Origin: Gammaproteobacteria bacterium BRH_c0
GTDB taxonomy: Bacteria > Pseudomonadota > Gammaproteobacteria > Pseudomonadales > Porticoccaceae
Assembly (NCBI GenBank): GCA_000961645.1
Contig: LADM01000049.1
Span: forward strand, 1-64,000
Reading direction: 5' to 3'
DNA length: 64,000 nt
A model generated the notes under the pieces. The model saw only the letters and a program-made list of their open reading frames with translations, made no database searches and was not told the DNA's origin. Below are positions 1-64,000 of this stretch, piece by piece (within the stretch, counting starts at the first letter, position 1; every line of letters starts with the position of its first letter). The position numbers and the translations under genes were made by a program.

Positions 1-2103
1 CTGCGCGCCGGGGCTGATACCCCGAGCCGCCGCAGTCATGGCCAGCGAGTGGCCGTTGCCGGTTATGGAGCTGTCACGCCGGGCGCGGGACTGGGATACC
101 AGGTCGTGGATGCGGTCCAGTTCGTCAAAGCGTACCGCGCTGAGGGTTTCCTGCATCAGCTGTGAGAGTTCCTGCTGATTGCGGGCCAGTCCCTTGGCGG
201 ACAACACCAAATGGCCGCGCAGCGCGTTGACATCGAGGGGGTTGCCGCGAGCGCTGATCATGGCATGGATGGAACCGCACACCCGCGATTGCCACAGCTG
301 GGTATCGAGGTAGTTGCGCTCGCCGACCCCGAGCTCGGTGAGCACATTGCTGTAGAGCGGTAGCAGCGCCAGTTCCTGCTCGGAAAAATCCGGCATAGGC
401 ATGATGACCTGCTGATACACCAGACCGTTGGTGCCAGCGCTGTAGGTGGTCAGGGGCAGCGGGCTTTGCAGTTTTTCCGTTGCCGCCACATAGGCCAGCT
501 GGGTGGGAATATCCTCAAGACCTACCTTGGGCAGAATCGACTCGTCGTCCTTGCGCCCCTGGCGCTCCTTAAGCACATTTGCCTGGCGAATAATGGCCTC
601 TTTCTGCTCCTCGTCGAGCCCGGCCTGGATGGCAGCCAGACGGGCCATTTCCGCCTGCATTTTGCGGGCGGAGAGTGCCTGGTCGGGGCGCAGGCTGAGC
701 GTTACCCGGTGCTGGTTGTCGAGCAACAGGCGCTGGGCCAGCTGCTTGATGTAGTTGTCGTCCTGGATGCGCTCGCGCAAGGTGGCGATCACAGGGTCGA
801 GGTCGAGCAGGGCAATGGGATCGCCGCGGTGGGTGGCGCTGGTGAGGGCCGTCATCAGCAGTTGCAGGCCGTAGGGGTAACCGTCGCCGGTGATTTCCCG
901 CTGCTGCAGCTCGAGCTGGTGGAGGCTGGCTTCGACCTGGTCGCGGGGGATGCCGTGTTGCGCCACCTCGCGCAACACATTGAGCACCAGCTCCTCAAAA
1001 TTGCGCACCTGATCTGTCTCACTGCCCTCGATACCACAGACAAAGCACAGTTCTTTCTGGGAATCGTCAAGGCCGCAGAGGGGAGAGGGGGCTGTGCCGA
1101 GTTCGGTGGTTTCCAGGGCCATCTGCAGCGGTGAGGCACTGTTGTCGAGCAGGGCGCTGGCCAGCAGGTGGGCTTCCATGGATTCCATCAGGTTGGTGGC
1201 GGCGCCCAGCAGCCAGCCCATCACCAGGTGGGTTTTTCGTTCTGGCTGTGTCTCTTCATCGGGGGTTTCTTCATCGTAGGCATAGGCTTCCTCTACCCGC
1301 AGCGGTGCCAGATAGCGCTTCTCATCGGGTACAGAGATTTCCACATCCAGTGGCTCAAAACGGGCCAGGGCCTGCTCTTCAAAGCGGGATTGCAACTCGG
1401 CGGCGGGAATGTCGCCAAAGGTCATGAAGATGGCGTTACTGGGATGGTAGTGGGTCTGGTAAAAATCCTTCAGCTGCTGGTAGCTCAGATCGGGGATGGA
1501 TGCCGGGTCGCCGCCGCTGTTGTGGTGGTAAGTGGTGGTGGGATACAGGTATTTGGACAGGGTCTGCCACAGGGTGGACGGCACCGAACTCATGGCGCCT
1601 TTCATCTCGTTGTACACCACACCTTTGAACACCAGGGGCGATTCGGGGTTGTCGGGTTCGCTGAACTCGATGCGGTGGCCTTCCTGGGCAAAGTCCATCG
1701 GGTCAAGGCGGGAGAAAAACACCGCATCCAGATACACATCCAGCAGGTTGTAGTAATCCTTGCGGTTGAGGCTGGCAAAGGGGTAGGCGGTCCAGTCGGA
1801 ACTGGTCATGGCGTTCATAAAGGTATTGAGGGAACGCCGGATCATCATGAAAAACGGATCGCGCACCGGGTACTTTTCACTGCCGCACAGGGCGGTGTGT
1901 TCGAGGATATGGGCGACGCCGCTGGAATCCTCCGGCACCGTGCGCAGGGCCACCAGGAAGACGTTCTCCGGCGAGTCGCTGGCCAGGTGGATATGCTGGG
2001 CGCCAGTGCGGCGGTGGCGGTATTCCTCAACCACCAGATTGAGGGACGCAACCTGTTGACTGCGAAGGAATTCAAAAGCAGGGTGTGTCGCCGGTTCGCT
2101 CAT
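1..2103 (-). CDS. M16C-family zinc metalloprotease (presequence-protease-like), 3' part outside window
   Basis: Translating the minus strand from the ATG at 2103 gives an uninterrupted 701-codon frame to base 1, so the C-terminus lies outside the window. Inverzincin motif HILEH is at residues 65-69, followed by the family stretch beginning TALCGSEKYPVRDPF and, about 80 residues on, VVYNEMKGAM with the third zinc-ligand Glu. These are hallmarks of M16C (PreP/Cym1-like) peptidases, which degrade short unstructured peptides in a closed chamber. Family members are about 970 residues, so roughly 270 residues are missing here. No signal peptide is visible, suggesting a cytoplasmic enzyme. The family call is strong; the physiological substrate is unknown. 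Confidence 0.9.
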   Translation of the reverse strand, partial: MSEPATHPAFEFLRSQQVASLNLVVEEYRHRRTGAQHIHLASDSPENVFLVALRTVPEDSSGVAHILEHTALCGSEKYPVRDPFFMMIRRSLNTFMNAMTSSDWTAYPFASLNRKDYYNLLDVYLDAVFFSRLDPMDFAQEGHRIEFSEPDNPESPLVFKGVVYNEMKGAMSSVPSTLWQTLSKYLYPTTTYHHNSGGDPASIPDLSYQQLKDFYQTHYHPSNAIFMTFGDIPAAELQSRFEEQALARFEPLDVEISVPDEKRYLAPLRVEEAYAYDEETPDEETQPERKTHLVMGWLLGAATNLMESMEAHLLASALLDNSASPLQMALETTELGTAPSPLCGLDDSQKELCFVCGIEGSETDQVRNFEELVLNVLREVAQHGIPRDQVEASLHQLELQQREITGDGYPYGLQLLMTALTSATHRGDPIALLDLDPVIATLRERIQDDNYIKQLAQRLLLDNQHRVTLSLRPDQALSARKMQAEMARLAAIQAGLDEEQKEAIIRQANVLKERQGRKDDESILPKVGLEDIPTQLAYVAATEKLQSPLPLTTYSAGTNGLVYQQVIMPMPDFSEQELALLPLYSNVLTELGVGERNYLDTQLWQSRVCGSIHAMISARGNPLDVNALRGHLVLSAKGLARNQQELSQLMQETLSAVRFDELDRIHDLVSQSRARRDSSITGNGHSLAMTAAARGISPGAQ

Positions 2104-2249
2104 AATCTGATCTTTGCCTTGGCTGATGTCGGGCCATTGTAATTGAAATGGGGAGTGATGGGCTGTTCAGGCGCCGCTGATTGCCTGCGGAGGAAAACCG
2201 TGGCAATCTTGCAGCGCCTTACTTTTTCCAATAACCATATGGGGGATAT

Positions 2250-2609
2250 ATGTCCTGTTACAGCAAAATCAAGCAATGCTTTCTGATTTCCGTGGCCCTG
2301 GGCTTCAGTTCCTTGGCCCTGGCCAACGACTGTGGCGAACCACCAGCAGCCCCGGCTCTGGTCGATGGCGCCACGGTAACCATGGATGAAATTGTCGCCA
2401 ACAGCGAGCAGGTTAAAGCCTATATCGCCAGCGCTGACCAGTACCTCGATTGCCGCGAACAAGTGATACCCACGGAAGAATTCTTGGCCCGCCCCGAAGC
2501 CGAGCAGGAAAGCTACAAGGCTGATAACAAGGCTGTTCTCGACAAGCGCAATGGCATCGGTGATGAATTCAATGCAGAAGTAGCGGCCTTTAAAAAGGCC
2601 AATCCCTGA
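2250..2609 (+). CDS. Small exported protein of unknown function
   Basis: The 119-residue product begins with a charged n-region and hydrophobic stretch (FLISVALGFSSLALA) ending at an AxA-type signal peptidase site before NDCGEP. The mature part is acidic and Ala/Glu-rich, with two cysteines (DCGEP and LDCRE) that could form one disulfide in the periplasm. A GGGGG ribosome-binding site lies just before the ATG at 2250. It is transcribed divergently from the M16C protease and followed by a strong terminator. I do not recognise the family. Confidence 0.7.
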   Translation: MSCYSKIKQCFLISVALGFSSLALANDCGEPPAAPALVDGATVTMDEIVANSEQVKAYIASADQYLDCREQVIPTEEFLARPEAEQESYKADNKAVLDKRNGIGDEFNAEVAAFKKANP

Positions 2610-2659
2610 CAGTCACAGGCCATCTCCTGTTTCGATCGCAGGGTGGCCAATGATGTGCC

Positions 2660-2694
2660 AACCATGCTGGCAGTGCTGCCAGCATGGTTTTTCT
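2660..2694 (+). terminator. Rho-independent terminator
   Basis: A perfect 13-bp stem (AACCATGCTGGCA / TGCCAGCATGGTT) with a GTGC loop is followed by TTTTCTT. It lies 50 bases after the small exported-protein gene and just before the glutaredoxin-like gene. Confidence 0.9.
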
Positions 2695-2723
2695 TGTGCT
2701 GACTACCCCCTCAACCTGCCATC

Positions 2724-2972
2724 ATGAACAGCAAAACACTGTTGCTATACAGCGGCGATGGTTGCCATCTGTGCGATCAGGCCAAGGATATTGTTTTTCA
2801 GGTATTGCCTGCTGACTGGCGCCTGGAGGAGATCAGTATTCGCGGTGTGCCCGAGCTTGAGGCTCGATACGGCGTGCGCATACCGGTGATTGCCATTGCC
2901 GGTGGTGAGGAAAAGGGCTGGCCGTTTACTGCCGGGCAGGTGCGCAAGATGGTGGGGATGTCTGAAGCCTGA
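2724..2972 (+). CDS. Glutaredoxin-like protein (DUF836 type)
   Basis: This 82-residue product has a thioredoxin-fold start (TLLLYSGDGCHLCDQAK) with a CHLC redox motif at about residues 14-17 and a cis-Pro region (VRIPVIAIAGG). These are typical of the short glutaredoxin-like DUF836 family, predicted to carry out thiol-disulfide exchange in the cytoplasm. The last codons (TCT GAA GCC TGA) lie inside a heptanucleotide repeat tract, so the repeat supplies its C-terminus and stop. It converges on tatD across the IS element. Confidence 0.85.
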   Translation: MNSKTLLLYSGDGCHLCDQAKDIVFQVLPADWRLEEISIRGVPELEARYGVRIPVIAIAGGEEKGWPFTAGQVRKMVGMSEA

Positions 2973-2987
2973 AGCTTCAAGTCTGAA
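2960..2987 (+). repeat. Degenerate heptanucleotide repeat tract (GTCTGAA-type), left
   Basis: Four consecutive 7-bp units GTCTGAA, GCCTGAA, GCTTCAA and GTCTGAA overlap the end of the glutaredoxin-like gene. The consensus matches, in inverted orientation, the seven-copy tract at 4322-4370 on the other side of the IS. Confidence 0.75.
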
Positions 2988-3060
2988 GCAAAAGCAAAAT
3001 ATTGCTCATAGTCGGCATCCGCGCTGAAGTCAGTTCTACTGCATTTTCTTGGCGTCAGAC

Positions 3061-3086
3061 TGGAGTGCCCCCGAAAAAGTAGACAC
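3061..3086 (+). repeat. IS3 element terminal inverted repeat, left
   Basis: Begins TGGAGTGCCCCCGAAAAAGT and ends in TG/CA fashion typical of IS3. It matches the reverse complement of 4292-4317 at 23 of 26 bases. Confidence 0.9.
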
Positions 3087-3088
3087 AT

Positions 3089-3940
3089 TTATGCCGTCGT
3101 GGCCTCAAAAGCTCTGGGCGTCAATCCACCCAGGGTTCCATGGCGCCTGAGTATGGGGTAATACTCCTCAGCGTAGTAGCGAACTTCGGCTGTCATCTCC
3201 GCCCGGGAAAGCACGCCCAGACGGTGGGTCCACTCCTTCTTGAGCAGCGCAAAGAAGCTTTCCGCACAGGCATTGTCCCAGCAATTGCCTCGCCGGGACA
3301 TGCTGAGAGTCACACCGCGCCTGGTCAGCCACGCCATGACCTCCTCACTGCGATATTGACTACCCTGGTCAGAATGAAACAAGAGCTGCTCACCCTGCGG
3401 CTTGCGTTCACCCCACGCCTGCCGTAGCGCCGCCATGACCAACGCCGCCTGGTTAACACCGCCCGCCGACCAACCCACAATCTGGCGGGAATACAAGTCC
3501 AGGATAATGGCTATGTACAACCAGCCCTCTTCACACCGGATCTGGGTGATGTCCGACACCCAGACCCGGTTGGGGGCGGCTACACTGAATGCCCGGTTCA
3601 GCAGGTTGGGCAAGACCGGCATCCCCGGCTTGAGCTTGCGATAACCCGGGCGACAGGCCACCGAGGAGCGGTAACCCGCCCCCTGCAACAGCCTCTGAAC
3701 CCGGTTCTTGCTGCACACATAGCCCGCTGCCGATGCCTCCAGCCACAATTTGCGATAACCCGGAATACCCCCCAGGGCCTGGGCGCGCGCCAACAGAAAG
3801 GACAGCAGTGTCTCATTCGCCTGTTGTCGGGGACCCTGAGGACCCTGGAGCCACCGGTAAAAGCCGGCCCGAGAGACTTTGAGTACGTCACACATCAGGG
3901 AAACGGGCCACTCGCGGGACCGGTATTCCTTGATAAACAC
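3089..3940 (-). CDS. IS3-family transposase OrfB (DDE integrase domain)
   Basis: The 283-residue product contains an HTH_21-like N-terminus (REWPVSLMCDVLKVSRAGFYRW) and an rve catalytic core. The DDE residues are visible in VWVSDITQIR (first Asp), LLFHSDQGSQY (second Asp) and NCWDNACAESFFALLK (Glu). As shown it begins with GTG at 3940, 5 bases after the OrfA stop. In IS3 elements OrfB is normally made as an OrfAB fusion by -1 frameshifting, and its frame is open upstream through the end of orfA. It is complete, with no stops or frameshifts. Confidence 0.95.
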   Translation of the reverse strand: MFIKEYRSREWPVSLMCDVLKVSRAGFYRWLQGPQGPRQQANETLLSFLLARAQALGGIPGYRKLWLEASAAGYVCSKNRVQRLLQGAGYRSSVACRPGYRKLKPGMPVLPNLLNRAFSVAAPNRVWVSDITQIRCEEGWLYIAIILDLYSRQIVGWSAGGVNQAALVMAALRQAWGERKPQGEQLLFHSDQGSQYRSEEVMAWLTRRGVTLSMSRRGNCWDNACAESFFALLKKEWTHRLGVLSRAEMTAEVRYYAEEYYPILRRHGTLGGLTPRAFEATTA

Positions 3941-3945
3941 ATATT

Positions 3946-4263
3946 TTACTGCGTGTTTTTGGTGAAGTACTCGGTGGCCTTTTTTAAAATGGCGTTCTCC
4001 AGCTCAACGCGCTTGAGCTTTTTCTCAAGGGCCGCCACTTGCCGTTCCAGCTGCTTGGCGCTCTTGCTGGGTCCACTGTGCTTCACGGCCGGTTTTTCTT
4101 GATCCTGACTCATCATCAATTCTCGTCTCCAGCGAGTCATCATGCCCGGATGAACACCGAGTTTGCCAGCGACTTGAGCAATGGTCTCCTGCGATTGCAG
4201 GGAACGCTCCACGGCAGCTCGCTTGAAGCCCGGGGTATACTGTTGGCGACTCTTGTATTGCAT
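3946..4263 (-). CDS. IS3-family transposase OrfA (HTH DNA-binding)
   Basis: The 105-residue product has an N-terminal helix-turn-helix (AAVERSLQSQETIAQVAGKLGVHPGMMTRW) and a C-terminal leucine-zipper-like coiled coil (LERQVAALEKKLKRVELEN). This is the usual IS3 OrfA architecture for binding the terminal repeats. A run CC-AAA-AAC lies near its 3' end where a -1 slip would join the orfB frame. That run is shorter than the canonical A6G slippery site, so fusion efficiency is uncertain. Confidence 0.95.
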   Translation of the reverse strand: MQYKSRQQYTPGFKRAAVERSLQSQETIAQVAGKLGVHPGMMTRWRRELMMSQDQEKPAVKHSGPSKSAKQLERQVAALEKKLKRVELENAILKKATEYFTKNTQ

Positions 4264-4291
4264 AACACTTCTCCTGATGGTCTCAAGTTTG

Positions 4292-4317
4292 GTGTCTACA
4301 ATTTCGGGGGCAGTCCA
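4292..4317 (-). repeat. IS3 element terminal inverted repeat, right
   Basis: The reverse complement begins TGGACTGCCCCCGAAATTGT, pairing with the left end at 3061. It is directly followed by the GAC target duplicate. Confidence 0.9.
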
Positions 4318-4321
4318 GACT

Positions 4322-4370
4322 TCAGACCTCAGACCTCAGACCTCAGACCTCAGACCTCAGACCTCAGACC
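4322..4370. repeat. Seven perfect copies of the heptanucleotide TCAGACC
   Basis: The 49 bases are exactly seven tandem TCAGACC units, beginning 5 bases after the IS right end. The reverse-strand unit GGTCTGA supplies the final codons and TGA stop of tatD (…GGG TCT GAG GTC TGA). Confidence 0.95.
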
Positions 4371-5202
4371 CAGAACGCCCCAGCCCAAAAAACCGCATCG
4401 CATTCTCGGTGGTCAGCGCCGCAATTTCCTCCTCCGATTCAGGCCGGTTGGCGGCGATTCCCTTCAATACTTCGGGCAAAAATGCCGGTTCATTGCGGCC
4501 ATTTTTGGGCTTGGGTTTCAAACTGCGGGGTAGCAGGTAGGGTGCATCGGTCTCGATCATCAGGCGCTGCAGGGGAATTTCCTTCACCAGCCTTTGCAGT
4601 TGCAAGCCGCGCCTTTCATCGCAGATCCAGCCGGTGACGCCGATATGCATATCGAGGTCCAGGTAATTGAAGAGACTCTTGCGGTCGCCGGTAAAACAGT
4701 GGATCACCGCTGCGCTGATATGGTCGCGCCAGGCTTTGAGTATTTCCCGCTGGCGCTGGTGGGCGTCCCGCTCGTGCAGAAATAGCGGCAAACCGAGGGT
4801 TGCCGCCAGCTCCAGTTGTGCTTCAAAGGCTTTTTCCTGGGCGGCGGGGGTGGAAAAGTTGCGGTTGAAATCCAGCCCCGTCTCACCAATGGCCACCACC
4901 AGGTCGGGGTTTTCGCGGGCCAGATCGAGCAAAAAGGGAATGGTCTCGACGTTGCAATTATCCGCCTCATGGGGATGTACACCCACAGTACAGCTCAGCA
5001 TGGCGGGGAAATCGCCGCTCAATTTGCGACACAATTCCAGCGCGTCGAGACTGCCTTTTTCACTGGTTCCGGTGATGATGCAGTGGCTGACGCCGGCTGC
5101 TGTGGCGCGCTCCAGGGTTGCGTGCCAGTCGTTGTCAAAGCGACTGTTGGTGAGATTGACGCCGATATCCACCAGGGGGAAGGTCATGGCTGGTGCGTTC
5201 AC
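4357..5202 (-). CDS. tatD: TatD-family metal-dependent hydrolase / 3'-5' DNase
   Basis: The product has up to 281 residues and begins [13 protein letters not shown], the TatD hallmark. [27 protein letters not shown] and the [10 protein letters not shown] metal-site motif near residue 215 follow in TIM-barrel order. TatD proteins are Mg-dependent exonucleases linked to DNA quality control. The longest frame starts with GTG at 5202, overlapping the slt stop as GTGA; an ATG at 5187 is an alternative. The last residues (SGSEV) come from the heptanucleotide repeat tract. It is likely co-transcribed with slt. Confidence 0.93.
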
Positions 5203-7145
5203 AGGCGAGCACTTTTTTCGGCGGCGCTGAGCATGGGGGCATCGCTGTTGAGGTGATGGGCGTAGATCATCGAGAAAGCCAGTACGTTTTGCACATAGTT
5301 GCGGGTCTCCGCAAAGGGGATTGTTTCGATCCAGGCATCGTAGGGCAGGGTGCCGGCGCTCTGCCGCAGCCAGCTGTTAACCCTGCCGGGGCCGGCATTA
5401 TAGGCGGCAGTGGCAAGAATGCGATTGTTATTGAAGCGATCCAGCATCTGGCGGTAGTAGTGGCTGCCGAGCTGGATATTGCGGGCCGGGTCGCTGAGGT
5501 CCTGTATTCCCCGGTAGGGCACGCCGTGGCGGCGTGCTGTTTCCAGCGCTGTCGGGGGCATTAGCTGCATCAGCCCGCGGGCGCCGGAGGGCGACACAAT
5601 GGTAGGTTCAAAGGAGCTTTCCTGGCGCGACAGGGCAAACAGCAGATGGAGGGGAATATTGCGGGCGCTGGCGCTGCTGGCAAAGTTTTCCCGCCACGGC
5701 AGGGGAAAGCGGAGTTCCACATCGTTCCAGTATTCGGCCTGGATCATGCTGATGATCGCCTGGTGGTGCCAGCCCCAGCGCCGGGCAAGGCGCGCTGCGG
5801 CAATCCAGTTCTCGGGCGGCTGGCCCTGTAGCTGATAAAACCATTCACGCCGTGCAGAAGGCAAATCCTGGTGATAGACCAGTTCGCGGATGCGCCGGAA
5901 GGCGGGGCTGTTGGCGAGCGCTTCCAGTTGTTCCGTGGAGATTGGCACTGGTTTGTGCTGCATCTCGTAGTGGCGACCCAGAGTGTCGCTGGCAAGAAAA
6001 CCGTAAAAGCTGCGCTCCTCGGCCAGCAGGGTGTACAGCGCTGTGATCTCATCCTGCTGCTGAGGACCCTCGCCGTTCAGTTCAAGGGCGCGGGCGCGCC
6101 AGTAGCGCCAGCGGGAACTGTCTGCCAGCGGCTGGGGCAGCCAGCTGCTTATTTCAACTATCTTTGCCCAGTGGCCGGATTTGATCGCCTGTTGCAGTCG
6201 CCAGTCGGGCAGGGTGGCATCGACCTGGTTGATGGCGTCGCGCAATATATTGTCTGCATCAGTGGTGTGACCCTGCCTGAACAGGTTGCGCACCAGGCTG
6301 GTCACCACCAGGGTTGTATCGCTGTCGGCAAAGGTATAGGCCTGGCGATAGTGCTTCCAGTGCGTGAGTGCCTGGGGCGCGTTGCTTGTTGCCAGGTGAC
6401 TGAGTGCGTGGGCGATAACGGAGAGCACTTCCGGTGTATGGGTTGTGAACAGACTGTAGTTGCCAACCAGGCTCGGTTGGCGATCAACAGCGATGAGGTT
6501 TTTTGCTCTTTGCTGATAGTCAGCACTGGCAAAGAAACGCATTACATAGTTTGCCAGGGCATAGTCGTGGTTCAGTACGGCGCTGCTGTAACGGCGCCAG
6601 GCGACCGCTTCGCTGATATGGCCACCGCTGATCAGGCTGGCAAACAGCGGGTCGCAGGCATTGGGCTGGGACTTGCCCTCCTGCCACAACTCGACGCCGC
6701 CCTCTGCGGCACTGTCGATTTCCCCGTCAAGATAGTTGAGCTGATAAAAGTAGCAGCGCTGCTCTACGCTGGCCTGCTCCGGGTGGTAGAACGTCAGGTA
6801 ATCACTGCGACGATCCTGGTGCCGCAAGTGTTCCAGCCAGCGGTGGCGCAGGCGGCCTGCCAGTGGCGTGTCCTCGTTATCGGTGAGAAAGCGCTGGATG
6901 GTGTTGGCGGGTATCCGCGCCAGATCCGCCGAGTATTCGGCGTATTCAAGATAGGCGTAGAGTGGATAGTCCTTGAGACTGTTCTTGAGCGTCAGGAATT
7001 CATTTTTGTCACCGCGGGCGATGGCCTGGGTGGCGCGCCCGTACAGCTCGCGCTGTTGATCCAGCTTATCGCTCGCCAGGGCAGAAAACGGGGAGAGTAA
7101 AAAGAAAAGTAGGGCAGCGAAAGTGGGAATGGCTCGGTAAAGCAT
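5199..7145 (-). CDS. slt: Soluble lytic murein transglycosylase (Slt70-like)
   Basis: From the ATG at 7145 the product is 648 residues with a clear signal peptide ([23 protein letters not shown]). A long alpha-helical superhelix (U and L domains) precedes a C-terminal lysozyme-like domain. The catalytic Glu lies in SRQESSF near residue 510, followed by [10 protein letters not shown] and [10 protein letters not shown]. It cleaves the MurNAc-GlcNAc bond in periplasmic peptidoglycan to give 1,6-anhydro products. Upstream in-frame starts exist at 7160 and 7199, but 7145 gives the best signal peptide. It overlaps tatD by 4 bases, suggesting translational coupling. Confidence 0.95.
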
Positions 7146-7184
7146 GGCTCTGTAACACATAATGAGCGGAATCCGGCAGGTTGG

Positions 7185-7211
7185 ATTGCGCCCGGGCACG
7201 CCGGGCGCAAT
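7185..7211 (-). terminator. Hairpin between the universal stress gene and slt
   Basis: A perfect 11-bp stem ATTGCGCCCGG/CCGGGCGCAAT with a 5-base loop lies 13 bases after the usp stop. No T-run follows, so it may be a weak or Rho-assisted terminator or an mRNA 3'-end stabiliser. Confidence 0.5.
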
Positions 7212-7223
7212 GGCAATACAGGG

Positions 7224-7661
7224 TTACTTGTCCTTGATGCGCACTGCCAGCACATCGCAAACGGCGCCATGGAGGACACCATTGGCTGTGGAACCAAAAA
7301 TCAGGGCCAGCCCATGGCGCCCGTGGGTGCCCACCACAATCAGGTCGACATCGTGCTCTTTGGCAAAGCGATGCATCTCGCTGGCTGGCTGGCCGATGAT
7401 CACCCGGGTATCTACCGTAAAGCCGCTCAACTGGCTGCGCAGTTCGGCGAGGCGCTGGTTGGCCTGACTTTCAAGCTGGTTTTGAATTTCGCTCAGATCC
7501 ATGGGAATATCGCCGCCGTAGGCGAAGGACAGTGGCTCCTGGACATGCACAAGACTGATAGTGACCTGTTTGTCAGCGAACAGGGTCTTGACGCGATCAA
7601 TGACCTGCTGTGACTCCGGCGACAAATCCAGGCCGACAAGAATGCGATGATAGTGCGACAT
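7224..7661 (-). CDS. Universal stress protein, UspA family
   Basis: The 145-residue single-domain protein has the UspA Rossmann-like fold: start HYHRILVGLDLSPES, the ATP-loop signature VVGTHGRHGLALIFGSTAN (G-2x-G-9x-G-S/T) near the C-terminus, and LAVRIKD at the end. Such proteins are induced by stress and bind ATP. A GGAG ribosome-binding site lies upstream of ATG 7661. It is divergent from the gene at 7737. Confidence 0.93.
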   Translation of the reverse strand: MSHYHRILVGLDLSPESQQVIDRVKTLFADKQVTISLVHVQEPLSFAYGGDIPMDLSEIQNQLESQANQRLAELRSQLSGFTVDTRVIIGQPASEMHRFAKEHDVDLIVVGTHGRHGLALIFGSTANGVLHGAVCDVLAVRIKDK

Positions 7662-7736
7662 ACCAACTCCTGATGATCATTGTGACGCTACGTTAACTGA
7701 TACAGGCTCTATACCACCAGCCCGGGGAACCGCTGA

Positions 7737-8291
7737 TTGATGAAGTATCTGCTCATAGCCTTTGTTATTGCGATGGTTATCTCCCCTGTACTCTGGCTGC
7801 GCCAGAGCCCCGGTCAGGCAAGAATAACCGCTTTTCGCAACCGCGCGCTACAGCTGGGGATGAAGGTGCAGATCGTGCCGCTTGCCGATGCCGCCGAAAC
7901 CGAGCGCAGTCCCGATGCGGTGCGCTACCTGCGCCCCTTTCTGCCCGACCCTGCCGGGCAGATGCCAGTGATCCCCGCGCCCTGGACACTGCTCCACAAC
8001 AGTCGGCGCGGGAGGGAATCACCCTGGCCCCAGTGGCGCTGGTTTCGCACTGAGGCCCCGAGCACCCTACAGCCAGCCATCGCGGAGTGTCTGGCGCTGA
8101 TGCCCGATTCAGTCACTGCGCTGAGAGCGGATAACCAGGGGTTGTCCGTGTATTGGTTCGAAAGCGGCAAAATTGAGGCTGTTAACCAGGTTGCCCGTGG
8201 GCTGGACGGCCTCTTTGCAGCACTCGCGCCCGACACTACGGCAGCCAGACTGTACGCCGATCCAGGGTCGGATAATCAGGCGCAGGGCTGA
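7737..8291 (+). CDS. Membrane-anchored hypothetical protein upstream of topA
   Basis: The 184-residue product has an N-terminal hydrophobic segment (YLLIAFVIAMVISPVLWL) and a soluble tail with a Trp-rich middle (RRGRESPWPQWRWFR). It probably sits in the inner membrane with one anchor. I recognise no catalytic motif. Its position directly before topA, in a block matching the Pseudomonas topA-lexA order, suggests a conserved neighbour of unknown function. Confidence 0.65.
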   Translation: MMKYLLIAFVIAMVISPVLWLRQSPGQARITAFRNRALQLGMKVQIVPLADAAETERSPDAVRYLRPFLPDPAGQMPVIPAPWTLLHNSRRGRESPWPQWRWFRTEAPSTLQPAIAECLALMPDSVTALRADNQGLSVYWFESGKIEAVNQVARGLDGLFAALAPDTTAARLYADPGSDNQAQG

Positions 8292-8449
8292 AGGCCTAGT
8301 CAGTTATCTGATGCCAGCGGCCATCGCCTGGGCATGTTCCGCTGAAAAATCCTGGGGGGCATTGCCAGCCCCTGACAAATATGCCTTTAATAAAAAAGAA
8401 GCACTCTCTATCCGCTCAGTCGAAGCCTCACGAGGAAGCAATCAAGCAT

Positions 8450-11074
8450 ATGGGTAAAGCTCTGGTCATCGTGGAATCGCCCGCCAAGGCGAAAACCATC
8501 AACAAGTATCTGGGTAAGGATTTCATCGTGAAATCCAGTATTGGCCATATTCGCGACCTGCCCACCGGCAAGTCCGCCGCGCCTGTGGATACCAAGGAGC
8601 GGGCCAAGCAGGCGGCCCTGACCCGCAAGATGACGGCAGAGGAAAAGGTCGTTCACAAGGCCACCAAATCCCGCCAGCAACTGATTGCCCGCATGGGTAT
8701 CGATCCTGAGCACGGCTGGAAGGCCCAGTACGAAATCCTCCCCGGCAAGGAAAAAGTGGTCAGCGAGCTGAAAAAGCTGGCCCGCGAAGCCGATACCATT
8801 TATCTCGCGACTGACTTGGACAGGGAAGGTGAGGCCATCGCCTGGCACCTGCGGGAATCCATTGGCGGTGACCACAACCGCTACAAGCGCGTAGTGTTCA
8901 ACGAGATCACCAAAAAAGCCATTGCCGAGGCCTTCAAAAAGCCCGGTGAACTCGACACCAACCGGGTCAACGCCCAGCAGGCGCGGCGCTTTCTCGACCG
9001 GGTGGTGGGCTTTATGGTGTCGCCCCTGCTGTGGGAAAAGGTTGCCAGGGGACTTTCTGCCGGGCGTGTACAGTCGGTAGCAGTGCGCCTGATTGTCGAG
9101 CGCGAGCGAGAGATACGCGCCTTTATTCCCGAGGAATTCTGGACAGTTCACGCCGATACCGAAACCGCAGCGGAGGAAAAGATCCGCTTTGAGGTGAAGA
9201 AGTTTGGCGACCAGAATTTCCGCCCGCTCAACAAGGCCGAGGCCGACAAGGCCCTGGCCGGGCTGCGCTCCGGTGACTATCGCATCAGCGCCCGCGAGGA
9301 CACGCCCACCCAGTCCAAACCGTCGGCGCCCTTTATTACCTCCACCCTGCAGCAGGCGGCCAGTACCCGCCTTGGCTTCGGTGTGAAAAAAACCATGATG
9401 ATGGCCCAGCGGCTCTACGAGGCGGGTTACATCACCTACATGCGTACCGACTCCACCAATCTCAGCGAAGATGCGGTAACGGCCTGTCGCGAACATATCC
9501 AGGCCCGCTTCGGCAAAAAATACCTGCCCGAACAGCCGGTGCGCTACAGCAGCAAATCCGGCGCCCAGGAGGCTCACGAGGCTATCCGCCCCTCCAGTGT
9601 CGACATCGGTGCCGGTGACCTCGACGGCATGGAAGAAGACGCCAAGCGGCTTTACCTGTTGATCTGGCAGCAGTTTGTCGCCTGCCAGATGCTCCCGGCC
9701 CAGTTCACCAGCACCACCTTGAGCATCGAGAAAAACGGCTACCTGCTGCGCGCCAAAGGCCGGGTCATCCGCTTTGACGGTTACCTGAAAGTGATTCCCC
9801 TGGCTCGCAAAAAGGACGAAGACGAGGAGCTGCCCGATATCAAGGTGGGCGACGAGGTCAGATTGCTGGCCCTGATTCCCCAACAGCATTTCACCAAGCC
9901 ACCGGCCCGCTTCAGCGAAGCAGCCCTGGTCAAGGAGCTGGAAAAGCGCGGCATAGGCCGACCGTCCACTTACGCCTCGATTATTTCCACCATTCAGGAT
10001 CGCGGTTACGTGCGGGTGGAAAACAAACGATTTTATGCGGAGAAAATCGGCGATATTGTCACCGCGCGCCTTACCGAGAACTTTACCGACCTGATGGATT
10101 ACGGCTTTACCGCCAGCATGGAAGAGTACCTCGACGAAATTGCCGAGGGCCAGCTGCCCTGGAAGCAGGTGCTGGACAATTTCTACAAGGATTTTTCCGC
10201 CAAGTTGGGTGCCGCCCAGGCCGACAGCAAGGGTATGCGTCCCAACAGCCCGACCCAGACCGATATTCCCTGCGAACTCTGTGGCCGCCCGATGATGATT
10301 CGCACCGGCACCACCGGCGTGTTCCTCGGCTGTTCAGGCTATGCCCTGCCCCCCGCCGAGCGCTGCAAGGGAACCCGCAACCTGATTCCCGGTGATGAAG
10401 CGGTCAATGCCGAGGAGGACGAGGAGGCGGAATCCCGCCAGCTGCTCCACAAGCACCGCTGTGGGCTGTGCGGCACCTCCATGGACGGTTACCTGCTGGA
10501 TGACAAGCGCAAGCTGCATATCTGTGGCAACAATCCGGACTGCCCCGGCTATGAGCTGGAAACCGGCACTTTCCGCATCAAGGGCTACGAAGGCCCGGTC
10601 ATTGAATGCGATAAATGCGGCAGCGACATGCAGCTTAAATCCGGCCGTTTTGGCAAGTATTTCGGCTGTACCAGTGAGCAGTGCAAAAACACCCGCAAGC
10701 TGCTGCGCAGCGGCCAGGCCGCGCCGCCGAAAAGCGATCCGGTAGCCATGCCGGAATTGCGTTGTGAAAAGGTCGATGATCACTATGTCCTGCGGGATGG
10801 CGCATCGGGGTTGTTCCTGGCTGCCAGCAAGTTCCCCAAGCACCGCGAAACGAGAGCGCCGCTGGTCTCCGAGCTGATCCCCCACAAGAACGAGCTCGAT
10901 CCCAAGCATCTCTACCTGCTTGATGCGCCGCAAAAAGACCCGGATGGCAACCCCGCCATACTGCGTTTCAGCCGCAAGGCGGGCGAGCAATACGTGCAAA
11001 CGGAGATTGACGGTAAACCCACGGGCTGGAAGGCCTTTTACCGCAAGGGGCGCTGGCAGGTGGCGGAAAAGTAG
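8450..11074 (+). CDS. topA: DNA topoisomerase I (type IA, omega protein)
   Basis: From the ATG at 8450 the product is 874 residues beginning [20 protein letters not shown], the standard TopA start. A Toprim domain ([12 protein letters not shown]) is followed by the catalytic core, with active-site Tyr330 in [10 protein letters not shown]. The C-terminus has three four-cysteine zinc ribbons (CELCGRP, CGLCGTS, CDKCGSD) and a further TopA C-terminal repeat. It relaxes negative supercoils. A 23-residue upstream extension to 8381 is possible, but the conserved N-terminus and the GAGGAAG ribosome-binding site at about 8432 favour 8450. Confidence 0.97.
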
Positions 11075-11082
11075 GGCTGGTC

Positions 11083-11592
11083 ATGAGCAGTTACCTGTCC
11101 ACGGTTAACCAGAAATTGCTGTTCGCCCGCATGCTGTCGGATGAGCTGGCCAGTGCCGCTGATAATCCCCATCGGCAGAAGTCGCTGGTGGAATCGGTCC
11201 TGTTCCAGCTGCGCCTGGCCTTTCACTTCCATTTGCAGGAAATCGCCGCCAATTACCAGTGTCGGCAACCCGCTCTGGTGGCGGATATTGCCGGACTCAC
11301 AGAGCAACTTTCCGCTATCAACAAGTGGCCCTCCGAGGCGCAGGAAATGCAATCCCTGCTGGACAGCCAGGGCACCTGGCTGGCTGGATTGCTGCGCGCC
11401 TATGACAGTTGCTTTGTGAGCAACGGTGGAGACAGCAGCCAGCCCTCCGGATCATCCACTGAATTTATTGCCATCACTCAACTGCCGGAATCAGAGGATA
11501 GGCTTGAGGCCGGGCCTGAGCTGGTGCTGAGCTGGCTCGATGCTCTGGTCGAGATGATCGAACGCCACAGGGAAGGCATGTTCGAGTGCTGA
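11083..11592 (+). CDS. DUF6586-like conserved hypothetical protein
   Basis: The 169-residue, largely alpha-helical soluble protein starts 9 bases after topA, so it is probably in the same operon. The NQKLLFARMLSDELASA start and LAFHFHLQEIAANY segment resemble the small protein that follows topA in Pseudomonas (DUF6586). The middle contains a low-complexity Ser/Gly stretch (SNGGDSSQPSGSS). No function is known. The family assignment rests on position and resemblance only. Confidence 0.65.
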   Translation: MSSYLSTVNQKLLFARMLSDELASAADNPHRQKSLVESVLFQLRLAFHFHLQEIAANYQCRQPALVADIAGLTEQLSAINKWPSEAQEMQSLLDSQGTWLAGLLRAYDSCFVSNGGDSSQPSGSSTEFIAITQLPESEDRLEAGPELVLSWLDALVEMIERHREGMFEC

Positions 11593-11601
11593 CAAACCCG
11601 G

Positions 11602-11646
11602 GTTGCGGTGACATGGGTTGCGGTGACATGTGTTGCGGTGAAATGT
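11602..11646 (+). repeat. Three tandem copies of a 15-bp unit
   Basis: The units GTTGCGGTGACATGG, GTTGCGGTGACATGT and GTTGCGGTGAAATGT begin 10 bases after the DUF6586-like stop codon. They lie within the spacer before the next gene. Confidence 0.85.
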
Positions 11647-11711
11647 CCGGTTAACCCCTGGGCACTTATCGCTGGTATACTGCCCCATCATTCATCGTTA
11701 TCTACTGTCCC

Positions 11712-11984
11712 ATGTCCACAATTTTGTACGAAATCGTCATGCTCCCCGATGGGGATTTTGCCCTGCAACGCACCGATGAAGATGCCGCTCCCCTGGTGAG
11801 AATCAGTTTTTCCGATGAGGCCAGGGATTTTGTGGGGGAGGCCGGGATGGAGATTGCCCGCGCCATGATCGATGCCGGTATGGAAGCCTTTGAAATGCTC
11901 GGTAGCGCGCCGGATGACGAGATGGATTTCGAGCTGGATGAGGACGATCAGGAGCACGATTCGCAACAGCGCGTACTGCACTGA
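11712..11984 (+). CDS. Small acidic conserved hypothetical protein
   Basis: The 90-residue soluble protein starts MSTILYEIVMLPDGDFALQR, has a helical middle (GEAGMEIARAMIDAGMEAFEM) and ends in a strongly acidic tail (DDEMDFELDEDDQEH). A protein of this size and character sits between topA and lexA in Pseudomonas. It converges on lexA with a 48-base gap. Function unknown. Confidence 0.7.
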   Translation: MSTILYEIVMLPDGDFALQRTDEDAAPLVRISFSDEARDFVGEAGMEIARAMIDAGMEAFEMLGSAPDDEMDFELDEDDQEHDSQQRVLH

Positions 11985-12032
11985 TCTTCCATTCAGGCAA
12001 CCTCAAGCAAGGCGCCGATATACAGCAGGTTT

Positions 12033-12635
12033 TCAGACCCTGGTGCGTATAACGCCCACCCCCAGCCCCTCAATGGCAAAATCCGAATCCCGCAGATCCA
12101 CCTCAATGGGGTCAAAATCCGGGTTGGCTGGCAACAGCTGGATCAGGAAGCGACTGCTGGTTTTCTTCAGGGTTTTAACCGTCACTTCATCATTGATGCG
12201 CGCCACCACCATCTGGCCGTTGTCAGCCACCGCGATTTTGTGCACGGCCAGCAGGTCGCCATCGCGGATTCCCGCATCGCGCATGCTCTCGCCCTTCACT
12301 CTCAGCAGGTAGTCCGCTGCCGGGTGGAAGAGGCTGGCGGGTACTTCGACGTAATCATCAATGTTTTCTTCCGCCAGAATGGGCTCGCCAGCGGCAACCC
12401 GCCCCACCAGTGGCAGCCCGCTCTGTCCGTGCGCCAGGCGAATGCCTCGCGATGTGCCGGGAATCAGCTCGATGGCGCCTTTTTCTTCCAGTGCACGCAA
12501 ATGGGCTTCGGCAGCATTCGGCGATTTGAAACCAAAGCGCCTGGCAATCTCCACCCGCGTCGGGGGATAGCCTGTGGCGTCAATGGCTTCGCGGATAAGA
12601 TCCAGTATCTGCTGTTGTCGTGCAGTCAGCTTCAT
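12033..12635 (-). CDS. lexA: LexA SOS-response repressor
   Basis: From the ATG at 12635 the product is 200 residues. An N-terminal winged helix ([17 protein letters not shown], then [14 protein letters not shown]) is followed by the Ala-Gly self-cleavage site in [13 protein letters not shown]. The S24-peptidase nucleophile Ser lies in [10 protein letters not shown], and the catalytic Lys in the EVTVKTLKK region. RecA-stimulated autocleavage derepresses SOS genes. Its own SOS box is at 12659-12674, so it is autoregulated. No sulA gene follows, unlike the Pseudomonas arrangement. Confidence 0.97.
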
Positions 12636-12658
12636 GGCAGTGGCCCAGAGAGAAAGTA

Positions 12659-12674
12659 CTGTAATTGTATACAG
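12659..12674 (-). promoter_or_regulatory. LexA-binding SOS box upstream of lexA
   Basis: CTGTAATTGTATACAG fits CTGT-N8-ACAG exactly and lies 24 bases upstream of the lexA start, as expected for autorepression. Confidence 0.95.
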
Positions 12675-12696
12675 TATCCAGAGTTTGACCAACTCT

Positions 12697-12734
12697 CTTA
12701 TGGTCCCCAGACTGGCTTATGGTCCCCAGACTGG
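12697..12734. repeat. Perfect 19-bp tandem duplication
   Basis: CTTATGGTCCCCAGACTGG occurs twice back to back (12697-12715, 12716-12734), about 25 bases beyond the SOS box in the region upstream of lexA. Confidence 0.9.
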
Positions 12735-12856
12735 AATTTTTCCCTGCTGACCACTGTGCAGCGGTTTATGGAATAGCGCCATTGGTATAGGATGCCTTAC
12801 CCCCGCCGGGCACTGATCCGGCCCCCCTCACTTCCGGAAGTGCAGCAATATCCGCG

Positions 12857-13645
12857 ATGACTGATTTCAAGGTAATTACCTACAATATCCACAAAGGCTT
12901 TAATACCGGCAACCAGCGTTTTGTGCTGGCACAGATGCGCGAGCTGCTTGAAAGTGAGCATGCCGATATTGTGTTTCTGCAGGAAATACACGGCGAAACA
13001 AGGCGCTACAAGAAAAAGCGCGGCAGCTTTCCGGATGTCCCCCACTTCGAATACCTGGCGGACCGGCTCTGGCCCCACTACGCCTATGGCAAGAATGCCA
13101 TCTACAAAAAGGGTCATCACGGCAACGCCATTCTCAGCAAGTTTCCCTTCACCTTTTGGGAAAATATCGATATTTCAGACCATGTCTATGCCAGTCGCAG
13201 TATCCTCCACGGCATTATCGAGTTGCCCGGCAGAGCTGTTCCGTTGCATACACTGTGCGTACACATGGGCCTGCTGGAGTCGGAGCGCCGTCGCCAGCTG
13301 GACACCTTGATGGAACGTATCCAGAGCCATATACCCCGCGATGAACCGCTGCTGATCGCCGGGGATTTCAATGACTGGAAATCCCGTATTGAAAACCGCA
13401 TGGAAGCCGACCTGGGTGTGAAGGAGCTGTTTGTAGAGTTGACCGGACGCCACGCCAAAACCTTCCCGGTGTGGATGCCGATTCTGCCCATGGACCGAAT
13501 CTACTATCGCGGCGTAACCCCTGCCGCCTGCACCTGTCTGGCCAGTGGCCAGTGGCGAACCCTGTCCGATCATGCCGCGCTGTCGGGCAGCTTTTCTTTC
13601 GCGGGTTCCCCTGATGCGGATCAAAACCCGGCGCTACAGGCGTGA
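12857..13645 (+). CDS. Endonuclease/exonuclease/phosphatase-family hydrolase (YbhP-like)
   Basis: The 262-residue product has the EEP fold signatures: FKVITYNIHKG at the N-terminus, IVFLQEIHGE with the metal-binding Glu, LIAGDFNDWKS, and LSDHAALSG with the catalytic Asp-His pair at the C-terminus. It is closest to the YbhP group of unknown substrate (nucleic acid or phospholipid headgroup). There is no signal peptide. It lies 45 bases upstream of the truncated haemoglobin gene and may share its transcript. Confidence 0.88.
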   Translation: MTDFKVITYNIHKGFNTGNQRFVLAQMRELLESEHADIVFLQEIHGETRRYKKKRGSFPDVPHFEYLADRLWPHYAYGKNAIYKKGHHGNAILSKFPFTFWENIDISDHVYASRSILHGIIELPGRAVPLHTLCVHMGLLESERRRQLDTLMERIQSHIPRDEPLLIAGDFNDWKSRIENRMEADLGVKELFVELTGRHAKTFPVWMPILPMDRIYYRGVTPAACTCLASGQWRTLSDHAALSGSFSFAGSPDADQNPALQA

Positions 13646-13689
13646 TATTCTGCGCGTCTTTAACAACCTTTCAGTGAGTGTACACAGCC

Positions 13690-14070
13690 ATGCAAACCCC
13701 CTATGAACTGCTCGGTGGCGAGGAGAAAATCCGCGCGCTCGCTAACGCCTTTTACGATGCCATGGACAGGCTGCCCCAGGCGGCTGGCATTCGCCAGATG
13801 CACGGGGAAAACCTTGATCTCATCAAGGAGCGGTTGTTTGAATACCTGTCGGGCTGGATGGGTGGCCCACCCCTGTACTTCAACAACCACAACACCATCT
13901 GCCTGACCACGCCCCATAAACCCTTCGCCATCAAGTCGGAGCACCGCGATCAGTGGCTGCTGTGCATGGATCAGGCGCTGGAAGAGGTGGGCGCGTCCGC
14001 TGAGGTGCGGGCGATGCTCAAGGAGCCGCTGTATCAGCTGGCGGATGTGGTGCGTAATACACCGGATTGA
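13690..14070 (+). CDS. Group II truncated haemoglobin
   Basis: The 126-residue product has the 2-on-2 globin pattern: YELLGGEEKIRALANAFYDAM, then LFEYLSGWMGGPPLYF, HKPFAIKSEHRDQWLLCM (with the proximal His) and the Trp typical of group II at G8. It binds O2 or NO and may act in NO or oxidative stress. ATG 13690 gives the canonical start; an in-frame GTG at 13678 adds four residues. Confidence 0.92.
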   Translation: MQTPYELLGGEEKIRALANAFYDAMDRLPQAAGIRQMHGENLDLIKERLFEYLSGWMGGPPLYFNNHNTICLTTPHKPFAIKSEHRDQWLLCMDQALEEVGASAEVRAMLKEPLYQLADVVRNTPD

Positions 14071-14137
14071 ACAGTTTGGATGTGAAGTACAGTTGGCAGC
14101 TGTGGGGTGAAAATCATTGACACACCGCGCTGGGCGA

Positions 14138-14650
14138 TCAGCGTGACAGCCTCGCAGCCTGCTGTGAAAGTTCAGGCTCGTCAGCTTCAGTGTCGCCAGA
14201 GCCGTTGGCGCTCTCGCCAATTTCCCAGGCAGTAAATCGCTCGATCTCCGCTGACACCTGCTTCAGTGTCCAGCTCAACAGCATGGCGTCGTCCAACAGG
14301 CCTGCGCCGATAATAAAATCCGGAATCATGTCGACGGGGGCCACAAAATAGACCAGTGCCGCCACAATGAGCACCAGGTTGTGCCAGGAAACCTGGCGAT
14401 ACTGGCCGCGGCTGAAGGCTTTTACCAGACGGAAAGTGGTATAAAGTGCGTCGCGCAATTTCCCCCAGGGACCGCTGTCCACCTGCTCGGTTTTTTTTGC
14501 CGCCTCCTGTACCAGTCGGTTGAGCCTTGAGGGATTTTTCAGAAGCTTCCCCGCCCGGGCAAGGGCCGCGCGGTAGGCGCGGGTTCGTTTCACTCTGGGG
14601 CCTTGTTTGTTGTCAGCCAGGGATTCTGTGTCAGACATGGGTGTGGGCAT
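14138..14650 (-). CDS. DUF1232 (YkvA-type) small membrane protein
   Basis: The 170-residue protein carries the DUF1232 signature VDMIPDFIIGAGLLDDAMLLSW preceded by a hydrophobic stretch (LVLIVAALVYFVAPV). A basic N-terminal region (RVKRTRAYRAALARAGK) and an acidic C-terminal tail flank it. DUF1232 proteins are short membrane-associated proteins of unknown role. Start ATG 14650 or 14638; neither has a strong ribosome-binding site. Confidence 0.85.
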   Translation of the reverse strand: MPTPMSDTESLADNKQGPRVKRTRAYRAALARAGKLLKNPSRLNRLVQEAAKKTEQVDSGPWGKLRDALYTTFRLVKAFSRGQYRQVSWHNLVLIVAALVYFVAPVDMIPDFIIGAGLLDDAMLLSWTLKQVSAEIERFTAWEIGESANGSGDTEADEPELSQQAARLSR

Positions 14651-14804
14651 AGCAGGAGAGTGTCCGGGGTTGCTGCAAGGGCTTCAGTGTCCCCACTTTC
14701 AACCCGGGTCTCAAGCCCTTTAGGGCTATAACTGCCAGGTCATTGAGCACTTTCGATCATAACCGGGATTCACCGCATCACCGCCGCTGAGGTAGCCGTA
14801 TTCA

Positions 14805-16643
14805 ATGAGGGGTCAAAACACACAGGTCGAGTTCCACGAGGTGAACTGGTCAGCGCTGGGCAAGATGTGGCCCTATCTGCTTGAATTCCGCGGTCGCATC
14901 CTGCTGGCCGTGCTGTGCCTGATCGCCGCCAAGGTGGCGAGCGTGGGCATGCCGTTTATTCTCAAGCACATCGTTGACGACCTCAATGCCAGCAGTGACA
15001 GCGCTATGGCGCCCTACCTGCTGATGCCGCTTGGATTGTTGCTCGCCTACGGGGTGGTGCGCTTTGCCAATGTGATCTTTGGCGAGCTGCGCGACACCCT
15101 GTTTGGTCGTGTCACCGAGCGTGCCATGCGGCGCATTGGCCTGAAGGTGTTTGAGCACCTGCATTCGCTCGACCTGGAGTTTCACCTCAACCGTCGCACC
15201 GGCGGGCTGTCGCGGGATATTGAGCGCGGCACCAACGGCATCAGTTTTCTGCTGCGTTTTATGGTGTTCAATATCGTTCCCACTTTTGTCGAAATCGGCC
15301 TGGTGGTTGTTCTGCTATGGGTCAACTACAGCAGTCTCTATGCCCTGATCGTGCTGCTGTCAGTGCTGATTTATGTGGCTTTTTCAGTGCTGGCAACAGA
15401 GTGGCGCACCCGCTTTGTGCGCGAGGTGAACACCGCTGAGTCCCGCTCCAGTACCCGTTCTGTGGACAGCCTGCTCAACTACGAGACGGTCAAGTACTTC
15501 ACCAATGAGGCCCATGAATCCCGCCACTACGACCAGGAGCTGGAACTGTGGGAAAGCGCACGGCGTAAAAACCGCCTCACCCTGTTCGCCCTCAATGGCG
15601 GTCAGTCGCTGATTATTGCCCTGGCGATGACTGCCGCCATGGTGCTGGCCGCCTATGACGTTGCCAGCAAGGCCATGACCATCGGTGATTTCGTATTGAT
15701 CAACGCCTTTATGATGCAGATTTTCATGCCGTTGAATTTCCTGGGTTTTGTCTACCGGGAGATGAAAGGTGCCATGGCCAATATTGAGAGCATGTTTGCC
15801 CTGCTGGACCTGCAACCAACTGTTGTGGAAAGCCCTGATGCGACACAACTGGCAGTCAGAGCCGGCCATATCCGCTTCGACAATGTGGATTTCGGCTACA
15901 GCACTGAGCGCGGTATTCTGCACGGCGTGAGTTTTGATGTGCCGCCCCTCAGCAAGGTGGCGATTGTCGGCACCAGTGGTGCGGGCAAATCCACCCTGTT
16001 CAAGCTGTTGTTCCGCTTTTACGACCCGACTCAGGGACGGGTGCTGATCGACGGCCAGGATATCCGCGGCGTTACCCTGCAGTCGCTGCGGCGCGCCATT
16101 GGCGTGGTGCCCCAGGATACGGTGCTGTTCAATGCCAGCCTGTTTGAAAATATCCGCTACGGGCGGGTGGAAGCCAGCGACGATGAGGTTATGGAAGCGA
16201 TTCGCATGGCGCACCTGGATGATTTTATCCAGCAGTTGCCAAAGGGCGCCGATACCCTGGTGGGTGAGCGCGGCCTGAAACTTTCCGGTGGTGAAAAGCA
16301 GCGGGTTGCCATTGCCCGCGCCATTCTCAAGCGTCCGCCCATCATGGTGTTTGACGAGGCCACGTCATCCCTCGACAGCCGTTCCGAGCAGAGCATTCTC
16401 AATGCGATCCGCGAAATATCCGCCAATCACACCAGCCTGGTTATTGCCCACCGGCTGTCCACCATTGTCGATGCCGATACCATTATTGTGCTTGAGCAGG
16501 GCCGGGTAGCGGAGCAGGGCAGTCATCGTGCGCTCTTGGCACAGGGGGGGCGTTATGCTCAAATGTGGGCAGTCCAGCAGCAGGATCGCTCACCGCAAGA
16601 TGCCGAATCTGGCAACGTTTCAGCGCCTGTAGTGTCTGACTGA
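14805..16643 (+). CDS. Atm1-like ABC exporter (half-transporter)
   Basis: The 612-residue half-transporter has six transmembrane helices in residues 1-320 and a nucleotide-binding domain with Walker A GTSGAGKST, signature LSGGEKQR and Walker B IMVFDEATSSLD. The TMD stretch HLHSLDLEFHLNRRTGGLSRDIERG is diagnostic of the Atm1/HMT1 group, which exports glutathione-linked metal or persulfide species across the inner membrane. It works as a homodimer. The transported substrate here is inferred from family only. Confidence 0.92.
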   Translation: MRGQNTQVEFHEVNWSALGKMWPYLLEFRGRILLAVLCLIAAKVASVGMPFILKHIVDDLNASSDSAMAPYLLMPLGLLLAYGVVRFANVIFGELRDTLFGRVTERAMRRIGLKVFEHLHSLDLEFHLNRRTGGLSRDIERGTNGISFLLRFMVFNIVPTFVEIGLVVVLLWVNYSSLYALIVLLSVLIYVAFSVLATEWRTRFVREVNTAESRSSTRSVDSLLNYETVKYFTNEAHESRHYDQELELWESARRKNRLTLFALNGGQSLIIALAMTAAMVLAAYDVASKAMTIGDFVLINAFMMQIFMPLNFLGFVYREMKGAMANIESMFALLDLQPTVVESPDATQLAVRAGHIRFDNVDFGYSTERGILHGVSFDVPPLSKVAIVGTSGAGKSTLFKLLFRFYDPTQGRVLIDGQDIRGVTLQSLRRAIGVVPQDTVLFNASLFENIRYGRVEASDDEVMEAIRMAHLDDFIQQLPKGADTLVGERGLKLSGGEKQRVAIARAILKRPPIMVFDEATSSLDSRSEQSILNAIREISANHTSLVIAHRLSTIVDADTIIVLEQGRVAEQGSHRALLAQGGRYAQMWAVQQQDRSPQDAESGNVSAPVVSD

Positions 16644-16702
16644 CCGGGCCGCCAGAAACGGTGTATTTTTTCCCTCAGCTTTAACAACATCAGGAGTTTA
16701 AC

Positions 16703-17107
16703 GTGACTGGATTTGCAAAATTTTTATTGCCCCTCGCGCTGTTGCCAACACTGAGCTTTGCCCAGCCTGCCGGTGGTATGAGCGAAGAGCAAATGCGCAT
16801 GCTGATGCAGGGTGCGGCCCAGATACAGGCCTGCATGGCCAATATCGACCAGGCCCAATTTGAAGAGATTGGGAAAAAAGCCGAAGCTGTTCAGGTGGAA
16901 TTGAAACAAATGTGTACCGCTGGCCAGCGCGACGAGGCCCAGGCCCGCGCAATTGCGTTTGGGATGGAGTTTGCGGAATCAGATGTCCTGGACCAGCTGA
17001 GTTTGTGCGGTGAAATCGCCAAGGCTATGATTCCCCAGGTCATCGCCTACGCCCAGGCCAATGAAAATAGTCCGGAAGGCAGCACCCACGTTTGCGATAA
17101 CCTCTAA
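16703..17107 (+). CDS. Small periplasmic protein of unknown function
   Basis: The 134-residue product starts at GTG 16703 after a CAGGAG ribosome-binding site. It has a signal peptide (GFAKFLLPLALLPTLSFA, cleaved before QPAGG). The mature helical protein has four cysteines (QACMA, QMCTA, SLCGE, HVCDN) likely to form two disulfides. No family is recognised. It follows the Atm1-like gene by 59 bases but may have its own promoter. Confidence 0.7.
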   Translation: MTGFAKFLLPLALLPTLSFAQPAGGMSEEQMRMLMQGAAQIQACMANIDQAQFEEIGKKAEAVQVELKQMCTAGQRDEAQARAIAFGMEFAESDVLDQLSLCGEIAKAMIPQVIAYAQANENSPEGSTHVCDNL

Positions 17108-17393
17108 GAGCGCGATTTTTCTAGCAATACAGCGGATAAGGCGCAAGGTTTGATAAATGATCCTGCGCTTGTAGCGATCAAGGCGGGAATTGACTACCAT
17201 TAAGCCTGTGTCTACGGGTATCAGTTGAGTCAGTGTTTTTATCAGCGCTGACTTTAGCCTGTTCATGGAGAGATAACGGAGAAGGTTCGGCCAGCCACTC
17301 TTGTGAGTTGTATTGCGAGTAGTGTTGCAAATATTTCAACCAGAGCGGTCGAACCATTGCATGAAATAACAGTGATCACGATAGGGAATCCTT
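17108..17393. other. Non-coding stretch upstream of the CsgG-like gene
   Basis: I see no supported gene in these 286 bases. They hold weak inverted repeats (GTCAG…CTGAC around 17230-17255) and an AGGGAAT ribosome-binding site directly before ATG 17394. A promoter is likely but not identified. Confidence 0.5.
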
Positions 17394-18218
17394 ATGACCA
17401 AATCATCAGTCGTTGTGCTTGCTTTATCCCTTTTACTGGCTGCGGCAAGCAGTCATGCCACAAAGCCCGAGCTGGGTGGCGCTTCTGATATGACTGCCAC
17501 GGGAGCCGCCAGCGGTTCCAGTACTGCCGGTGCCAACCCCCAGCTGGAGAACTGTCCGCAAGCACTGGGCACTCTCGCGGTTGTCGAGGATACTGCTGCG
17601 CCCTGGTGGGGTGACTATATTGGCCGCTACCCGCGCCTGGGCAGTACCGTGCCGGTGTTGCGCATGATGATTCAGCAGTCCAATTGCTTTGTGGTGGTTG
17701 AGCGCGGTCAGGCCATGTCGAACCTGATGCAGGAGCGTGCCCTCGAGGATTCAGGCGAGATCCGCAGTGGCAGCAATTTTGGCAAGGGCCAGATGGTCGC
17801 CGCTGATTTCACCATGAGCCCCAGCATCCAGTTTGCTGAAAAGGGCACTGGCGGTCTGGGTGGTGCGCTGGGCGGACTGATTGGTGGCTCTGGTGGACGC
17901 GTATTCGGCGCCATTGCCGGTGGCGTCAAATCCAATGAGGCGGCGACCACACTACTGCTGATCGATAACCGTTCCTCGGTGCAGATTTCTTCCTCTGTGG
18001 GCAGCGCCAAAAATATGGATTTCAACCTTTTTGGCGGCGCTTTTGGTGGCAGTGCTGGCGGCGGCGCGGGGGCCTTTACCAATACTCCGGAAGGCAAGGT
18101 CATCACCGCAGCTTTTGCTGACTCCTACAACCAGATGGTCAGATCCCTGCGCAATTATCAGGCGCAGACGGTTGAAGGCGGCCTGGGTAAAGGCGGACTC
18201 TTGCAGGTGGGCGACTAA
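17394..18218 (+). CDS. CsgG-family-like exported protein
   Basis: The 274-residue product has a signal peptide (SSVVVLALSLLLAAASSHA). A CsgG/DUF-like alpha-beta region follows (VPVLRMMIQQSNCFVVVERGQAMSNLMQER), the pattern by which CsgG-family proteins are recognised. A central Gly-rich hydrophobic insert (GGLGGALGGLIGGSGGRVFGAIAGG) and TTLLLIDNRSS come next. It is not next to curli genes, and the mature N-terminus lacks the lipobox Cys, so it may be a periplasmic CsgG paralogue rather than a curli secretin. Its function is unknown. Confidence 0.8.
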   Translation: MTKSSVVVLALSLLLAAASSHATKPELGGASDMTATGAASGSSTAGANPQLENCPQALGTLAVVEDTAAPWWGDYIGRYPRLGSTVPVLRMMIQQSNCFVVVERGQAMSNLMQERALEDSGEIRSGSNFGKGQMVAADFTMSPSIQFAEKGTGGLGGALGGLIGGSGGRVFGAIAGGVKSNEAATTLLLIDNRSSVQISSSVGSAKNMDFNLFGGAFGGSAGGGAGAFTNTPEGKVITAAFADSYNQMVRSLRNYQAQTVEGGLGKGGLLQVGD

Positions 18219-18225
18219 ACACTTT

Positions 18226-18262
18226 GATAGCGACGCAGCCACTGTGGGGTTGCGTCGCTATC
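18226..18262 (+). terminator. Strong hairpin after the CsgG-like gene
   Basis: The 15-bp stem (GATAGCGACGCAGCC against GGGTTGCGTCGCTATC, one G-T pair) begins 7 bases after the stop codon. It lacks a following T-run. Confidence 0.6.
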
Positions 18263-18412
18263 CAGCGTTCACCCAGCAGCTCTATACCGTAATACCTTCT
18301 CGAACAATCCTCATTTTCAGCCCCGCTCCAGCATTACACTCCCGCTATAGGCTACAATTTCGCGCTAATAACATCACTAACGATACTGTCGCCGGTGAGG
18401 TAAGGAGGCCAG

Positions 18413-19369
18413 GTGCAACCCATTGTTTCCATCAACAATCTCGACAAGGTCTACGATTCGGGATTTTGCGCCCTCAGCAATATCAACCTCGATATCCAGC
18501 GCGGCGAAATTTTCGCCTTGTTGGGACCCAACGGCGCTGGCAAGACAACCCTGATCAGCATTATCTGCGGCATCGTCAACCCGGGGCAGGGCAGGGTGCT
18601 GGTCGATGGTCACGATATCGTCAGCGATTTTCGTGCCGCCCGCTCACTGATAGGGCTGGTGCCCCAGGAGCTGTTTAACGAAGGGTTTGAAACTGTCTGG
18701 TCGACGGTGAGCTTCAGCCGCGGCCTGTTCGGTCTGGCGGCCAATCCCGCCCATATCGAAAAGGTACTGCGCGACCTGTCCCTGTGGGACAAGCGCAACA
18801 CACGCATCATGGAACTGTCTGGCGGCATGAAACGCAGGGTGCTGATTGCCAAGGCACTCTCCCACGAACCCAGGGTGCTGTTTCTCGACGAGCCCACTGC
18901 CGGTGTTGATGTGGAGTTGCGACGCGAGATGTGGGTGATGGTACGCAATCTGCGCGACAGTGGTGTCACCATTATCCTCACCACCCATTACATCGAGGAG
19001 GCGGAGGAAATGGCCGACCGCATCGGTGTCATCAATCGCGGCGAGATTATCCTGGTGGAGGAAAAAACGGCGCTGATGAAAAAACTCGGCAAGCGCCAGT
19101 TGCGCCTGCAATTGCAGCAACCCTTGGCGCTGATACCGGTTGAGCTGGCTTCCTTCGGGCTGGAACTCGACGCTGATGGCAGTGAGCTGATCTACAACTT
19201 CGACACCCAAAAAGAGCACACCGGTATCGCCGATTTGCTGCGCAAGCTGGATAACCACGGCATCGACTTCAAGGATTTGCAGAGTAGCGAAAGCTCCCTG
19301 GAGGAGATCTTTGTCAATCTGGTAAAGAGTAATCAGGAACAGAACAATCCTGACAGGAGAAAAGGATGA
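18413..19369 (+). CDS. yadG: ABC transporter ATP-binding protein (YadG-like)
   Basis: The 318-residue ATPase has Walker [10 protein letters not shown], signature ELSGGMKRR, Walker [13 protein letters not shown] and the switch His in [17 protein letters not shown]-terminal extension is typical of ABC-2 exporters. The start is GTG 18413, set by an excellent AAGGAGG site at 18402-18408. It overlaps the permease gene by 4 bases (ATGA), so the two are translationally coupled subunits of one exporter. Substrate unknown. Confidence 0.92.
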
Positions 19370-20127
19370 ATATCCATGCCATCCGGGCAATCTACCGGTT
19401 TGAAATGGCCCGCACCTGGCGCACCCTGCTGCAAAGTATTGCTTCGCCGGTACTGTCCACCTCGTTGTATTTTGTGGTGTTCGGCTCTGCCATCGGTTCG
19501 CGCATGGTGGCGGTGGATGGTATCAGTTACGGCGCCTTTATCGTGCCAGGCCTGATCATGCTGTTGCTGCTGACGGAGAGTATCTCCAATGCCTCTTTCG
19601 GGATTTTTATGCCGCGCTACTCCGGCACGCTCTATGAAGTGCTGTCGGCACCGGTGTCCGTGGTGGAGGTGCTGCTGGGTTATGTGGGGGCCGCGACCAC
19701 CAAATCAGTGATTCTCGGCTTGCTGGTGCTGGCCACTGCCCGCTTGTTTGTCAGTTTCGAGATTGCCCATCCGCTGTCGATGCTGATGTTCCTGGTGCTG
19801 ACCGCCGTCAGTTTCAGCCTGTTCGGTTTTATTATCGGTATCTGGGCCGACAGTTTTGAAAAGCTGCAGATCATACCGATGATGGTGGTGATGCCGCTGA
19901 CCTTTCTGGGTGGCACCTTTTACTCCATCAGCATGCTCCCGCCCCTGTGGCAGACCATTACCCTCTTTAACCCGGTGGTGTACCTGATCAGCGGTTTTCG
20001 CTGGAGCTTTTACGGGGTGGCGGATGTGAGTGTGGCGGTGAGTTTCGCCATGACTCTGGTGTTTCTGCTGGTGTGCCTGGCCACGGTATGGTGGATATTC
20101 AAAACCGGTTACAAGCTGAAGAACTAA
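19366..20127 (+). CDS. yadH: ABC-2 type transporter permease (YadH-like)
   Basis: The 253-residue, six-helix membrane protein has ABC-2 membrane features: [17 protein letters not shown] cytoplasmic start, [12 protein letters not shown], and [17 protein letters not shown] before the last helices. It pairs with the overlapping ATPase gene. E. coli YadH is the nearest named relative; the exported compound is not known. Confidence 0.92.
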
Positions 20128-20147
20128 CCTGCACAATAATGTGCAGG
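20128..20147. terminator. Short hairpin between convergent yadH and rlmJ
   Basis: A perfect 8-bp stem CCTGCACA/TGTGCAGG with an ATAA loop lies in the 34-base gap between the two convergent genes. There is no T-run on either strand. Confidence 0.45.
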
Positions 20148-20161
20148 CACTGGCCAGGGGC

Positions 20162-21007
20162 TTACTCGCCCACCAGCTCCTGCACCCGCCAGCCACCGCG
20201 ACCCGCCTCGCCCACCAACGGTGCCAGGTATTCCAGCGCAGTGGTTATCTCCTCGCGCAGCTGCCAGGGTGGATTGATGACGATCATGCCGGAACCGTTC
20301 ATGCCCACCTGGCGCTGCTCCCTGTCACGGTAGAGCTCATAGACATCAATACGGCGTATACCGGAGCGCACCAGCTGGCGTTGCAGTCGCTCGATGCGGT
20401 CCTGTTCTACCACCGGATACCACAGCGCATATATGCCGGTGGCGAAGCGTTTGTGCAGGGCCAGCAGATGATCGACCACCTGCTGGTACTCCTTTTTCTC
20501 CTCATAGGAGGGATCGATCAGGACCAGACCGCGTTTTTCAATCGGGGGCAGTAGTGAGAGGCTGTGCTTGTAACCGTCCTCGTAATGGCAGCGCACCTTG
20601 CTGTCACCGCCAAACTGCTTGCGCAGGCGGGCGTAATCGGTGGGATGCAGTTCGCACAGCTCCAGCCTGTCTACCGGGCGCAGCAACTGCCGCGCCAGCC
20701 AGGGTGAACCCGGATAGAAATTCAGCTCAGTCGCGCCGCGGTTGAACTTTGTCACCAGCGACAGCAGCGGTTCCAGTTGTTCCGGAATATCATCGCGACC
20801 CCAGAGCACGCCAATACCCTGGCGATATTCCTGCAGTTTCAGGGCCTCCTTGCTGTCGAGCCGATAACCGCCGCTGCCGCTGTGGGTATCCACATAGAGC
20901 AGGGGCGCGGGCTTGACGGTCAGATAGGTGAGAACGCGGGTCAGCACCAGGTGCTTGAGGAGATCGGCATGGTTGCCGGCGTGGAAAGCGTGCTGGTAAC
21001 TGAGCAA
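20162..21007 (-). CDS. rlmJ: 23S rRNA (adenine-2030-N6)-methyltransferase
   Basis: From the TTG at 21007 the product is 281 residues starting LSYQHAFHAGNHADLLKH, the RlmJ hallmark (E. coli protein about 280 residues). SAM-binding segment VDTHSGSGGY and catalytic motif LIDPSYEEKKEY follow; the usual DPPY is DPSY here. It methylates A2030 of 23S rRNA. TTG 21007 has an AGGA site 7 bases upstream; the frame is open to a second TTG at 21031. Confidence 0.93.
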   Translation of the reverse strand: MLSYQHAFHAGNHADLLKHLVLTRVLTYLTVKPAPLLYVDTHSGSGGYRLDSKEALKLQEYRQGIGVLWGRDDIPEQLEPLLSLVTKFNRGATELNFYPGSPWLARQLLRPVDRLELCELHPTDYARLRKQFGGDSKVRCHYEDGYKHSLSLLPPIEKRGLVLIDPSYEEKKEYQQVVDHLLALHKRFATGIYALWYPVVEQDRIERLQRQLVRSGIRRIDVYELYRDREQRQVGMNGSGMIVINPPWQLREEITTALEYLAPLVGEAGRGGWRVQELVGE

Positions 21008-21223
21008 GGTGTGTTCCTGTTGTGGCGGCAAGGTTGAGGGTTGGGGGAGGGCGAGCCCCAGGGCGGCGAATTCTTGTTCATATCGCCAGGCTTGGCAAGC
21101 CTCAACCGCAACGGCTGAATATCAGCTCAGGCTTTATTGACGGCGCGCTAATGGGCACAATAGCGCCCCCGCGCCACTGGCGCCATCACTTCCCGGCAAT
21201 CCTTTATCAGTAGGTAAGGCATT

Positions 21224-21706
21224 ATGAACATCGACAAGAACAAGGTGGTGTACTTCCACTACAAACTCAGCGAAGTGGGCCAGGAGCCGGTAGAGACTTC
21301 CGACGCCAATGAACCCGCAGCTTATCTGCACGGTTATGGCAATATTCTGCCCGCCCTCGAAGAGGCGCTGGAGGGCAAGGCCGAGGGTGATGAACTGAGT
21401 GTGACACTGACGGCTGAGCAGGCCTATGGCGAGCGCCAGGAAGGGATGCAGCAGCGGATCCCCATCAAGCACCTGATCACCAGGGGCAAGCTGCGCCCCG
21501 GCCAGGCGGTCAAGATCAATACTGCCGAGGGCGCCAGGGATGCGCGTATCCTCAAGGTGGGCAAATTCAATGTGGATATCGATCTTAACCATCCCCTGGC
21601 AGGGCTGAGCCTGACCTTTGATATCCGTGTTGTCGATGTGCGCGAGGCCTCGGAGGAGGAAATCGCCCACGGCCATGTCCACGGTGCCGGTGGCCACCAC
21701 CATTGA
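21224..21706 (+). CDS. slyD: FKBP-type peptidyl-prolyl isomerase, SlyD-like
   Basis: The 160-residue product starts with an FKBP half-domain (VVYFHYKLSEVGQEPVETS, then YLHGYGNILPALEEAL). The IF (insert-in-flap) chaperone domain follows in the middle, then the domain returns with HPLAGLSLTFDIRVVDVREAS, the SlyD signature. The C-terminus is His-rich (HGHVHGAGGHHH), which in SlyD binds Ni or other metals. It is a cytoplasmic folding helper, possibly linked to metal delivery. A TAAGG ribosome-binding site precedes ATG 21224. Confidence 0.93.
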   Translation: MNIDKNKVVYFHYKLSEVGQEPVETSDANEPAAYLHGYGNILPALEEALEGKAEGDELSVTLTAEQAYGERQEGMQQRIPIKHLITRGKLRPGQAVKINTAEGARDARILKVGKFNVDIDLNHPLAGLSLTFDIRVVDVREASEEEIAHGHVHGAGGHHH

Positions 21707-21832
21707 TGGTCGGCCTGTGACTGTCTGGATCCCGGTCCGCGCCCTGTAATACTGAAATACGCAGAAGGTTGCCGTAGTGCTTTCAGGGGAGTATGGTTGC
21801 CCTCTGCCAGACAAACCCACTTGGTATTGTTT

Positions 21833-22420
21833 ATGTTTATCCGACGCAAAGGTTCCCGCGACGAAGGCGGCGAACAGCACGATAACCCGCAAACGTCAGG
21901 GCAAAAGACGCCACAGGATGTTGATCACAGCGCGCAGGAAGCCCGCAAGCCCCTCCCGTCGTCAACCTCAGCAGTGAGAACCACAGCCATGATTGGAATG
22001 ACCGTCAAAATCAAAGGTGATATCAGCAGTGACGAAAACCTGGTAATTGAAGGCCAGGTGGACGGCACCATTACCCTCAACAGCCACGAATTGACGGTGG
22101 GCCAGTCTGGCCGCGTCAATGCCAATGTCTCGGCCAAGATCATCAAGATTGATGGCCAGGTCAACGGTGATATTGTCGGCAAGGAAAAAGTCACTATCTC
22201 CAAAACCGGCAATGTGCGCGGCAATATCGTTGCCCCCGTTGTCATCCTCGAAGAGGGTGGTAAATTCAAGGGCACCATCGACATGGGCGCCACCTCCAGC
22301 GCTGGCGGTGAAGTTCCCGTCACCGATTTCGCCAATGCAGCCCGAGCCCAGCGCTCAGCGGGTGACAGCAAGCCCGATACTCCCCGGGTTGAGCAGCCCA
22401 CCTCCATCAAGCACGGCTGA
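21833..22420 (+). CDS. Bactofilin-family cytoskeletal protein
   Basis: From the ATG at 21833 the product is 195 residues with a charged, disordered N-terminus. The bactofilin beta-helix core follows, with repeats such as IKGDISSDENLVIEGQVDGT, NANVSAKIIKIDGQVNGDIV and NVRGNIVAPVVILEEG. A flexible C-terminal tail completes it. Bactofilins self-assemble into filaments on the membrane and organise cell shape, stalks or polarity. An upstream in-frame start at 21797 is less likely. A strong hairpin follows. Confidence 0.9.
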   Translation: MFIRRKGSRDEGGEQHDNPQTSGQKTPQDVDHSAQEARKPLPSSTSAVRTTAMIGMTVKIKGDISSDENLVIEGQVDGTITLNSHELTVGQSGRVNANVSAKIIKIDGQVNGDIVGKEKVTISKTGNVRGNIVAPVVILEEGGKFKGTIDMGATSSAGGEVPVTDFANAARAQRSAGDSKPDTPRVEQPTSIKHG

Positions 22421-22429
22421 GACGCGTTC

Positions 22430-22457
22430 CTGGCTGGTGGCCCAGGCCGCCAGCCAG
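22430..22457 (+). terminator. GC-rich hairpin after the bactofilin gene
   Basis: CTGGCTGGTGGCC pairs with GGCCGCCAGCCAG (13 bp, one T-G pair) 10 bases after the stop. There is no T-run, so its role is uncertain. Confidence 0.5.
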
Positions 22458-22498
22458 CCAATTGCTGATCTCTCCAGTCATTTGCAGCTGACCTCCCC

Positions 22499-23131
22499 AT
22501 GAGCATCAAACCGCCCATTCCCAACGGCATTAACAGCCAGTTGTTTCCTGCCTTGCTGGAAAGAATTCAGCCGGTCGATGGCAAACCCCTGCGGGTTCTG
22601 GATCTGGGTCCGGCGAGCGCTGCCACGGTAGCCTTTTTCAGCCAGTTTCGCTGCAGCCTGCATTTTGCCGATCTGGCGGTCGCGGCTTTGCATCCACCGG
22701 TTCGAACCCAGGATGAGGAGGAATTAGATGCAAGGTCCGTCGAGGCTGAGCTGGCAGGGCACTTTCGCGCCTTGCTGGACCTGCCCAAGGGCAGTGTGTT
22801 TGATATCTGCCTGTTCTGGGATTACCTCAATCACCTGAATGATGCTGAGGTCAGGGCCTTTTCCCTTGCCCTTCAGCCACATCTGCATTCCTCCAGCCGT
22901 GGTCATGGCTTTGCCGTCCTTAATCGCAATGCCCAGCTTTACCATCAGAGTTATGGCGTCTTGGCCGACAACCTGCTGGTGGTCAATGCGGTTAACAAGG
23001 TCAGTCTGCTGGCCTGTCCCCACAGCCAGTCGGGGCTCAACAACCTGCTGGTGGGCATGGAGGTCAACCGCAGTGTGCTGCGCACCGATGGCCGTCTCGA
23101 AGTGTTGATGCGGACCAAGCCTGGTTCCTGA
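22499..23131 (+). CDS. Class I SAM-methyltransferase-like hypothetical protein
   Basis: The 210-residue protein has a Rossmann-like motif I (LRVLDLGPASAATVAFFSQF) and a DICLFWDYLNHL segment resembling methyltransferase motif IV. The glycine-rich loop is atypical (GPASAA rather than GxGxG), so SAM binding is not assured. It may be co-transcribed with the bactofilin gene 78 bases upstream. No substrate can be proposed. Confidence 0.65.
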   Translation: MSIKPPIPNGINSQLFPALLERIQPVDGKPLRVLDLGPASAATVAFFSQFRCSLHFADLAVAALHPPVRTQDEEELDARSVEAELAGHFRALLDLPKGSVFDICLFWDYLNHLNDAEVRAFSLALQPHLHSSSRGHGFAVLNRNAQLYHQSYGVLADNLLVVNAVNKVSLLACPHSQSGLNNLLVGMEVNRSVLRTDGRLEVLMRTKPGS

Positions 23132-23183
23132 TTTCACAATCCTGCCAGCCACAGATTTGCTGCGCTGATGCTTCTTGCTGACG

Positions 23184-25583
23184 CTATTTTTCCTGCGGAA
23201 AGTCATCGACATTGATCACATCACGCACCAGCGTCATGGTGCTGACGATTTTCTCCGCTTCTTCCCCGGTTAACAGTCCGGCTTCAAGACCCTTTTGCGC
23301 CTGTTCCTCAAAATTGCTGATGGAAAGTGCTTCGCCGAGTTCCTTGCGCAGGCGCTTTTCGACGGGAGCCAGTTCCAGCACACCCTCGAAGGCGCGCCCC
23401 AGCTTGGCGGTCACATCATCGGCCCTGGACAGGTAAATACCGTCGGTCAGCCGATCGCGGGCAGGAGAGCTGGTAATAATCAGCCGTGCCACATGCTTGC
23501 CGAGATTGTCAGAGGGCTCCTTGTAGGGCCTGCCGAGGGGGAAGATCAGCCACTGGATTACCAGCCCGAGCGGACGAATGGGGAAGTTGCGCAAGGTGTT
23601 TACCAGTGCGTTCTGGATCTGGAACAGGCTGTCGCGCACCGCCCAGTGCACCAGTGCATGATCTTCCTTGGGGCAGCCGTTGTCCTCAAAGCGTTTGAGC
23701 ACGGCGGATGCAAGGTAGAGGTGGGTCAGCACATCGGCGAGGCGGCCGGATATTTTTTCGCGGAACTTGAAGGCCCCGCCCAGTGACACCAGCACCATAT
23801 CGGCGACAAAGGCAAAGGCAGCGCTCAGGCGGGTCAGCTGCCGGTAGTAGTGGGCAGTTCGCCCCTCTACCGGTGATTTCACCAGGCGGGCGCCGGTGAT
23901 ACCCATCACAAAGGCGCGAGCCAGGTTGCTGATGGTGAAGCCCACATGGCTGAACAGGGTGTCATCGAAGTCAGCCTGTACGGTACTGTTTTCCTCAGCG
24001 CGCGCCAGCGCCATTTCCTGCAGCAGGTAGGGGTGGTTGCGCACCGCCCCCTGGCCAAAAATGATCAGGCTGCGGGTGAGGATGTTGGCGCCCTCCACGG
24101 TGATGGCAATCGGCAGCGCCTGGTAAAAACCGGCCAGGTAATTATTGGGACCGGTGATGATGCCCTTGCCGCCGTGGATATCCATGGCATCGTTGATGGA
24201 GCGGCGATTGGCCTCGGTGGCATACCACTTGAGGATTGCCGACAGGACCGAGGGTTTCTCCCCCAGCGCCAGCGCACTCAGGGTCAGGTTGCGAGCGGCA
24301 TCAATGCGGTAGGCTTCTCCGGCAATACGTGCCAGCGCCTCTTCAACCCCTTCAAAATAGGCAATGGGCATGCCGAACTGCTTGCGGATGCGGGCGTATT
24401 CACCGCTGTAACGGGCGCTGAGTTTGGCCCCGGCAGTGCCAAGGGCAGGCAGGGATATGGCGCGTCCCGCTGCCAGGCAGTGCATCAGCATGCGCCAACC
24501 CTGGCCGAGCCGTTCCTGACCGCCGATCACAAAGCTCATGGGGATAAAGACATCTTTGCCCTGTGTCGGCCCATTCATAAAGGCGCTGCCAACCGGCAGG
24601 TGGCGGTTGCCGGTGATCACGCCGGGTGTGGCGACGGGAATCAGGGCGCAGCTGATGCCCAGTTCCTCGTTATCGCCAATCAGATGGTCCGGGTCGAAGG
24701 TGTTGAAGGCAAGGCCCAAGACGGTAGCCACCGGAGCCAGGGTGATATAGCGCTTGTTCCAAGTCAGACGCAGGCCCAGTACTTTTTCACCTTCCCACTC
24801 GCCGTAGCAGATGATGCCCTGATCGGGCATGGCGGCGGCATCGGAACCGGCGGCGGGACCGGTGAGGGCAAAGCAGGGGATATCGGTGCCGTTGGCCAGT
24901 CGCGGCAGATAGTAATCCCGCTGCTCCTGGGTGCCGAAATGGCTGAGCAGCTCGCCAGGCCCCAGTGAGTTGGGCACCATCACGGTGATGGCCATGGTGA
25001 GGTTGCGGCTGGCGAGTTTCATCACCACCGCGGAATTACCCAATGCGGAAAAATCCAGGCCACCGTATTCCTTGCCGATGATCATGCTGAAAAAGCGTTC
25101 ATCCTTGAGGTATTGCCAGACTTCCTCCGGTAAATCCTTGTTCTGGTGAACCTGCCAGTCATCCAGCATTGCGCAGAGGGTCTCTACCGGGCCGTCGAGG
25201 AAGGCCTGCTCCTCGGCTGAGAGTTGTGGCTTGGGTGTGCTCAACAACCTGTTCCAGTCGGGATCGCCGGAAAAAAGCTCGGCATCCCACCACACGGTTC
25301 CCGCATCGAGCGCTTCCTGTTCGGTCGCTGATACGCGCGGCAGTACAGTGCGAAACCATTGCAGTGCCGGGATGCTGATCCACTTGCGGCGCAGTTCTGT
25401 GGTGGCCAGAAGGCCCAGGACAATGGCCACTAGCAGGCTGGTCGCGGTAACCCAGAGATTGCCAAGCCCCAGCAGGGGTATGGCGGCAGTCAGGATGGCT
25501 ACCGATATGGCCGCCGTAATCAGGGTGGCGCGATGGTAGGCGAGGGCAATCAGCAGCAGCGCCAGCAGGATCAATCCGGTCAT
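23184..25583 (-). CDS. fadE: Acyl-CoA dehydrogenase FadE
   Basis: The 799-residue product (E. coli FadE 814) has two N-terminal transmembrane segments and a linker (WWDAELFSGDPDW). The acyl-CoA dehydrogenase core includes IIGKEYGGLDFSALGNS, CFALTGPAAGSDAAAM and MDIHGGKGI, and a FadE-specific C-terminal domain follows. It catalyses the first, FAD-dependent oxidation of fatty-acid beta-oxidation, giving trans-2-enoyl-CoA and passing electrons via ETF to ETF-QO, which is also encoded here at 43470. GGAG precedes ATG 25583. Confidence 0.96.
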   Translation of the reverse strand: MTGLILLALLLIALAYHRATLITAAISVAILTAAIPLLGLGNLWVTATSLLVAIVLGLLATTELRRKWISIPALQWFRTVLPRVSATEQEALDAGTVWWDAELFSGDPDWNRLLSTPKPQLSAEEQAFLDGPVETLCAMLDDWQVHQNKDLPEEVWQYLKDERFFSMIIGKEYGGLDFSALGNSAVVMKLASRNLTMAITVMVPNSLGPGELLSHFGTQEQRDYYLPRLANGTDIPCFALTGPAAGSDAAAMPDQGIICYGEWEGEKVLGLRLTWNKRYITLAPVATVLGLAFNTFDPDHLIGDNEELGISCALIPVATPGVITGNRHLPVGSAFMNGPTQGKDVFIPMSFVIGGQERLGQGWRMLMHCLAAGRAISLPALGTAGAKLSARYSGEYARIRKQFGMPIAYFEGVEEALARIAGEAYRIDAARNLTLSALALGEKPSVLSAILKWYATEANRRSINDAMDIHGGKGIITGPNNYLAGFYQALPIAITVEGANILTRSLIIFGQGAVRNHPYLLQEMALARAEENSTVQADFDDTLFSHVGFTISNLARAFVMGITGARLVKSPVEGRTAHYYRQLTRLSAAFAFVADMVLVSLGGAFKFREKISGRLADVLTHLYLASAVLKRFEDNGCPKEDHALVHWAVRDSLFQIQNALVNTLRNFPIRPLGLVIQWLIFPLGRPYKEPSDNLGKHVARLIITSSPARDRLTDGIYLSRADDVTAKLGRAFEGVLELAPVEKRLRKELGEALSISNFEEQAQKGLEAGLLTGEEAEKIVSTMTLVRDVINVDDFPQEK

Positions 25584-25668
25584 TATGCGACTCCTTTATA
25601 CAACGAGTATCTGGGCAATGAGTGCCAGTAAATCATAGCGGATGCGTCACCAGGGAAAGTCTTATTGC

Positions 25669-26277
25669 TCAGGGTATCAGGTGTTCGGTACGGTTAAAGA
25701 AAATAAGTTCCTTTTTCAGCGGGCACAGTTCCGACACGGCGGTGTTGTGCTTGATGTATTCGAGCCAGCGGGTGGTGTCGTTGTGCAGATAGTGGGCGAT
25801 GGCGATACCCAGTGCCGTGCCATGGGATACCAGCACCACATTTTCATCGGGGTGGCGCTCGATGATCTCCTCGATGGCCTCGACCATGCGCTTGCGCACC
25901 ATTAACTGCGAATCACCGTTGGGGGCAGCAAAACTGGAATCGGTGTAGAGCAACTGGCTGCCGCCGGGCTGGCTGGGCAGGTCGTCAAACTTGATACCCT
26001 CCCAGTCGCCGAGGGAAAACTCCACCAGGCGTTCATCCAGCTGTACTTCCAGCTTGTGAACATCGGCGATGGCCTGCGCTGTATTGTGTGCCCGCTGCAA
26101 CGGGCTGGCGTAAATCACCTGGGGTTCGGCAATATTGTGGAACCAGGAACCCAATCTGCGGGCCTGTTCCCGCCCCAGATCGGTGAGAGCGGTGTCGGTC
26201 TTGCCGTGCCACACCTTGTCGATATTGGCGGAGGTCTGGCCGTGCCGGACCATCATTAATCTGCCTTTGCGAGTCAT
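25669..26277 (-). CDS. Histidine phosphatase family protein
   Basis: The 202-residue product has the RHG motif (MMVRHGQTSAN) with the catalytic His, ASPLQRAHNTAQAIA, and the second active-site His in VVLVSHGTALG. This is the phosphoglycerate-mutase-like branch 1 fold. Candidate roles include cobalamin-pathway CobC-type or general phosphatase; context gives no substrate. The start is ATG 26277. Confidence 0.9.
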   Translation of the reverse strand: MTRKGRLMMVRHGQTSANIDKVWHGKTDTALTDLGREQARRLGSWFHNIAEPQVIYASPLQRAHNTAQAIADVHKLEVQLDERLVEFSLGDWEGIKFDDLPSQPGGSQLLYTDSSFAAPNGDSQLMVRKRMVEAIEEIIERHPDENVVLVSHGTALGIAIAHYLHNDTTRWLEYIKHNTAVSELCPLKKELIFFNRTEHLIP

Positions 26278-26280
26278 TAT

Positions 26281-26495
26281 CCCACTGCCCTTTCTCTAGA
26301 GTAGACAGCTCTGATTATCACTCATTTTTGCGGTGAATACCGAGTCAGGGGAACAGAGGGTTGCTGATGCCGGGCTTTTGGGCTGAGAATTTGCCTGTAT
26401 ACAGTGAATAATTGTTTCTCTCGCAAAGATGCGAAACAAAAGGTTTTGAGATTTATCCGGCAAGCGGATGGTGGCGGCTGGATGCAGCTAAAAAA
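26281..26495. other. Intergenic region, no gene seen
   Basis: These 215 AT-richer bases between the 34-codon gene and the histidine phosphatase hold no supported coding sequence. CTGTATACAG at about 26396 is a short palindrome that does not fit the SOS-box spacing. Confidence 0.4.
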
Positions 26496-26600
26496 TCAAC
26501 CGATGACCAGCGCCGCGATAATCAGGCCAGCGGTGATGGCCACGCCAAATACCACCACCATGCCCACACTTACTAATGTCTGTCTATCTTCGCTGATCAT
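26496..26600 (-). CDS. 34-residue single-span membrane peptide
   Basis: Reading the minus strand from ATG 26600 gives M-ISEDRQTLV then a continuous hydrophobic span (SVGMVVVFGVAITAGLIIAA, LVIG) and a TGA stop. A GAGGAGA ribosome-binding site lies at the proper distance upstream. The acidic N-terminal cap and a 24-residue hydrophobic helix indicate a small inner-membrane protein of the kind often missed in annotation. It stands alone between the histidine phosphatase and the AraC-type regulator. Function unknown. Confidence 0.7.
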   Translation of the reverse strand: MISEDRQTLVSVGMVVVFGVAITAGLIIAALVIG

Positions 26601-26700
26601 CTCTGTCTCCTCGGGTCTGGAGACATGACTCTAGCCTGAAGCTGGCACTGTGCTATTGACGGAAATCAAGCAAATTCACAGTTGTCTGACGTCATTGCCA

Positions 26701-27642
26701 TCATTTGTGGGAGCGATTGCGGTACTGGCGTGGCGTAAAACCGGTTGCCTTGCGAAACGCCTGGGCGAAGGACGACTGGCTTTGAAAGCCGCACTCCCAG
26801 GCAATTTCCTTGATCAGTTGCTCACCGTTGGCCAGTTTCATGCGCGCCTTGTTGATGCGCACCTCGGTGATATATTCGGTGATGGTCTTGCCGGTGGTGC
26901 GCTTGAACATGCGCGCCAGGTGGCGGTTGCTGACGCCGCACTCCTTGGCCAGCCAGGAGGTTTGCGGGAATTCTCCGCTGGTTTCACTGATACGGTTTTC
27001 GATCAGGCGCAGTTGTTGGGGGGAGAGTTTGCCGTAGGGCTCCTTGGCCACAATCCGCGTTGCGCGGATATGGCGGCTGAGCTCCACCAGCAGTGACTCG
27101 AAAAGTGAATCCACCAGGCGCTGGGAGGCATAGTCGGGGCTCATGGCCTCCTGTGCCAGCCGCACCAGCGTGGCGCGGATATTGATATTGTTGATGTTAA
27201 AGCAGGCGGCAATTTCGAGGGGCGTCCACTCCCAGTCCACCAGGGGCTTGAATACGTCCATTTCAAACAGACAGCCCACAACCTGCTGTTCGCCCTGGGG
27301 AACCCGCATCATGGCCTCATGGCCTGCGGGGATAAACGAGCAGTTGCCCGTGGCAACATAGCTGCTGGCTGTTTTGCCACCCAGATAGTCGACTTCGCTG
27401 CCTGCCGGACGGGGATGTAGCGCTAACTCCAGATAGCAGACATCGGCGTGGAAGAGGGTGGGTTCGAGGGGCTTGTCCCAGCGGTAATGACGCACTTCAA
27501 TCTGGAAGTGGGGACGGCTGATTTTTGCCTCCACCTCACAGCTGGAGGTGGTTTTTGGCCGACACAGGGCAAATTTTTCGGCCGTTTTCAGATCGGGATT
27601 GCGCAGCAGTCGAACCGGTGACATTTCAGATACGGTATACAC
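26701..27642 (-). CDS. AraC-family transcriptional regulator
   Basis: The 313-residue product has an N-terminal ligand-binding-type beta domain (AraC_binding_2-like) and a C-terminal double helix-turn-helix: TSWLAKECGVSNRHLARMFKRTTGKT, then IKEIAWECGFQSQSSFAQAFRKATGFTPRQYR. It is transcribed divergently from the LuxE/LuxC-like operon starting at 28071, separated by 428 bases. This is the usual layout for a local activator sensing the pathway's substrate. The effector is unknown. Confidence 0.93.
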   Translation of the reverse strand: MYTVSEMSPVRLLRNPDLKTAEKFALCRPKTTSSCEVEAKISRPHFQIEVRHYRWDKPLEPTLFHADVCYLELALHPRPAGSEVDYLGGKTASSYVATGNCSFIPAGHEAMMRVPQGEQQVVGCLFEMDVFKPLVDWEWTPLEIAACFNINNINIRATLVRLAQEAMSPDYASQRLVDSLFESLLVELSRHIRATRIVAKEPYGKLSPQQLRLIENRISETSGEFPQTSWLAKECGVSNRHLARMFKRTTGKTITEYITEVRINKARMKLANGEQLIKEIAWECGFQSQSSFAQAFRKATGFTPRQYRNRSHK

Positions 27643-28070
27643 TTCAAGTTACCCCTGATTACATTCAATTTTATCGTGGCGCCGAAAACCGCGTAACCCA
27701 GTCTGGAGTGACCTGCGCTGGCTTTATGGTCCTGGCAAACGGGATTGAGATGTCTGCCTGTAAACACTTTCATCATAAAGCGGCTAAAGTGTTTGGTAAA
27801 GGACAGGATTCTCAGCCTATATAACCATTGGGTCCTAGAATAACGCTGCTTGCTTCTACGGGATTGGTGATTCTGAAAGCGTTGTTATTGCAGTGATTAT
27901 TGATTTTTCCCGGTGGCAGGGCAGATGAGAGTTACACGATTTGACCAGATGTCGATCAAGTCCTGATAGCAACACTTTATCCCCGCAGAGACACACTTGG
28001 CTGTTGTTTAAAGGTCGCCCGCTGTTTAGTCTGAACGTCACATTTACCACATCTACTGCGAGAGAAAATA
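27643..28070. other. Divergent regulatory region of the LuxE/LuxC-like operon
   Basis: These 428 bases carry no supported gene. They are visibly AT-richer than the flanking genes and should hold both the araC-type promoter and the operon promoter. A GAGAGA ribosome-binding site precedes ATG 28071. I could not assign an operator with confidence. Confidence 0.6.
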
Positions 28071-29429
28071 ATGAGCGCAATTGACCAGATCAAAGCCCTT
28101 GTCGACAGCAACGACCCGTACCGTGAGGCGCCGGCAAACCTCCGTGAGCTGCAGCTGGAAGCTGTGCGCGAGCGCTTTGCCGAAAAGCGCCAGCAGTTGA
28201 AGATTCTCGATCGCCGCGCCACTGAGGCGGGCATCACCGAAATCAGCTCACTGCAGGATCTGGTGCCACTGCTGTTCACCCACACCAATTACAAAAGCTA
28301 CCCGGAAACCTTTGTCGATAAGGGCCAGTGGGGCCACATGAATACCTGGCTGCAGACATTGACTGGCAAGCCTGTAACCGGGGTAAACCTGGAAGGCATC
28401 AGGGATGCCGATGACTGGCTTGATCGCCTCAAGAATGCCGGTCACCATGTTTTTGCCTCCAGTGGCACCTCCGGCAAATGTTCATTTCTCGACCAGACTG
28501 AAGAAGATGTCGCCCTGGCCAGCAAAGCCTACATGAAGGGTTTTCTCGGTCAGTGGGCGCCGCGCAAACCCGAACACGACCGCCCGAGCTTTGTGTTTTT
28601 CCCGCCTACCGGCGTGCATCGCCTGTGTATCCACAACCACAAGTTTTTCACCGAGTTTGTGGCACCCGAGGGCGAAGCCCACTTTATTTCCAACGAGCCC
28701 TTGCGCGCCACCCCTGGCATTCGCGCCGGGCAACTGCGCCGCGCCCTGGCTGCAGGTACCGCGCTGCCGGAAGAGATTGCTGCCTTTGAAGCGGAAAACG
28801 AGAAGAATGCCAAGCAGGCTGGCGTGCGTTTCAATGCCTTTGTCGACAAGATCCACAGCAAGCTGGGGCAGCCGATTTGTCTGGGAGTGATGTGGCCTGC
28901 CGCATTCCAGCTGATGGAAGCGTTGAAGGCGCGCGGCGTCAAGGACGGAGAGTTCCATCCCGACAGCATGTTCCAGATGGGTGGCGGTATCAAAGGTGTG
29001 GTGCTGCCCGATGACTTTAAGGAGCAGATCCACCGCTTCTTCGGTGTCAAACCCGAGAACTACCTGAACAGCTATGCCATGGTGGAAATGACGGGTTTGA
29101 ACCCCTTTGTCCAACATCTCAATGCCTACGCCCTGCCGCCCTGGATTGTGCCGCTGATCCTCGACAAATCCGCCGAGCAGTTGCTCAATCCGGCAGATGG
29201 CAAAGGCGAGGTGGAAGGCCGCTTTGCCTTCTTTGATCTGCTGACCGATGCCCGCTGGGGCGGCCTGATTTCCGGCGACAAGGTGGTCGTTGACTTTGAC
29301 TCTGCTGACGGCTTTACCGGCCCTCTGGTGCGCTCCATCGCGCGCTATCAGGATCTGGAAGAGGGCGAAGACAAGCTGACCTGCGCGGGTACCATCGATT
29401 CCTACGTGCGCGGCGCCATCAACCTGTAA
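28071..29429 (+). CDS. LuxE-like acyl-protein synthetase (acid-activating enzyme), copy 1
   Basis: The 452-residue adenylate-forming protein belongs to the LuxE group. Nucleotide-binding loop ASSGTSGKCSF lies at residues 129-139, with YKSYPETF before it and MFQMGGGIKG, NSYAMVEMTGLNPF and SGDKVVVDFDS after it. LuxE activates a carboxylic acid with ATP and hands the acyl group to LuxC. At 452 residues it is longer than classical LuxE (about 370). It is followed 33 bases later by a LuxC-like gene. The exact acid is unknown, and an aromatic or branched substrate is as possible as a fatty acid. Confidence 0.85.
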   Translation: MSAIDQIKALVDSNDPYREAPANLRELQLEAVRERFAEKRQQLKILDRRATEAGITEISSLQDLVPLLFTHTNYKSYPETFVDKGQWGHMNTWLQTLTGKPVTGVNLEGIRDADDWLDRLKNAGHHVFASSGTSGKCSFLDQTEEDVALASKAYMKGFLGQWAPRKPEHDRPSFVFFPPTGVHRLCIHNHKFFTEFVAPEGEAHFISNEPLRATPGIRAGQLRRALAAGTALPEEIAAFEAENEKNAKQAGVRFNAFVDKIHSKLGQPICLGVMWPAAFQLMEALKARGVKDGEFHPDSMFQMGGGIKGVVLPDDFKEQIHRFFGVKPENYLNSYAMVEMTGLNPFVQHLNAYALPPWIVPLILDKSAEQLLNPADGKGEVEGRFAFFDLLTDARWGGLISGDKVVVDFDSADGFTGPLVRSIARYQDLEEGEDKLTCAGTIDSYVRGAINL

Positions 29430-29462
29430 AAATACCCGGTAATCCTTTTGGAGGATTCGATC

Positions 29463-30887
29463 ATGACCAGTACAGCGAAAACCGACAGCCTGCCCAACCG
29501 TCTCGAAATACCCCATTTCATCAAGGGTGCAGTGCAGCACGGCGCCGAAGTGGAGCAGCGCTCCCGCGCCCAGTCCACCCCGGTATTCACGCCGAAAATC
29601 AGCATGGATGACCTGGTGTGGCGCCGCCATCAGCCTGTGCCAGCCTTCAATACGCCCATCAACGACATCATCGACTTTCTGGTGGAAGTGGGCGAGCGGC
29701 TCGATTTTGACAAGAACAGCTACCTGCAGGAAGCAGTCGAAAAAATGGGCCACTTCAGCCCCCTCGATCCCCGCGTCCTGGAAAACAGTTACCGCGACAT
29801 CCAGTACATGTTCCGCCGTGGCGGATTGGTTGCAGAGGTGGAACAAACCCTCGGCTCCCTTGAGGTGCTCGATGGCTGGGTGGCGCGCAACCCCTGGCTG
29901 CCCAGTAGCCGGGTGCGCGCCGTGCCACCGCGCATGGTGCATATCCTCGCGGGCAACGCGCCTGTTGTGCCGCCCATCACCATTATTCGCGGCGCCCTGA
30001 CCAAAGGTGTGCATCTGCTCAAGTTGCCATCCAACGACATGTTTACTACCACCGCCATCCTGCGCACCATGGCCGATGTAGACCCAAATCACCCGACCAC
30101 CCAATCCTTCAGCGCGGCCTACTGGCGCGGTGGCGACGAAAAGATCGAGTCCGGCATTTACCGCTCCCAGTATTTCGACAAGATCGTGGTGTGGGGCGGC
30201 GAAGCGGCTGTGCGCCATGTGGTCAAGTACGTTGGCCCTGGGTTGGAGATGGTGTCCTTTGACCCGAAAGTCTCCGTCTCCCTGGTGGGCAAGGCCGCAT
30301 TTAACTCAGCCGAGACCGTGAAGGAAGTGGCCGCCCGCGCCGCTGCCGATGTGATCGGCTGGAACCAGGATGCCTGCTCCGCTTCGCGCTTTCACTATGT
30401 CGAAGGCACCACCGAGCAGGCGGACCAGTATTGCGAGGAACTGGTCAAGGCGATGGCTGTGGATACCCGTTACGGCCCCGGCAAGAGCAATCTGATTCCA
30501 CCTGCGGATATCCGCGAAGAGCTCGATATGCTGCAAAACCTCGAACCGATTTTCCGGGTATTTGGCAAATATGACGGCAACGGCATGGCGGTTCGCTCTG
30601 ACGAGCCGGTGTCCTTCAGCCCCACCGGCAAGCTTGTGAATGTGGTGCGGGTGGACAAGCTGTCCGATGCCATCCAGTACATTACGGTGGCCACGCAGAC
30701 AGTCGGCATCTACCCCAAGGAAGAGCGCATTGCCCTGCGCGACAGCCTCGCCAGTTGCGGTGCCCAGCGTCTGGTGGATCTTGGCGACGTGAATGGTGGT
30801 GAAGGTTTTGGCGGCACGCCCCACGATGCCGGCATGCCCCTCAACCGTTTTATGCGCTGGGTGCTGGAATCCGGTGATCACAGCTGA
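29463..30887 (+). CDS. LuxC-like acyl reductase, copy 1
   Basis: The 474-residue LuxC-family protein (aldehyde-dehydrogenase fold) has the motifs VHILAGNAPVVPP, LLKLPSNDMF and the catalytic cysteine C305 in GWNQDACSASRF, matching the LuxC NQxACS motif. It would accept an acyl group from the neighbouring LuxE-like protein or from CoA and reduce it with NADPH to an aldehyde. The start is ATG 29463, with GGAGG 8 bases upstream. It is a clear partner of copy 1 LuxE-like. Confidence 0.87.
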   Translation: MTSTAKTDSLPNRLEIPHFIKGAVQHGAEVEQRSRAQSTPVFTPKISMDDLVWRRHQPVPAFNTPINDIIDFLVEVGERLDFDKNSYLQEAVEKMGHFSPLDPRVLENSYRDIQYMFRRGGLVAEVEQTLGSLEVLDGWVARNPWLPSSRVRAVPPRMVHILAGNAPVVPPITIIRGALTKGVHLLKLPSNDMFTTTAILRTMADVDPNHPTTQSFSAAYWRGGDEKIESGIYRSQYFDKIVVWGGEAAVRHVVKYVGPGLEMVSFDPKVSVSLVGKAAFNSAETVKEVAARAAADVIGWNQDACSASRFHYVEGTTEQADQYCEELVKAMAVDTRYGPGKSNLIPPADIREELDMLQNLEPIFRVFGKYDGNGMAVRSDEPVSFSPTGKLVNVVRVDKLSDAIQYITVATQTVGIYPKEERIALRDSLASCGAQRLVDLGDVNGGEGFGGTPHDAGMPLNRFMRWVLESGDHS

Positions 30888-30917
30888 TTGGCACTAATCC
30901 AGATGCAACTATAAACA

Positions 30918-30943
30918 ACGCTACCCGGAACGCCGGGTAGCGT
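30918..30943 (+). promoter_or_regulatory. Intra-operon hairpin between LuxC-like 1 and the MFS gene
   Basis: A perfect 11-bp GC-rich stem ACGCTACCCGG/CCGGGTAGCGT with an AACG tetraloop has no following T-run. It is probably a partial terminator or mRNA-processing/stability element setting the ratio of first pair to downstream genes. Confidence 0.7.
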
Positions 30944-30968
30944 CAGTGATAATCGGGGTATAACCATA

Positions 30969-32429
30969 ATGACAACCACGTTTACCAAGGCCACCGCCCT
31001 TAAATTGATGCTGGGATTGCTGGCGGCGGAGGTGCTGTCGGCCTTTGAGCTGTCGATGCTCTACGCGGCCCTGCGTTTTATGATCACGGATTTCGGCAGC
31101 GCCGAAGCGGTCGGCTGGGTGATGACCAGTTTCTTCCTGGCCAGCGCGGTTTCTGCTGCCATTTGCGGGCGACTTGGGGATATTTTCGGTCGCAAGAAAG
31201 TCCTGCTGATAGTGATATTTTTCAGCATTATCGGCTCGCTGATTGCAGCTTTTTCATCCACCCTCGAAGGTGTGATTTTGGGTCGGGTGATTCAGGGTAC
31301 GGCGGGGGCCATTTTCCCCCTCTGCATCGGCTTGGTGCGGGAAAACGTCAAGCCCGAATCGGCCCCCCTGTTTATCGGTATCCTGGCCGCGAGCCTGACC
31401 GTTACCATGGGGTTGGGTACCTTCCTCGGCGGTATTATCGTCGATAACTACAGCTGGCACGGGGTGTTCTTTGCCGGTGCCCTGGCCGGGATTGTGGCCT
31501 TTATCGCTATCTTCTTCTGGATGCCGCAATCGGCCAGCACACCGTTTGACCGGCGCACCAATATCCTTGGCGGCGTGCTGTTTGCCCCCGCCGTGGTGCT
31601 ACTGCTGCTGTGGATTACCAAGGCGCCCAGCTGGGGCTGGACTTCCACCAATACCCTGCTGTGCCTGGTGGCGGGACTGTTTTTTATGACGGTCTGGGTG
31701 AGCACGGAGTTGCGCGCCAAGGTGCCGCTGCTGGATGTGCGCTTGCTCGCCAACCGCCAGGTGCTGCTGGTGAATCTGGGCAGCGCCGTGCTGGGTCTGA
31801 CGTCGTTCCAGTCGATGCAGGTGTGGTCCATTGTTCTGCAACAGCCCACCGCAACCGGCGTGGGGCTGGGGGTTACGGCCACATTGGCGGGGCTTATCCT
31901 GTTGCCCAAAACACTTATTGCTCTGGCCAGCGGTCCCACGGCGGGTTGGTTGATCACCCGTTACAGCGGTCGCGTGTCCATGGTGCTGGGTGCCACCATC
32001 ATGATGCTTGGCTGGATTATTCTCGGTCTGAAACACGATTCGCTGATTTTCCTGACTCTGATGCTGACGTTTCTCGGCTTTGGCATGTCGATGTTCTACT
32101 CCAGTATTCCCATCATTATTTCCCAGGTAGTGCCCATGGAGCGCACCAGCGAGGCCAACGGCATGATGCTGGTGATCCGTTCCACCGCCATGGGTATCGG
32201 CGCGCAAATCGTCGCCTACACCCTGGATACCTCCACAATTGACCTGGCCGGTGCGAGCTATCCCGACCAGACCGCGGTCTACAGGGTTATCGGTTATGTG
32301 ATTGGTGGCTGCCTGCTGATGATCCTGATTTCATCCTTTGTTTCGAAAGAGCGCGCCAAGGGCCCCGTGTCGGCACACGCCATGCCTGTGGCGCCCGTCA
32401 TCCCCAGTACTACAGTGACAGGTAAGTAA
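30969..32429 (+). CDS. MFS transporter, DHA2-type (14 helices)
   Basis: The 486-residue, very hydrophobic protein has a major-facilitator loop motif GRLGDIFGRKKVLL after the second helix and about 14 predicted helices, as in DHA2 drug:H+ antiporters. It lies inside the LuxE/LuxC-like operon, ending one base before the amidohydrolase start, so it is likely the importer of the substrate or the exporter of the product. Confidence 0.9.
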   Translation: MTTTFTKATALKLMLGLLAAEVLSAFELSMLYAALRFMITDFGSAEAVGWVMTSFFLASAVSAAICGRLGDIFGRKKVLLIVIFFSIIGSLIAAFSSTLEGVILGRVIQGTAGAIFPLCIGLVRENVKPESAPLFIGILAASLTVTMGLGTFLGGIIVDNYSWHGVFFAGALAGIVAFIAIFFWMPQSASTPFDRRTNILGGVLFAPAVVLLLLWITKAPSWGWTSTNTLLCLVAGLFFMTVWVSTELRAKVPLLDVRLLANRQVLLVNLGSAVLGLTSFQSMQVWSIVLQQPTATGVGLGVTATLAGLILLPKTLIALASGPTAGWLITRYSGRVSMVLGATIMMLGWIILGLKHDSLIFLTLMLTFLGFGMSMFYSSIPIIISQVVPMERTSEANGMMLVIRSTAMGIGAQIVAYTLDTSTIDLAGASYPDQTAVYRVIGYVIGGCLLMILISSFVSKERAKGPVSAHAMPVAPVIPSTTVTGK

Positions 32430-32430
32430 T

Positions 32431-34152
32431 ATGTCTGACTATGATCTGATTATTCGCAACGGCACCGTTGTCGATGGTTCCGGCGCAGCGTCCATGATTG
32501 CTGACATTGCCGTCGCCGATGGCCGTATCGCCCTTGTCGCACCGTCTATCGCCGCTACCGGGCGTGAAGAAATCGACGCCAGCGGTCAGCTGGTCACCCC
32601 CGGATTTGTCGACGTGCACACTCACTACGACGGCCAGGCCAGCTGGGATTCGCGCCTCGCGCCATCGTCGCGGCTTGGCGCCACTACGGTGGTGCTGGGC
32701 AATTGCGGTGTCGGCTTTGCCCCCTGTCGGCCGCAAGACCACAACGTGCTCATTGAGTTGATGGAAGGGGTTGAAGATATTCCCGGCACAGCTCTGGCGG
32801 AGGGGCTGCCCTGGAACTGGGAGAGTTTTGAGGATTACCTCGACGCCCTTGAAGCAAGACATCGCGATATTGATATCGCCTGCCTGTTTCCCCACTCACC
32901 GCTGCGGGTCTACGTGATGGGTGAGCGCGCCATCAAGCGCGAAGCCGCGACTGCCGATGATATTGGCAAAATGAAAGCTTTGCTGTCTGACGGTTTGGCG
33001 GCAGGCGCGGTGGGGTTTTCCACCTCCCGCACCGTGATCCACCGCACCCTGGCGGGCAGCCAGATTCCCACCTACCAGGCCGCCGCCCAGGAACTGGAAC
33101 AGCTCGGCTCGACCCTGGATAAAAACGCCGGGCAGGTATTCCAGATGGTGTCGGACTTCTCTGATGCCGACCATGAATTCGATATCGTCCGCCAGGTGTG
33201 CAGCAACACCGGTGCCAAGGGCACCTTCACCATGCTGCAAAGCGACAAGCAGCCCACCATGTGGCAGGAGCAGTTGGGGCGGATTGAAAAAGCCCAGGCT
33301 GAGGGCCTCGATATTCGCGCCCAGGTGCTGTCCCGGCCTCTCGGTGTTTTGATGGGACTGAATGCATCGCTGACGCCTTTTTCCGCCAGGCCAACATTTC
33401 ACGAATTGGAAAAACTGTCCCTCGAAGAGCGTGTTGTACAACTGGCCCGCCCGGAAGTAAAAGCGCGCATCCTCGCCGAGCAGGATGTCAATCCCCATGT
33501 TTTCCTCGAAGGCATGGGCCAGCGCTTTGAAGACATGTACCCGCTGGAACCACCGATTGAATATATGCCTGAAAAAGATAAATCCGTCGCCGCACGGGCT
33601 GCGATTGCCGGGGTTAGCGCGCCTGAATGGCTCTATGACTGGCTGCTGACTGATGGCGGTCACGCCCTGATTTATATTCCCGCCATCAATTTCAGTGAGG
33701 TGATTCCCACCATTCTCCAGCATCCCTTTACTGTGCCAGCCCTCGGTGATGGCGGCGCCCATGTGGGTTCAATCTGCGACGCCAGCGCCAGCCTCTATCT
33801 GCTCACCAAGTGGGTGCGGGAGCGCAATGCATTCAGCCTGGAGGCGGGCATCCATATGCTCACCCGCAAGTCCGCTGAGCTGTATTCGATGTTTGATCGG
33901 GGTTTGTTGGCGCCGGGCATGAAGGCGGATATCAATATCATTGATTTTGACCGCCTGGCGATTCACTCGCCGCGCATCGTTCACGATCTGCCCGCTGGCG
34001 GTAAACGCTTTTTGCAGGATGCCGACGGGCTGGTAGCCACCATCGTTGCCGGTGAAGTGATCTACCGCAACGGTGAAGCCACTGAGGCGCTGCCGGGACG
34101 GCTGGTGCGTGGTGGTCAGCGCGATCCGCGTTCGGCGGCTGCACTGAATTGA
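32431..34152 (+). CDS. Amidohydrolase, N-acyl-D-amino-acid deacylase type
   Basis: The 573-residue product has the D-aminoacylase composite fold: YDLIIRNGTVVDGSGA at the N-terminus, metal ligands in GFVDVHTHYDGQ, GNCGVGFAPC, and a late DGGAHVGSICDAS motif with the catalytic Asp. The C-terminal beta-sandwich (GMKADINIIDFDRL) returns. Members cleave N-acyl-D-amino acids or related cyclic amides and imides with Zn. In this operon it may release the acid that the LuxE/LuxC-like pairs then reduce. The substrate is inferred. Confidence 0.85.
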   Translation: MSDYDLIIRNGTVVDGSGAASMIADIAVADGRIALVAPSIAATGREEIDASGQLVTPGFVDVHTHYDGQASWDSRLAPSSRLGATTVVLGNCGVGFAPCRPQDHNVLIELMEGVEDIPGTALAEGLPWNWESFEDYLDALEARHRDIDIACLFPHSPLRVYVMGERAIKREAATADDIGKMKALLSDGLAAGAVGFSTSRTVIHRTLAGSQIPTYQAAAQELEQLGSTLDKNAGQVFQMVSDFSDADHEFDIVRQVCSNTGAKGTFTMLQSDKQPTMWQEQLGRIEKAQAEGLDIRAQVLSRPLGVLMGLNASLTPFSARPTFHELEKLSLEERVVQLARPEVKARILAEQDVNPHVFLEGMGQRFEDMYPLEPPIEYMPEKDKSVAARAAIAGVSAPEWLYDWLLTDGGHALIYIPAINFSEVIPTILQHPFTVPALGDGGAHVGSICDASASLYLLTKWVRERNAFSLEAGIHMLTRKSAELYSMFDRGLLAPGMKADINIIDFDRLAIHSPRIVHDLPAGGKRFLQDADGLVATIVAGEVIYRNGEATEALPGRLVRGGQRDPRSAAALN

Positions 34153-34196
34153 ATCCAGATTCGTATAAAAATACTGTTTTAAGGAGTGTTACAACA

Positions 34197-35615
34197 ATGT
34201 CGGCTTTTTTTCAGTCCCTGCTCGATGATCCCACCAGTTTCCACAACGCCGTGTACAGCGACGGTTTCAAGCTCAGCCGCGAGCAGATCGATGAGGTGCA
34301 GCTCAGCGGCGTGCGCAAGCGTTTTGCCGAAATGCGCCCGCAAATCCCCATGCTCGACAAACTGGCAAAAGAGCAGGGCGTGGATAGCATCGACACCATC
34401 AACGATGTAATCCCGATTTTGTTTCCCCACACCGTCTACAAATCCTACCCGCTGTCGTATCTGGAAAAGAGCCGCTTTGAAAAACTCACCCGCTGGCTGA
34501 ATGGCCTCACCACTGTCGATCTCTCCAACGTCGATGCCAGCGGCATCGAACTGATTGATGACTGGCTCGACCTGCTGGACAAGGAAACTCCTCTGCTCGT
34601 TTCCCACACCTCTGGTACCACCGGCAAGTTGTCGTTTATCCCCCGCACCAAGGAGCAATGGCGCCAGACGGTGGTTCACTCCGGCTGCATGTTGCGCCAC
34701 TGGTGGGGTGAAAACAGCGGACCTGACCTGTTCAACAATCACCGCCCGCTGATTCTGCCGGGTTACCGGTACGGTGGCAGCGCCACCCAGCGCGCCAACG
34801 ACTACATGATCGAGCTGTTTGCGGGCAGCGAGGACAACGCGCTGTTTATGTACCCCAATGCGCGCTTCTCCGCCGATGTAGTGTCCCTGGCCGGACGCTT
34901 GCGTTCAGCGGAGGCGCGCGGTGAGCAGGGCATGCTGGAGATTTCCCCGGCCCTGCTCAAGCGTCGCGAAGGACTGCTGGAGCTGGAAAAAACCCGCGCG
35001 CAGGACTTGCAGACCTTTTTCGATACTGCCCGTACCAAGTTCGGTGGCAAGGATGTTTATATCGCCGGAGTTTGGACCATGCTTTACGACTGGGCTGAGG
35101 CAGGGCTTGCCGATGGCCATTCCGGGATTTTCGGCAAGGGCAGCGTGTTGTTCAGCGGTGGCGGCATGAAGGGCAAGGCACTGCCCGACAACTATCGTGA
35201 AGTCATCAAGGGCTTTCTCGGTTTCGACACGACCTATGAGATGTACGCCATCAGTGAGCAAATGGGTTACAGCATCAAGTGCGAAGAGGGTCACTACCAT
35301 ATCCCCCCGGTGATTGTGCCGTTTTTGCTCGATCCGGCAACCGGTGAAGCGCTGCCCCGCAAGGATGGTACGACCGGGCGGATGGCGCTGCTGGACCTGA
35401 TGACCCAAACCTACTGGTCGTGCCTGATTACCGGCGATGAGGTGACCTGGGGCGGCTTCGACAAGCCTTGCGCCTGTGGCCGTACCGGCACCTATGTACA
35501 CGATGGCATTCGCCGCTACAGCGACAAGGAAGGGGGCGATGACAAGATTGTGTGCGCTGGCGCGCCGGAAGCCCACGACCAGGCGCTGGCGTTTCTGACC
35601 GAGCTTTCACAATAA
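34197..35615 (+). CDS. LuxE-like acyl-protein synthetase (acid-activating enzyme), copy 2
   Basis: The 472-residue product resembles copy 1: shared HTVYKSYPLSYL segment, nucleotide loop SHTSGTTGKLSF at residues 136-147, FSGGGMKGKALPDNYREV, and a C-terminal ITGDEVTWGGFDKPCACGRTG region with two cysteines. The start is ATG 34197, fixed by AAGGAG at 34181-34186; the frame is open upstream to 34149. The stop codon lies in a 15-bp tandem repeat. It pairs with the LuxC-like gene that follows. Confidence 0.85.
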   Translation: MSAFFQSLLDDPTSFHNAVYSDGFKLSREQIDEVQLSGVRKRFAEMRPQIPMLDKLAKEQGVDSIDTINDVIPILFPHTVYKSYPLSYLEKSRFEKLTRWLNGLTTVDLSNVDASGIELIDDWLDLLDKETPLLVSHTSGTTGKLSFIPRTKEQWRQTVVHSGCMLRHWWGENSGPDLFNNHRPLILPGYRYGGSATQRANDYMIELFAGSEDNALFMYPNARFSADVVSLAGRLRSAEARGEQGMLEISPALLKRREGLLELEKTRAQDLQTFFDTARTKFGGKDVYIAGVWTMLYDWAEAGLADGHSGIFGKGSVLFSGGGMKGKALPDNYREVIKGFLGFDTTYEMYAISEQMGYSIKCEEGHYHIPPVIVPFLLDPATGEALPRKDGTTGRMALLDLMTQTYWSCLITGDEVTWGGFDKPCACGRTGTYVHDGIRRYSDKEGGDDKIVCAGAPEAHDQALAFLTELSQ

Positions 35616-35646
35616 AAGCTCTCACAATAAAAGCTTTCTCAATAAA
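35602..35646 (+). repeat. Three tandem copies of a 15-bp unit containing a stop codon
   Basis: The units AGCTTTCACAATAAA, AGCTCTCACAATAAA and AGCTTTCTCAATAAA each carry, in the frame of LuxE-like 2, the codons for Leu-Ser-Gln and TAA, so the gene's stop is triplicated. Confidence 0.85.
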
Positions 35647-35681
35647 GAGCCGCAACTATCTATTTTAAAGAGAAAAAGATC

Positions 35682-37136
35682 ATGGAAAAAAAATATCAGG
35701 TTCCCCTTATCATTCGCGGCAAGGTCATCACCGATCCCGACCTGGAATTTGGCGGGCGCCGCGGCGGCGTCGCCTTCACCGGCCCGGATGTGCGCAAATA
35801 TCTCAGCGAACTGACCCTGTCGACACCGTCAAAAATGGCCGATCTTTACAGCATCAGCCTCAATGAAATTCTCGATTTTCTCGCAGAGCTGGGCAACCAG
35901 CTGCGCTTTGACACCAACCCTTACCTGAACGAGTCTTTTGAGCTGTCCTGCTTTACCTCCGGCCTGTCGGAAAGCATTCTGCGTCACCAGTACGAAAACA
36001 TGGGGTTCTTCTTCAATCGCCAGGAAATGGCGATGATGGTGGAGCGCTCCTGCGGCGCCAATTACCTGGAGGGCTGGGTGGAACAGTCTGGCGGCATGCC
36101 TGGCCTGACCGCCAAAACCCGCGCCTTTGGTTCGCGGGCTGTGCATGTGATTGCCGGTAATGCGCCCATCGTCAGCATCCTCACAGTGATTCGCAATGCC
36201 TATACCCGCTCGGACGGCATTATCAAGACGCCCTCCAACGATCCGCTGACTGCTGCGGCGCTGGCGCGCACCATGATCGATATGGCGCCGGATCACCCTC
36301 TGACAAAACACATTTCTGTGGCTTACTGGAAAGGCGGCGATGATGCCATTGAGAGCCAGATTTACGACCCGCGCAAGATTGAAAAAATTATCGCCTGGGG
36401 CGGTTTTGACTCCATCAAGCATGTCACCAAGTACCTGCAACCGGGGATTGACCTGATCACCCAGGATCCCAAGCTGTCCAGCACCATTATCGGCAAGGAA
36501 GCTTTTGCCGATGAGGCGACCCTCAAGCATGTCGCCAAACGCCTGTCCCTGGATATTGGCGCCGCCAACCAGGAAGGCTGTGTCAGCGCCAGGGTAATCT
36601 ATGTACAGTCCGGCACCGATGAGGAAGGCCTTGAGCGCGCCAACCGGCTGGGTGAACTGACCTTCGAGGCGCTGCAGCACATTCCTGCCCATATCAGCAC
36701 GCCCCACAAAAGTTTTGATATGAGCCTCAAAACCGAGATTGATGGCATTCGCCTAATGGACGAGGAATACAGGATTTTCGGTGGCCGCAGCAATGAGGGT
36801 GCGGTGATTGTGTCCCAAGAGGATATTCCGGTGGATTTTTCCCGTATGCTGGCTTGCCGGGTGGGCAATATCGTGCCCATTGATGATTTGCAGACGGCGG
36901 TGCGCTCCGTCAATGCCTATACCCAGACCATCGGTATTTTCCCTGAACAACTCAAGGAAGAACTGCGCGACCAGCTCGCATTCCAGGGCGCGCAGCGGCT
37001 GGTATCCCTCGGTGGCGCGGCCACCATGCAGCACAATATGGAAAAACAGGACGCCATTGAGCCGGTGCGGCGCATGGTGAAATGGGTAACTGATGAAATC
37101 GGTGATCCCGCCACACTGGAAGCCATTGCCGGCTGA
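35682..37136 (+). CDS. LuxC-like acyl reductase, copy 2
   Basis: The 484-residue LuxC-family protein has VHVIAGNAPIVS, IKTPSNDPLT, AYWKGGDDAIE and catalytic C300 in AANQEGCVSARV. It shares these landmarks with copy 1 but has diverged widely elsewhere, so the two pairs probably act on different acyl groups or form a mixed complex. It lies 66 bases after LuxE-like 2 and 69 before the SDR gene. Confidence 0.87.
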   Translation: MEKKYQVPLIIRGKVITDPDLEFGGRRGGVAFTGPDVRKYLSELTLSTPSKMADLYSISLNEILDFLAELGNQLRFDTNPYLNESFELSCFTSGLSESILRHQYENMGFFFNRQEMAMMVERSCGANYLEGWVEQSGGMPGLTAKTRAFGSRAVHVIAGNAPIVSILTVIRNAYTRSDGIIKTPSNDPLTAAALARTMIDMAPDHPLTKHISVAYWKGGDDAIESQIYDPRKIEKIIAWGGFDSIKHVTKYLQPGIDLITQDPKLSSTIIGKEAFADEATLKHVAKRLSLDIGAANQEGCVSARVIYVQSGTDEEGLERANRLGELTFEALQHIPAHISTPHKSFDMSLKTEIDGIRLMDEEYRIFGGRSNEGAVIVSQEDIPVDFSRMLACRVGNIVPIDDLQTAVRSVNAYTQTIGIFPEQLKEELRDQLAFQGAQRLVSLGGAATMQHNMEKQDAIEPVRRMVKWVTDEIGDPATLEAIAG

Positions 37137-37205
37137 AGTGTTGCAACAGGATTTGCGCTAGGCGTTGAAAAGGCTTTAAACAAGGACTAATAACAGGAGA
37201 GATAC

Positions 37206-37940
37206 ATGTCAAATCTGAACAATCAGGTCATCATTATTACCGGTGCCAGCAGTGGTATCGGTGAAGCCACTGCGCGCCATCTGGCATCCCTCGGCGCCAA
37301 CGTTGTACTCGCCGCCCGTCGCGGTGATCGCCTCGCCAAACTGGCGGGCGACATTGGCGCCAATGCCACCTGGAAGGAAACCGATGTCACCAAACGTGAT
37401 GATCTGAAGGCTCTTGCCAGCCACGCCCTGGAAAAATTCGGTCGCATCGATGCCCTGGTCAATAACGCCGGGATCATGCCGGTGTCATTGATCGCCAGCG
37501 GGATGGTGGACGACTGGGACAGGATGATCGATATCAATATCAAGGGCGTGTTATACGGCGTGCATGCCGTACTTGGCACCATGCTGGAGCAGGGTAGCGG
37601 CAGCATTATCAATATTGCCTCCACGGCGGCCCACAGTGTCGGCCCCGGTGGCACGGTGTATTCCGCCACCAAAACTGCCGTGCGGATTATTTCCGAAGGG
37701 CTGCGCAAGGAAGTCAGCGGCAAAGTAAGGGTGTGCACCATCTGCCCCGGATTTACCGAGTCGGAACTGTCGCAAAGCGTCAACGATGTAGGCATGAAGC
37801 CCTTTGTTGAGCAGCTGTTTGACCAGATGGCCATGCCAGCTCACGCCATTGCCGAGGCGGTAGCCTACGCACTGCTGCAACCGGCCAATGTGGCGGTCAA
37901 TGAGATAACTGTACGCCCGCTGGCTGCCCAGGATCACTGA
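37206..37940 (+). CDS. Short-chain dehydrogenase/reductase
   Basis: The 244-residue classical SDR has the cofactor motif TGASSGIGEA, structural NNAGIMP, and catalytic Ser (IAST), Tyr and Lys (VYSATKTAV). The AARR segment after the second beta-strand favours NADP(H). As last gene of the operon, it may interconvert the aldehyde made by the LuxC-like enzymes and an alcohol, or act on a ring hydroxyl of the substrate. CAGGAGAG lies before ATG 37206. Confidence 0.93.
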   Translation: MSNLNNQVIIITGASSGIGEATARHLASLGANVVLAARRGDRLAKLAGDIGANATWKETDVTKRDDLKALASHALEKFGRIDALVNNAGIMPVSLIASGMVDDWDRMIDINIKGVLYGVHAVLGTMLEQGSGSIINIASTAAHSVGPGGTVYSATKTAVRIISEGLRKEVSGKVRVCTICPGFTESELSQSVNDVGMKPFVEQLFDQMAMPAHAIAEAVAYALLQPANVAVNEITVRPLAAQDH

Positions 37941-37960
37941 CAGCGGCTACTTCCCACGAT

Positions 37961-37990
37961 AAAAAACGCCCCGGTTGGGGCGTTTTTTTT
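37961..37990 (+). terminator. Rho-independent terminator of the LuxE/LuxC-like operon
   Basis: ACGCCCC-GGTT-GGGGCGT, flanked by six A and eight T, lies 20 bases after the SDR stop. This is a strong, nearly bidirectional terminator that marks the operon end. Confidence 0.95.
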
Positions 37991-38078
37991 ATGCGCTGAA
38001 TGTCGCCCGCGATGTAAAGCATAGTGTGCATAGCCTGAATCCTATATATTTGGCCGCCTTGTCTCAGGTACAACACAG

Positions 38079-38738
38079 GTGAACCATTTACCGCTGGTGA
38101 CGCCAGATCGCCAGCATCATTTCGATACCATCTGCCAGGGACTCCATCAGCGCGGCTGGGCAGTGGTGCCGGACTTCCTTGTTCAGGAACAGTGGCAACC
38201 CCTGCTGTTGCGGGCCAGAGCCATTGACCATTACCAGCTGGCAGGTGTTGGGCGCGGGGACAATCTTCAACACAATGACAGTGTGCGTATCAGCCTGATC
38301 CACTGGCTCAATGACAACCACGCCATCGACCGCAGCTGGCTCTGCGTTATGGAAGAGCTGCGCTTGTGTCTCAATCGCAGCCTGTTTCTTGGCTTGTTTG
38401 AGTTTGAAGCCCATTACGCCTGCTATCCTCCCGGCGCCTTCTACAAGCGCCATCTGGATGCCTTTAAGGGGACCAACAATCGGATTGTGTCCACGGTGTT
38501 CTATCTCAATCCCGACTGGGGCGATGATGATGGAGGCAATCTGGCTATCTATCCCGAGCAAACACATCAAGCCATGGGCGGGGTCATTGAGGTGCAGCCC
38601 AAAGCCGGCACCCTGGTGGTTTTCCTCAGTGAGGATATCCCCCATGAAGTGCTGAAAACCATCAAAACCCGTTACAGCATTGCTGGCTGGTTTCGCATCA
38701 ACCCTTCTATTTTTGGCAATCTGGATCCGCCGGGCTAG
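38079..38738 (+). CDS. 2OG-Fe(II) oxygenase, prolyl-4-hydroxylase-like
   Basis: The 219-residue product has the double-stranded beta-helix iron site: His and Asp in YKRHLDAFKG, second His in EDIPHEVLK, and the 2-oxoglutarate-binding Arg in TRYSIAGWFR. NLAIYPEQ and PKAGTLVVF fit the P4Hc family. It should hydroxylate a protein or small-molecule target using O2 and 2-oxoglutarate. The start is GTG 38079. Substrate unknown. Confidence 0.9.
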   Translation: MNHLPLVTPDRQHHFDTICQGLHQRGWAVVPDFLVQEQWQPLLLRARAIDHYQLAGVGRGDNLQHNDSVRISLIHWLNDNHAIDRSWLCVMEELRLCLNRSLFLGLFEFEAHYACYPPGAFYKRHLDAFKGTNNRIVSTVFYLNPDWGDDDGGNLAIYPEQTHQAMGGVIEVQPKAGTLVVFLSEDIPHEVLKTIKTRYSIAGWFRINPSIFGNLDPPG

Positions 38739-38795
38739 CCGCCAGGCTGGCTGTATAATCCCGTGTCACAACGGCTGAGTGGGAGGCATGGGTTT

Positions 38796-38969
38796 GTGGG
38801 CGACATCATCGCGTTTAAAAAGAAGACACCAAAAGCACGCGGCATGTGCCAGCACGGTTTTCACAAATGGGTGATCTGGAAGGACAAGCAGTTTGATGTA
38901 AAGGCCGGCAAGCTGGTTACGGTGTATCGCTGTGCGCGCTGTGAGGCACAGAAGGTCGTCACCCTATAG
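38796..38969 (+). CDS. Small conserved zinc-ribbon-like protein
   Basis: From GTG 38796, with GGGAGG about 11 bases upstream, the product is 57 residues: GDIIAFKKKTPKARGMCQHG then HKWVIWKDKQ and a C-terminal YRCARCEAQK. The Cys/His in MCQHGFH and the CxxC pair would form one zinc site. The longer frame from 38763 adds a non-conserved-looking N-terminus. Small basic proteins of this type are widespread in gammaproteobacteria without known function. Confidence 0.7.
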   Translation: MGDIIAFKKKTPKARGMCQHGFHKWVIWKDKQFDVKAGKLVTVYRCARCEAQKVVTL

Positions 38970-38990
38970 CGGCAAATCCCTTCGCGGTTG

Positions 38991-40172
38991 TTAGTCACTG
39001 ATATCAGGCAGGCGCAAACGCGCAGTATTGGCTTTGTGTTTGCGCTTGCCGAGGATCTTCTCAAGTTTATTGACAACTTTGCTGGCAGTGAGCCGGTAAC
39101 CGGTTAGCTTGCCTCCGTATACGGCCATGTAGCCACTATTGGCACTGAACTCTTCCACAAACTGTACCTCACGGCTGCGCTTGAATAGCGCTTCATTAGC
39201 CGCCGGCAGCACCCGCAAACCCGCCATACGCTCGCTCACTTGAGGACTGTAGTCCGGGAAATAGTGCTTGAGGGTGCTTAGCAAGTAAGCCTCTTCATCA
39301 GCAGTAACGCTAACCAGATCGGGATCTCCCCTGAACACTGCCTCGGTAGTGCCCAGCAGGGTTTTGCCGCGCCAGGGCAGGGCGAACACTGCTCGCTGGT
39401 CATCGGGGGATTCCAAATAAAAGCAGCTATCGGAAAGGGGCGTGTCCAGCACCAGATGGCTGCCTTGTACCAGTTCAATCTCAAGGGCTGGCGCTTCGGG
39501 CACAAGGCTGGCGGCAATCTGGTTGACCCATGGGCCTGCGGCATTAACCAGTACCCGGCAGCATACTGTGCGAAAGCCCTCCGCCCTTTGCACCGAGATG
39601 TCGTAACCTTCTGCTGTGCGTTTGCCCAGTACCAGTTTGGCTCCGGTAAACAGCTGGGCGCCGAGAGTTTGAGCTGAAGAGGCTACGGCGCGGGTCAGCA
39701 AGCGGTCATCGGTCTGGGCATCGCTGTAGCTGAATACGGCTTGCAACTGCTCCTGCCGCAATCCCGACAAGTTTCGGCAAGAGGCAGTAGCCAGACTTCG
39801 CATGGCGCTAAAGGGATTGCTGAGGCCCAACGCCGCATACAGACCCAACCCGAGGCGCAGTTGCCAGGGCCGGTACAGGGAATCCTTGTAGACAGGGATA
39901 TAAAAGCGGCTGCGATGTATCAGGTGAGGGGCTAATTTCAGCAGAATCTCCCGCTCCCGGAGACTTTCCCGCACCAGTGCGATCTGGCCCTGTTGCAGAT
40001 AACGCAGCCCGCCGTGGATGAGTTTGCTGGATTTGCTGGAGGTGCCCGCAGCGAAATCATCCTTTTCCAGCAGCGCCACAGAATAACCGGCAGCCGCTGT
40101 AGCCTGGGCGATCCCAACGCCGTGGATTCCGCCACCGATCACGGCCACATCAACTATGGGGCTGTCAGCCAC
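38991..40172 (-). CDS. GlpD-like FAD-dependent glycerol-3-phosphate dehydrogenase, short form
   Basis: The 393-residue product has an FAD dinucleotide-binding start (VDVAVIGGGIHGVGIAQATA) and GTSSKSSKLIHGGLRYL, the GlpD/GlpA signature, plus GLRVLPAANE and YMAVYGGKLTGYR near the end. Standard GlpD proteins have about 500 residues; this one ends after the substrate domain and lacks the helical C-terminal domain. With the glycerophosphodiesterase gene two positions away it suggests phospholipid-derived glycerol-3-phosphate use. Electron acceptor unknown. Confidence 0.87.
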   Translation of the reverse strand: MADSPIVDVAVIGGGIHGVGIAQATAAAGYSVALLEKDDFAAGTSSKSSKLIHGGLRYLQQGQIALVRESLREREILLKLAPHLIHRSRFYIPVYKDSLYRPWQLRLGLGLYAALGLSNPFSAMRSLATASCRNLSGLRQEQLQAVFSYSDAQTDDRLLTRAVASSAQTLGAQLFTGAKLVLGKRTAEGYDISVQRAEGFRTVCCRVLVNAAGPWVNQIAASLVPEAPALEIELVQGSHLVLDTPLSDSCFYLESPDDQRAVFALPWRGKTLLGTTEAVFRGDPDLVSVTADEEAYLLSTLKHYFPDYSPQVSERMAGLRVLPAANEALFKRSREVQFVEEFSANSGYMAVYGGKLTGYRLTASKVVNKLEKILGKRKHKANTARLRLPDISD

Positions 40173-40253
40173 TGGGTTCTGGTCCGGGGGAATGGGGGAG
40201 GGTGCCTGCGGAAGTGATACTTCCGCAGGTTATTGCTGGTGTTTTTGGGCGGA

Positions 40254-40736
40254 TCAAAGTTGCTCGAGAATCTTCTCGGCAGTGGATTCCTGTACACCGG
40301 CACCATCGGGCTCAACATTCAGGGCAGTGACCTTGCCGTCTTCAACAATCATGGAGTAGCGCTTGGAACGCGTACCCATGCCAAAACCGCGGGCATCCAG
40401 TTCCAGGCCAATGGCCTGGGTGAATTCGCCAGAGCCATCGGCCAACAATAGCAGATGTTCGGCATTCTGGGTCTTGCCCCAGGCACCCATCACAAACGCA
40501 TCATTGACAGATATGCAGGCGACAGTATCAACGCCCTTGGCCTTGATGTCGTCAACATGGACGACATAACCCGGCATGTGGGTGTTGGAGCAGCCGGGAG
40601 TAAAGGCGCCGGGGACGGCGAACAGTACAACCTTTTTGCCGGCAAAGATTTCATCGGTGGTAATCGGCTTGGGGCCTTCGCTGGTCATGGTGCGCAAGGT
40701 AATGGCGGGAATGGAATCGCCAACTTTGATAGTCAT
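40254..40736 (-). CDS. Peroxiredoxin, Prx5 type
   Basis: From the ATG at 40736 the product is 160 residues. The peroxidatic cysteine lies in PGAFTPGCSNTHMPGY near residue 49; NDAFVMGAWGK and ALNVEPDG follow, all typical of Prx5/redoxin-family thiol peroxidases that reduce H2O2 and organic peroxides. A second cysteine (VACISV) could be resolving. It lies between the GlpD-like and glycerophosphodiesterase genes on the same strand. Confidence 0.93.
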   Translation of the reverse strand: MTIKVGDSIPAITLRTMTSEGPKPITTDEIFAGKKVVLFAVPGAFTPGCSNTHMPGYVVHVDDIKAKGVDTVACISVNDAFVMGAWGKTQNAEHLLLLADGSGEFTQAIGLELDARGFGMGTRSKRYSMIVEDGKVTALNVEPDGAGVQESTAEKILEQL

Positions 40737-40844
40737 GGTTATCTCCGATAGGTTTGAGTATTGATGGTCAGGTGGGCCATCTACGATACCTGAAGGCACA
40801 TTGCGGCTCAATCGTACACAGCACAGAATTCTCCGATATTGGTG

Positions 40845-41585
40845 TTACAGCGCATGACGGCCAAGGCCATCCAGCATGCCGCCAATATCAAAGGTTTCAA
40901 CCATATCCACGCCCCGTGCAAAAAGGCTCGCTGCAACATCAGGATTGTCGACCTCGTAAACCACCAGTTTGCTGGAGAGGTTGCCGAGATCGGCGTCAGC
41001 GGGGATTTTTTCCTGGTCACAAAAAAGAAATTCCACCTCGGTGCTGGCTACCACATCGCTCTCAAGGTCGCTCCACTGCTGGAGTACAAATCCCAGCCGG
41101 GGATAGCTCTTTGAGTGGGCATAAGCAATCACCGCATAATCAAAACTGATCAGCACGGCTTGGGCCTGCACCGGTTGCAGCTGAGACTCGAGGATACTGA
41201 AAGTGTTTTCCAGCCCGGCAAACTGCACAGCGGTACGCTTGATCTCAACAAAAGCTGTTACCTGGGGGTTGGCCTTGAGCAGCGCTACCAGGTCCAGCAG
41301 CATGGCAATGGCTTCTCCCCTGAATTTGTCACCCAGGCGCTGTGGTTCAAAGCAGGAATGCTGTGACAGTTCGGCAAGAGTCAGGTTGCTGAGCAGATTT
41401 TCGACCCCGCTCAGGCGCTTCATGGGCAGGTCGTGATAGAGCACGGGCTGGTAGTCGGCGCTAAACTGAATGTCGGTTTCGATAAAGTGTGCACCCGCCT
41501 CAATGGCCTTGCTGAGTCCCAGCAGGGTATTTTCAGGGTAAAGCTTTTGAAACCCGCGATGGGCTACCAGGCGATCCTTTAGCAT
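40845..41585 (-). CDS. Glycerophosphodiester phosphodiesterase
   Basis: The 246-residue cytoplasmic GDPD-family TIM barrel has LVAHRGFQKLYPENTLLGL with the catalytic His/Arg, HFIETDIQFSAD with metal ligands, and the second catalytic His in LYHDLPMKR. It hydrolyses glycerophosphodiesters to glycerol-3-phosphate and an alcohol, which the nearby GlpD-like enzyme could oxidise. There is no signal peptide, so substrates must be imported or internal. Confidence 0.92.
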   Translation of the reverse strand: MLKDRLVAHRGFQKLYPENTLLGLSKAIEAGAHFIETDIQFSADYQPVLYHDLPMKRLSGVENLLSNLTLAELSQHSCFEPQRLGDKFRGEAIAMLLDLVALLKANPQVTAFVEIKRTAVQFAGLENTFSILESQLQPVQAQAVLISFDYAVIAYAHSKSYPRLGFVLQQWSDLESDVVASTEVEFLFCDQEKIPADADLGNLSSKLVVYEVDNPDVAASLFARGVDMVETFDIGGMLDGLGRHAL

Positions 41586-41756
41586 TGCCGGTCCTGCAAG
41601 GGTGGGGTTTGCTGCAAATATGTCATTAATACGGGGTTTTAAGAGGCGAAAAGCCGGAGTTCAATTACCTTTGTGCAAGTCGTTTGATTTCCTGGCAGCT
41701 GACTATGCCGCTCGGCATGTGGCATGAAACAGGCCCGGGTAACCCGTTGATTTTAT

Positions 41757-41833
41757 TGGTCGGAGAAACAGGATTTGAACCTGCGACCCCTGCCTCCCGA
41801 AGGCAGTGCTCTACCAGTCTGAGCTACTCTCCG
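41757..41833 (-). tRNA. tRNA-Pro (anticodon CGG)
   Basis: Minus-strand cloverleaf: acceptor CGGAGAG pairs with TTCTCCG, the D-arm carries AGCTCAGACTGGTAGAGC, anticodon stem CTGCC/GGCAG has loop TTCGGGA, and the T-arm is CAGGTTCAAATCCTG. The encoded CCA lies at 41757-41759. Anticodon CGG reads CCG (Pro). The gene is alone, with no tandem tRNAs. Confidence 0.96.
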
Positions 41834-41887
41834 ATCTGAGGGCTGGATTATAGCACCGGGTTTCATGCTGTAAATCTGCAGCCAGGG

Positions 41888-42703
41888 TTATTTCTGGAGA
41901 CCTGTACCCTCATGTTGCTGTAGCAGCAGGTCGATTTTCTGTTCGAGCTGATCAAGGCGACGGTCGAGATCGCTGAGGAGACGGTAATTTTCCCTTTCAT
42001 CAACAATCATTTCCTCTTCCTGACGACTGATAAAAAATGCGGCAAGACTGGCGGTGATCATGGCAAACAGTCCCATGCCAAAGAGGATGACAACGCTGGC
42101 AAAGGCCTTACCGACATCGGTGACCGGGACGACATCGCCGTAACCTACTGTTGTGACAGTCACCCAGGCCCACCAGACACCATCCATGGGAGACGTAATT
42201 CCCGGGTCCAGAGCCGACATCATGATCCCTGCCATAAAAATGACAATGGCGCTCGCCAGCAGGGTGGTACCAAGCTGATTGCGCGAGAGAAGATTGCGGA
42301 TTCTGCTGCCCACATGGACGATAAGGGAAAAGATAATCAGCAGTCGCAACAACCGCAAAAAGCCAAAATAGGATTGGACCCCTATCAGCATCGGCAAGCC
42401 CAGAATGATAATGACAAGGTTGAGCCAGTTACCTTTTATATAACGCCACTTGTTGTTCGCCAGCAGTGTTAGGATGCTGGATTCAAGCACGAAAAGGCCC
42501 CACAGAATCAGGTCATAACGATTTGATTGGATAGCAGCCCCTGTCGTGTGACTTTGGCCCCACCAGTTCATCAGTATCCAGAGTGCTGCCATCAGCATGG
42601 GAATTTCAAACAGAATGCCGACACGCTTGGCCAATTCACTCTCGCGGGGATCAACACCTGCGGCACCCGTTAGCTGGCTCAGTTTTGCTATGTGTAAATT
42701 CAT
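41888..42703 (-). CDS. Voltage-gated-type potassium channel
   Basis: The product is about 271 residues from ATG 42703 (GTG 42718 also in frame) with six predicted membrane helices. A basic S4-like segment (FLRLLRLLIIFSLIVHVGSRIRNLL) and pore motif VTVTTVGYGD give K+ selectivity. The C-terminus is a charged coiled coil (LLSDLDRRLDQLEQKIDLLL), probably for tetramer assembly. Role: K+ flux across the inner membrane; gating not deducible. Confidence 0.92.
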   Translation of the reverse strand: MNLHIAKLSQLTGAAGVDPRESELAKRVGILFEIPMLMAALWILMNWWGQSHTTGAAIQSNRYDLILWGLFVLESSILTLLANNKWRYIKGNWLNLVIIILGLPMLIGVQSYFGFLRLLRLLIIFSLIVHVGSRIRNLLSRNQLGTTLLASAIVIFMAGIMMSALDPGITSPMDGVWWAWVTVTTVGYGDVVPVTDVGKAFASVVILFGMGLFAMITASLAAFFISRQEEEMIVDERENYRLLSDLDRRLDQLEQKIDLLLQQHEGTGLQK

Positions 42704-42876
42704 TGCAAGATACCCCACATTCCAAGTGATTCAGTGATGGTGTCGCCCTTGGCTAGGTTGCTATGGCATCAAGGTAGTATGAGATATCCTGAAGGCAACA
42801 GGCAGAGAATAACTATTCTATCAATATAGTTTTATTTATCAAAAGCTTAAAAATACCATTTAAAGTGGAAAGTAAT

Positions 42877-43443
42877 ATGAGTCAGTCGCAGGATCTTGAA
42901 ACGTTGTTTGCCGATGTGCTCGCCAGCCATGAGGGCGGAAACTCAAAGCTGCCGCCGGTGGAGAAGTGGAACCCTGAGCTGAGTGGCGATATCGATATTC
43001 GTATTGCCCGCAGTGGCGAGTGGTATCACGAAGGTGACCTGATCAGGCGTGAAGCCCTGGTGCGCGTTTTTTCCAGCATCTTGAAAAGGGAAGGGGACGA
43101 TTACTTTCTGGTGACCCCGGTAGAAAAATGGCGCATCAGGGTTGATGACGTGCCATTCCAGATTGTCAGCCTGGAAGTGCTTGAGCGCGAGCAGCAACAG
43201 GCGCTGGTGTTCACAACAAGTACAGGCGACCAAGTGGTTGCCGGACCCCGTCATCCCCTGCGGGTTGAAATCGACACTGCAACCGGCGAGCCATCACCCT
43301 ATGTGTTGGTCCGCAACGGCATGGAAGGGTTGATCGCGCGGCCAGTGTTTTATCAGCTGGCCGAACTGGCAACTCGCGGTGAAGATGAAAAAAAGGCTGT
43401 ACACGGGGTGTACAGCCTGGGTTGCTTCTTTGCGCTCGAGTAA
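42877..43443 (+). CDS. DUF1285 family protein
   Basis: The 188-residue product from ATG 42877 has DUF1285 features: PPVEKWNPELSGDIDIRIAR, WYHEGDLIRREALVRVFSSIL and DYFLVTPVEKWRIRVDDVPF. The fold is known structurally in other bacteria as two similar domains, but the function is unknown. It is soluble, with no signal peptide. An in-frame GTG at 42865 is an alternative start. Confidence 0.9.
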   Translation: MSQSQDLETLFADVLASHEGGNSKLPPVEKWNPELSGDIDIRIARSGEWYHEGDLIRREALVRVFSSILKREGDDYFLVTPVEKWRIRVDDVPFQIVSLEVLEREQQQALVFTTSTGDQVVAGPRHPLRVEIDTATGEPSPYVLVRNGMEGLIARPVFYQLAELATRGEDEKKAVHGVYSLGCFFALE

Positions 43444-43469
43444 GCCTGCGCTGATCCCAATTTTGCCGG

Positions 43470-45110
43470 TTACATGTTGGGATAGTTGGGACCGCCGCCA
43501 CCCTCGGGCGCTACCCAGACAATATTCTGGGTAGGATCCTTGATATCACAGGTCTTGCAGTGGACGCAGTTCTGGGCGTTGATCTGGAAGCGTTTGCTGC
43601 CGTCGTTGTTTTCCACCACTTCATATACCCCGGCCGGGCAGTAGCGTTGCGCCGGTTCGTTATAGAGGGGCAAATTGTGGTTGATGGGTATGTCTGCATC
43701 CTTCAGGGTCAGGTGGCAGGGCTGATCCTCTTCGTGGTTTGTATTGGAGATAAACACTGAAGACAGCTTGTCAAAGGTCAGTTTGCCATCTGGCTTGGGG
43801 TAGTCGATGGTTTTGCAGTCCTTGGCTGGTTTCAGGGTGGCATGATCCGGGATGGGGTCTGACAGGGTCCAGGGCAGTTTGCCGTTGAAAATGTTCAGCT
43901 CGATAAAGGCATAGGCAGAGCCAATGATGTTGCCGAACTTGTGCTGTGCCGGACCAAAGTTGCGCTGGGTATGGAGTTCTTTCCAGGCCCAGGATGCCTT
44001 GTAGGCTTCAGCGAAACTGGTGAGATCATCACTGGCGCGGCCTGCGCCAAGCGCTTCGGCCACCACCTCAGCGGCCACCATGCCGGACTTCATGGCGGTA
44101 TGAATGCCCTTGATCTTGGCAAAATTGAGGGTACCTGCGTTGTCGCCGATCAGCAATCCGCCGGGGAAAGACATCTTGGGTTGAGCTTGCAGACCGCCCT
44201 TGACCAGTGCACGAGCGCCGTATGAAACACGCTCGCCGCCTTCCAGGTACTGGCGAATGGTGGGGTGAGTCTTGTAGCGCTGGAATTCATCAAAGGGGCT
44301 GACATGGGGGTTGCTGTAGGACAGGTCGGTAATCAAACCTACCACCACCTGGTTGTCTTCCAGGTGATAGAGGAAGCCACCACCGGCGCAGCCGCTTTCA
44401 GAGAGTGGCCAGCCTGCCGTATGCACCACCAGGCCTTGTTTGTATTTCGCATCAGGAATCTTCCACAACTCTTTGATTCCAATGCCGTAATGCTGCGCTT
44501 CCTTGCCGTCATCAAGGGCAAACTTCTGAATCAGCTGCTTGCCCAGGTGGCCGCGACAGCCCTCTGAAAAGAGGGTGTATTTGGCGTGCAGTTCCATCCC
44601 TGGCATATAGTTGGCGCCAGGCTCACCGCTGTGGGAAACACCCATATCGCCAGTGGCGATACCTTTGACTGAGCCATCTTCATGATAGAGCACTTCCGCA
44701 GCGGCAAAGCCGGGGAAGATTTCAACGCCCAGGGCTTCGGCCTGCTCCGCCAGCCAGCGGCACAGGTTGCCCAGGCTGATGATGTAGTTGCCGTGGTTGT
44801 GCATGGTCTTGGGAACGAACAGGGAGGGCACTTTCATGCCGCCCTTGGCGCTGAACAGGACGTGGATATCATCGCCTTCTACCGGCGTCTTCAGGGGAGC
44901 GTTGCGCTCTTTCCAGTCGGGGAAAAGTTCGTTCAGGGCGGTGGGTTCCAGCACGGCACCGGAGAGGATATGCGCGCCCACTTCCGAGCCTTTCTCCACC
45001 ACACAGACAGATAGCTCGGGGTTGAGCTGACGGAGTCGGCAGGCGGCGGAAAGACCGGATGGCCCTGCACCGATGATGACTACATCGTACTCCATTGATT
45101 CACGTTCCAC
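43470..45110 (-). CDS. Electron transfer flavoprotein-ubiquinone oxidoreductase
   Basis: The 546-residue product has an FAD motif (YDVVIIGAGPSGLSAACRL), GAHILSGAVLEP, membrane-surface ubiquinone segment, and a C-terminal 4Fe-4S domain with Cys ligands in CPAGVYE and NCVHCKTCDIKDP. It passes electrons from ETF to ubiquinone, serving acyl-CoA dehydrogenases such as FadE encoded here. GTG 45110 has GGAGG 5 bases upstream, so it is preferred over ATG 45095. The etfAB genes are not in the window. Confidence 0.96.
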   Translation of the reverse strand: MERESMEYDVVIIGAGPSGLSAACRLRQLNPELSVCVVEKGSEVGAHILSGAVLEPTALNELFPDWKERNAPLKTPVEGDDIHVLFSAKGGMKVPSLFVPKTMHNHGNYIISLGNLCRWLAEQAEALGVEIFPGFAAAEVLYHEDGSVKGIATGDMGVSHSGEPGANYMPGMELHAKYTLFSEGCRGHLGKQLIQKFALDDGKEAQHYGIGIKELWKIPDAKYKQGLVVHTAGWPLSESGCAGGGFLYHLEDNQVVVGLITDLSYSNPHVSPFDEFQRYKTHPTIRQYLEGGERVSYGARALVKGGLQAQPKMSFPGGLLIGDNAGTLNFAKIKGIHTAMKSGMVAAEVVAEALGAGRASDDLTSFAEAYKASWAWKELHTQRNFGPAQHKFGNIIGSAYAFIELNIFNGKLPWTLSDPIPDHATLKPAKDCKTIDYPKPDGKLTFDKLSSVFISNTNHEEDQPCHLTLKDADIPINHNLPLYNEPAQRYCPAGVYEVVENNDGSKRFQINAQNCVHCKTCDIKDPTQNIVWVAPEGGGGPNYPNM

Positions 45111-45312
45111 GACAACCTCCAGGCTCTTGAGTTTTATAACATAGGCTAAAGACTGCGGATTTTAACTGGAATGGGGATGTGATTCTACTTGTGCTGGAGC
45201 TGGTTGTAGCTGACGGGAGGTGGCAAAAACAGTATTCCGTCAAACGGTTGCCCGGAATGTGGTGATTGAAATGCGACCCTGAAGTGGATTTTGAGCCTCT
45301 ACAGGAGCGAGC

Positions 45313-45753
45313 CTAGCGCTCCTTTCTCTCAAGCCTGTAGCGCTCTTTTTTGTCGGCGGGCATCTTTTCCCAACGTTCGCGTATCTGTTCCCTGCGCTCA
45401 GGAGGCATTCGCTCATAGCGCTCTTTTGCCTGGCGAATTCGCTCCTTGTCACGGGCTGGCAGGGATTCATATTTTTCCTTGCGCTGCCTGATCTGCTCCT
45501 GTTCGCGGGAATCCATGTCTTCCCAGCGCTTGCCCTTTGCGGCCAGTTGATAACTCTGGTCTGTGTGGGCTGTGTGGAAAACAGCGCTGCCATAGTAGGG
45601 AGGCACGAGATAGTTATCATCTGGATAGGTTTGTTGACGGTCACCACTTTGAACATAACTTTCTGCGTGGTGCCCACTGCCGGTGGCCGTGTTGGCGCAG
45701 ACGCCGACAGGGAGCAGGGCAACGGCAAGAGTGAGAAGGGCGGTGAGGCGCAT
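45313..45753 (-). CDS. DUF3106-type exported, charged helical protein
   Basis: From the ATG at 45753 the product is 146 residues. A signal peptide (RLTALLTLAVALLPVGVCA) is followed by a linker and a repeated charged helix: WEDMDSREQEQIRQRKEKY, LPARDKERIRQAKERYERM and MPPERREQIRERWEKM, a DUF3106 pattern. It is the third gene of the sigma-factor unit. The repeats suggest a periplasmic chaperone-like or sensor role akin to Spy/CpxP helices, by analogy only. Confidence 0.85.
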   Translation of the reverse strand: MRLTALLTLAVALLPVGVCANTATGSGHHAESYVQSGDRQQTYPDDNYLVPPYYGSAVFHTAHTDQSYQLAAKGKRWEDMDSREQEQIRQRKEKYESLPARDKERIRQAKERYERMPPERREQIRERWEKMPADKKERYRLERKER

Positions 45754-45754
45754 G

Positions 45755-46081
45755 TCAGCTCCGTTTCGCTGCGTCACTTTCAGCGAGCCAATAGAAAAAA
45801 TCGAGATTTTCATAAAACTCGGCATTCTCGGGAGTTAAGCGCTCCATACCTGATTGGCGCTGCTGATTGTCATCCACAGGAGCAACAACCAGTATCAGAG
45901 CGACAACAGAAGCTGTCACCATTCCCAAGGCCGGAACCATAAAGCGCGGCAAATGAAATCGGCGCCGGGCCGACATTGCCTGACGTCTGGCATTGACCAG
46001 CTGCTGGGCGACAGAGTCATCCAGATTGTGCTCAGCTTCTCGCAGTTGTTCGCGCAGAGCCTGTTCAAACGTGTTCATCAT
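45755..46081 (-). CDS. DUF3619-type membrane protein, putative anti-sigma partner
   Basis: The 108-residue product has a cytoplasmic N-terminal helix region (FEQALREQLREAEHNLDDSVAQQLVNARRQA), one transmembrane helix (FMVPALGMVTASVVALILVVA) and a short periplasmic tail. It overlaps the sigma-factor gene by 17 bases and ends one base before the DUF3106 gene. That topology and position fit an anti-sigma factor, though DUF3619 has no proven role I can name. Confidence 0.82.
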   Translation of the reverse strand: MMNTFEQALREQLREAEHNLDDSVAQQLVNARRQAMSARRRFHLPRFMVPALGMVTASVVALILVVAPVDDNQQRQSGMERLTPENAEFYENLDFFYWLAESDAAKRS

Positions 46082-46661
46082 AGTGCTCCTTCAACGCTTC
46101 CTTGAGGGATTGTAGCGCACGGAAATAATGGGTTTTGACGCTGCCCTCTGAACATTTCATCGAGGCAGCGGTGTCTGCTGTGGACAATCCTTCCCAGCAG
46201 CGCAACATAAAGGCCTGTTGCTGGCGCAGTGGCAGGGCAGCAATGGCTGCCGACAGCGCCTCCATACTCTGCCCCTGTTCCACCTGGTGAGCGGGATTGT
46301 TGCTGGCAACATCCGCCACCTGCTGGAACAGGTCTGGTTCATCCTGGGCATCAGAGTTGAAACCAGTGAGCCAGCCGGTGAAACGATTTCGTACCTTGCG
46401 ATGGCGGTGAACATCCAGAATGCGGTTTTGCAGGATCTTGAAGAACAGGGGCCGCCATTCACCCACCGGCTTGTGGCTGTACTTCCTGACCATAACCAGC
46501 ATGGCATCCTGAACCGTATCCATCGCATCATCCTGATTACCCAGTGACACCCTGGCCATCAGAAATGCCCTGCGCTCTACCGCTGCGAGGAATTCATTGA
46601 GGCTGCCGAATTCAGGTTCATCGCAGCTGTCAGACCGGTTGCTCACCAGGGGCATATCCAC
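46065..46661 (-). CDS. ECF-type RNA polymerase sigma factor
   Basis: The 198-residue product has sigma region 2 (AFLMARVSLGNQDDAMDTVQDAMLVMVRKY, WRPLFFKILQNRILDVHR) and region 4 (ALPLRQQQAFMLRCWEGLSTADTAASMKCSEGSVKTHYFRALQSL). It forms a unit with the DUF3619 and DUF3106 genes. It may direct a cell-envelope response controlled by the downstream membrane protein. Confidence 0.92.
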   Translation of the reverse strand: MDMPLVSNRSDSCDEPEFGSLNEFLAAVERRAFLMARVSLGNQDDAMDTVQDAMLVMVRKYSHKPVGEWRPLFFKILQNRILDVHRHRKVRNRFTGWLTGFNSDAQDEPDLFQQVADVASNNPAHQVEQGQSMEALSAAIAALPLRQQQAFMLRCWEGLSTADTAASMKCSEGSVKTHYFRALQSLKEALKEHYDEHV

Positions 46662-46667
46662 CCGCTA

Positions 46668-46997
46668 TCATCTTCCATGATAGGGGTGGTGCAGGATTTC
46701 GTTGAGCAGGTATATGCCACCCAGCACCTCCAGGGTATTGTCGCGCCGGTAATCACGGTGAATGATTACCCGGTCACGGCCGCGGTAATGACGTGCGTGC
46801 GGAGCATAATAGTGTTTCTTGCTGTAGCTATGGTGGCGGTCATAGCCTTTGTGATAACCCCTGTCATAATCGCGTCGATGGTGATTCGATCGATAATCAT
46901 GGTGCTTTGAGTGATAACCACGATCACGATCAGCCATGGCTGGCGCCGTCATCATCACAGCAACAAGAAGAAGTGCGGCAGAAAGATACTTGTTCAT
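46668..46997 (-). CDS. His/Tyr/Arg-rich exported protein (RcnB-like appearance)
   Basis: From the ATG at 46997 the product is 109 residues with a signal peptide (KYLSAALLLVAVMMTAPAMA). The mature part is dense in His, Tyr, Arg and Asp (GYHSKHHDYRSNHHRRDYDR, then HHSYSKKHYYAPHARHY) before a short conserved-looking tail (LEVLGGIYLLNEILHHPYHG). The composition suggests periplasmic metal or polyanion binding. It ends 6 bases before the sigma-factor start codon region, so it may be upstream in the same transcript. Confidence 0.75.
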   Translation of the reverse strand: MNKYLSAALLLVAVMMTAPAMADRDRGYHSKHHDYRSNHHRRDYDRGYHKGYDRHHSYSKKHYYAPHARHYRGRDRVIIHRDYRRDNTLEVLGGIYLLNEILHHPYHGR

Positions 46998-47075
46998 GAT
47001 GTCCCATCCCTTTGTTGGTGTCTCACTGACCAAAAACGGTGGAAACTGTGATCCGTTGACCGGGTCACAAAAAAC

Positions 47076-47894
47076 TTAGCTCAAGTCGAATTCGGCCCAG
47101 ACAGGGCAGTGATCGGAGGGTTTGAGCATCGCCCTGGCCACATGATCGATTCCGGCGGCTGTTTGTTTGTCCAGCAACGGTTTGGTGGCCAGTATCAGGT
47201 CAATCCGCAAACCCCGTTTTGGGCTTTGCTCAAACCCCCTGCTGCGGTAGTCAAACCAGGAATAGCGCTGCTCGCCTTCGGCCGGGTGCTGGTGTTCATA
47301 GGCATCTGCAAGTCCCCAGTCCGCCAGCTTGCCCAGCCATTCCCGTTCCTCAGGCAGAAAACAGCATTTGCCTTCGCTCAACCAGCGTTTGCGGTTGTTA
47401 TCGCCAATGCCAATATCCTTGTCCAACAGTGCAACATTCATGTCGCCCATGACCACGATCTGCTCATCCGCTGAGTGATTACGGGCCAGATGCTCGAGAA
47501 GATTGTGATAAAAGGCCTGTTTGGCAGGAAACTTCGACGGGTGGCTGCGGTTTTCTCCCTGAGGGAAGTAACCATTGTAGACATGCAAGGGGCCGCAGGG
47601 TGTTTCCAGCGTCACCCGCACAAGTCGTCGTTGGGCATCCTCGCCATCGGCGGGGAAGCCGCACTGGGTAAACAGGGGAGCCTGACGGTACAGCAGCGCT
47701 ACGCCATAGTGGCCCTTCTGACCATGGAAGGTGCTTTGATAGCCCTGGTCGTGAATGACATCGAGGGGGAACAGTTCGTCCGCCACTTTGGTTTCCTGCA
47801 AGCCCATCACATCCGGGGCGTGGCTGGCGATTACCGCCTCCAGCTGCTCGAGGCGGGCGCGGATGCCGTTGACATTGAAGGAGACAAACTTCAT
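47076..47894 (-). CDS. xthA: Exodeoxyribonuclease III
   Basis: The 272-residue product starts KFVSFNVNGIRARLEQLEAV, with DVMGLQETKVADELFP (metal Glu), VYNGYFPQGENR, VMGDMNVALLDKDIG, RIDLILAT and SDHCPVWAEFDL (catalytic Asp-His) at the end. This is an AP endonuclease and 3'-5' exonuclease of base-excision repair. Its ATG overlaps the prc stop by 4 bases. Confidence 0.95.
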   Translation of the reverse strand: MKFVSFNVNGIRARLEQLEAVIASHAPDVMGLQETKVADELFPLDVIHDQGYQSTFHGQKGHYGVALLYRQAPLFTQCGFPADGEDAQRRLVRVTLETPCGPLHVYNGYFPQGENRSHPSKFPAKQAFYHNLLEHLARNHSADEQIVVMGDMNVALLDKDIGIGDNNRKRWLSEGKCCFLPEEREWLGKLADWGLADAYEHQHPAEGEQRYSWFDYRSRGFEQSPKRGLRIDLILATKPLLDKQTAAGIDHVARAMLKPSDHCPVWAEFDLS

Positions 47895-50002
47895 TGCTTT
47901 TCGCGGGCCTCGACTACCATTGCCGGTGCGGTATTGCTCAGCAGAATCTCGTCTACCAGAATGAGGCCTGCCTCTTTCAGGAGCGGGTCATCTTCCAGGG
48001 GGATTTCTTCATCCTCCGGTTTTTCCTCGGCTACTTCATCCTCATCGTCTTCCAGCGGGTTATCCTTTTTCCAGTCTTCGACCGTGGGGTAGGGCTCCAG
48101 TCCCTTGGCTGTCCGGCGCTTGTTTTCCAGGGCGAGCATGGCGTTTTCACCATCCTTGATTTCCTGCAAGCGCGCTTCGAGATTCAGTGAGACCTCCTTG
48201 ATGGACATGCGCTCCTTGCGGTATGCCAACTCGTCGACCAGATACTTGAAGTCGGGATCGTTGGCAATGCGCTGTTCATGGAGGCTCTTCAAGCGCGGCA
48301 CATGGGGTTGGAAGTTCTGGTGACGGCTGACCGGGATGCCGTGAATCTTGTCCCACGGCAGAGCGTGTTTCTCGCTGCTTTCGCCAATTTCATCGATATT
48401 GTAGAGCGACGGGAAACCGATATCCGGCAGTACCCCGCGATGCTGGGTACTTTCGCCGGAAACGCGGTAGAACTTTGACTCGGTCAGCTTGAGCTGACCC
48501 TCAGGCAACGGCAGCAGGGCCTGAACTGTGCCCTTGCCAAAGGTTTGGGTTCCCACCACCAACCCGCGACCGTAGTCCTGAATGGCGCCGGCAAAAATTT
48601 CCGATGCGGACGCACTTAGGCGGTTGATCAGCACCAGCAGCGGACCATCATAGAGCGGGGCGGAGCGGGAGCGATTCTGGCGCGAAATCATCTGGTTGGC
48701 ATAGCGGATCTGCACAACCGGGCCGGGATTGATGAACAGGTCCGTCAGCGTCGTCGCCTCGTGCAGCGACCCGCCACCGTTGTTGCGAAGATCGATGATG
48801 ATGCCATCAACCTTTTGTGCCTGAAGCTCCTTGACGAGCTTGGTGACATCGCGGGTGGTGCTTTTGAAATTGGGGTCGCGTTTGTTGAACGCATCAAAAT
48901 CGATGTAAAAGGCCGGGATATCGATAACCCCGACCCGGAAGGTTTTATCGTCTTCCTCAAGGTCGATAATGCGGCTCTTGGCAGCCTGCTCTTCCAGCTT
49001 TACCTCATCGCGGATAATGGAAATAACTTTGTTGACACCAGCGCTCTCGCCCTTGGCCGGAATGATTTCAAGCCGTACCTTGGTGCCTTTTGAGCCGCGG
49101 ATCAGATCCACCACATCATCCAGGCGCCAGCCTACAACGTCCTGAATATCCTCATCTTCCTGGCCGACACCGACAATCACGTCCTGGGGGGCGAGCTCAC
49201 CCTGCTTGTCTGCCGGGCCAGCCGGCACAAGCCGCACAACCTTGGTGCTTTCATCGTCGGTTTGCAGCACAGCGCCGATTCCCTCCAGGGACAGGGACAT
49301 GCTGATATTGAAGTTTTCCAGCTGGCGGGGGGAAAAGTAGGTGGTGTGGGGGTCGTACAGCGTGGTAAACGCATTCATATAAAGCTGGTATACATCCTCG
49401 CTGTCCATATCCTTGATACGCTTGATCTGGTTTTTGTAGCGTTTCACCAGCAGCGTTTTGGCGTCATCGGGTTCCTTGTCGGCAACCAGCAGGCGTACAT
49501 AGCTGTCCTGTACGCGCTTGCGCCACAGATCGTCCAGTTCCTTGTCGGTACTCAGCCACTGCTTTGCATCCGGATCAATGACCATGGTCTCATCGGTGGT
49601 CAGGTCAAAGGGTTCTGGTTTTTCCAGCAGGGCAATGTTCTTCTCAAGGCGCTTGAGCACTCGCTGCTGGTAATCCTTGAAAATAACGAATGCCGGGGAA
49701 AGATCACCCTGCTTCATCAGATCATCAAGACCCGCATCCCACTTGCGGTTGTATTTGTCGATATGGGATTGCAGCAGATAGATGCGAGACGGGTCGAGGG
49801 AGTCGAGATAGTTGGAGAGGAAATCCCGCGACAGCGAGTCGTCCACCGGAATGGTGCTGTAGTGCTTGGCGCCCAGTTTTTCGAGCAGCTCAAGGGTCGT
49901 TTCGACCTGCTTGTCGGTAAAGGCCAAGGGTTCAGGAGCAGCCCACACGCCAGTGCAGGACAGGCAAATCAGCAGGAGGCAAGACAGTAGCTTCAACTTC
50001 AT
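47891..50002 (-). CDS. prc: Tail-specific (C-terminal processing) protease
   Basis: From the ATG at 50002 the product is 703 residues with a signal peptide (KLKLLSCLLLICLSCTGVWA). An N-terminal helical domain, a PDZ domain around GIGAVLQTDDESTKVVRLVP and the S41 core follow, with the Ser-Lys dyad in SASASEIFAGAIQDYGRGLV and TFGKGTVQ. Prc degrades periplasmic proteins with nonpolar C-termini and trims PBP3. The C-terminal region contains an acidic stretch (PLEDDEDEVAEEKPEDEEI). It is coupled to xthA. Confidence 0.96.
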   Translation of the reverse strand: MKLKLLSCLLLICLSCTGVWAAPEPLAFTDKQVETTLELLEKLGAKHYSTIPVDDSLSRDFLSNYLDSLDPSRIYLLQSHIDKYNRKWDAGLDDLMKQGDLSPAFVIFKDYQQRVLKRLEKNIALLEKPEPFDLTTDETMVIDPDAKQWLSTDKELDDLWRKRVQDSYVRLLVADKEPDDAKTLLVKRYKNQIKRIKDMDSEDVYQLYMNAFTTLYDPHTTYFSPRQLENFNISMSLSLEGIGAVLQTDDESTKVVRLVPAGPADKQGELAPQDVIVGVGQEDEDIQDVVGWRLDDVVDLIRGSKGTKVRLEIIPAKGESAGVNKVISIIRDEVKLEEQAAKSRIIDLEEDDKTFRVGVIDIPAFYIDFDAFNKRDPNFKSTTRDVTKLVKELQAQKVDGIIIDLRNNGGGSLHEATTLTDLFINPGPVVQIRYANQMISRQNRSRSAPLYDGPLLVLINRLSASASEIFAGAIQDYGRGLVVGTQTFGKGTVQALLPLPEGQLKLTESKFYRVSGESTQHRGVLPDIGFPSLYNIDEIGESSEKHALPWDKIHGIPVSRHQNFQPHVPRLKSLHEQRIANDPDFKYLVDELAYRKERMSIKEVSLNLEARLQEIKDGENAMLALENKRRTAKGLEPYPTVEDWKKDNPLEDDEDEVAEEKPEDEEIPLEDDPLLKEAGLILVDEILLSNTAPAMVVEAREKQ

Positions 50003-50235
50003 GAATTCAATTCTCGGTAGCGAGCGCACAGGGGGCAGTGTAACAAAAATGTCCGAGCTTAGACCTTTATGTAGCCAATGTTACTGCATTGATCCGTTGG
50101 GTGGATCGTGTGCTTGTGATTGCCCTTAGCAATGTATGGGCTTGGGGTTCGAGTTTCACGATCCAGGCCAGAGGCCGATAGGCAATTCAGAGAAGGATTT
50201 TTAAAGAGTTTATTAAAATCAATCGGTTGTACAGG

Positions 50236-51945
50236 TTATGAATCCCCGGCAGATGAATGCATACCCGTTTTCAGATAGTCCAGCACGTTCTGTACTTCTT
50301 CCAGTTTGCCGTTGTTGAGCCGCAGCACCCGATCTGCTACCGCCAGGCTGGCGGGGCGGTGAGTAATCAGGATTACAGTACGCTGGGCAAAAATTTCGCG
50401 ACAATCCTGTAGTAATTCTGCTTCGCCAGTTGGATCAAACATTGAGGTCGCTTCATCAAGGACAAAGACAGGCGGATTCTTTAACAGCGCTCGAGCCAGG
50501 GATAATCGCTGGCGCTGACCACCTGAGAGCTTCAGCCCCTGGTCTCCTATCAAGGTTTGATAACCATTGGGTAACTGCTGGATAAAGGTATGGGCACGGG
50601 CAGTACGGGCAGCATTTTCAATGTCTTCCTGGCTCGCAAAAGCCTTGCCCCAGCCGATATTCTCGGCAACAGTGCCGTTCAATAGCAGGGTGTGCTGGGC
50701 TACCAGGCCAATCTGAGAGCGAACGCTGTTCAGGGATACACTGCGAATATCAACGCCATCTATGGTGATAGCTCCACTTGCGGGGTCGATCAGCCGCATC
50801 AAGAGGTGGGCCAGGGTGCTCTTGCCGGCGCCGTTTTCACCGACAATAGCCACTGTTTCTCTGCCCTTGATGGTCAGATCCAGGCTATCGAATAGCGGTT
50901 GCTGGCTCGATGGATACCCAAATGAAACAGCCTGAAACCTGATCTCACCTGCAGTAACGGTGAGAGGCTCAAGATGTAGTTCCTGGGGTTCAGGCTGCTG
51001 ATCAAGAAAATCGAGAATTCGTTCTGATGCCCCAAGTGTTTTCTGCAGCTCACCATAAACATTCGCCAGCTGGCCCAGTGGTTGATTCAGCAACATGGCA
51101 AACAGCAATAAACTCACCAGGTTTGCCGGGGTGAGATCGCCTGCCTCAATCGCCGAATAACCAAGCCATACAAGAATAAGCAAACCCAACCCGGCAAGCA
51201 GGCCAATAACCGGGGGAAGCATGGTGTAGATGAGCAGCTGCCGCTTGGAAAGGGTCAGTAGGTGGCTGTTCTTGATCTCAAAACCCTGTAGCTCCTGCGC
51301 CTCCCGGGTGAAGGACTTGATGGTTGGCAGCAGGCCCAGATTTTCCTCTGCATGAGCAACCAGATTCCCATAGGAATCTACCCACTGGCGAGATAAAGGC
51401 CTGATTTTTCTGCCAATAATTTTAATTGAGAGAAAATATACTGGCAACAAGGCCAGGGTGATGGTTGCAATCTTTACGTTCAGCCAGAGCATCATGCCGG
51501 CAGCACCAATAAATGTAATGCCCAGCGGCAATATCTGTACTAGCGTGCCCGTTACGAAGTTGCTGACAATGGCTGAATCATGGGTAAGGATGCTGAGCAC
51601 GTTGCCGCGCTTTTGTTCATCGTAATAACTCACAGGCAGTAATTGCAGGTGTTCATACAGGCGTGAGCGCAGGCGGGCCAGAACTTCTTCTGCTGTCCTG
51701 CCAGTTATGTATGCTGTGGCAAAACCCAGTGCGCTGCGAAGCATCAGCAAGCCAACCCAGAACATTATCAATATTTGCAAGGAGTCAAAAAAGCCGCCCT
51801 CTGCCCCCAGTATGTGGCTTGTCAGCTGGCCTGCAATCCAGGGGTTGAGGAGGTTGATAAAGCTGCCTGCAACCAACAGCAGCAGGCAAGCCGCCAGAGT
51901 TTTCCTGGGGGGGGATATAACAGACAGTAGACGGGTGAATTTCAT
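50236..51945 (-). CDS. ABC exporter of the lasso-peptide cluster (D protein)
   Basis: The 569-residue product from ATG 51945 (upstream in-frame starts at 51981 and 52002) has six N-terminal transmembrane helices and a C-terminal ATPase with Walker A GENGAGKST, signature KLSGGQRQRLSLARALL and Walker B VFVLDEATSMFD. Its position after the kinase gene and its half-transporter form match lasso D proteins, which pump out the mature peptide and give self-immunity. There is no C39 peptidase domain, as expected because B2 removes the leader. Confidence 0.9.
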   Translation of the reverse strand: MKFTRLLSVISPPRKTLAACLLLLVAGSFINLLNPWIAGQLTSHILGAEGGFFDSLQILIMFWVGLLMLRSALGFATAYITGRTAEEVLARLRSRLYEHLQLLPVSYYDEQKRGNVLSILTHDSAIVSNFVTGTLVQILPLGITFIGAAGMMLWLNVKIATITLALLPVYFLSIKIIGRKIRPLSRQWVDSYGNLVAHAEENLGLLPTIKSFTREAQELQGFEIKNSHLLTLSKRQLLIYTMLPPVIGLLAGLGLLILVWLGYSAIEAGDLTPANLVSLLLFAMLLNQPLGQLANVYGELQKTLGASERILDFLDQQPEPQELHLEPLTVTAGEIRFQAVSFGYPSSQQPLFDSLDLTIKGRETVAIVGENGAGKSTLAHLLMRLIDPASGAITIDGVDIRSVSLNSVRSQIGLVAQHTLLLNGTVAENIGWGKAFASQEDIENAARTARAHTFIQQLPNGYQTLIGDQGLKLSGGQRQRLSLARALLKNPPVFVLDEATSMFDPTGEAELLQDCREIFAQRTVILITHRPASLAVADRVLRLNNGKLEEVQNVLDYLKTGMHSSAGDS

Positions 51946-52010
51946 GGGGGAAGATTGTATAGCAACCCCTAAAGTGCCCATAGGCGTATCTGTCACAGAC
52001 AAAGGGCCGA

Positions 52011-52832
52011 TTACAACGCTTTGGCGTGGGCGATAACCGCTTGCCGCACATCTGGTAAGTAATCGTAGCGACGTGGATAGTCGAGGCGGAAAAAACTGAC
52101 GCTCTTGACCAGATCAGTCAATTGGCCAAAGTGATGGGTCAGCATTGCCCGCTCTTCAATATCCAGCAGAAAAGAATGTCGCACAAGCTCGATAATCGCA
52201 TCCCGGCTGCTCACGGATTGGATCGAAATAGATGGCGTACTGCCATCACCTAACAAATATATAGCTCGCAATGGTCGTGGCTCACCGCAGTAAAGCACCG
52301 CATCACCAGCGAGAAATCTTGTTTTAGGTGTGTAATCTACAGGAGGTGACGATGGAGAGCCCTCTGGCATAAGAGCTTCATGTGAATCATGCCATAAGCG
52401 GATAGAAGGGTGGCTGGGCTGAGCTAGACATTTCCCGTTGATCAACTCCAGTTGCAGGCCGTCATCGGTCAGGAAACCATGGCCATTGGTTGCAAAGCTG
52501 CTTGTCAGAGTGGATTTGCCAGCGCCAGAAGCGCCAAGAAATGCAACTGACAAGTCATTGATTTCAATAGCGCCGCCGTGCAGCACCAGCTTGAACTGGC
52601 GGCTAAGGGCAAGGGGAAGGATTTGGTTGAGGTATAGATGGTCGATGGTCGACTTGGATACACCGAAATTTCGTGTGCAGGAAGTTTCCAGCCCGTCGGC
52701 TGCTATCCAGAACTCAGCCAACGCTGGAAAACTGATGATATAGCCTTGATCTGCGTGGAAGAAATTTGCCCACAAGGACCCATCAGGCATCAGCATTCGG
52801 TGAAAGGGGTGGCGTGCGGATTTACTGCTCAA
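52011..52832 (-). CDS. HPr-kinase-like protein of the lasso cluster (K protein)
   Basis: The 273-residue product has Walker A in FLGASGAGKSTLTSS followed by GHGFLTDDGLQLE, matching the HPr-kinase GH..(x)DD motif. In lasso clusters such kinases phosphorylate the precursor, typically a C-terminal Ser. The core here ends Lys-Leu-Asp, so the site must be another Ser (several in the core) or the role differs. The start appears to be TTG 52832 and is uncertain; ATG 52796 is possible. Confidence 0.85.
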   Translation of the reverse strand: MSSKSARHPFHRMLMPDGSLWANFFHADQGYIISFPALAEFWIAADGLETSCTRNFGVSKSTIDHLYLNQILPLALSRQFKLVLHGGAIEINDLSVAFLGASGAGKSTLTSSFATNGHGFLTDDGLQLELINGKCLAQPSHPSIRLWHDSHEALMPEGSPSSPPVDYTPKTRFLAGDAVLYCGEPRPLRAIYLLGDGSTPSISIQSVSSRDAIIELVRHSFLLDIEERAMLTHHFGQLTDLVKSVSFFRLDYPRRYDYLPDVRQAVIAHAKAL

Positions 52833-52946
52833 ATGCTATGCATTTCTCTTGATACATGAGACCCTTTTATGGTTCATGTTTCTACTGAAGCCTCAATAAA
52901 TGTTCAGAATGTCTATAGCCCATAACCTCTGATAGTTGGTAAGGCG

Positions 52947-53150
52947 CTAATCCAGCTTACACATAGACATGTCCCCGCCGACAGGGCAACCAATGCTGTG
53001 TGCCGAGCCATCATTACCTATAAAGCTGCCACCAGACTGGGTTATTGAGGCGACAGCACCAAAGCTAACTAAGACTGGCTTGTTGTAGTGAAGCTTGTTA
53101 GATTGGAAGACTAGTTCGCTCGATTTGGATTTGCTGCTATCTGATTGCAT
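52947..53150 (-). CDS. Lasso-peptide precursor (A peptide)
   Basis: From the ATG at 53150 (GAGG 8 bases upstream) the product is 67 residues. The leader has the RRE-recognition motif YNKP (residues 22-25), then VLVSFGAVASIT with the near-invariant Thr37 at -2. The predicted core (residues 39-67) starts SGGSFIGND, giving a 9-residue Ser1-Asp9 macrolactam, then a tail with Cys17 and Cys26 that could form a tail disulfide. Cleavage is predicted after Gln38. An in-frame GTG at 53171 overlaps the cyclase stop. It lies downstream of the cyclase gene. Confidence 0.88.
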   Translation of the reverse strand: MQSDSSKSKSSELVFQSNKLHYNKPVLVSFGAVASITQSGGSFIGNDGSAHSIGCPVGGDMSMCKLD

Positions 53151-53170
53151 TGTCTGATCCTCAGTTTCCA

Positions 53171-54988
53171 CTATAGGATGGAATTCTTACTCAACCACTC
53201 ATCAAGTGCAATAGGCAGTAAGATAAAGGCACTCCAAAAGGTCGATTCTTTCCCCTTGCCAGCGCAATAGTGGTCGTATGCAACCAAGTATTTATCCATA
53301 TTGATGTAGTTCTTACTCGCGACTATCTTGAGATCATTCGGTGCTCTTGTGTACATGCCTGCCATGATTTTCGTTCGTAGTATATCTCCAGGTAACCCAT
53401 ATTTGGGTCTGGTAAGTATTTCTACTGGCAATTGCTTGTGCATTGCTTTTCTTAGTATTCGTTTATTGTGCTTAATAAAGTTTGGCAGAGTCATTGCGTA
53501 TTCGACCAAGCGTATATCCAAGAATGGATAGACAACTCTTAAGGGTAAATTGAGTACTTCATACGCTCTGAAATGATGAGTGAGCCATGGGCGTCCAAGC
53601 TGAGACTTGCTATCTGTCTTGATATAGATTTCCCAGTGTTTGTCCCAGCGTTCTTCAAGATTTGTCCGCTGAGCAAACTCAGCGTCGATCCAGGAGGGGA
53701 ATGGCAGGATACGGGACACTCTTCTAGGGGAGAACAGTCTGCGGAGTCCTAAGCTGCGTATGGTTTTATGAAACTTTAGGTGAAAGTACAGTTCTGTTGC
53801 CAAGCGGCCAATTTCTCCTTTTTGGAGGAGTTGGATGTAATACTCTCCTGGGTCGGGAAATAGCGCATCTCCCATAAATCCGCTTGTTATAATCTTTGCG
53901 CCCTTTCTAGTCATCTCTGTTAGCGATTTGTGACTGTACGCTATGTTCTGACTTGGGCAAGGCTGATCGGTAGCAAGTTCTGAATCTTCATCAGAGCTAA
54001 AAAGGTATGCATTTCCCAGATTGCTGTAAGTGATAGGAATGCCAATAAATTTCGCAACCAAGTCAGCGAAGTGGGCTTCGCAGTCCTCAGGTATTAGTGG
54101 TTGACATGTGGAAGTGTAGGCGTTGACTGTATTGCCGTTGAACTTCATGTATGAAGTTGCAACAGCCGCGATCGAAGTGGAATCCATGCCGCCACTCATT
54201 TCTACAGCAATATTATTAGTGCGTACTCGGTCTTTGACAGCTTCACAAAAAATCGCATGGAATTCTTGAGCATATTCTTCTTCTGTCAATCTTGGTGCTA
54301 CCTCAGGCTCATCTAATTGCCAGTAGGTTTTTCTTGCTGCGGGGCTTGTTCCTCTAATCTCTAGCCGATTCCCTCCTGGTAGCTTATGAATATACTGGTA
54401 AATGGACATATCGCTATCCATAGGGCAACCGAACATCAGAAAGTCTCCGATTGCGGTCTCATTCAATGTTCGTTTAACTTGGGGGTGAACTAGAAGCGCG
54501 GTCACCTCGCTGGCAAAAAGAAAGCAATTATTTGTTTGTACATAATACAGTGGGCGAATGCCAAAATGATCACAGGCGCAGAATACTGAAGACTCGACTT
54601 CATCCCATATGGCAAACGCAAAATCACCGATTATGTAATCCAGAAGCCTCTCCCCAAAAACGGCATAGGCATGAAGAATCAACTCAGCATCGGTGGTTGT
54701 TGCAGTCAGGTGCCGACCATGGGATCTGAGTGTGTTGCGCAATTCCTGCTGACCATCAATACGTGCATCGGCGACGATCCAGATTTTCCCGTCCAGCGAG
54801 CAGGGCTGTTTTTCCAAAGGTTGGCTGGAGTCCATTTGCAGTAGTGCATGTGCAAAGCCAACATGTTGTGCAGACCACAGGCCTATGCCATCTGGTGCCC
54901 TGCCTTTTAATGTGTCTATCATCCCTTCCAGCAGCGACTCATTTACGGGGCTGCCATCAAGATTGATGATGCCGGCGATACAGCTCAT
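53171..54988 (-). CDS. Lasso-peptide cyclase, asparagine-synthase-like (C protein)
   Basis: The 605-residue product has an N-terminal Ntn/GATase-like domain starting SCIAGIINLDGSPVNESLL, where the catalytic Cys2 of Asn synthetase is replaced by Ser. The C-terminal ATP-pyrophosphatase domain has the PP-loop VEMSGGMDSTSIAA. In lasso biosynthesis it adenylates the Asp/Glu side chain and closes the macrolactam. The gene is visibly more AT-rich than its surroundings, hinting at acquisition by transfer. Confidence 0.93.
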   Translation of the reverse strand: MSCIAGIINLDGSPVNESLLEGMIDTLKGRAPDGIGLWSAQHVGFAHALLQMDSSQPLEKQPCSLDGKIWIVADARIDGQQELRNTLRSHGRHLTATTTDAELILHAYAVFGERLLDYIIGDFAFAIWDEVESSVFCACDHFGIRPLYYVQTNNCFLFASEVTALLVHPQVKRTLNETAIGDFLMFGCPMDSDMSIYQYIHKLPGGNRLEIRGTSPAARKTYWQLDEPEVAPRLTEEEYAQEFHAIFCEAVKDRVRTNNIAVEMSGGMDSTSIAAVATSYMKFNGNTVNAYTSTCQPLIPEDCEAHFADLVAKFIGIPITYSNLGNAYLFSSDEDSELATDQPCPSQNIAYSHKSLTEMTRKGAKIITSGFMGDALFPDPGEYYIQLLQKGEIGRLATELYFHLKFHKTIRSLGLRRLFSPRRVSRILPFPSWIDAEFAQRTNLEERWDKHWEIYIKTDSKSQLGRPWLTHHFRAYEVLNLPLRVVYPFLDIRLVEYAMTLPNFIKHNKRILRKAMHKQLPVEILTRPKYGLPGDILRTKIMAGMYTRAPNDLKIVASKNYINMDKYLVAYDHYCAGKGKESTFWSAFILLPIALDEWLSKNSIL

Positions 54989-55003
54989 GTAAGTTTCATG
55001 CTT

Positions 55004-56128
55004 TTATAAGCCATAGCGCATCGCCAAGCCCTGAACCAGAAATAGGGCCTCCTCGGTATTGGCAAAGCTATCATTGGCAGATTCAGCCAAATTTTGTGCA
55101 ATTTCCTGATTGCTTTTTCCTTCTTTCATCTGTGATAGCACCTGCAAACTGTGTTGGCCTTGCAGGTTGAGGCCGGGGCGGTTGGCAGGAGCTATCTTGC
55201 GCAAGCGATCTATCTCATTGAGTTTGGAAAAGAAAGTGGAATGTCTGCGTGACTCAACCCCACAGGTGGCTGTCCATGTCCAGTCGCCACGAAAGGGCCT
55301 GTTAACTTTAATCGCAATGGTACTTGGTAGTGCAAGTTCGAGGGGGGGGTCAAGTGGCAGCATTACCGGGGACCAGTGAACATCCGGTTCGTCAGGATCC
55401 GTGCTCAGCCATTGATCGCCTAGTTTGATCCTGATCCAGAAAAGCAGTCCATGGCAGGTTCCCTTTTTGTTCGTGTGAAGGCTGGTTTCGCCGATACAGT
55501 TCCCGTCATTGGCGGTTGTCAGATCGATTGCCGCAATCGCTTGCCCATTGCTGAGCTTGCCCGCCTTGAGGCTTTTCCTGTCAAGCCAGATAATTTCGTT
55601 GGCGGCGAGGTGGCGGCAGGATGAGTAGTCAAGCCCATGATGTGGCTTTGACCAAATACCAATATGTTTTTCATGGGCCTCCGGTGCGGATGCGGGAGCT
55701 ACCATCAGTTCAGCACTGTCAGGTATCAGCTTGCCATCGGGTTTCAGGTAGCGATTGCGCGCATAAAATAGCGAAGGTAAAAGGTCTTCACTGAACAGCA
55801 AATTGCCCGTAAAAACCGAAACAATCAGATCAACCTGTTCTGGAAGGTCGATATCCTCAATTTTGCCTTCAAGGACCACGATCTTGTCATCAAGACCATT
55901 TGCCCTGGCAATATTCATGGCTGCTTTAACAATGGGCTCAGGTTCTACCAGGTAAACCCGCTTGGCACCTGCGGCGGCAGCTATTAACCCGAGCGCACCA
56001 ATGCCAGCGCCCAGATCCAGCACCACTGAATCCGGGGTAACAGCTGCTTTTATGGCCTCAGCATACATCCGGTTGCGGTATTCATCGAATGCCATGGAGC
56101 CTTGGGAATAAATGCTGGAATAGGACAT
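55004..56128 (-). CDS. PRMT-fold methyltransferase of the lasso cluster
   Basis: The 374-residue product has a PRMT-like start (MAFDEYRNRMYAEAIKAAV), SAM motif VLDLGAGIGALGLIAAAAGAK and acidic loop VYLVEPEP. VSVFTGNLLFSEDLL aligns with the PRMT double-E loop but has Val for the first Glu. A VHWSPVMLPLDPP segment corresponds to the THW loop. The last about 60 residues (LQVLSQMKEGKSNQEIAQNL) look like an added helical, PqqD-like or HTH domain. The predicted core contains no Arg, so the acceptor is not arginine in the peptide. Confidence 0.85.
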   Translation of the reverse strand: MSYSSIYSQGSMAFDEYRNRMYAEAIKAAVTPDSVVLDLGAGIGALGLIAAAAGAKRVYLVEPEPIVKAAMNIARANGLDDKIVVLEGKIEDIDLPEQVDLIVSVFTGNLLFSEDLLPSLFYARNRYLKPDGKLIPDSAELMVAPASAPEAHEKHIGIWSKPHHGLDYSSCRHLAANEIIWLDRKSLKAGKLSNGQAIAAIDLTTANDGNCIGETSLHTNKKGTCHGLLFWIRIKLGDQWLSTDPDEPDVHWSPVMLPLDPPLELALPSTIAIKVNRPFRGDWTWTATCGVESRRHSTFFSKLNEIDRLRKIAPANRPGLNLQGQHSLQVLSQMKEGKSNQEIAQNLAESANDSFANTEEALFLVQGLAMRYGL

Positions 56129-56198
56129 ATTGCTCTGCTTGTTCGATTAGTGCAGGTTTACTTTGAGGCGAATCAGCATCAATGCGTGAACCGCAAGG

Positions 56199-56660
56199 TT
56201 AGTACTGCTTCAACAGGTCCGGGAATGCAGAGTACTCACTTTCCTGATTACCCAGGACCATGGCTTGATATTCCACCCAGGCATGGGCCAGCAAAGGGGC
56301 ACTGTGAGGCTTTATGCCAATTCTGATTTGCGCCTCCAGGCCTTTTTTGCGCAACAGCCAGCAAAGAGCCAGTGATTGGGGAAAGCAGCTTCCGCGAGGC
56401 AGGCAGTGATGCGCTGCAATTGCTGTTAGCTCTGCGCAGCGCTGTGTATAACCGGTTGCCTGTATCTTTATGTTCTGTTGGTTGCGGGCAATCGACACCT
56501 CTGGCTGGGCAATGCCCAGCATGCGTTTGGTACCCAGCAGGCGCAAGCCTGCCCAGCTTAGGAGAAGCAGGCATACCAGCTGCGCGAGGGTACAGCGTTC
56601 AGATGCAGGCAAGGCCCGCCACTTGCCAATCTTTCGATTGGCATCACTCCACAATGACAA
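56199..56660 (-). CDS. Lasso-peptide leader peptidase (B2 protein)
   Basis: The 153-residue product has a transglutaminase-like cysteine-protease core: LPRGSCFPQSLALCWLLRKKG with the catalytic Cys, and LLAHAWVEYQAM with the catalytic His. The usual acidic third residue about 12 positions after the His is Asn here. An N-terminal hydrophobic segment (LVCLLLLSWAGLRLL) could anchor it to the membrane. It cuts the leader after Thr-X with help from B1. It overlaps the B1 gene by 17 bases. Confidence 0.9.
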   Translation of the reverse strand: MSLWSDANRKIGKWRALPASERCTLAQLVCLLLLSWAGLRLLGTKRMLGIAQPEVSIARNQQNIKIQATGYTQRCAELTAIAAHHCLPRGSCFPQSLALCWLLRKKGLEAQIRIGIKPHSAPLLAHAWVEYQAMVLGNQESEYSAFPDLLKQY

Positions 56661-56913
56661 GGCCAGCCTCCGAGAGTTGTCCGACCAGAGTCAAAATATC
56701 TTCCCTCAGCTGCTCCAGGTCAACCTCGTACTCATTGATCAGTTGCTGGCAGGCCGCCTCAAGATTGCTATCGGACTGTAGTAGCTGCCAAAGACGAACA
56801 CCGACTCCGTCCAGGCCGAAATAGCTGGAACTGGCCAGATCAAGAATGACTCCCTCGCCACTGATTTCCTGAAAGAGGGCATCAGGTGAAATGGTTACAG
56901 ACCTAATTTGCAT
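56644..56913 (-). CDS. Lasso RRE protein, PqqD-like (B1 protein)
   Basis: The 89-residue PqqD-fold protein (SPDALFQEISGEGVILDLASSSYFGLDGVGVRLWQLL) starts with three beta-strands then helices with an acidic end. As the RiPP recognition element it binds the YxxP leader motif of the precursor and presents it to B2. It is the first gene of the cluster in transcription order, overlapping B2. Confidence 0.92.
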   Translation of the reverse strand: MQIRSVTISPDALFQEISGEGVILDLASSSYFGLDGVGVRLWQLLQSDSNLEAACQQLINEYEVDLEQLREDILTLVGQLSEAGLVIVE

Positions 56914-57161
56914 TGACAGCCTTGAGTTAAGTGCATGAAGTAGGAGATAGCCAAGTATTGCTGCTGATAGTGAATCATGCCCGGCATGCTGTGGGTGTTG
57001 CTTTAGTGAAATTAGACTATTGGCATGTGGTCGATTTGTCCAGCGCTGTCAGTGTATATCTTTACCTTGTTGAATCTTGCGAAGGTCTCTGGTTAAGCAC
57101 TATCCAGGCAACAAAGGCCGGTGCTATGATGGCCCTAACACCCATTCATCGGAGGTATCCT
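56914..57161. other. Divergent intergenic region between lasso and exopolysaccharide loci
   Basis: These 248 AT-rich bases have no supported gene. The promoters of both the lasso cluster (minus) and the exopolysaccharide locus (plus) should lie here. CGGAGG precedes ATG 57162. Confidence 0.5.
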
Positions 57162-57686
57162 ATGAAAGCACTAAAGATCTTGGCCTGCGCAGCAGCCCCG
57201 CTGTTTCTGTTTGCCAGCACCAGCGTGAACGCCAGCCTGAGTGAGTCGGAACTGGAAATGCTCTTTGCCGAGTTGCAAGCCGAGGGCCGTGCTCCCCGAG
57301 ATACCATTGTCGAGTTGGTCGAAAAAGGCAATGACCTTGAGGTTGCGACTGGTTATACCGTTGCCAATGCCAGCAGCATTGGCCTGGCCGTTACCTACGC
57401 CCATGAAGGTGTTTGCCTCGCGCCAGATCAGGTGGCTGCCGAGGTTGTCGCCAAGCAAGCCGTCGACAGTTCTACCGAGCAGGCCCGCAATGCCGTGCAG
57501 GCCAGGGTGACCGAGACTCTCAACAACTTCGCCTCAGGTGCCTGCGACCGGCTGGTGGATGAGCGCAACACTGAGAGCCAGGCCTTTGCCGGAGCAGGCG
57601 CAGATTCAGGCGCAGGAACCACGGCAGGAGGCGGAGCCACCCCGCCAGAAGTTGATCCTCCTGTTGATATCAGCCCAAGCCAGTAA
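57162..57686 (+). CDS. Exported protein of unknown function at the exopolysaccharide locus
   Basis: The 174-residue product from ATG 57162 has a signal peptide (KALKILACAAAPLFLFASTSVNA). A helical acidic region (SESELEMLFAELQAEGRAPR) and Ala/Val-rich middle follow, with two cysteines (GVCLAPD, GACDRLV). The tail is low-complexity Gly/Ala/Pro (GAGADSGAGTTAGGGATPPE). It precedes the polymerase gene by 100 bases. I do not recognise it; the placement suggests a role in exopolysaccharide assembly or surface attachment. Confidence 0.7.
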   Translation: MKALKILACAAAPLFLFASTSVNASLSESELEMLFAELQAEGRAPRDTIVELVEKGNDLEVATGYTVANASSIGLAVTYAHEGVCLAPDQVAAEVVAKQAVDSSTEQARNAVQARVTETLNNFASGACDRLVDERNTESQAFAGAGADSGAGTTAGGGATPPEVDPPVDISPSQ

Positions 57687-57721
57687 TTTGCCATTCAGGT
57701 AGTTCCCATGGGGTTGCTGGT

Positions 57722-57794
57722 CTCTATACCCATTCAGTACATATCCTGTATAGAGGAAGGTATGCAGTCATGACGGCTGCACCGTCATGACTGC
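57722..57794 (+). promoter_or_regulatory. Stacked hairpins over the polymerase ribosome-binding site and start codon
   Basis: CTCTATAC (57722-57729) pairs with GTATAGAG (57748-57755), covering the AGGAAGG site (57754-57760). GCAGTCATGACGG (57764-57776) pairs perfectly over 13 bp with CCGTCATGACTGC (57782-57794), holding the ATG at 57787. A six-codon frame (ATG 57770 to TGA 57790) overlaps that ATG. Confidence 0.75.
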
Positions 57795-59193
57795 CGGTTC
57801 CGCAGATCGTATTCTTTTCTGGCTCTTTATTGCCCTGGTTTTCTGGGCGCCTTTACCCTTTGCTTCCAATCGACCCTGGGCGTTGTCACTGCTGGCATTC
57901 GCAATGATGGCGATTCTGGCGTGCTGGCTGGTACTTTATGGCTTCGGTAAATCGTCTGTGTCGAGTCGGGTGCGCAGGCGGGGTAAATGGCCTCTGATAT
58001 TGCTGGCACTGATGCCATTATGGGCTCTGATCCAAACACTGTCGTTGCCGCGGGAAGTGGTTTCCATCCTGTCTCCCCGCGCCGAGCACCTGCATCTGCC
58101 GGGAGCCTGGATTCCCCTTACTCTTGATCTGGCCGGAACTCGCCAATACCTGCTCGCGGGCATTACCTGCTGGTGTGCTTTTGCGCTGGTTCTGACTCTT
58201 GTGAATTGCGCTCGCCGCACTGAAATTCTGCTATGGACATTGGTGGCCAGTGGCAGTTTTCAGGCAATTTACGGCTCTCTGATGGTGCTGACTGGCCTTG
58301 AATGGGGGTTTTTAATTGAAAAATATTCAGGCAAGGGTGTGGCTACCGGCACCTTTGTCAATCGCAACCATCTGGCAGGTTACCTGGTGATGTGCCTGTC
58401 AGCCGGTACCGGACTGTTGCTGTCACAACTGTCTGCCCAGGAGGCAAGTAGCCTTCGCGATTTTTTCAGAAAGACATTGAATGCGTTGCTCTCCAACAAG
58501 ATTGTTATTCGTCTGTTGTTGGCGATCATGGTGATTGCGCTGGTTCTAACCCGCTCAAGGATGGGCAATACGGCCTTTTTTACCGCCCTCGCCATTGCCG
58601 GACTGGTGGCTATGTTCTGTGGGCGAAAGTTCTCTCCCAAGCTGCTGGTACTGATTGGGAGTCTCTTCATCATTGATCTGATTATTGTTGGCCAATGGTT
58701 CGGGCTGGACCAGCTGGTGGAGCGTCTTGAAACTGCATCCCCAGAAGGCGAGTACCGGCTGGCAGTGCAGGGCAGGGGAGCGAATATTCTAGCAGATTTC
58801 CCCCTCACGGGCAGTGGCGGTGGCAGTTATCACAGTGTGTTTACCTACTACCAGGACGCCGGAGACTGGGGCTATTATCGCCACGCCCATAATGACTACC
58901 TGGAAATTGCAGCCGAAATGGGTATTCCGGTTCTTCTTGCTCTGGGCGTGTTTTGCCTGTTTGTTCTGTACCGGGCACTCCAGTTGCAAAGACCAGATCA
59001 CTCCAGGCTCCAGCGAGGGGTCGGATTCAGCCTAGTTATGGTGTTTGTCTGGCTGGTGATCCATTCTACGGTTGATTTCAACCTACAGATCCCGGCCAAC
59101 AGCATGACGCTCTGTGTCCTGTTTGCCCTGGCATTTGCCAGCCTTTTGCCTTCAGGCAAGTCTGCAGAGCATTATCGAGGAGCAATAGCGTGA
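57787..59193 (+). CDS. O-antigen ligase/polymerase-family membrane protein (Wzy-like)
   Basis: The 468-residue, about 12-helix protein (FWLFIALVFWAPLPFA; ALSLLAFAMMAILACWLVLY) has the PF04932-type extracellular loop with FVNRNHLAGYL and RHAHNDYLEIAAEMG, the conserved HxxNDYLE feature. It polymerises or ligates lipid-linked glycan units on the periplasmic face. In this locus with Wza/Wzc-like genes it is the likely exopolysaccharide polymerase. The start codon is sequestered in a hairpin. Confidence 0.88.
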   Translation: MTAGSADRILFWLFIALVFWAPLPFASNRPWALSLLAFAMMAILACWLVLYGFGKSSVSSRVRRRGKWPLILLALMPLWALIQTLSLPREVVSILSPRAEHLHLPGAWIPLTLDLAGTRQYLLAGITCWCAFALVLTLVNCARRTEILLWTLVASGSFQAIYGSLMVLTGLEWGFLIEKYSGKGVATGTFVNRNHLAGYLVMCLSAGTGLLLSQLSAQEASSLRDFFRKTLNALLSNKIVIRLLLAIMVIALVLTRSRMGNTAFFTALAIAGLVAMFCGRKFSPKLLVLIGSLFIIDLIIVGQWFGLDQLVERLETASPEGEYRLAVQGRGANILADFPLTGSGGGSYHSVFTYYQDAGDWGYYRHAHNDYLEIAAEMGIPVLLALGVFCLFVLYRALQLQRPDHSRLQRGVGFSLVMVFVWLVIHSTVDFNLQIPANSMTLCVLFALAFASLLPSGKSAEHYRGAIA

Positions 59194-59280
59194 CTTCCTT
59201 TCTCACTTGATGCTAGAAAAATGCTGGATAAGCCCTTAAGATAACCCGACATTTACCCTGAGCTCACGCCTTGCCGGACT

Positions 59281-60465
59281 ATGAAAATGACAATTAAACA
59301 CGTGCCATTAAAATTGACTGCCGCCATCGCAATACTGGGCTTAAGCCCTCTGACACTGGGCCAGGAGAGTGCCTCAGGACTCAGCTATGGGCTGGATTCA
59401 GAGCTGCGTTACGACGACAACATCTACCGCTCCGAGAGTTCGGAAAAGGCCTCGTTTATCCTGGCCGCATCGCCTTTTGTGAAGGCTACCTTTCTGAATC
59501 AGGGTAACAGCTATCAGGTGGGCTACCGCCTCAACTACGCTGAATACTTCAGCGCCAGTGCTGACAGCTATGACGACCATGAGTTTAGCGCCGATATCAA
59601 TCATCGCTTTACAACCCGGCAGGCGATCAATGCCAAGGTCAGTCACAAGTTGCTCACCGAACAGCGCGGCACAGGGTTCAGTGAAGAGCCCAACACCCTT
59701 GTGCGAAGTCCCGATGACTATGATGCAACCCAGTTCGCGTTTACTTATTTTATCGGTGCGCCCCAGGCCCGCGCCCGGGTTGAACTGAATGCCACCCGCG
59801 ACGTTCTCAGCTTTGATTCCAGCTATGTCGGCGATACCCGCGATTACAAGGCTGATCAACTAGGCGCTCTGCTGCGCTACCGGGTTGGCGCACGCACCGA
59901 CCTGCTTGCGGAATATCGCAATCTCAATGTGAGCTACGACAACACGCCCCTTGATGCCAATGGCCAGCCCTTTGATCTCGACAGTGATGAAGATTACTAC
60001 CTGGCGGGTATTTCCTGGGAACTAACGGCCAAAACCAGGGGAGAAGTCCGCGTTGGTCGCAGTGAGCGCGATTACGACGATTTCTCCAGCTCAAATACCC
60101 ACTGGGAAGCGGAGTTGGAATGGCGTCCTCTAAGTTATTCTGAATTCGTGCTCACCAGTGGTCGTGAATCGCTGGAGACCTACGGAACAGGGCGTTTTAT
60201 CAACGTCAAGAAACACTCCCTGGCCTGGAACCATGCCTGGCGTGGCAGGGTGTCTACCAAGCTGCAGGCCGGCGTGACCAACGATGATTATGAGGATAGT
60301 TCGCGCCGGGACGATCAGACTTTCTGGCTGGCCGAAGTATTCTATGAGCCCAGGACCTGGCTGAAGTTGAGCGGTGGTGTTGCCTACAATGAAAACGACT
60401 CCAATTTCGAGCTCGTCAACTATGAGCGCAATCTGGTGTTTATCAAGGCCAATGTTGAGCTCTGA
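59281..60465 (+). CDS. Outer-membrane beta-barrel protein of exopolysaccharide locus
   Basis: The 394-residue product has a signal peptide (KLTAAIAILGLSPLTLGQ), then alternating aromatic/charged strands throughout (SYGLDSELRYDDNIYRSES, YQVGYRLNYAEYFSAS, LLAEYRNLNVSYDNTPL), ending with a strand (NLVFIKANVEL). This is the pattern of a large 16-18 strand barrel of the PF10082-type family found in polysaccharide loci. It likely supplies the outer-membrane channel for the short Wza-like protein encoded next. Confidence 0.85.
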   Translation: MKMTIKHVPLKLTAAIAILGLSPLTLGQESASGLSYGLDSELRYDDNIYRSESSEKASFILAASPFVKATFLNQGNSYQVGYRLNYAEYFSASADSYDDHEFSADINHRFTTRQAINAKVSHKLLTEQRGTGFSEEPNTLVRSPDDYDATQFAFTYFIGAPQARARVELNATRDVLSFDSSYVGDTRDYKADQLGALLRYRVGARTDLLAEYRNLNVSYDNTPLDANGQPFDLDSDEDYYLAGISWELTAKTRGEVRVGRSERDYDDFSSSNTHWEAELEWRPLSYSEFVLTSGRESLETYGTGRFINVKKHSLAWNHAWRGRVSTKLQAGVTNDDYEDSSRRDDQTFWLAEVFYEPRTWLKLSGGVAYNENDSNFELVNYERNLVFIKANVEL

Positions 60466-60486
60466 TCTGTACTTATTTGAGGCTTC

Positions 60487-61068
60487 ATGAAACAACAGAC
60501 GCCACGACTATTTGGTCACCTGCTGACGCTGTTGCTGGCGATCTGCATCACAAGTGTTGCAGCCCGGGCTACAGCCCAGGAGCGTGTTGAGGGAGAGGGT
60601 GGATCCGAAGAGTACTCTCTGGGTGCAGGCGACATAATTCGTATCCACGTTTTCGGCGAGCCGGATCTCACCTTTGATTCCGTCCTGGTAGGGGAGTCGG
60701 GGAAGATTTCCTACCCATTTCTGGGTGAACTCACTATCAAGGGCCTTAGTCTTTCAGGTCTTGAGGGGGTTCTGATGGCTGGTCTCAAGCCCGACTACCT
60801 CATCGACCCGAAAATCTCCGTCAGCATCGTTGAATACAGGCCATTTTTTATCAACGGTCAGGTCAACAATCCCGGCAGTTATCCCTATCAGCCCGGGCTG
60901 CGCCTGCGGCAGGCCATCTCCCTGGCGGCAGGGCTGACAGAAAGAGCCTCGCAGTCAAAAATCTATGTGGTGCATGACAATGACCCTTCCGCAAAACGGC
61001 GACGGGTGGATCTCAACTACAATGTCCGCCCTGGCGACACCATAACGATCGAAGAAAGCTTTTTCTAA
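60487..61068 (+). CDS. Polysaccharide export protein, short Wza-like
   Basis: The 193-residue product has a signal peptide (LFGHLLTLLLAICITSVAARA). A PES domain (YSLGAGDIIRIHVFGEPDLT, SYPFLGELTIKGLSL) and one SLBB domain (FFINGQVNNPGSYPYQPGLR, LRQAISLAAGL) follow. There is no lipobox Cys and no C-terminal amphipathic helix, unlike full Wza, so it is expected to be periplasmic and to dock on the neighbouring barrel. It is 21 bases after the barrel gene. Confidence 0.92.
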   Translation: MKQQTPRLFGHLLTLLLAICITSVAARATAQERVEGEGGSEEYSLGAGDIIRIHVFGEPDLTFDSVLVGESGKISYPFLGELTIKGLSLSGLEGVLMAGLKPDYLIDPKISVSIVEYRPFFINGQVNNPGSYPYQPGLRLRQAISLAAGLTERASQSKIYVVHDNDPSAKRRRVDLNYNVRPGDTITIEESFF

Positions 61069-61168
61069 TGACCTGTAGGCTGGGCCGCTCCCGCTCATCA
61101 GATGCAGCTCAACGGGTGAAGAGAAGAATTGAAAGGCTCCGGATAGTCCACAGGACAGGCAGACACGA

Positions 61169-63415
61169 ATGAATACATCCCTCCCGGCACTGTGGCAGGA
61201 GCAGGAAGGCAATAACGCTGTCCAGCTGGATATCAGGCAAATGCTGATGTCCGTCTATCGCCATAAATGGCCTATCCTGGCTCTCAGTGTGCTGGCGGCC
61301 ATTATTGCCTTTCTGTACGCCAGCAGCCTGGTACCCATCTATCAGGCCAAGGGCACCCTGCTGATTGAATCGGAAGACGCTAATATCGTCTCCATTCAGG
61401 ATGTTTACTCCACAGGCTACCGGGGTTACGAATATCGCCTCACCCAGCATGAACTGCTCAAGTCCCGCAATCTTGCCGAGCGTGTGGTGCGAAAACTTGA
61501 GCTGCACAAAGACCCGCGTTTTGTCGCGCCACAGCAAAAAGCCGAGAAAGACAGTGGATGGCGCGATTGGATTGACTTTTCCTTCCTCAAACCCGCTGGC
61601 CAAGAGGCCAAACAGCAAAAAGTGGCGGAACCCACTCCGGAAGAGCTTGAGGCACAACAGGTTGGGCGTGTAGCGGCCACCATCTCCAGCGGCATTACCG
61701 TTACACAGCTCAACGACAGCCAGATTTTCAGCATTACCTATCGCTCCCATGACCCGGAATTTGCCGCCAAGGTCGTCAATACCCTGGCCGATCAGTATAT
61801 CGAGAGCTATCTCGACGCCCGGCTTGGCGCCACTCAAAGGGCCAGCGAATGGCTGACTGATCGCCTCGCCGGGCTGAAGGAGAGCCTGATACAGGCTGAG
61901 CAGCGCCTGCAGGCCTTTACCGAGCAGGAAAAACTGGTGGATATGGAGGGCATCAGCACCCTCGGCGCCCAGCAGATTGCCGATCTCACCAAGGCCTACA
62001 ACGAAGCGCGGGAAAAGCGCATCACCGCGCAGAATATCCGCCAGGAGGTCGAGCGCCTGGGCCGCGCTTCCACGGCACAATACCTCACGGTACCGGCTGT
62101 ACAGCGCCACGAACTGATCAGTTCACTGCGGCAAATGCAGGCCGATGCCCAGCGCAAGGTGAATGAATTGGGTCGTCGCTACGGTGTCAAACATCCGCGT
62201 ATGATTGCCGCCAACTCCGAACTCACCAGCATCCAGGACGATCTGAGTCTCGAAGTGAGCAAAGTGATTGCCGGTATTGATACCGAGTACCAGCTGGCGC
62301 TGCGCACTGAGCAAACACTCAGTGACCAGCTTGAAGTGGCCAAAGCCGACTACCGCGAAGTCAATCGCAAGGATTTCGCGCTCAAGGAACTTCAGCGCGA
62401 GGTGGATACCAACCGCCAGCTGTACGATCTGTTTTTTACCCGCATGAAGGAAACCACCCAGGCCGGTCAGTTTGAAAAAGCCAACGCCCGGGTCATCGAT
62501 GCCGCCCAGGTGCCCACAGGGCCTGTTAGCCCCAACAAGCGCATGATTGTCCTGGCCGGATTGTTTGGCGGCCTTGTTCTGGGCATGGCGGTTGCCGTGT
62601 TGCAGGGTGTACTCGATAACACTATCAAGGTTCCCGAAGATGTTGCAGTCAAACTCAATGCCAGCCTGCTGGGTACACTGCCGCTGCAAAAAGAGGATAA
62701 GGACGGCCACTTCGTGTCCTACTGGGAGAACCAGCAGAGCAACTACGCCGAGGCGGTGCGCACCATCCGCACCGCCGTAGTGCTCAGCGGCCTCGACAAA
62801 CCCCACAAGATCATTGTCATCACCTCGTCGCTGCCCGCAGAGGGCAAGTCGGCCATTTCACTCAATCTTGGCGCCGCTTTTGCCCAGATGGAAAGAACGC
62901 TGGTGGTGGGCGCCGACCTGCGCCGCCCAACCCTGGCAGCCAAGTGCGGTTTGCACCACAAGCATCCCGGTCTCTCCAACTATGTGGCTGGTGATATGAA
63001 GCTGGATGAATGTATCACCCAGTTCGGCGAGCAGGGCCTGTTTGTGATGCCTGCGGGGTTGATCCCCACCAACCCCCTCGAACTGCTCAGCTCGAAAAAA
63101 TTCCGCGCCACACTGGAAGAGCTGGGTGAACATTTCGACCGCATCATTATCGACTCGGCCCCGGTGCACGCGGTGAGCGATGCGTTGATACTTGCCACCT
63201 ATGCCGATACCCTGGTTTATGTGGTCGGTGCCGATTCCACCTCCGCCACCATCGTCAAGCGTGGCCTGCAGCGCATCAAGGCCACCAACACCTCAGTGGC
63301 CGGGGTTATCCTCAATCGCTTCAATGCTGAAAAAGCCAGCAAATACTACGGGGCCGGTGAATACGCCTACCAGTCCTACTATGGCGCCGATGATGAACCA
63401 CAATCACGCAGTTAA
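61169..63415 (+). CDS. Wzc-like chain-length determinant fused to BY-kinase
   Basis: The 748-residue product has an N-terminal Wzz domain with TM1 (WPILALSVLAAIIAFLYAS), a periplasmic coiled coil and a GNVR-type stretch. TM2 (MIVLAGLFGGLVLGMAVAVL) lies near residue 460. The tyrosine-kinase domain follows with Walker A SSLPAEGKSAISLNLG, Walker A' VVGADLRRPTLA and Walker B RIIIDSAPVHAVSDA. The C-terminus has a Tyr cluster (KYYGAGEYAYQSYYGADD). Phosphorylation cycling with the following phosphatase controls polymer length. Confidence 0.94.
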   Translation: MNTSLPALWQEQEGNNAVQLDIRQMLMSVYRHKWPILALSVLAAIIAFLYASSLVPIYQAKGTLLIESEDANIVSIQDVYSTGYRGYEYRLTQHELLKSRNLAERVVRKLELHKDPRFVAPQQKAEKDSGWRDWIDFSFLKPAGQEAKQQKVAEPTPEELEAQQVGRVAATISSGITVTQLNDSQIFSITYRSHDPEFAAKVVNTLADQYIESYLDARLGATQRASEWLTDRLAGLKESLIQAEQRLQAFTEQEKLVDMEGISTLGAQQIADLTKAYNEAREKRITAQNIRQEVERLGRASTAQYLTVPAVQRHELISSLRQMQADAQRKVNELGRRYGVKHPRMIAANSELTSIQDDLSLEVSKVIAGIDTEYQLALRTEQTLSDQLEVAKADYREVNRKDFALKELQREVDTNRQLYDLFFTRMKETTQAGQFEKANARVIDAAQVPTGPVSPNKRMIVLAGLFGGLVLGMAVAVLQGVLDNTIKVPEDVAVKLNASLLGTLPLQKEDKDGHFVSYWENQQSNYAEAVRTIRTAVVLSGLDKPHKIIVITSSLPAEGKSAISLNLGAAFAQMERTLVVGADLRRPTLAAKCGLHHKHPGLSNYVAGDMKLDECITQFGEQGLFVMPAGLIPTNPLELLSSKKFRATLEELGEHFDRIIIDSAPVHAVSDALILATYADTLVYVVGADSTSATIVKRGLQRIKATNTSVAGVILNRFNAEKASKYYGAGEYAYQSYYGADDEPQSRS

Positions 63416-63453
63416 ATGCTCCTGTGCTGTTATGAGCATCCCGATGGCTATCG

Positions 63454-64000
63454 ATGATTGACATACACTGCCACCTGTTACCCGGTATCGATGATGGCTC
63501 GTCCAGCATCGAGCAATCGCTGCAAATGGCGAAACTCGCCGTGGCAGACGGCATCACCCATGCCATCCTCACGCCCCATATCAACCCCGGCCGCTGGGAC
63601 AACAGCACGGCGCTAATCGCCGCTGCCACAGAGGCATTTCGTGCGGCCCTTGGCGCAGAGAATATTGCCTTGCAGCTGGGCTTTGCTGCCGAAGTGCGTA
63701 TCTCCGACCAGATATTCCAGCAACTGGATAACGGGCAGATTCCCTTTCTGGGGGAGCTGGATGGCTATCAGGTCATGTTGCTGGAATTCCCCCACAGCCA
63801 CATTGTGCCGGGTACAGGCAAGCTGGTGGACTGGCTGATCCGCCACCGTATCCGCCCGCTGATCGCCCATCCGGAAAGAAACCGCGAACTGATGCAAAGC
63901 CCGGAAAAGCTCCTGCCATTGATCGACCAGGGCTGTTTGGCGCAGGTGACTGGCGCTTCACTGACGGGCAGATTTGGTGAAGGCTCCAGCGCCGCCGCAG
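63454..64000 (+). CDS. CpsB/Wzb-type PHP tyrosine phosphatase, 5' part
   Basis: From the ATG at 63454 the frame is open to the window end, 182 codons. The start IDIHCHLLPGIDDGSSSIEQ is the PHP metal site of CpsB/CapC phosphatases. HAILTPHINPG, VMLLEFPHSHIVPG and PLIAHPERNREL follow with further metal ligands. These Mn-dependent enzymes dephosphorylate the BY-kinase tyrosine cluster. About 60-70 residues are missing. Confidence 0.93.
   Translation, partial: MIDIHCHLLPGIDDGSSSIEQSLQMAKLAVADGITHAILTPHINPGRWDNSTALIAAATEAFRAALGAENIALQLGFAAEVRISDQIFQQLDNGQIPFLGELDGYQVMLLEFPHSHIVPGTGKLVDWLIRHRIRPLIAHPERNRELMQSPEKLLPLIDQGCLAQVTGASLTGRFGEGSSAAA

Follow-up and report, generated by a model that had tools for sequence, protein, structure and literature searches.

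Seven genes on the minus strand of the window (the whole stretch of DNA analysed, 64,000 nucleotides from Gammaproteobacteria bacterium BRH_c0, contig LADM01000049.1) make up, as judged from their sequences, a complete lasso peptide cluster at positions 50236-56913 that includes both a kinase, K, and a PRMT-fold methyltransferase, M. We consider it likely that this cluster belongs to a distinct kinase-plus-methyltransferase lasso subfamily, in which K acts on a hydroxyl of the core rather than on the C-terminus, and M on a site other than arginine. The product is probably both phosphorylated and methylated, so that mass shifts of +80 and +14 are a sensible guess. Within the open literature, this appears so far to be an undescribed branch of lasso clusters, in which a PRMT-fold enzyme travels with K and with Met-rich peptides.

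The gene order is B1-B2-M-C-A-K-D. B1 (56644..56913, 89 aa) is a PqqD-type RiPP recognition element (Pfam PqqD, 2.2e-17; NF033536 lasso PqqD, 2.8e-13), and the overlapping B2 (56199..56660, 153 aa, TTG start) is a transglutaminase-like leader peptidase (PF13471, Transglut_core3, 1.2e-17) that reaches 66.9 bits against NF033537, lasso_biosyn_B2, with a cut-off of 33. M (55004..56128, 374 aa) is a SAM methyltransferase (PRMT_C, 1.2e-10, plus Methyltransf_25) with a helical C-terminal extension (about residues 305-374), and is followed by the asparagine-synthetase-like lasso cyclase C (53171..54988, 605 aa), which carries the ATP motif SGGMDST (GATase_7, 1.3e-27; Asn_synthase, 4.7e-25; lasso cyclase NF033535, 5.6e-96, under the curated cut-off). 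B1, B2 and such a cyclase together are the signature of a lasso cluster. The precursor A (52947..53150, 67 aa) emerged from a motif search and a match to NF033528, 'lasso peptide' (2.5e-5), and K (52011..52832, 273 aa, TTG start) is an HPr-kinase-like peptide kinase (P-loop region of PF07475, 6.9e-6); the scores of both fall under the curated cut-offs (for K, the gathering cut-off), and their identification comes from context and motifs. D (50236..52002, 588 aa) is an ABC exporter with no peptidase domain (PF00664, ABC_membrane, 4e-48; PF00005, ABC_tran, 8.2e-34). Each member of the one-strand gene set named in the initial annotation is supported by Pfam/NCBIfam or motifs; the precursor does lie downstream of the cyclase, and, as also claimed there, no isopeptidase, TonB receptor or regulator gene was seen directly next to the cluster. 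An Rfam search of positions 44000-64000 gave no match, and promoter and terminator scans yielded matches not above chance level.

The ATG of A, at 53150, is preceded by GAGGA; an alternative GTG at 53171 would give 74 aa. The leader, MQSDSSKSKSSELVFQSNKLHYNKPVLVSFGAVASITQ, contains the full motif Y-x-x-P-x-L...G...T-Q, and the leader/core junction reads YNKPVLVSFGAVASITQ followed by SGGSFIGND. With the Y-x-x-P leader, Thr at -2 and Asp at core position 9 (Asp/Glu being allowed at 7-9), A has the features of a lasso precursor. Cleavage following Thr(-2)-Gln(-1) would release the predicted 29-residue core SGGSFIGNDGSAHSIGCPVGGDMSMCKLD (52950..53036, minus strand), in which Asp9 is the putative ring acceptor and a nine-residue Ser1-Asp9 ring is possible. 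The tail holds Cys17, Cys26 and Met23-x-Met25 (M-S-M-C), and the core, which lacks Arg, ends in CKLD, with Asp as the terminal residue. Two tail Cys are expected of class IV lasso peptides, and the tail may be bridged by a disulfide between Cys17 and Cys26. Pandonodin, a class IV peptide with a tail-tail disulfide, shares the long tail with two Cys, whereas the window disulfide is a prediction only, and the sections of PMC13352647 covered mention no kinase or methyltransferase for pandonodin.

The kinase tetrad H85-K106-D123-D124 is intact, H/K/D/D is invariant in the 6 aligned K proteins, and HprK was the sole type of match in a profile search of K against the PDB. The target of paeninodin-type lasso kinases is a C-terminal Ser, described as extremely conserved in the precursors that such kinases accompany (PMC9266682). 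The window shares with paeninodin and SyanK an HPr-kinase-like K, with His-Lys-Asp-Asp, within a B1/B2/C/D cluster, but those systems have no M, and the window core, ending in Asp, cannot bear a paeninodin-type C-terminal phosphoserine. The Bsf cluster of Bradymonas sediminis (PMC10368454) has split B1/B2, C, D, an HPr-kinase-like K, the catalytic H/K/D/D and a core ending in Asp, all as in the window, and BsfK, assisted by the RRE, phosphorylates Ser3 of that core. By contrast, Bsf encodes a nucleotidyltransferase, N, and no methyltransferase, and its leader has Ile(-2) where the window has Thr(-2); Bsf-type systems carry Ile/Val at this position and Ser/Thr at core position 3, which in the window is Gly, the nearest hydroxyl being that of Ser4. 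In the loci with M described below, a C-terminal Ser occurs in 3 of 23 cores versus 8 of 12 kinase-only cores (p = 0.002), and the ring Ser/Thr varies in position from 2 to 8, so that there is no single conserved phosphosite. Given the BsfK precedent and the rarity of a C-terminal Ser in these cores, a ring hydroxyl is to be expected; by analogy, Ser4 is the likelier target of K in the window, with Ser24 of the tail as the second choice.

A profile search of M against the PDB retrieved PRMT6, PRMT8, CARM1 and PRMT1 (best 3.2e-55), and Foldseek matched the AlphaFold model of M (pLDDT 82.7, six-row alignment) to PRMT6 (2.8e-27) and PRMT1 (3q7e, TM 0.85 over target). M retains the PRMT fold (in common with PRMT1, PRMT6 and CARM1 over residues about 2-275), the SAM-binding motif, D-x-x-R in the N-terminal region, the HW of the THW loop and, in the double-E loop, the second Glu. 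Unlike these enzymes, however, M possesses an extra C-terminal helical domain and has Val in place of the first double-E Glu (SVFTGNLLFSED versus SEWMGYCLFYES), a replacement found in M and in 9 of 9 close homologues aligned; in three more distant homologues the loop differs again. In PRMTs, the first of these Glu residues holds the guanidinium. Its loss, together with the Arg-free core, suggests that M is a PRMT fold without the arginine grip and probably no arginine methyltransferase; M thereby offers a direct way of testing whether this fold has been adapted to a substrate other than arginine. Arg is no common feature of the presumed targets either, being present in the cores of just 8 of 17 loci. 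Comparison of the C-terminal extension with the B1 profile, as a measure of RRE-likeness, gave a probability of 2.6 and an E-value of 0.017, and Pfam hints of winged-helix families in this region were marginal.

Relatives of M occur in two genomes of the window's own family (48% and 42% identity), one of which is a Porticoccaceae metagenome assembly; genome contigs scanned with an alignment of three M sequences yielded one assembly each from Thiobacillaceae, Betaproteobacteria and Haliea, and the remaining loci were found by searching the order, the phylum and three families. Once duplicates were removed (L016 equals L027, L017 equals L028 and L152 equals L026), 22 distinct loci encoded M with the C-terminal extension: the window, L024-L028, L055-L060, L151 and L153-L161, with M split across two reading stretches in L159. 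K was found in 21 of the 22, the exception, L157, being a truncated contig of 6.8 kb, and C in 20; precursor searches found none in L154, L159, L160 and L161 (truncated contigs or divergent precursors). As a control, we took 46 loci around lasso-B2 matches drawn from the phylum: about half contain K, and none has an M of the window's type. PRMT-like genes near two control loci (L103 and L140) were rejected as M, with the first Glu intact and the extension absent, and PRMT-like homologues without the extension (L061-L069) do not lie beside lasso genes. A search of plasmids for M relatives gave one weak match, annotated as an L11 methyltransferase. The two enzymes are thus conserved together with A/B/C; the initial annotation had named a lack of such co-conservation as refuting its reading, and this refutation fails. 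The pairing of kinase and methyltransferase, which it called uncommon, is indeed rare among lasso clusters, but it is also recurrent, across Gamma-/Beta-type and another class of Pseudomonadota.

The cores encoded in the M loci are rich in Met, which accounts for 71 of 588 residues in 23 cores versus 0 of 293 in 12 distinct kinase-only cores (Fisher 9e-14, a value inflated by the non-independence of relatives; p = 4e-7 with close ones collapsed). The precursor search made no use of Met, and the kinase-only set includes cores from Paracoccus, Sulfitobacter, Paenibacillus, Priestia, Antarctobacter and Halopiger plasmids. Met is present in 22 of the 23 cores (for example, GMSMGMGMGMGMN, MMGMGGMSMTGMGC and MVMIMGGMVMVMC), the exceptions to the pattern being one L027 core with no Met and one L025 core with Met in the ring only; a second L057 precursor, Met-free and located beside another cyclase, was excluded. 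The leaders of the same precursors contain 0 Met in 599 residues, start codon excluded. Furthermore, M-x-M spacing was observed 20 times versus 10.5 in shuffled tails, a count reached in 0 of 5000 shuffles (21 of 23 cores). This enrichment is an association with M, which makes the tail a candidate substrate only. It points to the Met-rich tail as the partner or substrate of M; the tail may be methylated by M, serve as a metal ligand or be linked to M indirectly. Only tentatively do we propose that M methylates the Met thioethers of the M-x-M tail or, alternatively, that a Met/Cys-rich tail binds metal with M serving it. Thioether methylation, if true, would give a phosphorylated lasso permanent sulfonium charges, and under either version the kinase-plus-M clusters would represent a lasso class whose peptide chemistry is new. 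Given the tight link of M to K and to Met-rich cores, the substrate and the order of steps can be tested in one refactored cluster.

If the cluster is expressed, as predicted, B1 would bind the Y-x-x-P leader and present the precursor. K would phosphorylate a core hydroxyl, most likely Ser4 of the future ring (cf. Ser3 of BsfK) or else Ser24, and M would methylate a non-arginine site, the leading candidates being the M-S-M tail and the new phosphate. In this predicted order, B2 would then cleave after Gln(-1), C would close the Ser1-Asp9 ring about the tail, a disulfide may form between Cys17 and Cys26, and D would export the product. For the predicted core, the calculated neutral monoisotopic mass is 2780.166 Da as a lasso, 2778.151 with the disulfide, 2858.117 with disulfide and phosphate, and 2872.133 when a methyl group is added as well (shifts of +79.966 per phosphate and +14.016 per methyl).

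Several other readings of M and K have to be weighed against this scheme. M could methylate the phosphate installed by K, which would account for M not being found without K; M and K are mostly near neighbours, and K, although present in 21 of 22 M loci, also occurs alone. A phosphate methyl ester would, however, leave the Met-rich tails without a reason, and PRMT-fold precedent is wanting, as we know of no phosphate methyltransferase with this fold. A second enzyme does decorate phosphoserine in pseudomycoidin (PMC9266682), and on balance we regard phosphate methylation as rather unlikely. Alternatively, both changes could fall at the C-terminus, with a paeninodin-like K acting on the terminal residue and M as a carboxyl O-methyltransferase of the StspM type. 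Indeed, the earlier lasso kinases, except BsfK, target a C-terminal Ser, the terminal Asp of the window core offers two carboxyls, and StspM and probably LasF, SAM methyltransferases in lasso clusters like M, form C-terminal methyl esters (PMC9266682). Yet a terminal Ser is missing from the window core and from 20 of the 23 cores of M loci, no kinase is reported with the lassomycin-type LasF and StspM, and these represent a different enzyme type, StspM having been modelled on mitomycin O-methyltransferase (PMC9266682) whereas M has the PRMT fold; we therefore hold a double modification of the C-terminus to be very unlikely.

M could also still be an Arg (or Lys/His) N-methyltransferase directed at some other protein, for instance a polysaccharide or export component, in keeping with its PRMT fold, the HW of its THW loop and its retained second double-E Glu. 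This is unlikely, with the first Glu replaced by Val throughout the close homologues, no Arg in the core, and M tied to lasso genes, several M loci having no polysaccharide genes nearby. Finally, the cluster itself could be decayed or mismatched, with C and A foreign to, and possibly incompatible with, the rest: their GC content is 46-48% (0.456 for C), while the other cluster genes lie at 51-55% and the window as a whole at about 56%, and C is just 24-36% identical to its relatives, against up to 62-64% for M, K and B1. However, all frames are open, the catalytic motifs and the leader are intact, and C is just as divergent in complete-looking sister loci, so that decay strikes us as highly improbable. 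The same figures suggest instead that the C-A cassette (52947-54988) is exchanged within a stable B1-B2-M-K-D frame.

The lasso methylations described in the covered sections of reviews up to June 2026 are C-terminal methyl esters and aspartimides formed by PIMT enzymes (PMC9266682, PMC13352647). In the latter case, LihM and TceM of the lihuanodin and cellulonodin-2 clusters are, like M, methyltransferases that tailor a lasso peptide, but belong to the PIMT family and form aspartimide on the folded lasso, whereas M has the PRMT fold (PMC9266682). A text search for 'PRMT' in the parts of these two reviews open to it found no mention, so that, to this extent, the loci define a recurrent lasso subfamily with a tailoring enzyme type absent from them. 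Metagenomic split-B clusters have been cloned with 'phospho- or methyltransferases, where present' (PMC12670498, 2025), and related clusters may therefore have been seen without being described.

The cluster is flanked on one side by a Prc/Tsp protease and, judging by sequence, an exonuclease-III-like gene, and on the other by a small secreted protein and a polysaccharide export locus (57162-63415). The same export set (small secreted protein, Wzy-like ligase, beta-barrel porin, Wza-like and Wzz/Wzc-like proteins) adjoins the cluster in four genomes (window, L026, L027 and L055). Kinase-only lasso clusters, those on plasmids included, are also often beside polysaccharide genes, so that this link seems to be a trait of kinase-type lasso clusters in general.

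In some precursors, a Peptidase_S74 (endosialidase chaperone) domain immediately follows the core: L024 (11523-11933; 8.9e-10), L025 (2982-3425; 1.4e-6) and likewise L058 (8404-8790). Of the 18 M loci with a precursor, 3 have such a fusion, and the control loci have none; in L024 and L025 the domain starts at an S-D-x-x-x-K site. In phage tailspikes, S74 domains release themselves by cleavage before the Ser of this site. By analogy, the S74 domain may cleave itself from the lasso precursor, in which case the lasso C-terminus would be set there. We found no paper in the open literature combining 'lasso peptide' and 'endosialidase', and these fusions suggest an unreported way of defining a lasso C-terminus.

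Individual loci show further variation. At L024, an NTP_transf_5 nucleotidyltransferase (4865-6001) lies beside the K+M lasso cluster, which may combine a kinase, a pseudomycoidin-type N enzyme and a methyltransferase; such a partner was rejected as a general part of the module, the only strong match being in this locus. A single M and K are accompanied, within about 10 kb, by two or three lasso cyclases and their different precursors in L155 and L057, an arrangement suggesting that the same tailoring enzymes serve several lasso peptides. Beyond the M loci, plasmid pHALXA01 of the haloarchaeon Halopiger xanaduensis (L168, 18828-33712) encodes B1, B2, a cyclase, an exporter, an HPr-kinase-like protein and a nucleotidyltransferase, along with a possible lasso precursor with the core QVNKEGVASDQWSENTPLLGSIQPAPT.
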